This document shows, in pieces, positions 1-28,180 of a stretch of DNA of 28,180 bases. The position numbers were made by a program, and so were the translations under genes. Source of the DNA: a virus; IMG/VR virus record IMGVR_UViG_3300042569_001341, positions 1 to 28,180 of that record. One strand, written 5' to 3'. The notes beneath the pieces were generated by a model that was given only the letters and a program-made list of their open reading frames with translations, searched no databases and was not told where the DNA came from. Every line of letters begins with the position of its first letter. Positions within the stretch are counted from its first letter, which is position 1.

Positions 1-258
1 GAGTATGCACCTGGAAGTTTTGAACGTTTTAACGAGCTTACACAAATTTCAGGCCAGACCAAAATACCACGTGCTCGACTCATGATTGAAGAACTGTTGG
101 CCAACAATCAACAAATGATTGATCTGTTGAATCAATGTTTTGCCGAAGCAGAACAGGAAAATCAACAGGGCATTGCTGATTTTGTTAGTCAACGTCTTTC
201 ACAACATGGAAAATATCATTGGCAATTGCGTAGTTATTTGAAAGAGGCTAGAGCATGA
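1..258 (+). CDS. dps: Dps-like ferritin (C-terminal part, 5' truncated)
   Basis: The open frame enters from the left edge and gives the last 85 residues of a protein ending in TGA. The helical text, with an IEELLANNQQMIDLLNQ stretch followed by a GIADFVSQRLSQHGKYHWQL stretch, matches the last two helices of Dps/ferritin-like proteins, where a xGDxxTxDxLxxxxxxHExxxWxL pattern closes the four-helix bundle. Dps proteins form dodecamers that oxidise iron and shield DNA. The ferroxidase residues lie in the missing N-terminal part, so activity cannot be judged. The stop overlaps the next start (ATGA). In a phage this would be an auxiliary gene that might protect packaged or replicating DNA from peroxide. 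Family assignment is by pattern only. Confidence 0.65.
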   Translation, partial: EYAPGSFERFNELTQISGQTKIPRARLMIEELLANNQQMIDLLNQCFAEAEQENQQGIADFVSQRLSQHGKYHWQLRSYLKEARA

Positions 259-1067
259 GTGATCCCGTCTATCACATAATCGAGCGCTTGGCCTTGATTG
301 AGGGCAAGATAACCCCGGTTAATGTCAAGCACGGACTAAACAAACAACAACAAGGTGTGCCTCAGTTGCCGGCCTTGTTGAAACCACGCAACATCTCTCC
401 AACCCTCACAAAGAAGCCCTATCAGGCACACCCACTTGATGGTTACATGGTGGGCGAGAATTCATTGGCAGAAGCCATGCAAGAAGTTGAAGAAGACATG
501 GTCAGTCGTGTGAAGGGACAGTTCCGTGATTACCTTGAAAAATTAGAAAAAGAAAACAAACTCGACAGCCACTTGGTACGCAAGGCCAAACATGATTTGA
601 AAATTGGCGATGATGGTGAAGTAGATGAAGACGATTATGAACCAGACATGACTGGTGATTTAGAACAAGATATTAAAAACAATCCTGGCACTGCATTAGG
701 AACTGGCATAGGGTTAGGACTACTAGGTATGATAGAAAACGCAACCTGGGATTCAGACGTGCAACCCATTGGTGACCCTGCTGACACAGAAGTGGCACAC
801 GGCGTTGAAGATCACATAGCGGCCGCAGTGGCAGCACCTGCTGAACCCATGTCTGAATATGGTGCTCCAGCACGAACATACACACTAGAAGATGGCACAT
901 GCCTGGAAGCCTATGGTGACGATGAATCAGGTTACGAAGTACGTCATGGCAATCGTAGTTTGCCCACAAGATTCCCCCGCATTGACCATGCTGACATGGC
1001 AGTGAAGCTGTTTCAAAAGCGCAGACAGCGACAGGACTTGTCTCAAGATTACATAGAAGAGAAGTAA
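255..1067 (+). CDS. Unrecognised phage protein, possible virion-associated
   Basis: This 270-residue protein is not recognised. The N-terminal 45 residues are basic and proline-rich. Residues about 75-110 form a charged, probably helical or coiled-coil region, followed by a very acidic stretch (DDGEVDEDDYEPD, about 118-130) and a short Gly-rich hydrophobic patch (GTALGTGIGLGLLG, about 145-158). The C-terminal 70 residues include TYTLEDGTCLEAYGDDESGYEVRH, which reads like a small beta domain. It has no signal peptide and no known catalytic motif. The start overlaps the Dps stop (ATGA), and the next gene starts 1 base after its stop, so the three are co-translated. The position before a LysM virion-type gene suggests a structural or assembly role, but this is inference. 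Confidence 0.7.
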   Translation: MSDPVYHIIERLALIEGKITPVNVKHGLNKQQQGVPQLPALLKPRNISPTLTKKPYQAHPLDGYMVGENSLAEAMQEVEEDMVSRVKGQFRDYLEKLEKENKLDSHLVRKAKHDLKIGDDGEVDEDDYEPDMTGDLEQDIKNNPGTALGTGIGLGLLGMIENATWDSDVQPIGDPADTEVAHGVEDHIAAAVAAPAEPMSEYGAPARTYTLEDGTCLEAYGDDESGYEVRHGNRSLPTRFPRIDHADMAVKLFQKRRQRQDLSQDYIEEK

Positions 1068-1068
1068 C

Positions 1069-4000
1069 ATGATCATCGACCAACTATTCACACCCAAGCC
1101 TCTCCAAGAAGGTGGCCCATACGACTTGCCAGGCAAGGACTATGACCGCCCGGGTGACGCACCACGCCGGCCAAGACCGCAGGGCGATACTAGCCCAAGA
1201 CGTCATCCAGATGATCCTGACTTCATGGATCCAGATCAACGTAGACTACGTGCTGACCAGGCACGTGTCAAGAAGGCACAAGATGAATATCATGCCAAGA
1301 AAGGTGTGGCGGAAAAAGCAGGTGATCTAAGACCCAAATTAGGCAGCGCACGGGACAAAGGCAAAAGCGTTCGTAAGTGGCGTAATGAGCGTGGTCTAAA
1401 CGAAGCCATGCTCATGGAAGATCCCATCTATCGTGACTTCAAGCGTGTGGGTCAATACATTGCTGAACAAAAACTAACTGAACCAGAAATCCTACAAATT
1501 TTCTCCAACGCTGAAACAGGCATGACTGACAAAGGCACAGGTACTAACCGTACTTTCTTGGGTCGTGGCAAAGATACCACCATGGACTTCGCCGGTGGCG
1601 TAGCTGATGCTCTAAAAACTGTATGGGGCGACTTACAAAAGTCAGTGCCTGTGGCCGCAGTGGATGTGGCCTATGATCAAGCCACAGATGCTCTAGCCAA
1701 TCTAACTGGTGGCCAAAAAGGCGCAGTGATGCAGGCCATTAAGAAATATCGCAACCTGGCCAAACAATATCCCAAGACCGCTGGTCTGTCCAAGGCTGCC
1801 TTGGTGGCCATTGCTGGCCTGGCTACAGGTGGCGCTGGATTGCCTGCTGTGGCAGCTCTTGTGTACGGTCTAGATTCATCCATCAAAGGTGAGAAACTGT
1901 CAGACATTGCACTCAAAGCTGGTGGAGCAGCCGCCACAGCCTGGGCAGCCGGAAAATTGTTTGGTGGTGGCACACAGCCCGGCACAGGTGAAACAGACTC
2001 GTTTGCTGGATTGGTTGACCCAACTCCAGATCTTGCCACATATACTGTGCAACCCAATGATAATTTAAGTACGATTGCTGATCGGTTCAATACCTCAGTA
2101 GCAGAACTAAAAGGATTGAATCCACAATTGGCTGCCGCTTCGGGTGCCACAGGTGGACAAAATCTCAACCCTGACGTGATATTCCCCGGACAAGAAATTA
2201 CATTGCCACCCGGAACACCAGGTACAGATGTGTATGCAGGTGGCGTGGGCACCAGTGCTGATACCATGGCCGACATTGCCAAAGGCAATGTGCCTGACAG
2301 TGCTATTTCACAAGGCATGGCCGCCAAAGGTCAGGCAGCCGCAGGTGGCCGTCAATTTGATCTACCAACTGACGCTGCCGCACAAAATGCCGCTGTTGAT
2401 ACCCAAGTCGCAGCCGACTATGCTGCCGCTAGCCCAGCCGAAAAAGCAGAAATTATAAAAACTACAGGAATGACTGCAGATCAATTGGACAAAATGGCAC
2501 AACAAGCCGGAACAGCGCCAATTGATTACGCCAAGCCTGGTCCTGAAAGCGTAGACAGTCTAGGACAAAAATTAGAGTATGGCATGCCTGTCAATGACCG
2601 AGGCAGTTTTATTCCTCCCAATCCAGCATTGCCGCCCGAAGAACTTGCCAAGCAAACAGCCGCATACAACTCATGGAAAGCAGACTTCATGAAGCGTTTT
2701 CCCAATGCCACACTATTGCCCAATGGTGAAATGCAGGCTATCAAGCCAGGCTTGGCACCTATGTATCCCGGTTTGACACCAAAGACATTTGAAAATGTCA
2801 AGTTCAAAATTATTCCTGCCAGCCGACTGATTGATCAAAAGTCCACAGTGCTTAACTGGGCATTGAACGAAAGTGTTGGTCGCCGGAGCCAGAGCGTAAA
2901 TTTGACTACAATTGGTGCACTCACAGTATTTGAAAACGTTGATCGTTATCGCCGGGCCATTGTGGAATACACACAACCCGGGCGTGAACAGATACCAGGT
3001 CTTCTTCGTCCAGACATGCCTGGCGCACCAGTGTCCCCAGATCCAAATCCTGGCATGGTTGGCCGTGGTCTCAATGCTCTAGATAGATTTACCAGCCGGG
3101 TAGGCGGCGGTCTAAGTAATTTTGGTCGTCAGTTTACAACAGGCGTCACAAAAGAAAAACTCAAGATGAATTGGCAACAAGATGGTAAACCAACAGATTC
3201 AGATCAGTTGGCAGCATGGTTGATTACGCAAAAAGTACCACAGCAAGTTGTAACTAGTGTGTTCAGCAACATGAATATTCCTTACACAGCACCTACCACA
3301 CAACCCACAGCACAGCCTGCCGCACAAACAGCAGCGCCAAAAACAGGCGGTGCCTCTACACAAGCCTATGCTGGCATCAATCCTGCCACTAAAAAGCCTT
3401 GGACACAACAAGAATTACGAGATAAATTTTATCCTGAGCCTGCCGCGGCACCAGTGGATCCTGCTACAACCGCCACTGCCGCAGTCACACCTGCTGTTAG
3501 CGGTCCAGGATTCAACGCTGGCAATGTAATGAGCCTGCCAGGTATGGAAAAGTATGCCAAGAAGGCGGCGATCCCTCCTGCCAAGACTCCAAACTTTGCA
3601 GGACCTTCAGGTTACGGCAAGACCACAATGACCGCAACTGGCATTAATCCTAAACATAATTATGATGAAATGACTGGTAAGATCACACCATTTGGTGCAA
3701 TTAGAGTTCCGCGTGACAGAGCGGAACAGGCGGCATTTGATGCTGAGCAAGATGCATTAGATGCTAAAAAACTTACCGCTAATTTGATGGGTAAGGCCAA
3801 GCCTGGTTCACCTTATGCACAAATTGCACAAAATTTGCAAGCACCGGGCAAGGCAACAATTAATACTGGCGGACCAAATCCCAATGCCAAGAAAAAATTA
3901 GCAACAACCGAGTCTCGGGTGTTTAATGCACTAAAAAAACCAGTAGCAGAAATGTTACAAATGGTTGAGACCAAAGAAGATGTACAACGCATCAAACAGT

Positions 4001-4134
4001 TTGTTGACGAAACCTTTGTCAAGTATGGTGCTGTGAATGAATCAGCATTTGCCGTGCGTAACCAGATACTTGAGCATGTGACACGAGTCGGTGCTCAACG
4101 TCGTAGAGAACACAGCCAGCGAGTGGCCCACTAA
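1069..4134 (+). CDS. Large LysM-domain protein, probable virion component
   Basis: This is a 1021-residue protein with one clear LysM peptidoglycan-binding domain at about residues 324-382 (TYTVQPNDNLSTIADRFNTS, then LKGLNPQ, closing with PGQEITLPPG). Residues about 243-300 are Ala/Gly-rich and hydrophobic (ALVAIAGLATGGAGLPAVAA and AAATAWAAGKLFGGG), like a membrane-inserting or tape-measure-like segment. Residues about 740-800 are a low-complexity Ala/Thr/Pro/Gln linker. The basic N-terminus is rich in Asp, Arg and Pro, and the C-terminus (KEDVQRIKQFVDETFVKYG) is helical. No lysozyme, amidase or peptidase motif is visible, so it would bind rather than cut the wall unless a domain goes unrecognised. 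Such a protein could sit in the tail or be injected to help DNA cross the envelope. The specific role is inference. Confidence 0.75.
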   Translation: MIIDQLFTPKPLQEGGPYDLPGKDYDRPGDAPRRPRPQGDTSPRRHPDDPDFMDPDQRRLRADQARVKKAQDEYHAKKGVAEKAGDLRPKLGSARDKGKSVRKWRNERGLNEAMLMEDPIYRDFKRVGQYIAEQKLTEPEILQIFSNAETGMTDKGTGTNRTFLGRGKDTTMDFAGGVADALKTVWGDLQKSVPVAAVDVAYDQATDALANLTGGQKGAVMQAIKKYRNLAKQYPKTAGLSKAALVAIAGLATGGAGLPAVAALVYGLDSSIKGEKLSDIALKAGGAAATAWAAGKLFGGGTQPGTGETDSFAGLVDPTPDLATYTVQPNDNLSTIADRFNTSVAELKGLNPQLAAASGATGGQNLNPDVIFPGQEITLPPGTPGTDVYAGGVGTSADTMADIAKGNVPDSAISQGMAAKGQAAAGGRQFDLPTDAAAQNAAVDTQVAADYAAASPAEKAEIIKTTGMTADQLDKMAQQAGTAPIDYAKPGPESVDSLGQKLEYGMPVNDRGSFIPPNPALPPEELAKQTAAYNSWKADFMKRFPNATLLPNGEMQAIKPGLAPMYPGLTPKTFENVKFKIIPASRLIDQKSTVLNWALNESVGRRSQSVNLTTIGALTVFENVDRYRRAIVEYTQPGREQIPGLLRPDMPGAPVSPDPNPGMVGRGLNALDRFTSRVGGGLSNFGRQFTTGVTKEKLKMNWQQDGKPTDSDQLAAWLITQKVPQQVVTSVFSNMNIPYTAPTTQPTAQPAAQTAAPKTGGASTQAYAGINPATKKPWTQQELRDKFYPEPAAAPVDPATTATAAVTPAVSGPGFNAGNVMSLPGMEKYAKKAAIPPAKTPNFAGPSGYGKTTMTATGINPKHNYDEMTGKITPFGAIRVPRDRAEQAAFDAEQDALDAKKLTANLMGKAKPGSPYAQIAQNLQAPGKATINTGGPNPNAKKKLATTESRVFNALKKPVAEMLQMVETKEDVQRIKQFVDETFVKYGAVNESAFAVRNQILEHVTRVGAQRRREHSQRVAH

Positions 4135-4195
4135 CTCAGCCTTAGGACCGAGTGGGCGGCTTCTGCCCCGGATCAGGAAGTCGCTACTCCTGATC
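4126..4195 (+). terminator. Two hairpins at the 3' end of the LysM gene
   Basis: A 7-bp inverted repeat (GCCCACT at 4126-4132, AGTGGGC at 4151-4157) spans the stop codon of the LysM gene. A perfect 8-bp repeat (GATCAGGA at 4171-4178, TCCTGATC at 4188-4195) follows with a 9-base loop. There is no clean U-run after either stem, so this is not a textbook intrinsic terminator. The hairpins lie between convergent genes, so they could end or stabilise messages from either strand. Confidence 0.4.
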
Positions 4196-4207
4196 GAAAG
4201 TGAGCAC

Positions 4208-4741
4208 TTATTTCTTTCCCCGTGGATTTTTATGTTTGTAAGTCAGTCCAACATTCCAAGGGGTTCGTCCTTTGATTGACGCAGAGAGTTTTTTCTTTGC
4301 CTCGTCAGACATTTTCTTACCTTTACCAACCGATACACCTTTTTTGGCGTTGGAGATCTTTCTTTTGGTTTCTTCGGACATCGGCCTACATCCGTATGTA
4401 TTGCCCATCATTGCCGCAGACTTATTCCTCTTAAGGATTTCATATATACTTGCAGTAATTTTGTATCTTTCCTGGTTAGAACTTTTAATGGTCATCTGAA
4501 ATGCCGCATTGTGCATTTTAATTTTAGCTGTGTCCTCCCACACCATTTTAGTAAGCAAGCAGTGGCACACAAAATGTTCTTTTGCGGTGAGATTTACTAA
4601 ATTAGATGCAGAATTATTGCCACCTAAAGATCTTGGTATAATATGATGCTTTTCGGCATAATCTGTTACCGTTGTTCTTGACACAGCGGCATTAATAATA
4701 TTATAATACCAATGCGTATATTTGTTATCAATAAATATCAT
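4208..4741 (-). CDS. HNH homing endonuclease with NUMOD3 repeats
   Basis: This 177-residue protein has an HNH nuclease core at about residues 30-62 (EKHHIIPRSLGG, then NLVNLTAKEHFVCH), which supplies the His-Asn-His metal site. Two NUMOD3 DNA-binding repeats follow (MSEETKRKISNAKKG and MSDEAKKKLSASIKG) in a lysine-rich tail. The layout is that of free-standing phage homing endonucleases, which nick or cut related phage genomes to spread their own gene. The start chosen is the ATG at 4741, which has an AAGGAG ribosome site 8 bases upstream; an upstream in-frame ATG at 4762 would include that site inside the gene. It is the only minus-strand gene in the window and sits between the LysM gene and dsbA, consistent with insertion. 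Confidence 0.88.
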   Translation of the reverse strand: MIFIDNKYTHWYYNIINAAVSRTTVTDYAEKHHIIPRSLGGNNSASNLVNLTAKEHFVCHCLLTKMVWEDTAKIKMHNAAFQMTIKSSNQERYKITASIYEILKRNKSAAMMGNTYGCRPMSEETKRKISNAKKGVSVGKGKKMSDEAKKKLSASIKGRTPWNVGLTYKHKNPRGKK

Positions 4742-4802
4742 GCTGATTGCTCCTTGTAGCATTAGAGCTGGTGGATGTTGGTAGCATCGCGACCGGCACT
4801 TT

Positions 4803-4810
4803 TATTTATA
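4803..4810 (-). promoter_or_regulatory. T4-type late promoter for the HNH gene
   Basis: The minus strand reads TATAAATA, an exact match to the T4 late promoter element recognised by gp55. It lies about 60 bases upstream of the HNH start on the same strand, leaving a leader that contains the AAGGAG ribosome site. It also overlaps the upstream region of dsbA on the other strand. Confidence 0.55.
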
Positions 4811-4824
4811 TTAAAGGAAAAATT

Positions 4825-5082
4825 ATGACCAAAACATTCAACGGTGATCAGAAAATTAAATTGACAGCTATAGTAAACGAGGGTTGCCAGGTAATGCATG
4901 AAATTGACACGCTACAAGGTGGACTCAATGACACCATTAAAGCCGTGGCAGAAGAACTGGAAGTCAAGCCTTCTATCCTGAAAAAGGCCATCAAACTGGC
5001 ACACAAGGCCACGTTTGGCCAAGAAAAACAAGATCACGAAACACTGGAAACTATTTTGGAAACTGTGGGCAAGACTCTGTGA
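4825..5082 (+). CDS. dsbA: DsbA-like small dsDNA-binding protein (T4 type)
   Basis: This 85-residue helical protein resembles T4 DsbA, a small double-strand DNA-binding protein that stimulates late transcription; the similarity lies in the pattern and spacing of the stretch LNDTIKAVAEELEVKPSILKK. It has nothing to do with the disulfide oxidoreductase DsbA. The ATG at 4825 follows AAAGGAAAAATT, a good ribosome site, and is preferred over the ATG at 4747, which would add unrelated residues. The stop TGA (5080-5082) overlaps the GTG start of the next gene. A decayed second copy of its 3' half lies at 8067-8202. Family assignment is by eye and the protein is short, so moderate confidence. Confidence 0.6.
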   Translation: MTKTFNGDQKIKLTAIVNEGCQVMHEIDTLQGGLNDTIKAVAEELEVKPSILKKAIKLAHKATFGQEKQDHETLETILETVGKTL

Positions 5083-5717
5083 GTCAAACGTTTGATCTTC
5101 TTCATGACAATGGGAAACCTTTGTGTTTCGTGTCAACTGGGTCTCTAAGCAGTTCTATACACGCTGACCTATCTTGTTCAAGGCCCAGTAAATTGGCACG
5201 ATTTGAAGAGGTCAAAGAATTTGATCATTTTGATCGATATCAATACATCTGTCTTACCAGCGATATAGTTCTGAAAAAACAAGTAGTGAATTTTTTAGAA
5301 GATCGTGGCTGTAGTTTTTTTTCTGTGATACATAAGGTCAATCATCTGCATAACAAGATCGGACACGGTACTTTTGTCAATGGGTATAATCAAGGTATGT
5401 CTGGCGATCGTAGCCGTATTGGTAATCATTGCGTGATTGCAACACACAGTCTTTTGTCGCATGACTGTATTATAGACGATTTCTGTCATGTTAGCTCTTT
5501 TGCTTTTTTGGCCAGATGTCATTTAGAACAAGGCTGTTGTCTAGGTATACGAGTAAGTGTCTTTTCCGATCTTGATTCGGACAAGATTGCCAAGATCCCT
5601 GAATTCACGAATCTAATCAGCGGCTCCATGATAACCACACCTATACTGCAAGCAGGCACTTATTTCTCTAATAGAAGAATAAGTCACGAAACCAGTCTGA
5701 CTAAAAGAATACTGTGA
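5079..5717 (+). CDS. NeuD/PglD-like sugar O- or N-acyltransferase
   Basis: This 212-residue protein has an N-terminal alpha/beta part (about 1-85) followed by a left-handed beta-helix made of imperfect hexapeptide repeats (about 95-163: IGNHCVIATHSLLSHDCIID and FCHVSSFAFLARCHLEQ). His128 in SHDC sits where NeuD/PglD enzymes carry their catalytic base. Such enzymes transfer acetyl or other acyl groups from CoA to sialic-acid-like or aminosugars. The start is a GTG inside the dsbA stop (GTGA), giving tight translational coupling. The last codons overlap the next gene's GTG in the same way. Bases are visibly more AT-rich than in the replication genes, so the gene is probably a later arrival. Substrate is unknown. 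Confidence 0.7.
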   Translation: MSQTFDLLHDNGKPLCFVSTGSLSSSIHADLSCSRPSKLARFEEVKEFDHFDRYQYICLTSDIVLKKQVVNFLEDRGCSFFSVIHKVNHLHNKIGHGTFVNGYNQGMSGDRSRIGNHCVIATHSLLSHDCIIDDFCHVSSFAFLARCHLEQGCCLGIRVSVFSDLDSDKIAKIPEFTNLISGSMITTPILQAGTYFSNRRISHETSLTKRIL

Positions 5718-7126
5718 TTACATATTCCAACATGAACTACAATTTGTCTTACTTGTTATTATCACCTTATGCAGGCGAGGCCAAAATTGCACAAATTGAT
5801 AATTCTTGTAGTATCTCTTACCAAAATCTTTACAACAAAACTAAACAATTTGCCAATTGGATTAAAAACAAAAAAAAATTGATTCCAGGAGATCGAGTGC
5901 TATTGATATTTCCTGACAGTATTGAAACAACTATAGCCTTTTTAGGCACTATTTGGGCAGGTGGAATACCGTGTATAATAAATACTCAATCACATCGGGC
6001 CAATTTGGAATATAAATTAGAACAAATCAAACCTAGATTTGTGTTTGATAAAATAGATTTGAACTACTTGGATGAATCCAATGATATAGAGCCGGTATTT
6101 GCCTGTTACGAAGATGTGGCTTTTTTAACATGGACATCTGGCAGCGGAGGAAATCCCAAGGCTGTTATGATTTCACATGGTCCAATGTTAGAGGCAGTAA
6201 AAAACAATGTTCAAGGTCTTGCACTCACAAAACTAGACACAATTTATTGCACAGCCAGATTCTTTTTTTTGTATGGTGTTTGTCAAACTATTTTAAATTC
6301 TCTCTGGGTTGGTGCAACCAGTCTAATAGACAATAGACCATTCACGCCCTCTAGGATTGAAACAAATATCAAGCATTATCGACCCACTTTATTTTTAAGT
6401 GTTCCAACAATCTATAATTTAATCATAGATTGTTCTCCTGATACCTTTCTACATACCCGTTGCATCAGCTCAGGAGATATACTGCCAGATATACTTAACA
6501 ATCATTTTCAGATAAATTTTGGCCGCGGTATACACAATGGGTTTGGTGCATCTGAATTGTTACATCTTATAACACTTAATACTAAATATGACAACGCAAT
6601 TGGACATACTTTTCCGGGTTGGGAGGCCAGGATAGTTGATTCAAATGGCCAACCAGTCTCAACAAATGAGATTGGTTTTTTACAAATCAAAACACAATGT
6701 CATGCCACTGGTTACTGGAATGACATAGAAAATACACAAAAAGTCTTAGACCAAGAATGGATTCAATTAGGCGATTTGGTCAGGCAAGATATCAATGGAG
6801 TTTTGACTTTTGTCAGCAGATATAACGATGCAGTAAAGTTCAATAGCCAATATGTTGATTTGACAGCTCTTGAAATAATTTTTTTATCTAATCCTTCTGT
6901 CAGTGAAGCGGCGGTGGTAGGAGTTACTGACAAGCTAGGAAAAACTAAAGTGACTGCTTATTTGGTTGCTAAAAAAAATCTAAAAATATCTTTGACTGAA
7001 ATCACAAATTGGATGGAAGAAAATTGCACTTTTGACTATTTTCCACGTAAAATACAAATTGTAAGGGAATTACCTAAAAATGAAAATAACAAAATCGATC
7101 GTCGGATGCTCAAACAAAATGTATAA
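5714..7126 (+). CDS. Adenylate-forming (AMP-binding) acyl ligase
   Basis: This 470-residue protein belongs to the ANL family: acyl-CoA synthetases and related adenylating enzymes. Visible motifs are the phosphate-binding loop TSGSGGNPKAVMI (about 141-153), GFGASE (276-281), GDL around Asp354, the hinge RYNDAVKF (about 369-376), and the C-terminal catalytic Lys460 in NENNKIDRRML. All key positions are present, so it should be able to adenylate a carboxylate. It is slightly shorter than typical 500-550 residue ligases, has no fused carrier domain, and its acyl substrate cannot be read. The GTG start overlaps the acyltransferase stop; the pair may activate and transfer an unusual acyl group onto a sugar. 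AT-rich, like its neighbours. An NRPS A-domain is a less likely reading. Confidence 0.85.
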   Translation: MITYSNMNYNLSYLLLSPYAGEAKIAQIDNSCSISYQNLYNKTKQFANWIKNKKKLIPGDRVLLIFPDSIETTIAFLGTIWAGGIPCIINTQSHRANLEYKLEQIKPRFVFDKIDLNYLDESNDIEPVFACYEDVAFLTWTSGSGGNPKAVMISHGPMLEAVKNNVQGLALTKLDTIYCTARFFFLYGVCQTILNSLWVGATSLIDNRPFTPSRIETNIKHYRPTLFLSVPTIYNLIIDCSPDTFLHTRCISSGDILPDILNNHFQINFGRGIHNGFGASELLHLITLNTKYDNAIGHTFPGWEARIVDSNGQPVSTNEIGFLQIKTQCHATGYWNDIENTQKVLDQEWIQLGDLVRQDINGVLTFVSRYNDAVKFNSQYVDLTALEIIFLSNPSVSEAAVVGVTDKLGKTKVTAYLVAKKNLKISLTEITNWMEENCTFDYFPRKIQIVRELPKNENNKIDRRMLKQNV

Positions 7127-8027
7127 AATACTTGTTGTTTTAGTTTTGATATTGTCTTGGCCACCTGTCTGGGCAAAGACTCCAGTTACAATTATATGGC
7201 CTTTTGGTGTTGGTAGCACTTTATTAAATTACACTCGTGCCATTGTTAACAAAGCCAATCAAGATCAAAATCAATACAATTTTTTTCTAGAAGTAAAACC
7301 CGGTGCTGGCGGAGCAATTGGCGCAACACACGCCGCAAACATGGTTAACAATGGACAACTGGCCCTTTTGTCTACCACAGATGCTTTTTTTATTCGTCCC
7401 CTATTAGTAACTAGCGCCACCAACTATAAAATAGAAGACTTTCAACTGGTATTACCACAAGCAAGCACACCAATGAGCTTGGTTGGCAAACCTGGGGTGT
7501 CATTGGAGTCGCTGTTACACAAACCCAGATCTAGTATAGGTACAGTGGGTATGGGAACCGGTACTCATGTCATGGCTGAACAAATCCGTCTACGTGCGGT
7601 AGACATGATCATAATTCCTTTTAAGGATCCTCCAGAATCTGTGCAACAAGTTATTACAGGAGACTTGGATTTAGCCTGGGAAAACTTACCATTGTCTCTC
7701 AATAATCCACGCCTGCAAATTTATGGCATCACCGGTAAAACTCAAGTACCGGGAGTAAAAAATTTAGCAGATTTAGGTTTTCCATTCACTGGCAATCTTG
7801 ACATTGTTTCCTTCATAGTGGCTCCTAAAAAACTGAATGCTAAACAATATAGTGAAATTCAAAATATTCTTATTCAAGCTCAAAAGACTAACAAATATTT
7901 GATTGATTCAATAGTCGCTAACAAAGGTGAAGCTATAAACATCAATGTACTGCAATATCATAATTGGTATAATACACGCCATAGGTTTTTCCAAGACATT
8001 ACACGAAATATAGAGCAAGTTGAATAA
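7119..8027 (+). CDS. Bug/TctC-family periplasmic binding protein
   Basis: This 302-residue secreted protein begins with a good Sec signal peptide (MYKILVVLVLILSWPPVWA, cleavage after VWA). The mature part has Bug/TctC features: IIWPFGVGST near the N-terminus, EVKPGAGGAIGATHAA, GTVGMGTGTHVMAEQ, a DLDLAWENLP region and the NLADLGFP pattern near the end. These proteins capture carboxylates in the periplasm for tripartite tricarboxylate transporters. No TctA or TctB membrane partner is present, so it would have to serve a host transporter or act as a free ligand binder. The ATG at 7119 is chosen because it starts exactly at the signal peptide and overlaps the ligase stop; the in-frame ATG at 7080 would spoil the signal. 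Confidence 0.8.
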   Translation: MYKILVVLVLILSWPPVWAKTPVTIIWPFGVGSTLLNYTRAIVNKANQDQNQYNFFLEVKPGAGGAIGATHAANMVNNGQLALLSTTDAFFIRPLLVTSATNYKIEDFQLVLPQASTPMSLVGKPGVSLESLLHKPRSSIGTVGMGTGTHVMAEQIRLRAVDMIIIPFKDPPESVQQVITGDLDLAWENLPLSLNNPRLQIYGITGKTQVPGVKNLADLGFPFTGNLDIVSFIVAPKKLNAKQYSEIQNILIQAQKTNKYLIDSIVANKGEAININVLQYHNWYNTRHRFFQDITRNIEQVE

Positions 8028-8057
8028 ATTTGAAAGTCCTGCTATGATAAGTATAAC
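8020..8057 (+). promoter_or_regulatory. Putative sigma70-type promoter before the radical SAM gene
   Basis: TTGAAT (8020-8025), 17 bases, then TATGAT (8043-8048) fits a host-type promoter. An overlapping alternative is TTGAAA (8030-8035), 16 bases, TATAAC (8052-8057). It lies between the binding-protein stop and the dsbA remnant. The DNA here is AT-rich, which makes chance matches likely. Confidence 0.35.
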
Positions 8058-8066
8058 ACAAGAGTT

Positions 8067-8202
8067 GTGGCCGAAGAACTTGAAGTCAAGCATACTATTT
8101 TGAAAAAACCATATAATTAGCACACAAGGCCACGTTTGGTCGTAAAAAACAAGATCACGAAACCTTATTAACCATTCTAGAGACTGTGAAAAAACACTTT
8201 GA
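8067..8202 (+). pseudogene. Decayed second copy of the 3' half of dsbA
   Basis: This stretch aligns with 4945-5082 of the intact dsbA gene at roughly three quarters of positions (hand count), including exact runs of 20 bases (4999-5018 and 8120-8139) and 19 bases (5028-5046 and 8149-8167). One base is missing near 8103-8110 and another close to the end, and an in-frame TAA follows the first shift, so it cannot encode the protein. The 5' half of dsbA is absent. The old stop TGA (8200-8202) still overlaps a TTG start for the radical SAM gene, mirroring the GTGA overlap after the intact copy. The two copies bracket the acyltransferase-ligase-binding protein cargo. Confidence 0.85.
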
Positions 8203-9242
8203 TTCCAATACTCATCCAAAACAAATTTGCCAAAAAAAAACTTTTTGGCAAATATTGTCTGGCTCCGTTTATACAAATAGCAATTGACATACACGGAAAC
8301 GTCAGACTGTGTGGATGTGATTCATGGATGCCCGCTGTGATTGGCAATATATTTATTTCAACTATCACAGAGATTTTGTCAAGCATTATGGCCCAGACTA
8401 TTAGGCAGTCTATAATCGACGGATCCTATGATTATTGCAACGAAAAACAATGCGGAATCATCAGACACAATCAACTTAATGATCGAGATAACTTGCCTCC
8501 CAAGGTACATTGGCAGATTGAAGATTCAAATAGATTCATAACACCTTATGAAATAGTATTGGCCGGAGATATAACTTGTAATTTAAGTTGCCCCAGCTGT
8601 CGTACCAGTGTGATCAAATCCAACGATGAGTTCAAAGAAAAACAAGAACAACTGGGCGATATTATGAGAAAACATTTGTTTTCAAAACCCACTAATGATA
8701 AAATCAATCTCACAGTCAGTACCAGCGGTGAAGTGTTTGCTAGTCCCATGTTGCTGAGATTTATTTCCAACATCAATGCCAACGACTTTCCAAACCTGAC
8801 ACTGACATTGCAAACAAATGGCTTGTTGGCTCCGAAGTTTTGGCACAAGCTGAACAATATGCAAAACAAAGTTAACAAAACCACAGTCACAGTCGACGCC
8901 GCAAGACCCGAAACATATAAAAAACTTCGTCGTGGTGGTGCATGGAAAGACATTGTGGCCGCATTAAGTTGGTTCAAAAACAAAAAACACGAAACTGGTA
9001 TGAAATTCCATACTCGCATAGTAGTACAACGGGACAATATTGATCAACTTGATGAATTTTACCATTTTTCTAAACAATTTGATGTAGATATTGTAGAATA
9101 TGGTAGAATTGGAGATTGGCATACCATGGACAATTTTCATGAAATTGATGTGCTTGACAGCAGTCATCCTAAATATCGTGAGGCCAGACAGGCCATGGAC
9201 CAAGTGTTACAGTACCAAGATGCCATGGCATGGGGTGGTTGA
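8199..9242 (+). CDS. Radical SAM protein with N-terminal SPASM-like domain
   Basis: This 347-residue protein carries the radical SAM cluster motif C127-x3-C131-x2-C134 (CNLSCPSCR), which binds the 4Fe-4S cluster that cleaves S-adenosylmethionine. Upstream, residues about 20-85 look like a SPASM auxiliary-cluster domain (CLAPFIQIAIDIHGNVRLCG, then C80 and C85). SPASM normally follows the barrel, so the order here is reversed. Barrel strands continue through TLTLQTNGL and TVTVDAARPETY. The start is uncertain: TTG at 8199 is the first possible start after a stop, it overlaps the dsbA remnant stop, and no clear ribosome site is seen. AT-rich. Substrate unknown; peptide or sugar modification are both possible. 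Confidence 0.72.
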   Translation: MIPILIQNKFAKKKLFGKYCLAPFIQIAIDIHGNVRLCGCDSWMPAVIGNIFISTITEILSSIMAQTIRQSIIDGSYDYCNEKQCGIIRHNQLNDRDNLPPKVHWQIEDSNRFITPYEIVLAGDITCNLSCPSCRTSVIKSNDEFKEKQEQLGDIMRKHLFSKPTNDKINLTVSTSGEVFASPMLLRFISNINANDFPNLTLTLQTNGLLAPKFWHKLNNMQNKVNKTTVTVDAARPETYKKLRRGGAWKDIVAALSWFKNKKHETGMKFHTRIVVQRDNIDQLDEFYHFSKQFDVDIVEYGRIGDWHTMDNFHEIDVLDSSHPKYREARQAMDQVLQYQDAMAWGG

Positions 9243-9255
9243 GGCATCATAAGTA

Positions 9256-9279
9256 TTCAAGAGTCGTTCACTCTAAGAA
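9256..9279 (+). promoter_or_regulatory. Small hairpin in the polymerase leader
   Basis: AGAGT (9260-9264) and ACTCT (9270-9274) pair around a CGTTC loop, with three further pairs (TTC/GAA) outside a small internal loop. It lies about 40 bases before the polymerase start. T4 gp43 represses its own translation through a leader hairpin, so this could be an analogous operator, but the sequence is different and the stem is weak. Confidence 0.25.
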
Positions 9280-9315
9280 CATGAATCATGGCCAACCAGC
9301 CACAAATGGAGACAG

Positions 9316-11976
9316 ATGAGTTATATTGACGCACTATTTGATCGTGAGCACGATCGTATTCACACTGTAGAACGCCGCAACGGCGAACGAGTATATAGAG
9401 AGTATCCTGCTAACTATATTTTTTACTATGATGATCCCCGCGGTAAATTCCAAAGTATCTATGGCACACCCGTATCAAGATTTTCAACACGCAATAACAA
9501 AGAGTTCCGCAAGGAGGTCCGCGTTCACAGCCATCGGCCGATTTATGAAAGTGACATCAACCCAATCTTTAGATGCCTTGAAGAAAACTACAAAGACCAA
9601 GATGCGCCTGAACTTCACACAGCGTTTTTTGACATTGAGGTGGCTTTTGATAAAGACCGCGGCTTCTCACCTGTATCGGACCCTTTTAATCCCATTACTG
9701 CGATTTCAGTCTATCTCGACTGGCTAGACCAACTGGTCACGCTGGCTGTGCCACCCAAACACTTGAGTTGGGATACTGCGCATGAACTGGTCCGAGACTT
9801 TGAAAACACAATCCTGTTTGCTGACGAAGCAGACATGATCAAAACATTCTTGGACTTGATTGATGATGCAGATGTGTTGAGTGGCTGGAACTCAGAAGGA
9901 TATGACATTCCCTATACTGTCAACAGATGTGTGCGAGTGTTGAGCAAAGATGACACACGTAAATTTTGTTTATGGGGGCAACTGCCCAAGAAGCGAGTGT
10001 TTGAACGCTTTGGTGCAGAGAATGAAACATATGACTTGATTGGTCGTGTGCATATGGACTATATGCAATTGTATCGCAAGTACACATATGAAGAACGTCA
10101 CAGTTATAGCCTTGATGCCATTTGTGAATACGAACTGGGCGAACGCAAGACACAGTTTGAAGGCACCTTGGATAGTTTGTATAACCAACACTTCAAAACA
10201 TTTATTGAATACAACCGCCAAGACACTTTGCTGATCGGCAAACTGGACAAGAAACTGCGCTTCTTGGATCTGGCCAACGAACTGGCACATGCCAACACAG
10301 TACTATTACAGACCACCATGGGTGCTGTGGCAGTAACTGAACAAGCCATCATTAACGAAGCTCATGAACGTGGCATGGTTGTGCCCAATCGCAAGCAACG
10401 ACTCACAGACGAAGACACACAGGCTGCAGGTGCTTATGTGGCCTATCCCAAGAAAGGTGTGCATGAGTGGATCGGATCAGTGGATATCAACAGTTTGTAT
10501 CCCAGTGCAATTCGCGCCATGAACATGGGTCCAGAGACTGTGGTAGGACAACTGCGCCAGACCATGACTGATCGATTGATCAAGAGCAACATGGCCAAGG
10601 GACAGAGTTTTGCGGCTGCCTGGGAAGGTATCTTTGCCAGTTTAGAATACACAGCCGTGATGAATCAAGAGCGTGGCACTGAGATCACAATTGACTGGGA
10701 GTCGGGTGAAGAGTCAGTACACTCAGCCGCCGAGATTTGGAACATTATCTTTGACTCCAACCAACCTTGGATCCTGACTGCTAATGGTACTATTCTTACA
10801 TTTGAGAAGAAGGGTATCATTCCCGGCTTGCTAGAGCGTTGGTATCGTGAACGGCAAGAACTACAAGCTCGGAAGAAGGACGCAAAAGATGCCAAAGAAA
10901 TTGCTTTCTGGGACAAACGACAACTGGTTAAAAAGATTAACCTCAACAGTCTCTACGGGGCTATTCTTAACCCGGGTTGTAGGTTCTTTGACAAACGTAT
11001 TGGACAGTCAACAACACTTACTGGTCGTTCAATTGCCAGGCACATGGACGCTCATCTTAATGAGTGTATCACAGGCGAATACGACCATGTGGGAAAAGCA
11101 GTTATATATGGTGACACAGACTCGTGTTATTTCTCCGCGTGGCCGGTCCTCAAGACCGAAGTTGAAGAAGGCCGGATGGCATGGTCAAAAGAAACTTGTA
11201 TTCAACTGTATGACAGCCTTGCTGAGCAGGTCAACAAAAGTTTTCCCGCCTTCATGGAACAGGCTTTCCATTGTCCACGGGACATGGGTGAATTAATCAA
11301 GTGCGGTCGTGAAACTGTGGCAGATCGCGGATTGTTTATTACCAAGAAGCGTTATGCTGTCAACGCCATTGACATTGAAGGCAAGCGCCTGGATGTTGAA
11401 GGCAAGATTGGCAAAACCAAAGCCACAGGACTTGACTTAAAGCGTAGTGACACTCCTAAAGTTATTCAGGACTTCTTGTTAGAAATTCTAAATAAACTAC
11501 TTGCTGGTGCTGGCAAGGATGAGATTGTAGAACGTATCCGTGAATTCAAATACGAGTTCACGGAGCGTCCGGGTTGGGAGAAAGGTTCACCCAAGCGTGT
11601 GAACAACTTGACCAAGTATGCGGCAGAGGAAACTCGATTGGGCAAAGCAAACATGCCAGGACATGTGCGAGCCGCAATCAACTGGAACAACATGCGAAAG
11701 ATGAACAGCGACAACTACTCAATGGCCATTGTTGATGGTATGAAAACTATTGTGTGTAAACTCAAGTCAAATGCACTTGGGTGGACCAGCATTGGGTATC
11801 CTACAGATGAGCAAAGACTGCCCACTTGGTTCACTGAGTTGCCGTTTGATGATTCAGAGATGGAAGCCACTGTGGTGGATGGCAAGGTTGATAACTTGTT
11901 AGGTGTGCTAGACTGGGATCTAGCATCAGCAACCAACACAGAAAATACATTTACTAACTTATTTGATTTTGAATGA
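9316..11976 (+). CDS. 43: Family B replicative DNA polymerase (gp43 type)
   Basis: This 886-residue protein is close in length to T4 gp43. The proofreading exonuclease is intact: Exo I FFDIE (D106, E108), Exo II WNSEGYD (N192, D197) and Exo III YNRQD (Y299, D303). The polymerase palm has motif A DINSLYPSA (D390), motif B KINLNSLYG (K540 to G548) and motif C YGDTDS (D600, D602), plus a KKRY element. The C-terminus TFTNLFDFE resembles the clamp-binding tail of RB69/T4 polymerases. The start has GGAGA 4 bases upstream. The last codon overlaps the next gene's ATG. It is the main phage replicase, working with the clamp encoded downstream at 12949. Confidence 0.97.
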   Translation: MSYIDALFDREHDRIHTVERRNGERVYREYPANYIFYYDDPRGKFQSIYGTPVSRFSTRNNKEFRKEVRVHSHRPIYESDINPIFRCLEENYKDQDAPELHTAFFDIEVAFDKDRGFSPVSDPFNPITAISVYLDWLDQLVTLAVPPKHLSWDTAHELVRDFENTILFADEADMIKTFLDLIDDADVLSGWNSEGYDIPYTVNRCVRVLSKDDTRKFCLWGQLPKKRVFERFGAENETYDLIGRVHMDYMQLYRKYTYEERHSYSLDAICEYELGERKTQFEGTLDSLYNQHFKTFIEYNRQDTLLIGKLDKKLRFLDLANELAHANTVLLQTTMGAVAVTEQAIINEAHERGMVVPNRKQRLTDEDTQAAGAYVAYPKKGVHEWIGSVDINSLYPSAIRAMNMGPETVVGQLRQTMTDRLIKSNMAKGQSFAAAWEGIFASLEYTAVMNQERGTEITIDWESGEESVHSAAEIWNIIFDSNQPWILTANGTILTFEKKGIIPGLLERWYRERQELQARKKDAKDAKEIAFWDKRQLVKKINLNSLYGAILNPGCRFFDKRIGQSTTLTGRSIARHMDAHLNECITGEYDHVGKAVIYGDTDSCYFSAWPVLKTEVEEGRMAWSKETCIQLYDSLAEQVNKSFPAFMEQAFHCPRDMGELIKCGRETVADRGLFITKKRYAVNAIDIEGKRLDVEGKIGKTKATGLDLKRSDTPKVIQDFLLEILNKLLAGAGKDEIVERIREFKYEFTERPGWEKGSPKRVNNLTKYAAEETRLGKANMPGHVRAAINWNNMRKMNSDNYSMAIVDGMKTIVCKLKSNALGWTSIGYPTDEQRLPTWFTELPFDDSEMEATVVDGKVDNLLGVLDWDLASATNTENTFTNLFDFE

Positions 11977-12917
11977 AACTTAGCGATATTGTTGCAAAAT
12001 TAAATTTACTTGACTCACTTGATGTTGCAACTGAATGTGCTACAGCCACGGGCACAGTAAACCACATTGCATACGCGGTGACTGAACATGCTGAACCATA
12101 TCAAACTGCCAGAGATAATATAATAAAAACTCATAATGAATTGACCAACAACATTGCAAAATTTTCTGCACAAGTCGAATCTCTAAAAAAAGAATTGAGA
12201 TCAGAAATAGAACAACATGAACAAGAATATTTGGTCAATAGTTTCCGTGTGTACCAAGAAGAAATGATTCATGACACCGCAGACACCATTCTAAATAGAC
12301 GAATGCGAATAAACGATGATGATGATTTGATGTTACGATCACGTCTTAGAAATCTAACCGACTGGCGATTGCCTGGAATGATCATCCGTCCTGGAGTGGA
12401 AACCTATATTGAAGAGATGGTGCCGTTGGATCCACTGTATGTAGTTGATCACGATCTGGCGCTGATCCGCCCTGCAATAAGCAAGTTCACCCCAGAATAT
12501 CAACAGAGATTGCGGGAGTATGTGATTAATGACTGGACGGATGATCCCATTTTAGACAAACTGCCCAACAACCAGTTTGGTACAATATTTGCCTATCATT
12601 ATTTTAATCACAAACCCATGCCGATAATTTGCAAATTTCTTACTGAATTTTATCAAAAACTACGACCTGGCGGCACTGTGCTTATGACCTATAACAACTG
12701 CGATCGAGCACATGGAGTAGTTCGTGCTGAGCATGCATGGATGCTGTATACTCCTCGGCGGCTTATTGAACAGCATGCCATTGATGTAGGATTTGAGTTG
12801 GCCACGGCTTATGATGGCAAGGGAGATGTAAGTTGGATAGAGTTTCGTAAGCCTGGAGATATTGTTTCTCTTAGAGGCGGGCAGACTTTAGCCAAAGTAC
12901 TTGTGAAAACTGAATAA
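11973..12917 (+). CDS. Degenerate methyltransferase-like protein with coiled coil
   Basis: In this 314-residue protein, residues about 50-85 form a charged coiled coil (NIAKFSAQVESLKKELRSEI). The rest resembles a class I SAM-dependent methyltransferase fold: YVVDHDLALI sits where motif I would be, FGTIFAYHYFNH resembles the strand-4 region, and FYQKLRPGGTVLMTYNNCDR matches the usual post-I helix-strand. The glycine-rich motif I is missing, so SAM binding is doubtful. The start overlaps the polymerase stop (ATGA), and the clamp gene follows after a promoter, so it is lodged inside the replication module. A scaffold or modified-DNA reader role is possible. Function unassigned. Confidence 0.6.
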   Translation: MKLSDIVAKLNLLDSLDVATECATATGTVNHIAYAVTEHAEPYQTARDNIIKTHNELTNNIAKFSAQVESLKKELRSEIEQHEQEYLVNSFRVYQEEMIHDTADTILNRRMRINDDDDLMLRSRLRNLTDWRLPGMIIRPGVETYIEEMVPLDPLYVVDHDLALIRPAISKFTPEYQQRLREYVINDWTDDPILDKLPNNQFGTIFAYHYFNHKPMPIICKFLTEFYQKLRPGGTVLMTYNNCDRAHGVVRAEHAWMLYTPRRLIEQHAIDVGFELATAYDGKGDVSWIEFRKPGDIVSLRGGQTLAKVLVKTE

Positions 12918-12943
12918 AACCTGTATACTTTAAACTTAGGAGA
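12901..12943 (+). promoter_or_regulatory. Sigma70-type promoter and RBS for the clamp operon
   Basis: TTGTGA (12901-12906), a 17-base spacer and TATACT (12924-12929) make a good host-type promoter, followed by AGGAGA (12938-12943) 5 bases before the clamp ATG. It would start an early or middle transcript covering clamp, the DpdA-like gene and the genes behind them. Confidence 0.6.
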
Positions 12944-12948
12944 AACTT

Positions 12949-13671
12949 ATGAGAGATTACTTATTAGACTTGGTAGAACACACTTACGACCTTGGTTGTA
13001 TTGACCTGGTTAAGATTGTTGGAGACACCAGCAAGACCGAAATTGTGGGATTGGCAGAAGATTTGAGTGTGGTCATTCGCGGCAACTTCCACAACCCTGT
13101 GGCAGACTTTGTGGGCACATTTGGCATGCCTAACTTGGGCAAACTAAAGACCTTGCTGAACTTGCAAGAGTACCGGGAAGATGCCAAACTCACTATCACC
13201 AAACGTGCAGACGGTGAACCAGATGGTATTACATTTGAAAACAAAATTGGCGACTTTAAGAACAACTATCGTTTCATGGCCTCGGGCATTGTAAACGAAA
13301 AACTAAAGACTGCCAAGATCCGCCCTGTGACCTGGCACATTGAGTTTGAACCAACCAATGCAGCCGTTCAGCGAATGAAGTGGCAAATGAGTGCCAACGC
13401 AGAAGAAGCCAACTTCCAGGCCAAAACTGAAAACGGTGATCTCAAGTTTTTCTTTGGTGATCACTCAACCCACTCAGGTAACTTTGTGTTCCACCCAGGT
13501 GTGAGTGGTCAACTCAAACGTGCATGGTCTTGGCCAGCCAAACAGTTTGTGAGCATCATGGACTTGACTGGTGACAAGAAAGTTCGCATCTCGGATGATG
13601 GTGCCGCAGAAATCACAGTTGATTCTGGACTAGCAGTATATCAATATCTATTACCAGCACAAAGCAAATAA
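12949..13671 (+). CDS. 45: Sliding clamp (gp45-like)
   Basis: This 240-residue protein is close in size to T4 gp45 (228). It has the alternating beta-strand text of processivity clamps, an internal FNP-like TWHIEFEPTN region and the end DSGLAVYQYLLPAQSK, which is typical of T4-like marine and freshwater phage clamps. The trimeric ring holds the polymerase on DNA and, in T4, also activates late transcription. A strong ribosome site and a consensus-like promoter precede it. Its stop overlaps the start of the DpdA-like gene (TAATG), so the two proteins are made together. Confidence 0.85.
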   Translation: MRDYLLDLVEHTYDLGCIDLVKIVGDTSKTEIVGLAEDLSVVIRGNFHNPVADFVGTFGMPNLGKLKTLLNLQEYREDAKLTITKRADGEPDGITFENKIGDFKNNYRFMASGIVNEKLKTAKIRPVTWHIEFEPTNAAVQRMKWQMSANAEEANFQAKTENGDLKFFFGDHSTHSGNFVFHPGVSGQLKRAWSWPAKQFVSIMDLTGDKKVRISDDGAAEITVDSGLAVYQYLLPAQSK

Positions 13672-15236
13672 TGACTGACCCTGTTGTTCAAGACAACTTA
13701 ACCGCCAAGCAGTTGGACTATGCAATTTTTCTCCCAGCTATCTCGGGGTTTTATGCTACATTCATAGGCAAGCAAAGGAATGAACCATATGTGGATCCGG
13801 CTCGACTTCCTCAGAGTCTTACTGATATGGAGCAACTTAATTGGCTCAACAGCACCAAAGCTCTTTTCCCGTACAAGTGGTCACTCTACTCAGGAGGCCA
13901 TGCTAACCTCGATCTTGCAAAACAAGACTGGTCAGAGGACATGGTGCGGTCCCGAGAGCCTGGAACGTTTATTCTGGGAGACTCTGGAGGGTTCCAGATT
14001 GCCAAGGGTCTTTGGGAAGGCGATTGGAAAGCCAACTCAGGTTGTGCCAAGGCTCAAAAGAAACGAAGTCTGATCTTAAACTGGTTAGACAATGTAGCAG
14101 ACTATGGTATGATCTTGGATATTCCCACATGGGTTATTCACGACAAGAAGGCATCAGCGGCTTGTCAGATCACCACACTACAAGAAGCAGTAGACGCTAC
14201 CAAGTTCAACAACGAGTACTTCATGAAATACCGCAAAGGTGTTGCCAACGGCGGTGCCAAGTTCTTGAATGTGTTGCAAGGCGATAACCATACGTCAGCA
14301 GACCAATGGTATGAAACCATGAAGGAATACTGCGATCCTGCCAAGTATCCAGACACACACTTCAATGGTTGGTCGATGGGTGGACAGAACATGTGTGACG
14401 TACACCTGGTGCTTCGCAGACTGGTAGCACTACGCTATGACAATTTACTTCAAGAAGGCCGACATGATTGGATGCACTTCTTGGGAACCTCCAAACTGGA
14501 GTGGGCTGTTTTATTAACTGTAATCCAAAGGGCTGTAAGAAAATATGTCAATCCAAACTTCACAATCTCGTTTGACTGCGCCAGTCCGTTCCTTGCAACA
14601 GCAAACGGACAGGTCTACTTTGAAAATGTCTTTGAACACGATAGCAAATGGTCGTATCGCATGGCTCCTTCAGCCGATGACAAAAAATATTCCACAGACA
14701 CACGCAAGTGGGGAACAGGCGTAGTAGCAGATGGTATCTATCCACGTTGGGAAGATTCACCTATTAGTGATCTGCTCAAGATGAAAGATATTTGCATCTA
14801 CAAACCTGGCGATCTAAATAAGATTGGTAAAGAAGGCAAGACATCCTGGGATAGTTTCTCATATGCTTTGCTCATGGGCCATAATGTTTGGATGCACTTG
14901 ACAGCAGTACAAGAAGCCAATCGGCGTTTTGATGCAGGAGAACATCCTGCCATGATGCGTCGTAGTGGTGGCGACTATGCCAAGTTTGAAGACATTGTGG
15001 AAGCAATCTTTGCGGCATCAGATCGCGAGACTGCCGACGCTATTATCGAAGAGTATGACACATATTGGATGGAGATTGTGGGCACACGAGGGTTCAAAGG
15101 CAAAAAGACCAAAAATGCTCGTACACAATTCAATGCATTGTTTGAATTCGAAGAAACTGAGACTGTACAACCAAATGATGATAGTGTACAATTAGACACA
15201 TCAGCATTAGATCAATTAGAAAATGAACAGACCTGA
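13671..15236 (+). CDS. dpdA: DpdA-like DNA guanine transglycosylase
   Basis: This 521-residue protein is related to tRNA-guanine transglycosylase (TGT). GDSGGFQ (D104) matches the TGT SDSGGFQ loop with its general base. NVLQGDN (about 200-206) and GWSMGGQ (233-239) match the substrate-binding VQGG and AIGGL regions. FDCASPF (D302) matches the TGT FDCV segment that carries the nucleophilic aspartate. The TGT CxCxxC zinc site is not visible, a known divergence in DNA-acting relatives. In phages, DpdA proteins exchange guanine in DNA for 7-deazaguanines. The C-terminal tail (484-495, RTQFNALFEFEE) resembles a clamp-binding peptide. The start overlaps the clamp stop. The partner enzymes FolE, QueD and QueE lie downstream in this window. 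Confidence 0.82.
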   Translation: MTDPVVQDNLTAKQLDYAIFLPAISGFYATFIGKQRNEPYVDPARLPQSLTDMEQLNWLNSTKALFPYKWSLYSGGHANLDLAKQDWSEDMVRSREPGTFILGDSGGFQIAKGLWEGDWKANSGCAKAQKKRSLILNWLDNVADYGMILDIPTWVIHDKKASAACQITTLQEAVDATKFNNEYFMKYRKGVANGGAKFLNVLQGDNHTSADQWYETMKEYCDPAKYPDTHFNGWSMGGQNMCDVHLVLRRLVALRYDNLLQEGRHDWMHFLGTSKLEWAVLLTVIQRAVRKYVNPNFTISFDCASPFLATANGQVYFENVFEHDSKWSYRMAPSADDKKYSTDTRKWGTGVVADGIYPRWEDSPISDLLKMKDICIYKPGDLNKIGKEGKTSWDSFSYALLMGHNVWMHLTAVQEANRRFDAGEHPAMMRRSGGDYAKFEDIVEAIFAASDRETADAIIEEYDTYWMEIVGTRGFKGKKTKNARTQFNALFEFEETETVQPNDDSVQLDTSALDQLENEQT

Positions 15237-15750
15237 CCACGAAAATGTCAACTTCTTTGTAGGCACCGAAGTTGAGCGCACCCCGGCATTTGGCCGACGC
15301 ACTTTGTTTATTGTGGGTTGGCAACCCGTACTTGAAATTGTCAAACTACTAGCCAAACACAACTCCTACGAAGACAAGTCCAAGCACATCGAGCACATCT
15401 TCTTTGGTGCCAATCACAGTTTTCATCCTGCCAACAGACTGGAATGGCAACGTTGGGAAAGCATGATCGAACCGTTCTTGCGTGACGGTCACCTGTGTAG
15501 TCTAGATATTCCAATCACTCACGTGGAAGAATTTAACGACGGCCCACTCTGTGACTACAACAACTTCATTCCACAGATTCGAGTAAGTATACCATATACA
15601 AAACTATGGAATTATAATACAATGTTAAAAATAGACGACAAAGACTTTGACGCTACCAATCCCGGCGTTTGGTGTCACAGTTTGCATGGACTAATGAGCC
15701 GTAGAACATTTACTTCATGGGATGATTACAAGGGAGATTCAACATTATGA
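15223..15750 (+). CDS. Conserved unknown in the DpdA operon
   Basis: This 175-residue protein is not recognised. The N-terminus NFFVGTEVERTPAFGRRTLFIVG and the later HIEHIFFGANHSFHP suggest alternating strands and helices of an alpha/beta fold. The C-terminal part (IPQIRVSIPYTKLWNYNT, then TNPGVWCHSLHGL) is rich in conserved-looking Trp, Cys and His. It overlaps the end of the DpdA-like gene by 14 bases, and its own stop overlaps the next ATG, so it is made with the modification machinery. A role in handling or transferring the modified base is a guess from position only. Confidence 0.75.
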   Translation: MNRPDHENVNFFVGTEVERTPAFGRRTLFIVGWQPVLEIVKLLAKHNSYEDKSKHIEHIFFGANHSFHPANRLEWQRWESMIEPFLRDGHLCSLDIPITHVEEFNDGPLCDYNNFIPQIRVSIPYTKLWNYNTMLKIDDKDFDATNPGVWCHSLHGLMSRRTFTSWDDYKGDSTL

Positions 15751-16199
15751 ACCAACGAGACCAATCACTGGCAGAACAGCGTGAACGAATCATGAGTCAA
15801 GCAGAACGTAAAATTTGGGTCACATTCCGCAAAGAAGGCATTCATTGCTATCCTGCGGCTGCCACCGATCCTGCATTAAAGACCGGAGACGAGTATGATG
15901 TGAGTTTCCTTGGCTCACCTCATCGCCACATATTCCATTTTAGAGTGTGGATTGATGTGCTACACAATGATCGTGACATTGAGTTTATCCAGTTCAAACG
16001 CTGGTTAGAAAATTTGTACAAAGATGGCATCTTGCAACTGGATTATAAGAGTTGTGAAATGATGGCTGATGACTTGTACGCTGAAATTGCCGCACGTTAT
16101 CCCGACCGTGCTGTATGGATTGAGGTTGCCGAAGACGGTGAGAATGGCGCCTTGGTCAAATATGAAATCACTCGCCCTAGTCTTTCAATTAAAATCTAA
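15747..16199 (+). CDS. QueD/PTPS-like T-fold protein (divergent)
   Basis: This 150-residue protein follows the T-fold layout of 6-pyruvoyl-tetrahydropterin synthase and QueD: an early strand ending in GIHCYP, a His cluster at PHRHIFHFRVWIDV, the strand-helix DIEFIQFKRWLENL (compare QueD WIIDFAELK), a helix after SCEMMADDLYAEIA (compare NPTSEVLAKWI) and the closing strand AVWIEVAEDGENG with a substrate-anchoring Glu position. The usual DH pair is replaced by DY, so it may not have standard QueD chemistry. It lies directly behind the DpdA-like gene, and a second QueD-like gene is at 22046. The reading rests on pattern alone; it could be another T-fold enzyme or a non-catalytic partner. Confidence 0.6.
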   Translation: MNQRDQSLAEQRERIMSQAERKIWVTFRKEGIHCYPAAATDPALKTGDEYDVSFLGSPHRHIFHFRVWIDVLHNDRDIEFIQFKRWLENLYKDGILQLDYKSCEMMADDLYAEIAARYPDRAVWIEVAEDGENGALVKYEITRPSLSIKI

Positions 16200-16209
16200 A
16201 GGAAATTAT

Positions 16210-16431
16210 ATGGCCAAGCCATCAATCAAATCCAATCCACGTGTGGCTGAGATATTTAATGATCTCGAAGTGTTCATGGAGTTCTGTCAAGACTATGGAT
16301 ATCGTTACAACGAATCGGACCTGTATAACTTCAAGAGTTATGCATGGCAACAGTTTAACAAATGGCATCAAGGCAAAAACGCCAAGAACATGTGGAGCGA
16401 GGACACACGTAGACTTGCTGGAAGGTTCTAA
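16210..16431 (+). CDS. Small unrecognised phage protein
   Basis: This is a 73-residue basic, aromatic-rich protein. The ATG at 16210 is preferred because AAAGGAAATTAT lies just before it; the longer open frame from 16069 overlaps the previous gene in another frame. The C-terminal MWSEDTRRLAGRF gives it a distinctive end. It contains no known motif. Its stop overlaps the following glycosyltransferase start (TAATG), so it belongs to the same operon. Confidence 0.7.
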   Translation: MAKPSIKSNPRVAEIFNDLEVFMEFCQDYGYRYNESDLYNFKSYAWQQFNKWHQGKNAKNMWSEDTRRLAGRF

Positions 16432-17633
16432 TGCGTAAACTATTTTACATGGGCTTGGAAAGTTACGAAGCCCGCTACACACTACAACTGACAGAATGGA
16501 ACCGACGGGTGTTTGACCGTAGAGGTCTTGACGTTGTGTACGTTCCTGGCGTCACTATCGACAACACCCGGGCCATATCAGTAGGTCAGGTTCTGGACGC
16601 ACATGGTCGCAGTTATTTTGGTATGAGCCAGATGATGAACCTGGTTCAGCTCATGAAGAACGGTGAGGTGACAGGCAAGGACCTGATCTACTTCGAGGAC
16701 ATGTTCCAACCTGGTATTGAGTCTTTGCCTTATATCATGGATCAAATTCCTCAAGAGCAACGCCCGCAGGTATGGGCACGCTGTTTGGCACAGGCCATCG
16801 ATCCTGATGACTTTGTGCATGTCTGGGGCATGGCAGGATGGATGAGCACATATGAAAAAATGGTCAATCACTTTGTTACGGGAGTTCTTGCTACCAACGA
16901 AGAAATGGTCGCACACATGCGAATCGGCGGATGGACTGCCCCTATCTATAACATATCAGGCTTGGCGTTCGGGAAAGATGAAGTACTCGGACGTGTTGGC
17001 GGCAGTTCCAAAATCACACCGTTTGCAGATCGTCCACGACGAGTCGGGTTCGCGGCTCGCTTTGATCAAGAGAAGCAACCCGGCTTCTTTATGGACCTTA
17101 TTGAAATGTATGGTGAACTCACCCCCGAGCCTTGTGAGTTTGCAATATACAGTGGCGGACCTTTGCGAAGCAACAACCCACAGTATGTTGAACGGGCCCG
17201 CCGTATGGAGGCAGAGGGGCGACTCAAGATCTACGATAACATAAGCAAGAATGAATACTATGCTCATCTCAATAACACTCGTGTGCTGTTTAATTGTGCT
17301 CTTCAAGACTGGGTCTCTAACACAGTTTCCGAGGCAGATACTCTTGGATGTAATGTGTTGTATCCAGCGTATCGTTCATTCCCCGAAACCTTTGCTAATG
17401 ACCCTAACCGGCTTTATATCCCTTGGAGCATAGACGATGCCTATCACAAAATGTGTAATCTTTTGCAGACTCCTCATCACAACATGGGCCTTATTAGTGA
17501 TTGGAATAATGGCACTGTTGATCGGATTGTTGATATTATTACCGGTCAGGGTGCTCAGTGGGATCGTTCGGGGTCTCGCTACCGAGATCATGTGCCGCAT
17601 GAAAAATATCAAGTTGTAAAGATTCAAAAATAA
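16431..17633 (+). CDS. GT-B fold glycosyltransferase
   Basis: This 400-residue protein shows GT-B (GT4-like) features in its C-terminal half: VGFAARFDQEKQPGFF (about 205-220) at the start of the donor domain, FAIYSGGP (237-244), IYDNISKNEYYAHL (267-280) and DWVSNTVSEAD (293-303) holding the Glu (E301) that usually contacts the donor. Residues 1-200 would be the acceptor domain; it contains a notable IYFEDMFQPG segment. It lies between modification genes and sugar-nucleotide genes, so it may glycosylate DNA bases, as T4 does for hydroxymethylcytosine, or a surface glycan. Donor and acceptor cannot be read. Confidence 0.75.
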   Translation: MRKLFYMGLESYEARYTLQLTEWNRRVFDRRGLDVVYVPGVTIDNTRAISVGQVLDAHGRSYFGMSQMMNLVQLMKNGEVTGKDLIYFEDMFQPGIESLPYIMDQIPQEQRPQVWARCLAQAIDPDDFVHVWGMAGWMSTYEKMVNHFVTGVLATNEEMVAHMRIGGWTAPIYNISGLAFGKDEVLGRVGGSSKITPFADRPRRVGFAARFDQEKQPGFFMDLIEMYGELTPEPCEFAIYSGGPLRSNNPQYVERARRMEAEGRLKIYDNISKNEYYAHLNNTRVLFNCALQDWVSNTVSEADTLGCNVLYPAYRSFPETFANDPNRLYIPWSIDDAYHKMCNLLQTPHHNMGLISDWNNGTVDRIVDIITGQGAQWDRSGSRYRDHVPHEKYQVVKIQK

Positions 17634-18481
17634 TGTTATCTCCGAACGACATTACTTGGGTTCATGTCGAAGCAAGTTCAAAATGTAATGCGTGGTGCCC
17701 AGCATGTCCTAGGAATAATCACGGATTTGGATTAGTGCCTGGCCTAATAGAGCAAGATTTACTCCCTTCAAAACTTGAGGAAATACTTGCAAAATTGCCA
17801 GCAGTAAATACCGTTCAATTGTGCGGCAACTATGGTGATCCAATTGCTTCAATGTACATCAATGATATAATAGCTGTCTCAAAAAAGTATGCTAAAAAAA
17901 TACAAATTCATACCAACGGTAGCATACGAAACAGTAACTGGTGGGCAAAGTTTGCACAAACATTATCAGATATTGATCACGATGTATGGTTTGGTATAGA
18001 TGGTTTATCAGGCGTACATGAAATCTATCGGCAAGGTACAGACTTTGAAAAAATAATAGAAAACGCACAGTCATTTATCGAACACGGCGGAGTTGCTACC
18101 TGGCAATTTATTCCTTACCATCACAACGAACATCAAATGATAGAGTGTTTAAAAATGAGCCAGCAGTTAAAATTTAAGAAGTTTCATCTTGCCAAGTTGT
18201 ATAGGAAACAAACAACCGCAAGACATTACAGGACAGGCCAAGAATTTAATCTGTTGCCTACTAATTCGTTAAGGTCACTCATCAATATTGATTGTAATAA
18301 TGCAAAAGTTGAAGAAAAAAATTGTATGCACTTATCTATTCCAAGTATATATGTGTCTGCAAGTGGCAATATTAGTAAATGTTGTTATCTGGCATCATCT
18401 GAGCCATTACAAACGATAGATCAGACATTGAGAATTGGTCCTAATCTGACAAACAAAATATGCATTAAAAACTGTGGATAA
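17633..18481 (+). CDS. Radical SAM/SPASM protein
   Basis: This 282-residue protein has the radical SAM motif C18-x3-C22-x2-C25 (CNAWCPACPRN), a GNYGDP segment where the GGEP motif is usual, and a C-terminal auxiliary-cluster region (NCMHLSIPSIYVSASGNISK, then CC and a terminal CIKNC). This is the normal SPASM order, unlike the gene at 8199. The start overlaps the previous stop (TAATG). It is more AT-rich than the genes on both sides, suggesting insertion into the glycosyltransferase-epimerase run. Such proteins modify peptides, sugars or cofactors; no substrate is evident. Confidence 0.8.
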   Translation: MLSPNDITWVHVEASSKCNAWCPACPRNNHGFGLVPGLIEQDLLPSKLEEILAKLPAVNTVQLCGNYGDPIASMYINDIIAVSKKYAKKIQIHTNGSIRNSNWWAKFAQTLSDIDHDVWFGIDGLSGVHEIYRQGTDFEKIIENAQSFIEHGGVATWQFIPYHHNEHQMIECLKMSQQLKFKKFHLAKLYRKQTTARHYRTGQEFNLLPTNSLRSLINIDCNNAKVEEKNCMHLSIPSIYVSASGNISKCCYLASSEPLQTIDQTLRIGPNLTNKICIKNCG

Positions 18482-18482
18482 T

Positions 18483-19430
18483 ATGAAAACAATAATTGTT
18501 ACCGGGGTATCCGGATACATTGGTGGACAAACTGCCTTGCTGCTGAAAGACGCAGGGCATGATGTTTACGGCATTGACCGTAGAGATCCACCCAAACACC
18601 TGCGTGGCATCTGCGACAAATTCTTGTATCAAGACTTTGCTAGTGACGTTGCCCTGAGTTGGATCATCGCAAAACAACCCGATGCTATTGTTCATTGTGC
18701 CGGTACTAGTCTTGTTGGCCCAAGCATGCAAGACCCTAGTGAGTACTACAACAACAATGTGGCCAAGACATTACGACTACTAGACATTGTTCGCAAAAGT
18801 TTGCCACGTTGTAGAGTTATTTTTAGTTCGTCAGCGGCCACATACGGTGAACCGTTGTTGGATGAGTGTCACGAGGTTGATCCTTGTGAGCCTGTGAGTC
18901 CATACGGTCAAAGCAAGCTCATGATTGACATGATATTAGAATCATATCGAGTGGCATACAATCTTGACTACGTGAGCTTTCGTTACTTCAATGCTTGCGG
19001 TGCTGATCCTCAAGGACGCCACGGACAAGAACCGGGTGCCACACACTTGATTGCTCGGTTGTTAGAAGCCACAAGAGATGATGGACAATTTAGAATATAT
19101 GGTGATGACTATCCTACTGCTGATGGCACTTGCATCAGGGATTATGTGCATGTTGAAGATATTGCTCGAGCACATGCTTTGGCCCTGGATCTCAAGATTC
19201 CTGCAGGCATATACAACCTTGGGTCAAATTCGGGCACCAGTGTCAAACAAATAATGGACCGTGCAAGAAAGATTATTGGTAAAATGCCTTACATTGGTGT
19301 AGAGGCTCGTCGTGCAGGTGACCCTCCCGAGTTAACTGCAACCTCTAAAAAGTTTGATCTTGTAGCAGGGGGTTGGCGTCATCATGATCTAGACGCAATG
19401 ATTCAACACGCATGGTCATGGTATGTTTGA
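18483..19430 (+). CDS. galE: NAD-dependent sugar epimerase (GalE-like)
   Basis: This 315-residue extended SDR has the NAD-binding TGVSGYIGG (7-15), an SSSAATYGE strand and the catalytic PYGQSK (Y141, K145 counted from the ATG at 18483). FRYFNACGADPQGRHGQ and ATHLIARLLEA, plus IRDYVHVEDIARAH, are classic UDP-glucose 4-epimerase signatures. Substrate could be UDP-glucose, UDP-GlcNAc or a related sugar. The ATG at 18483 is chosen over a GTG at 18474 because it starts exactly at the Rossmann strand. It overlaps the next gene by 8 bases. Confidence 0.88.
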   Translation: MKTIIVTGVSGYIGGQTALLLKDAGHDVYGIDRRDPPKHLRGICDKFLYQDFASDVALSWIIAKQPDAIVHCAGTSLVGPSMQDPSEYYNNNVAKTLRLLDIVRKSLPRCRVIFSSSAATYGEPLLDECHEVDPCEPVSPYGQSKLMIDMILESYRVAYNLDYVSFRYFNACGADPQGRHGQEPGATHLIARLLEATRDDGQFRIYGDDYPTADGTCIRDYVHVEDIARAHALALDLKIPAGIYNLGSNSGTSVKQIMDRARKIIGKMPYIGVEARRAGDPPELTATSKKFDLVAGGWRHHDLDAMIQHAWSWYV

Positions 19431-20019
19431 TAAGATTCTAAAGTTCGAACAAGAACTAGCAGAGTTTACAGGAGCACCGTATGCCGTCATGACTGATTGT
19501 TGTACACACGCAATCGAATTATGCTTACGGTACGATCGTGTTCAAGAATGTGAGTTCACTCCTTACACTTACCTAAGTATTCCCATGCTCATGCACAAAT
19601 TAGGCATCCAATATCATTATTCAGATCATGCCTGGCAACGTTGGGTAGGTGAGTATCTTTTTCTAAACACAAGGATTTGGGACAGTGCAAGACGTTTAGA
19701 GCGAAACATGTATCGGTCAGGTGCTATGCAATGTGTGAGTTTTGGACATGACAAGCCTTTACATATAGGCCGCGGTGGTGCTATAATACTAGATGATCGA
19801 GCGGCATATGATGCAATTATTTGTATGAGGTACGATGGGCGCGATCTAAATATCAAACCCTGGGTTGCACAACAAGAATTTAGAGTTGGCTATCACTACA
19901 AACCCACACCCGAAGAAGCAGTTCAAGGGTTGGCATTGTTGGAAGGTCTCAAAGAACATTGCCCGTTGCCCAAGGAAGTTTTGTACCCCGATTTAAGAAC
20001 TATCACTATCAAGGACTAA
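19423..20019 (+). CDS. Short DegT/StrS-type aminotransferase
   Basis: This 198-residue protein resembles the PLP-binding large domain of DegT/DnrJ/EryC1 sugar aminotransferases: EFTGAPYAVMTDCCTHAIEL, TPYTYLSIPMLMHKLG, IWDSAR, and SFGHDKPLHIGRGGA, where K111 is at the Schiff-base position. Full enzymes are about 370 residues, so the C-terminal small domain is missing. The gene is not obviously broken: it has an overlapping start with galE and ends 1 base before folE. It may be a compact phage version, or it may need a partner. Product would be an amino sugar nucleotide if active. Confidence 0.7.
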   Translation: MFDKILKFEQELAEFTGAPYAVMTDCCTHAIELCLRYDRVQECEFTPYTYLSIPMLMHKLGIQYHYSDHAWQRWVGEYLFLNTRIWDSARRLERNMYRSGAMQCVSFGHDKPLHIGRGGAIILDDRAAYDAIICMRYDGRDLNIKPWVAQQEFRVGYHYKPTPEEAVQGLALLEGLKEHCPLPKEVLYPDLRTITIKD

Positions 20020-20020
20020 G

Positions 20021-20767
20021 ATGACAGATAAAAAAGAAACAGCCATAGACGCCATAGCCGGAGAGGGTGGCTACGGACTAGGCAAAGTGTGTGACCACCT
20101 TCGCTTTAAATTTAAACGTGACGGAAAAAGATTCTGGGCCGGCGACAACGTTAGCGAGTATATTGACGAGTCAATGAAAGAGCAACTGATTGACGAAGCC
20201 ACAACAGCGTTTGAGGGTGTGCTAGATGCACTACTAATTGACAGAGAAAATGATCCCAACTCACAAGGCACAGCAAGGCGTCTTGCTAAAATGTATTTCG
20301 ATGAAATCATGTCTGGCCGTTATGAGGCGAGCCCTAATGCTACGGCTTTCCCGAACGATACGGACGGAGCATATGACGGTATGCTTGTGGTGCGTAGCGA
20401 GCTTAAGAGCATGTGTAGCCATCATCACCAACCTGTTACGGGCGTGGCTTATATTGGAATCATTGCTGGTCCCAAACTCATTGGTCTTTCCAAGTACACC
20501 CGTATCGCCCAGTGGTGTGCGCGACGAGGAACTCTTCAAGAGGAGTTGTGCATGGACATCGCTCGTGAGATTGAATTTGCCACTGGATCATCCGATGTCG
20601 CTGTTTATATTCAGGCTACCCACGGATGTTGTGAGAATCGTGGTATTATGGCTCACAGTAGTCTTACCCAAACTACCGTACTACGTGGAGCATTCAAAAC
20701 AGACCAAAGCGTGAAGAAGGAATTCTTTGACAACATTAAATTACAACAGGACTTTGCACCACGATGA
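20021..20767 (+). CDS. folE: GTP cyclohydrolase I
   Basis: This 248-residue protein catalyses GTP to 7,8-dihydroneopterin triphosphate, the first step towards both folate and 7-deazaguanines. The zinc and catalytic residues are visible: C132 and H135 in MCSHHHQP, and C203 in ATHGCCENRG. The conserved PKLIGLSKYTRIAQWCARR and SSLTQTTVLRGAF blocks are also present. It is slightly longer than the usual 190-225 residues because of the N-terminus and a stretch around NDPNSQGTARRLAK. It overlaps the HIT gene by 4 bases. With QueD and QueE nearby, its purpose is most likely to feed DNA 7-deazaguanine modification. Confidence 0.95.
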   Translation: MTDKKETAIDAIAGEGGYGLGKVCDHLRFKFKRDGKRFWAGDNVSEYIDESMKEQLIDEATTAFEGVLDALLIDRENDPNSQGTARRLAKMYFDEIMSGRYEASPNATAFPNDTDGAYDGMLVVRSELKSMCSHHHQPVTGVAYIGIIAGPKLIGLSKYTRIAQWCARRGTLQEELCMDIAREIEFATGSSDVAVYIQATHGCCENRGIMAHSSLTQTTVLRGAFKTDQSVKKEFFDNIKLQQDFAPR

Positions 20768-21168
20768 TCAAATACGCAACACTACAGGCCGCACAAGAAG
20801 TTAAGGTGGCACCTTGGGATCTAGAAGTTCCTGAACTCAGCACTCAACACGTGACTGTGTTCCGCGATCGTTTCCCAGTAACGTCTGGGCACCTATTGTT
20901 TGTGCCACACAACAACACAGATGAAGGCATTGTTGTTTGTCTAGGTACCGCACTAATCACTGGGCAACAAATGATTGCTCGTGGCGAGTGTGACGCATTT
21001 AATGTAGGATTAAATATGGGAGAAGCCGCAGGACAAACTGTGATGTATCCGCATGTGCATTTGATACCAAGGATGCATGGAGATACTACTGATCCTGTTG
21101 GAGGTGTGCGTGGGGTGATTCCCTTACAACAAAACTACAGAACAGGTGGCTACAAACAGCCAGCATAA
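20764..21168 (+). CDS. HIT-family nucleotide hydrolase
   Basis: This 134-residue protein has the HIT fold text: VTVFRDRFPVTSGHLLFVPH, FNVGLNMGEAAGQTV and the histidine triad at 91-103 (QTVMYPHVHLIPR). The first His of the HxHxH triad is Tyr95, while H97 (the usual nucleophile) and H99 remain. HIT proteins cleave or transfer nucleotide phosphoesters such as ApnA or nucleotidylated intermediates. The ATGA overlap with folE suggests a shared task, perhaps clearing a nucleotide by-product, but that is inference. Confidence 0.85.
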   Translation: MIKYATLQAAQEVKVAPWDLEVPELSTQHVTVFRDRFPVTSGHLLFVPHNNTDEGIVVCLGTALITGQQMIARGECDAFNVGLNMGEAAGQTVMYPHVHLIPRMHGDTTDPVGGVRGVIPLQQNYRTGGYKQPA

Positions 21169-21250
21169 ATATTCTTTTAAGTGGTCTCAGACATCATTCC
21201 CACTTTACAAACTCTGCTGTCTAAGCTAAAATTAACATAGGAGAAACAGC
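21169..21250 (+). repeat. Hairpin-promoter-RBS module, copy 1
   Basis: This intergenic stretch is an imperfect duplicate of 21962-22045. It holds a stem AAGTGG (21179-21184)/CCACTT (21200-21205) with an inner GTC/GAC helix, then the promoter and ribosome site of the methyltransferase. In copy 2 the stem positions change in a compensating way (AAGCGG/CCGCTT and GCC/GGC), which supports a real RNA structure, perhaps a transcript end for the upstream gene. Confidence 0.75.
21204..21245 (+). promoter_or_regulatory. Sigma70-type promoter and RBS, methyltransferase
   Basis: TTTACA (21204-21209), 17 bases, TAAAAT (21227-21232), then AGGAG about 8 bases before the ATG at 21251. The -10 box is weaker than that of copy 2 (TATAAT). 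Confidence 0.6.
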
Positions 21251-21961
21251 ATGAACAATCTAAACGATTACAGTATTGCACATTGTCAAGAATACTGTAA
21301 ATCACTTCCATTCTATCGAAACATTGAACAAGATTTTGACATTCTATGGTGGGACAAATCGTGGGCAGACATTTATAATAGAACATACACCCCGAGGGAA
21401 TATTACAGCCGAAAACACACATTTCCAGAGCGCAGTATATTTTCAATGGTTCCATTTTTTTACTTAAAACCTCTGTTAGAAAAAAATCCAAAAACAATAT
21501 ATGACTTAGGAGCCGGCTATAATATTTTTAAAAAATATATACCAAATATTATAGGTATAAGTCCCACCCACAATACTGATAACTATAGTGACATTCATGA
21601 TATAGTAGATGCTGAGTTTGTTTGTGGGCACCAAAATTATTTTACATCTGTTTTTTCAATTAATGCTTTGCATTTCCGGCCGTTGATAGACTTAAAGGCA
21701 GTAATACAAGAATTTGCATCAATGATTGCACCTGGTGGCCGTGGGTTTTTATCGCTAAATATTACAAGAATGATTGAAAGAACTCCAATTGAATTGTTGA
21801 ATCAAGCGTTAGGAACAATTCAGCCTACTAACAATAACTATAGCGAATACACTCGGAAAGTATTATCGGACATTAATCTTAATTATTTAATAGTTGATGT
21901 AGACTTGACTGAGATGGATAACCCTATGGATGGTAATATCAGAATCGTTGTTGAAAAATAA
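21251..21961 (+). CDS. SAM-dependent methyltransferase (class I)
   Basis: In this 236-residue protein, motif I is IYDLGAGYN (83-91). An acidic/His segment (NYSDIHDIVDAEFV) follows, then NALHFRPL and the post-motif helix VIQEFASMIAPGGRGFLSL, all typical of class I methyltransferases. Acceptor is unknown; small-molecule or sugar methylation is most likely, and no DNA-target domain is visible. The gene is strikingly AT-rich and stands between two copies of the same hairpin-promoter module, splitting folE-HIT from queD, so it looks like an inserted single-gene cassette. Confidence 0.75.
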   Translation: MNNLNDYSIAHCQEYCKSLPFYRNIEQDFDILWWDKSWADIYNRTYTPREYYSRKHTFPERSIFSMVPFFYLKPLLEKNPKTIYDLGAGYNIFKKYIPNIIGISPTHNTDNYSDIHDIVDAEFVCGHQNYFTSVFSINALHFRPLIDLKAVIQEFASMIAPGGRGFLSLNITRMIERTPIELLNQALGTIQPTNNNYSEYTRKVLSDINLNYLIVDVDLTEMDNPMDGNIRIVVEK

Positions 21962-22045
21962 ATATCTCTTTAAGCGGCCTATTGGCATCGTCCCGCTTTA
22001 CAAACTCCGCCGCCTATGCTATAATTTAACATAGGAGAAAACAGC
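21962..22045 (+). repeat. Hairpin-promoter-RBS module, copy 2
   Basis: This is an imperfect duplicate of 21169-21250. The stem AAGCGG (21972-21977)/CCGCTT (21993-21998) and the inner GCC (21977-21979)/GGC (21984-21986) covary with copy 1. The 3' arm overlaps the -35 box. The stretch from the -35 box to the start codon is almost the same in both copies, down to the ACATAGGAGAAA leader. Confidence 0.75.
21997..22037 (+). promoter_or_regulatory. Strong sigma70-type promoter and RBS for queD
   Basis: TTTACA (21997-22002), a 17-base spacer and a perfect TATAAT (22020-22025), followed by AGGAG (22033-22037) 8 bases before the ATG at 22046. This should be read by host RNA polymerase early in infection. 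Confidence 0.7.
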
Positions 22046-22543
22046 ATGACACCAGTAGTTTACAAATATACCTCAACCAAAGAGTACCACGACGCATTTC
22101 CATGTGCCTACAGACAGTGGAGGGCAGACAGTCATTGTAACTTGATACACGGATATTCATTTAGCATGAAATTTTTCTTTGGTACAGATGAACTAGATGT
22201 GCGTAACTGGGCCGCAGACTATGGTGGACTCAAAGAACTCAAAAAGACTCTAGAAGATCAATTTGACCATACTCTTTTGGTCAGTTCCGATGACCCGGAA
22301 TTAGAAACATACAAACTATTACAAGAAAAGAAAATGGCTAAACTCACTATCCTGCCTCGATTAGGCTGCGAGGGATTGAGCGATATGCTTTACAAATATG
22401 TGAATGCTGTCTATATTCCAGATATGTGGGGACCAGGTGAGGCGGCTCGTTTATGGTGTTATCGTGTAGAAGTGCGCGAAACACAGTCCAACATGGCATT
22501 CCGTGAAGGTCACCGTGAATGGAATGAAGATTTATTTGCTTGA
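22046..22543 (+). CDS. queD: QueD-like 6-carboxytetrahydropterin synthase
   Basis: This 165-residue T-fold protein of the QueD/PTPS family converts dihydroneopterin triphosphate (the FolE product) to 6-carboxy-tetrahydropterin. Visible features are H15 near the N-terminus, the catalytic-Cys/zinc block C31-NLI-H35-G-Y37, a NWAADYGGLKELKK strand-helix (compare WIIDFAELK), FDHTLL with the Asp-His pair, and VEVRET with the substrate-binding Glu. The second His of the usual HGH motif is Tyr37, so the zinc site is altered. It has its own strong promoter. The overall pattern and the FolE/QueE context make QueD the best call. Confidence 0.8.
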   Translation: MTPVVYKYTSTKEYHDAFPCAYRQWRADSHCNLIHGYSFSMKFFFGTDELDVRNWAADYGGLKELKKTLEDQFDHTLLVSSDDPELETYKLLQEKKMAKLTILPRLGCEGLSDMLYKYVNAVYIPDMWGPGEAARLWCYRVEVRETQSNMAFREGHREWNEDLFA

Positions 22544-22554
22544 TAATATACGCA

Positions 22555-22562
22555 TATAAATA
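22555..22562 (+). promoter_or_regulatory. T4-type late promoter, very close to the next start
   Basis: This is an exact TATAAATA. Transcription from T4 late promoters starts a few bases past the motif, which would put the first base at or just before the ATG at 22571. No ribosome site is visible between them, so the message may be leaderless. It would turn on the sugar block late in infection. Confidence 0.55.
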
Positions 22563-22570
22563 TTTTTCCA

Positions 22571-23467
22571 ATGACAAACGAATACAGCATAGCAGTTTTA
22601 CTGCCCACTCGTAGCCGTACTGATGCCTTGACTACAAGCGTGGCCAGTATTGTAAATTTAGCCAATAACGTTTCACATATACAGTTGTTATTTGGTTTTG
22701 ACAATGATGACCAAACAGGACTAAATCATTTCAAAACAGTGATTCAACCATTCTTGGACAAACATGATGTAACTTATGAAGCACACGCCTTCAACAGCAT
22801 GGGCTATGCTGGACTCAATCGATACTACAATCACCTGGCAAAGTCAACTTCTGCAGATTGGTTGTTTGTATGGAATGACGATGCTGTGATGGAGACCCAA
22901 GGCTGGGACACGGTGATTGAACAATACACAGGCGAATTCAAACTGTTGAAGGTTCACACTCATAACGATCATCCCTATAGCATTTTCCCTATAGTGCCGC
23001 GAGCATGGTATGACCTAATGAATCATCTCAGTCGTCATCAAATGATTGATGCTGAATTAAGCCAGTTGGCATTTTTATTGGATATTATGCAGGTGATCGA
23101 AGTTGATGTAACACACAATCAAGTTGAACTAACCAAAGACACAACTGATCTTCAAAAACCCAAAGTAAGATTTGAAGGCAACCCCTATAATCCACATGAC
23201 TTTCACCACCCACAAAATACTGCTCAACGTCGTCGAGATTGCGATACAATTTCTGACTATATGCGAACAACAGGATTGGATACTGATTGGTGGGAAAGTG
23301 TCAAGAGTGGCAAAAGTTATGCCTGGGAAAAATTGATTGAATTAGATGTCAACAATCAAATGAATCAATTTGTAATGGAACTAGATGAAAAAGGTCAAGT
23401 GATTTCGTATAAAAAAGATCAAGATAGTGAAGATATCAAAAGGGTTTTGTCACTTGGAAAAGAATAA
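22571..23467 (+). CDS. GT-A fold glycosyltransferase-like protein
   Basis: In this 298-residue protein the N-terminus, IAVLLPTRSRTDALTTSVAS followed by LLFGFDNDDQ, is typical of GT-A (GT2-like) enzymes, and DWLFVWNDDAVMETQGWD supplies the acidic metal/nucleotide-sugar motif. The C-terminal 100 residues are unrecognised and charged. It opens the sugar block, directly behind an exact late promoter. Its 3' end overlaps the cupin gene. Donor and acceptor unknown; a capsule, LPS or virion glycan are possible acceptors. Confidence 0.65.
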   Translation: MTNEYSIAVLLPTRSRTDALTTSVASIVNLANNVSHIQLLFGFDNDDQTGLNHFKTVIQPFLDKHDVTYEAHAFNSMGYAGLNRYYNHLAKSTSADWLFVWNDDAVMETQGWDTVIEQYTGEFKLLKVHTHNDHPYSIFPIVPRAWYDLMNHLSRHQMIDAELSQLAFLLDIMQVIEVDVTHNQVELTKDTTDLQKPKVRFEGNPYNPHDFHHPQNTAQRRRDCDTISDYMRTTGLDTDWWESVKSGKSYAWEKLIELDVNNQMNQFVMELDEKGQVISYKKDQDSEDIKRVLSLGKE

Positions 23468-23870
23468 ATTTTACAGCGTTCAACATCCAGATCAAGTTAT
23501 TGCAGTGGTATTTAATATTGACTCCATACAAGAATCACGTTATAATGCTGGCAGTGACAATGAAATTTTACAAGTATCAGCCATGTGTTTTCCACAAGGT
23601 CGATCCCTTAGATCACACTATCATGTGCCTACAGAAAGAACTACAGTGGGCACACAAGAATCTTGGATAGTGTGGCAAGGCAGTCTGAAAGTTACACTAT
23701 ATGACTTTGATCAGACTGTAGTCAGTGAATTTGAAATTGGTGCCGGAGATTGCATGACTTTATATCGAGGTGGACATGCATTTACTGTGCAAGATGATAA
23801 TACAAAAATTATTGAAATAAAGAATGGACCCTATTATGGCCCCGAGCATGATGCAAAGTCGATCAATTGA
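23454..23870 (+). CDS. Cupin protein (sugar-epimerase-like fold)
   Basis: This 138-residue single-domain cupin has a first motif around RSHYHVPTERTTVGTQESW with metal-ligand-like His residues, a WQGSLKVTLYD strand pair, a GDCMTLYRGGHAF second motif and an IEIKNGPY end like WbuC/WxcM-type proteins of glycan clusters. The TTG at 23454 is preferred, with AAAAGGG about 9 bases before it; a GTG at 23427 would lengthen the overlap with the upstream gene. It could isomerise a keto sugar or be regulatory. Confidence 0.65.
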   Translation: MEKNKFYSVQHPDQVIAVVFNIDSIQESRYNAGSDNEILQVSAMCFPQGRSLRSHYHVPTERTTVGTQESWIVWQGSLKVTLYDFDQTVVSEFEIGAGDCMTLYRGGHAFTVQDDNTKIIEIKNGPYYGPEHDAKSIN

Positions 23871-25062
23871 TCGATGTTTGATTAACAATCAACCAGTTGT
23901 TAAAATTTTAGACCTAGGACAGCATCCTTACGCTGACACATTTGTGCGTGAGGATCAACTGCATTTATCAGAACCTGTATTTCCATTGAACGTGTGCATG
24001 AATGCCGACAGTGGACAAATACAATTGGGTCACATGAGCGATGCTGAAGACCGTTATAATCTTTACAGTTATAGTTACACTTCAAGTAATTCAAAATTTG
24101 CCAGAGACCACTGGGACCAATATGCACAATCTATAATAGAAAAATACCAACCCAATGGTTTGGTAATAGAAATTGGCAGTAACGATGGTTATCTTGTGAG
24201 TAAATTTAGAGCACAAGGATTACCAACACTGGGCATTGATAGTTCTAAGTACATGTGTGACATTGCTACCGAGCAAGGCCAGCCTTGTTTAAATGCTGTA
24301 TTTGATTTGGCAGTGGCACAGAAAGTTAGACAATCCCAGGGTTCTGCTAAACTAATCCTGGCAAACAATGTGTTTAATCATGCCAATGATCCCGTGAATT
24401 TTGCTCATGGTGTATGTAGTCTGTTGGATGATGATGGTATATTTGTTTTTGAATTGCCTTATTGGGCCGACACAGTAAGTTCTGGTAGATTTGATCAAAT
24501 CTACCATGAGCATGTGAGTTATTTTACTGTAAAAAGTTCGTGGCATTTGCTTGCAACAGCAGGTATGACTATGTTGGATTATGATTGGGTAGACTATCAC
24601 GGTGGATCCATACGTGTTGTGGCACGCCGTGGCACTCCGGATGTTATGCCTGAAAAAATTATGCAAGCCATTGAGCAAGAAACAGCACAGGGATTGTTCT
24701 CTATAGAACGCTACCAAGACATGCAAAAAGATATGATTCAACGACGTGATACCTGGCTGGCAGAATTTTATCGCATGCGTCAAGAACCCGGTGCGGTAAT
24801 CATTGGAGTCGGTGCGGCAGCCAAAGCAAACACCTGGATGAACTGGCATAGGTTGGATCATACAGCATTGCATTGTGTGACAGACAGTTCTCCGCACAAG
24901 CAAGGCAAATATACACCATTGAGTCGCATTCCGGTGCGAGCAGATGAAGAGTTTGCAAAACATAAAAATCCATATGCGTTGATTTTGAGCTGGAACATCA
25001 GTGACGGACTCAAAAAAGCACTTATGAATATCAACCCCAACATAAGGTTTATTTCACAATGA
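23848..25062 (+). CDS. NDP-sugar C-methyltransferase-like protein
   Basis: This protein of about 404 residues follows the three-part layout of TylCIII/NovU-type sugar C-methyltransferases. It starts with an N-terminal zinc-finger-like domain (LDLGQHPYADTFV, then FPLNVCMN). Next is a SAM-binding domain (VIEIGSNDGYLVSKF, LILANNVFNHANDP, YHEHVSYFT). A C-terminal Rossmann-like domain closes it (AVIIGVGAAAKANTWMNW, ALILSWN). The family's CxxC pairs in the first domain are reduced to single cysteines, so the zinc may be lost. The start is uncertain: the ATG at 23848 is chosen as the nearest to the domain, with 23824 and 23851 as alternatives. Its stop overlaps the next ATG. Confidence 0.82.
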   Translation: MMQSRSIDRCLINNQPVVKILDLGQHPYADTFVREDQLHLSEPVFPLNVCMNADSGQIQLGHMSDAEDRYNLYSYSYTSSNSKFARDHWDQYAQSIIEKYQPNGLVIEIGSNDGYLVSKFRAQGLPTLGIDSSKYMCDIATEQGQPCLNAVFDLAVAQKVRQSQGSAKLILANNVFNHANDPVNFAHGVCSLLDDDGIFVFELPYWADTVSSGRFDQIYHEHVSYFTVKSSWHLLATAGMTMLDYDWVDYHGGSIRVVARRGTPDVMPEKIMQAIEQETAQGLFSIERYQDMQKDMIQRRDTWLAEFYRMRQEPGAVIIGVGAAAKANTWMNWHRLDHTALHCVTDSSPHKQGKYTPLSRIPVRADEEFAKHKNPYALILSWNISDGLKKALMNINPNIRFISQ

Positions 25063-25469
25063 AGAAGATTAATATTTTTACACAAGACAATCCTGGTTTA
25101 GAACGTCACACAGATGATCGAGGAACCATTGCTGACATATTTTTTAATGCTCAGTTACACCATGTTGCTGTGGTACAAAGCCGGGCACATGCCTTGCGCG
25201 GTAACCATTACCACAAAGAATCCACACAACACATGTTGATGACCAAAGGTAAAATGGAATACTGGTACAAGCCTGTAGGATCGATTGAACCCAGTCAAAT
25301 GGTCATAGCCGAAGTTGGCGATTTGGTCAGTACTCCTCCTAACGAAATTCACGCATTACGTTACCTAGATGAAGACAGCGAATTTATTGTGTTCTCTGAA
25401 GGCCCACGTGGCGGCTCCGATTATGAAGCAGACACATTTAGAGTGGATAGCATATTTGATTACCAATGA
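25059..25469 (+). CDS. WxcM/FdtA-like cupin sugar isomerase
   Basis: This 136-residue cupin has DDRGTIADIF near the start, the motif LRGNHYHKESTQHMLMTKGK with paired His residues, a GDLVSTPPNEIHALRYL second motif and a late FSEGPRGG turn. This is the pattern of dTDP-4-keto-sugar 3,4- or 3,5-isomerases of the WxcM/FdtA group. It is joined to its neighbours by ATGA overlaps on both sides. It would act on a 4-keto sugar such as the Gmd product or a dTDP sugar. Confidence 0.7.
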   Translation: MKKINIFTQDNPGLERHTDDRGTIADIFFNAQLHHVAVVQSRAHALRGNHYHKESTQHMLMTKGKMEYWYKPVGSIEPSQMVIAEVGDLVSTPPNEIHALRYLDEDSEFIVFSEGPRGGSDYEADTFRVDSIFDYQ

Positions 25470-26047
25470 TAAAAGTTTTAGTGTTAGGTAGTTCCGGTGG
25501 CATAGGAAGTTGTGTATGCGAGCAACTTGAACTATTGGGCTATAAGGTTATTCCAATCACAAGAGATCAAATTACATTGGGTCAGGTTGACAGCGCACAA
25601 CAAATAGCATATAATTTAACTGAACACAATCCAGATTGGATCATAAATTGTGCAGGTGTGTTTGGAGATAACTTTAGTAGTTATCAACATATATTTGATG
25701 TCAACGTTGGTACTAATTGGTCAATTTTACAACACTACTTTCAACAACTCCAAGCAGTGAAAATTGTTATGTTGGGTTCTAGTGCATATCAATCAGGAAG
25801 AAAAAATTATATGTTGTATTCTTCAAGCAAGGCCGCATTACATAATCTTTGGCAAGGTGCAAGTGAATACTTTCAAGACACAGATGTTAAAGTTGGTATT
25901 GTACATTTCGGTCCAGTTGATACTGCTATGATAAAAAATAATGTATCTACTGACAAATTAGATCCAAAATATGTTGCTAGAAAGATTATTGATTTTTGTA
26001 GCAACATGACCCAAAGTGAATTATTCAAATTAGAAAGCGCAAAATGA
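25466..26047 (+). CDS. Short-chain dehydrogenase/reductase
   Basis: This 193-residue classical SDR has the cofactor motif GSSGGIGS (8-15), NCAG (about 61-64), the Ser of LGSSAYQSG, and the catalytic YSSSKAA with Tyr and Lys in the Y-x3-K spacing. FGPVDTAM is the usual post-catalytic loop. It is shorter than the typical 240-250 residues, lacking part of the C-terminus. AT-rich. It likely reduces a keto sugar in the surrounding pathway. Overlaps the next start. Confidence 0.8.
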   Translation: MIKVLVLGSSGGIGSCVCEQLELLGYKVIPITRDQITLGQVDSAQQIAYNLTEHNPDWIINCAGVFGDNFSSYQHIFDVNVGTNWSILQHYFQQLQAVKIVMLGSSAYQSGRKNYMLYSSSKAALHNLWQGASEYFQDTDVKVGIVHFGPVDTAMIKNNVSTDKLDPKYVARKIIDFCSNMTQSELFKLESAK

Positions 26048-27024
26048 AAACTGCATTTATCACTGGCATTACCGGTCAAGACGGAAGTTATCTAGCCGAA
26101 CATTTGTTAAGCCTAGGTTATAGAGTTACCGGCATTGTTCGACGCAACAGCACAGTTGAACATCAACGTAATCGTGTGGCTCATTTACCGTTAGAATTAG
26201 AATATGGCGATTTGACCGATCAAAGTTCTTTAGAACGTGCCTTGCGAATGTTTTGTCCTGATGAAATTTACAATCTTGGCGCTCAATCTCATGTGCGCAT
26301 CAGTAGTGATATCCCGCAATTTACAGCACAAGTAAACAGTATCGGTGTATTAAATATGTTGGAATCGTACAAGAATATTTGTCCTGAATCTAAGTTTTAC
26401 CAGGCCAGCAGTAGTGAAATGTTTGGTAGTTCAGTAGATGCCGACAACTACCAAAGAGAGACTACTCCTATGCGTCCAGTAAGTCCTTATGGATGCAGCA
26501 AGGTATTTGGTTACAACATGGTACATCACTATCGCAATGCTTACAAACTGCATGCCAACAACGGCATCTTGTTCAATCACGAAAGTCCGCGTCGAGGCTC
26601 AAACTTTGTGACCAACAAAGTGGTCAAGGGTGCCGTGGAGATTTCCCTGGGCTTGAGTCAACAGTTGGAAATGGGTAATATGGACAGTTATCGTGACTGG
26701 GGTCACAGTTATGACTATGTACAGGCCATGCACTTGATCCTGCAACAAGATCGGCCTGATGACTATGTGGTGTCAACTGGTGTAACACGTTCAGTGCGTG
26801 ACATGTGTGAATATGTGTTTGGTCGGTTGAATTTGAATTATCAGGACCATGTGGTTCAGAATCCTAAATATCTTCGTCCGGAAGAACTGCCTTACTTGCG
26901 TGGTGACAACACCAAGATTACAACTCAACTGGGCTGGAAGCCCACATATACATTTGAGGCATTGATGGACGAAATGATTGAACACTGGCAACACATTTAC
27001 AGTCAACAAAACAACGATTTATAA
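26044..27024 (+). CDS. gmd: GDP-mannose 4,6-dehydratase
   Basis: This 326-residue protein is nearly full length for Gmd. Signatures are FITGITGQDGSYLAEHLL, IVRRNST, the EYGDLTDQSSLERAL strand, SSSEMFG, the catalytic SPYGCSK and NHESPRRGSNFVT. The enzyme makes GDP-4-keto-6-deoxy-mannose, a precursor of fucose, perosamine, colitose and related sugars. No GDP-fucose synthase follows here. The cupin, SDR and short aminotransferase nearby, or host enzymes, may finish the sugar. Such genes are common in T4-like cyanophages. Confidence 0.93.
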   Translation: MKTAFITGITGQDGSYLAEHLLSLGYRVTGIVRRNSTVEHQRNRVAHLPLELEYGDLTDQSSLERALRMFCPDEIYNLGAQSHVRISSDIPQFTAQVNSIGVLNMLESYKNICPESKFYQASSSEMFGSSVDADNYQRETTPMRPVSPYGCSKVFGYNMVHHYRNAYKLHANNGILFNHESPRRGSNFVTNKVVKGAVEISLGLSQQLEMGNMDSYRDWGHSYDYVQAMHLILQQDRPDDYVVSTGVTRSVRDMCEYVFGRLNLNYQDHVVQNPKYLRPEELPYLRGDNTKITTQLGWKPTYTFEALMDEMIEHWQHIYSQQNNDL

Positions 27025-27040
27025 CAAGAAAGATCACAAT

Positions 27041-27877
27041 ATGAAACTCAAAGTCTCCGAACTATTTTATTCAATCCAAGGTGAAGGCAGATATATGGGT
27101 GTGCCATCAGTGTTCTTGAGAACATTTGGTTGCAACTTTACTTGTGGCGGCTTTGGTATGCCACGTGGCGAGATGAGTGCAGAACGTGATACTATTGCAG
27201 AACGCATGGTCGAGTTCAAAGACTACAACGAACTACCCCTGGTGTCAACTGGCTGTGACAGTTATGCTTCTTGGGATCCAAGATTCAAAGACCTCAGTCC
27301 CATGTTAGAAACTAATGCTATTGTGCATCGTATCATGGAGATACTGCCACATCGGCGTTGGGAAGATGAACATTTGGTGATCACAGGTGGAGAACCACTA
27401 CTAGGATGGCAACGTGCTTATCCAGACTTGTTGGATCATGCCAGCATGCACAGACTGAAAGAAATTACATTTGAAACAAACGGTACTCAACCTTTGTCAG
27501 CAGAGTTAAAAGAATATCTATTGAAATGGAGAGCCCAACGTGAAATTACATTCAGTGTCAGTGCCAAACTTCCTGGCTCAGGTGAGCAGTGGTCTGACGC
27601 CATATGCCCTGAAGTTGTGTGTGAGTATGAACAAGTTGGTTACACATATTTAAAACTAGTAGTGGCTACACCACAGGATCTGGCGGATGCAGAACAAGCA
27701 GTTGAAGAATATCGCACAGCAGGGTTTACAGGTGCTGTGTATGTCATGCCTGTTGGTGGTGTTGAGCGGGTGTACGCCCTCAACAATCGTGCAGTGGCAG
27801 AAATGGCCATGCGAAAAGGCTGGCGGTACAGTGATAGACTACAGGTGCCACTGTTCAAGAACGAGTGGGGAACCTGA
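27041..27877 (+). CDS. queE: 7-carboxy-7-deazaguanine synthase
   Basis: This 278-residue radical SAM enzyme converts 6-carboxy-tetrahydropterin to 7-carboxy-7-deazaguanine. The QueE hallmark start SELFYSIQGEGRYMGVPSVF is clear, followed by LRTFGCNFTC (C31, C35), VITGGEPLL and FETNGTQPL. The third cluster cysteine appears to be C72 in STGCDSYASW, giving C-x3-C-x36-C instead of C-x3-C-x2-C, with a 36-residue insert in the loop. The ATG at 27041 begins the conserved N-terminus. The stop overlaps the next gene's ATG. Confidence 0.92.
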   Translation: MKLKVSELFYSIQGEGRYMGVPSVFLRTFGCNFTCGGFGMPRGEMSAERDTIAERMVEFKDYNELPLVSTGCDSYASWDPRFKDLSPMLETNAIVHRIMEILPHRRWEDEHLVITGGEPLLGWQRAYPDLLDHASMHRLKEITFETNGTQPLSAELKEYLLKWRAQREITFSVSAKLPGSGEQWSDAICPEVVCEYEQVGYTYLKLVVATPQDLADAEQAVEEYRTAGFTGAVYVMPVGGVERVYALNNRAVAEMAMRKGWRYSDRLQVPLFKNEWGT

Positions 27878-28180
27878 TGGGAATATTTGATCGGTTTCGC
27901 AAGAAGCCCGAACCAGTGAAAGTCAAAGCCGAGCCAAAACAACGGGAACCAGTCAAAACTGAAAAAGAGCTTGCTACAGAAAAGAACGAACCTTATGTGG
28001 CAATGGTCCGTATGGATATTGATCCTGACAATTTGCACCAAGGTGCATTTGAACTAGACTGGAACGAAATCTTTGTGGCACGATTGGTCAAAGCCGGTTA
28101 CATGATGAAACCCGATGATGTTGACGCTGACATTGTGGATCGTTGGTTCCAAAATGTGTGTAGACACGTTGTAATGGAAA
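27877..28180 (+). CDS. Unrecognised phage protein (3' end beyond window)
   Basis: The first 101 residues run off the right edge. A short basic N-terminus (MGIFDRFRKKPEP) and a Lys/Glu/Pro-rich linker precede a folded part, with FELDWNEIFVARLVKAGY and DIVDRWFQNVCRHVVMEN-like text reminiscent of a small conserved protein of T4-like marine phages. It is joined to queE by a TGATG overlap. Function unknown. Confidence 0.65.
   Translation, partial: MGIFDRFRKKPEPVKVKAEPKQREPVKTEKELATEKNEPYVAMVRMDIDPDNLHQGAFELDWNEIFVARLVKAGYMMKPDDVDADIVDRWFQNVCRHVVME

Follow-up and report, generated by a model that had tools for sequence, protein, structure and literature searches.

The genome of a T4-related jumbo phage carries two dsbA-cargo units in tandem, which probably arose when illegitimate recombination brought together two related phages, each with its own cargo, after which the redundant dsbA decayed. 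The window analysed is IMG/VR record IMGVR_UViG_3300042569_001341 over positions 1 to 28,180 (28,180 nt), and the features surrounding dsbA are collected in Table 1. For lytic phages, cargo gain at fixed hotspots in the absence of integrases and transposons has mostly been deduced from mosaicism; the window offers a junction that can be read with a precision of a few bases, a counterpart in mirror image, and a site delimited by hundreds of empty or occupied relatives. Taken together, this suggests that the splicing of related viruses is one route by which viruses accumulate borrowed genes at a constant position, and the resulting model, in which recombination at an anchor gene yields a transient tandem whose spare anchor decays, is testable.

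Table 1. Features of the dsbA neighbourhood (positions in the window)
Feature	Position	Strand	Remarks
Structured RNA-like element, conserved	4141-4205	+	Left border of the dsbA neighbourhood; CUUAGGACCG...GGCGGCUUCUGCC...UCGCUAC...GUGAGC
Free-standing HNH/NUMOD3 homing endonuclease gene (HEG)	4208-4762	-	Divergent to dsbA
HEG 5' leader	4739-4812	-	TATAAATA box at 4803-4810, - strand
Intact dsbA	4825-5082	+	85 aa; mosaic
Cargo 1a, PglD/NeuD-like hexapeptide acyltransferase	5079-5717	+	GTG start overlaps dsbA TGA
Cargo 1b, AMP-forming acyl/aryl-CoA ligase	5714-7126	+	GTG start overlaps acyltransferase stop
Cargo 1c, TctC/Bug-type periplasmic solute-binding protein	7119-8027	+	Signal peptide
Relict of polymerase promoter and first leader bases	8047-8065	+	ATAAGTAT, CAAGAGT; right end of unit 1
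Broken 3' half of second dsbA	8067-8202	+	Two 1-base deletions, one nonsense codon
Cargo 2, radical SAM protein	8199-9242	+	SPASM/twitch-type cysteines; TTG start overlaps broken-dsbA TGA
Polymerase-gene leader	9243-9315	+	Promoter-like box ATAAGTA (9249-9255) and hairpin
Family B DNA polymerase	9316-11976	+	Constant right neighbour

The interval between dsbA and the polymerase gene

By family membership, the product of the intact gene is a T4-type DsbA, a predicted dsDNA-binding regulator of late transcription. Indeed, the protein matches phrog_12534 (E = 9e-19), the transcriptional regulator phrog_639 (E = 1.6e-8) and the DsbA of PA5oct/MIJ3 (40%, tblastn), together with the Pfam family Phage_DsbA (PF11126) at E = 0.003, which is below the gathering score. 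These family matches rule out an identity as disulfide oxidoreductase (thiol oxidase).

The gene order dsbA then DNA polymerase is found in 225 relatives, and the interval between the two is a cargo hotspot: its flanks stay the same, some genomes carry nothing in it and others carry unrelated genes. The distinct intervals comprise 53 empty ones, mostly of 66-79 nt, and 80 occupied by varied cargo, which falls into at least 10 unrelated clusters. At the empty sites, a box resembling a late promoter, TATAARTA, encloses the dsbA stop: 52 of the 53 empty intervals open with TAARTA at this stop, versus 3 of the 80 occupied ones, of which 53 have it near the right end. Counted within the window alone, boxes of the TATAAATA type are no commoner than chance. 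Radical SAM homologues, which the earlier note had proposed to look for behind dsbA in relatives, lie directly there in 51 of the 80 loci retrieved through the radical SAM family, and just upstream of dsbA in about 25 loci. These counts lend good support to the proposal of that note that dsbA has been a landing site two or more times. Site-specific integration or transposition was rejected, no integrase, transposase or terminal repeats being recognised among the genes at 4208-9316.

The broken copy and its junction

As the earlier note had pointed out, the 3' half of dsbA (4945-5082) recurs at 8067-8202. Gapped alignment recovers both one-base deletions and the in-frame stop, a single TAA that breaks the dsbA frame, and raises the hand-counted identity of about 75% to 106 of 135 positions (78.5%). 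The overlaps between GTG (5079) and TGA (5080-5082) and between TTG (8199) and TGA (8200-8202) are as described. The similarity also withstood dinucleotide shuffling, with a local score of 119 versus a maximum of 36 across 3000 shuffles, which rules out a chance or low-complexity repeat. The 5' half of dsbA, sought in 7900-8066, reached a score of 15, below the shuffle median; because the similarity stops short of this half, the second copy is 5'-truncated.

The bases immediately before the broken copy correspond to the start of the polymerase promoter-leader. The pattern ATAARTA-N2-10-GAGTYG, searched on both strands of 1.69 Mb, occurs 42 times at polymerase leaders; outside these it is confined to the genuine but displaced leaders of L101 and L108 and to position 8047 of the window. 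Since free local alignment of the 39-nt spacer with the leader gives a p of about 0.01, weak alone, the relict weighs through its position and the pattern count. With the spacer read as a leader start, one dsbA-cargo unit ends there on its right, and the junction fuses this end to a second dsbA in mid-gene. The earlier note had overlooked this relict, as well as the HEG at 4208-4762 and the mosaic 5' end of the intact dsbA.

A further reading is a chimeric contig, in which the assembler mis-joined two related phages at dsbA, and the junction is indeed known from one contig only, itself a fragment of a virus assembly, an exact search for it in IMG/VR having returned no second contig. We consider this very unlikely: had the assembler joined two phages at a repeat that they share, the copies should be intact, whereas the second one is frameshifted twice, interrupted by a nonsense codon and altered at conserved sites, and a leader relict lies at its edge. 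The flanks on either side, moreover, are similar to one and the same clade.

Least likely of all is that the broken dsbA is retained for a purpose, for example as an upstream frame coupling translation to the radical SAM TTG start. The stop/start overlap is kept at the broken copy and such coupling is common for dsbA, NTGA overlaps occurring in 25/80 occupied intervals, and in T4 the translation of dsbA is coupled to that of gene 33 (PMC2988020). However, the nonsense codon and the two frameshifts close the dsbA frame, and a start of its own is not evident. The likeness to T4 extends to the small, putatively DNA-binding protein of late transcription and to the overlap of its stop with the start of the gene behind it, but what follows here is variable cargo or the polymerase leader, and gene 33 is absent there.

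Exchange between phages or local duplication

The earlier note left two origins side by side, recombination between related phages and an old local duplication that then decayed; the site-class tests and the anatomy of the junction favour the former. With sites classed by their variability among functional dsbAs, the broken and intact copies differ at 23 of 66 variable sites versus 6 of 70 conserved ones (Fisher p = 2.7e-4), and 19 of the 23 variable-site states of the broken copy are also present in relatives. Polarised with L006 and L011, the differences number 15/51 at variable versus 5/69 at conserved sites (p = 0.002); in this set 11 of the 15 variable-site changes are states found in relatives versus 9.2 expected from random mutation, so the matching-states sub-test adds little. 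Because the broken copy differs mainly at sites that vary among functional dsbAs, most of its divergence should be older than the truncation, and a copy truncated at birth could not evolve under such constraint, which counts for exchange between phages. Furthermore, its CTTTGA end is that of dsbAs preceding TTG-start cargo, radical SAM included (L093, L120, L205 and L265).

A tandem duplication of dsbA, with its neighbours, in a single lineage, new cargo then settling between or behind the copies while the second one decayed, is unlikely, even if several observations agree with it. Both window copies show native-clade features such as KATFG, and their sisterhood is not rejected (AU p 0.43 vs 0.58) by a dsbA tree (IQ-TREE) that is short and saturated, with at most 136 informative nt; the tree of both copies, once suggested as the means to separate duplication from transfer, fails to do so. 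A second dsbA piece, sought in all loci, is present only in the window, L241 and L242. The last two have the order broken dsbA, radical SAM, intact dsbA, other cargo and polymerase, the mirror image of the window, where the opposite copy is broken. Their broken copy, promoter included, has a clean internal deletion and is nearly identical to their own dsbA; in L241 it looks like a local duplication, and this route therefore operates too. In the window, however, the broken copy is 5'-truncated at a polymerase-leader junction and yet diverged mostly at sites variable among functional genes, and duplication would need full-length copies to diverge by about 20% while both were functional, followed by loss of the 5' half.

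Under recombination between phages, the reading that we prefer, each unit would have formed separately as cargo filled the interval between the dsbA stop and the polymerase promoter-leader, as shown by the empty and occupied relatives. Unit 1 consists of intact dsbA, the acyltransferase, CoA ligase and TctC genes, the promoter and the first polymerase-leader bases, and unit 2 of the 5'-truncated dsbA, the radical SAM gene, the promoter, the full leader and the polymerase gene. During co-infection, as the junction implies, an illegitimate exchange would have fused the beginning of the leader from one phage with the mid-dsbA of the other, and the second dsbA, truncated and redundant, would then have decayed by substitutions, two deletions and the nonsense codon.

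A homing endonuclease beside a mosaic dsbA

The HEG product matches phrog_655 (E = 3e-39) and NUMOD3 (E = 6e-14). The gene is inserted next to the conserved dsbA and is absent from close relatives, and its own relatives (70-77%) lie beside dsbA as well in L149, L150 and L151. Its leader is 98.6% identical to those of L149 and L150, despite which the dsbA protein of L150 is only 81% identical to that of the window. The 5' end of the intact dsbA, over about 62-90 nt, resembles the HEG-bearing lineage (L149/L005) and the remainder the native clade (L006/L011), with MaxChi p values of 0.0002-0.0006 and a breakpoint at about 4886-4914 (nt 62-90 of dsbA). Homing of the putative HEG appears to have converted these first 60-90 nt, as judged from the mosaic. 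It is also possible, and we propose it tentatively, that this HEG supplied the double-strand break whose one-sided repair gave the junction. HEGs were sought on both sides of the block and only one was recognised (4208-4762), 5079-9316 containing no nuclease gene. On a wider scale, we cautiously suggest that, in this group of jumbo phages, dsbA may serve time and again as an anchor for recombination, at which exchanges between phages that differ in cargo repeatedly make tandem dsbA-cargo units, either copy decays, and cargo accumulates and shifts side of dsbA, perhaps driven by adjacent homing endonucleases.

Relation to known systems

HEG islands, with nuclease genes bordering regions of genetic exchange (Barth, Dunham and Seed 2023, PMC10448857), resemble the window in the HEG beside a core replication/transcription locus and in the adjacent tract, which is almost the same as in phages that diverge beyond it, but the window has tandem cargo units, a broken anchor gene and a single HEG on one side. 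Intronless homing, co-conversion of flanks and illegitimate double-strand-break repair are known from T4 phages (reviewed in PMC2988022); a mosaic tract by the HEG and a junction without extended homology, as in 'one-sided' repair, are shared, while the junction in the window is over 3 kb away from the putative HEG. For T4-related phages, ectopic insertion and illegitimate recombination were proposed as routes of cargo gain in a review that reports few hints at the agents responsible (Petrov et al. 2010, PMC2993671). As in that review, variable genes lie between core genes without mobile-element signatures; unlike there, relicts in the window, a promoter-leader and half a dsbA, reveal the joined ends.

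Cargo genes and left border

The nearest solved relatives of the CoA ligase are benzoate-CoA ligases. The TctC gene likely starts at ATG 7119, predicted to overlap the end of the ligase gene, the frame being open from 7080. Searches of IMG/VR found no relatives of the ligase or of TctC, and thus neither a phage with unit 1 alone nor the acyltransferase-ligase-binding protein trio as the presence/absence unit that had been anticipated; the ligase search of genome_contigs gave one distant match and no donor. The radical SAM protein as a lone query likewise found no relatives in IMG/VR, and its family was recovered only with an alignment as query. The RNA-like element at the left border has no match in Rfam; it occurs once in each of 162 loci, with compensatory changes in 9 of the 11 predicted pairs.

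Tandem dsbA copies in the window

The window comprises a 28-kb piece of a virus record. The named phages whose polymerases come nearest to its own are the jumbo phages Phosso (51%) and Atu_ph07 (47%), and contigs bearing relatives reach 364 kb. The small repeated gene is, judging by its sequence, a T4-type dsbA, encoding a DNA-binding late-transcription protein that is non-essential in T4 and translationally coupled there to gene 33 (PMC2988020). The observation made in an earlier note, that its 3' half recurs, was confirmed and extended: the two stretches agree at 106 of 135 aligned positions, and their alignment scores 119, whereas the best of 3000 dinucleotide shuffles reached 36. The broken copy has two 1-nt deletions, and a nonsense codon interrupts the original dsbA frame; similarity ends at 8067, and alignment found no resemblance to the dsbA 5' half in the 167 preceding bases. 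As also noted earlier, the TGA of each copy overlaps a non-ATG cargo start (GTG 5079, TTG 8199).

Features of the window around and beyond the dsbA copies
Feature	Position	Strand	Remark
Structured RNA-like element	4141-4205		conserved
HNH/NUMOD3 homing endonuclease gene (HEG)	4208-4762	minus	left of dsbA
HEG leader	4739-4812
Intact dsbA	4825-5082		repeated 3' half 4945-5082
Leader relict	8047-8065
Broken dsbA	8067-8202
Polymerase leader	9243-9315		two conserved hairpins ahead of ribosome-binding site, the first with compensatory pairs
tRNA-guanine transglycosylase, GTP cyclohydrolase, QueD and QueE look-alikes	13671-15236, 20021-20767, 22046-22543, 26978-27877		by eye
Nucleotide-sugar enzyme look-alikes	18474-19430, 23824-27024		by eye
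36-nt direct repeat, 83% identical	21198-21233, 21991-22026		either side of gene 21251-21961

The dsbA-polymerase interval is a cargo hotspot

A family B polymerase follows dsbA in 225 metagenomic relatives, and the two genes are also neighbours in Phosso (one small gene between) and Atu_ph07 (three). The interval is a hotspot, with cargo in 80 of its 133 distinct versions and none in the other 53, which mostly measure 66-79 nt. In 52 of these 53 empty intervals dsbA stops at the TAA within TATAARTA, a box resembling T4 late promoters; behind it comes a conserved polymerase leader containing two hairpins, one of them with compensatory changes. Only 3 of the 80 occupied intervals retain the box at the dsbA stop; box and leader lie instead at the cargo right end (box there in 53/80), and the cargo often starts on the dsbA stop through NTGA (25/80) or TAATG (14/80) overlaps. 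Cargo includes radical SAM proteins, ClpP-like proteases, several unknown families, tryptophan-halogenase-like flavoproteins with a hexapeptide acyltransferase and, by eye, a methyltransferase-like protein. The window's leader hairpins are reminiscent of the T4 gene 43 translational operators. In three relatives (L101:2655, L108:1356, L124:3357), the polymerase leader is left behind between a first cargo gene and a second that abuts the polymerase gene directly.

The first cargo of the window is a tightly packed operon of three genes, for a PglD/NeuD-like acyltransferase, a benzoate-CoA-ligase-like enzyme and a binding protein of TctC/Bug type, akin to terephthalate-binding proteins. Searches found no phage relative of the TctC gene. 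As a guess, this cargo might serve sugar modification or uptake of aromatic acids.

Junction and origin of the broken copy

Bases 8047-8065 read ATAAGTAT-AACA-CAAGAGT, and the polymerase leader from 9249 starts ATAAGTAT-T-CAAGAGT. The spacer-leader similarity alone reaches only p about 0.01 under free alignment. A scan of 1.69 Mb for ATAARTA-N2-10-GAGTYG gave 42 matches at polymerase leaders and just three at other places: L101 and L108 (real displaced leaders) and window 8047. This is most naturally read as a fusion in which a first unit, which would run dsbA, acyltransferase, ligase, TctC, promoter and leader start, contributes its right end and a second unit its dsbA from the middle onward. 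The two sides may share a CGT at the crossover, too short to weigh. That the junction is an assembly chimera is improbable, and retention of the broken dsbA for a function slightly more so.

The copies differ by substitution at 23 of 66 sites that vary and at 6 of 70 that are conserved (p=2.7e-4), and at 19 of the 23 the states also occur in relatives; counting only sites at which L006 and L011, the nearest relatives, share the window's base gives 15/51 versus 5/69 (p=0.002). This excess means that most divergence arose while the broken dsbA was functional, before truncation at the junction, and makes an origin in another phage more likely than decay of a local duplicate. The broken copy ends in CTTTGA, the form seen where dsbA precedes TTG-start cargo, radical SAM included. 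Between the two origins initially proposed, the site-class tests and junction thus make recombination between related phages the probable source. Local duplication, against which the early divergence speaks, is rather unlikely. The dsbA tree, suggested as arbiter, cannot decide: the AU p is 0.43 for the best tree and 0.58 for one forcing the copies together.

The L241 and L242 contigs, 99.9% identical, come from one phage. Their order is a broken dsbA, which has a promoter and lacks 126 internal nt, then radical SAM, an intact dsbA, a further cargo gene and polymerase: a mirror image of the window, the first copy being the broken one. Tandem dsbA with one broken copy is not unique to the window. 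The near-identity of these copies makes a recent local duplication likely there. Of 80 loci fetched, 51 have a radical SAM homologue immediately behind dsbA; in about 25 one lies just upstream of it. Such a distribution would follow if tandem units form and one or the other dsbA is then lost; separate insertions to the left and right of dsbA would produce it as well. The underlying process is part of known phage mosaicism, and the legible junction, mirror case and large empty/occupied series make this a good test case.

Elements left of dsbA and other genes

The three closest relatives of the HEG (L149, L150, L151) likewise adjoin dsbA divergently. Its leader is 98.6% identical to those of L149 and L150, the L150 DsbA protein being only 81% identical. 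Intact dsbA is a mosaic, the first 62-90 nt belonging to the L149/L005 lineage and the remainder to the native clade (MaxChi p 0.0002-0.0006), which fits co-conversion by homing. Illegitimate one-sided repair after endonuclease cuts is described in T4 work (PMC2988022), and the HEG may have caused the tandem junction. The HEG leader is also common to another relative (L091:1180-1248, 93%), beside a gene that is GIY-YIG nuclease-like by eye; different homing endonucleases may therefore share a single promoter-leader.

The RNA-like element (CUUAGGACCG ... CGGCUGCUG ... AUUCGCUAC ... GUGAGC) occurs in the window and 161 other loci, once per locus, upstream of dsbA and in its orientation; compensatory changes support 9 of its 11 predicted pairs. 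It matched neither Rfam nor any of 50,697 phage records and is a candidate new phage RNA. Between it and dsbA lies a second insertion hotspot, in about 70 loci; more than 300 nt separate the two in 69 of 161 loci, and the space holds radical SAM genes, HEGs and unknown genes.

By eye, the transglycosylase, cyclohydrolase, QueD and QueE look-alikes may point to 7-deazaguanine DNA modification, and the nucleotide-sugar enzymes resemble an epimerase, dehydratase, isomerase and methyltransferase.
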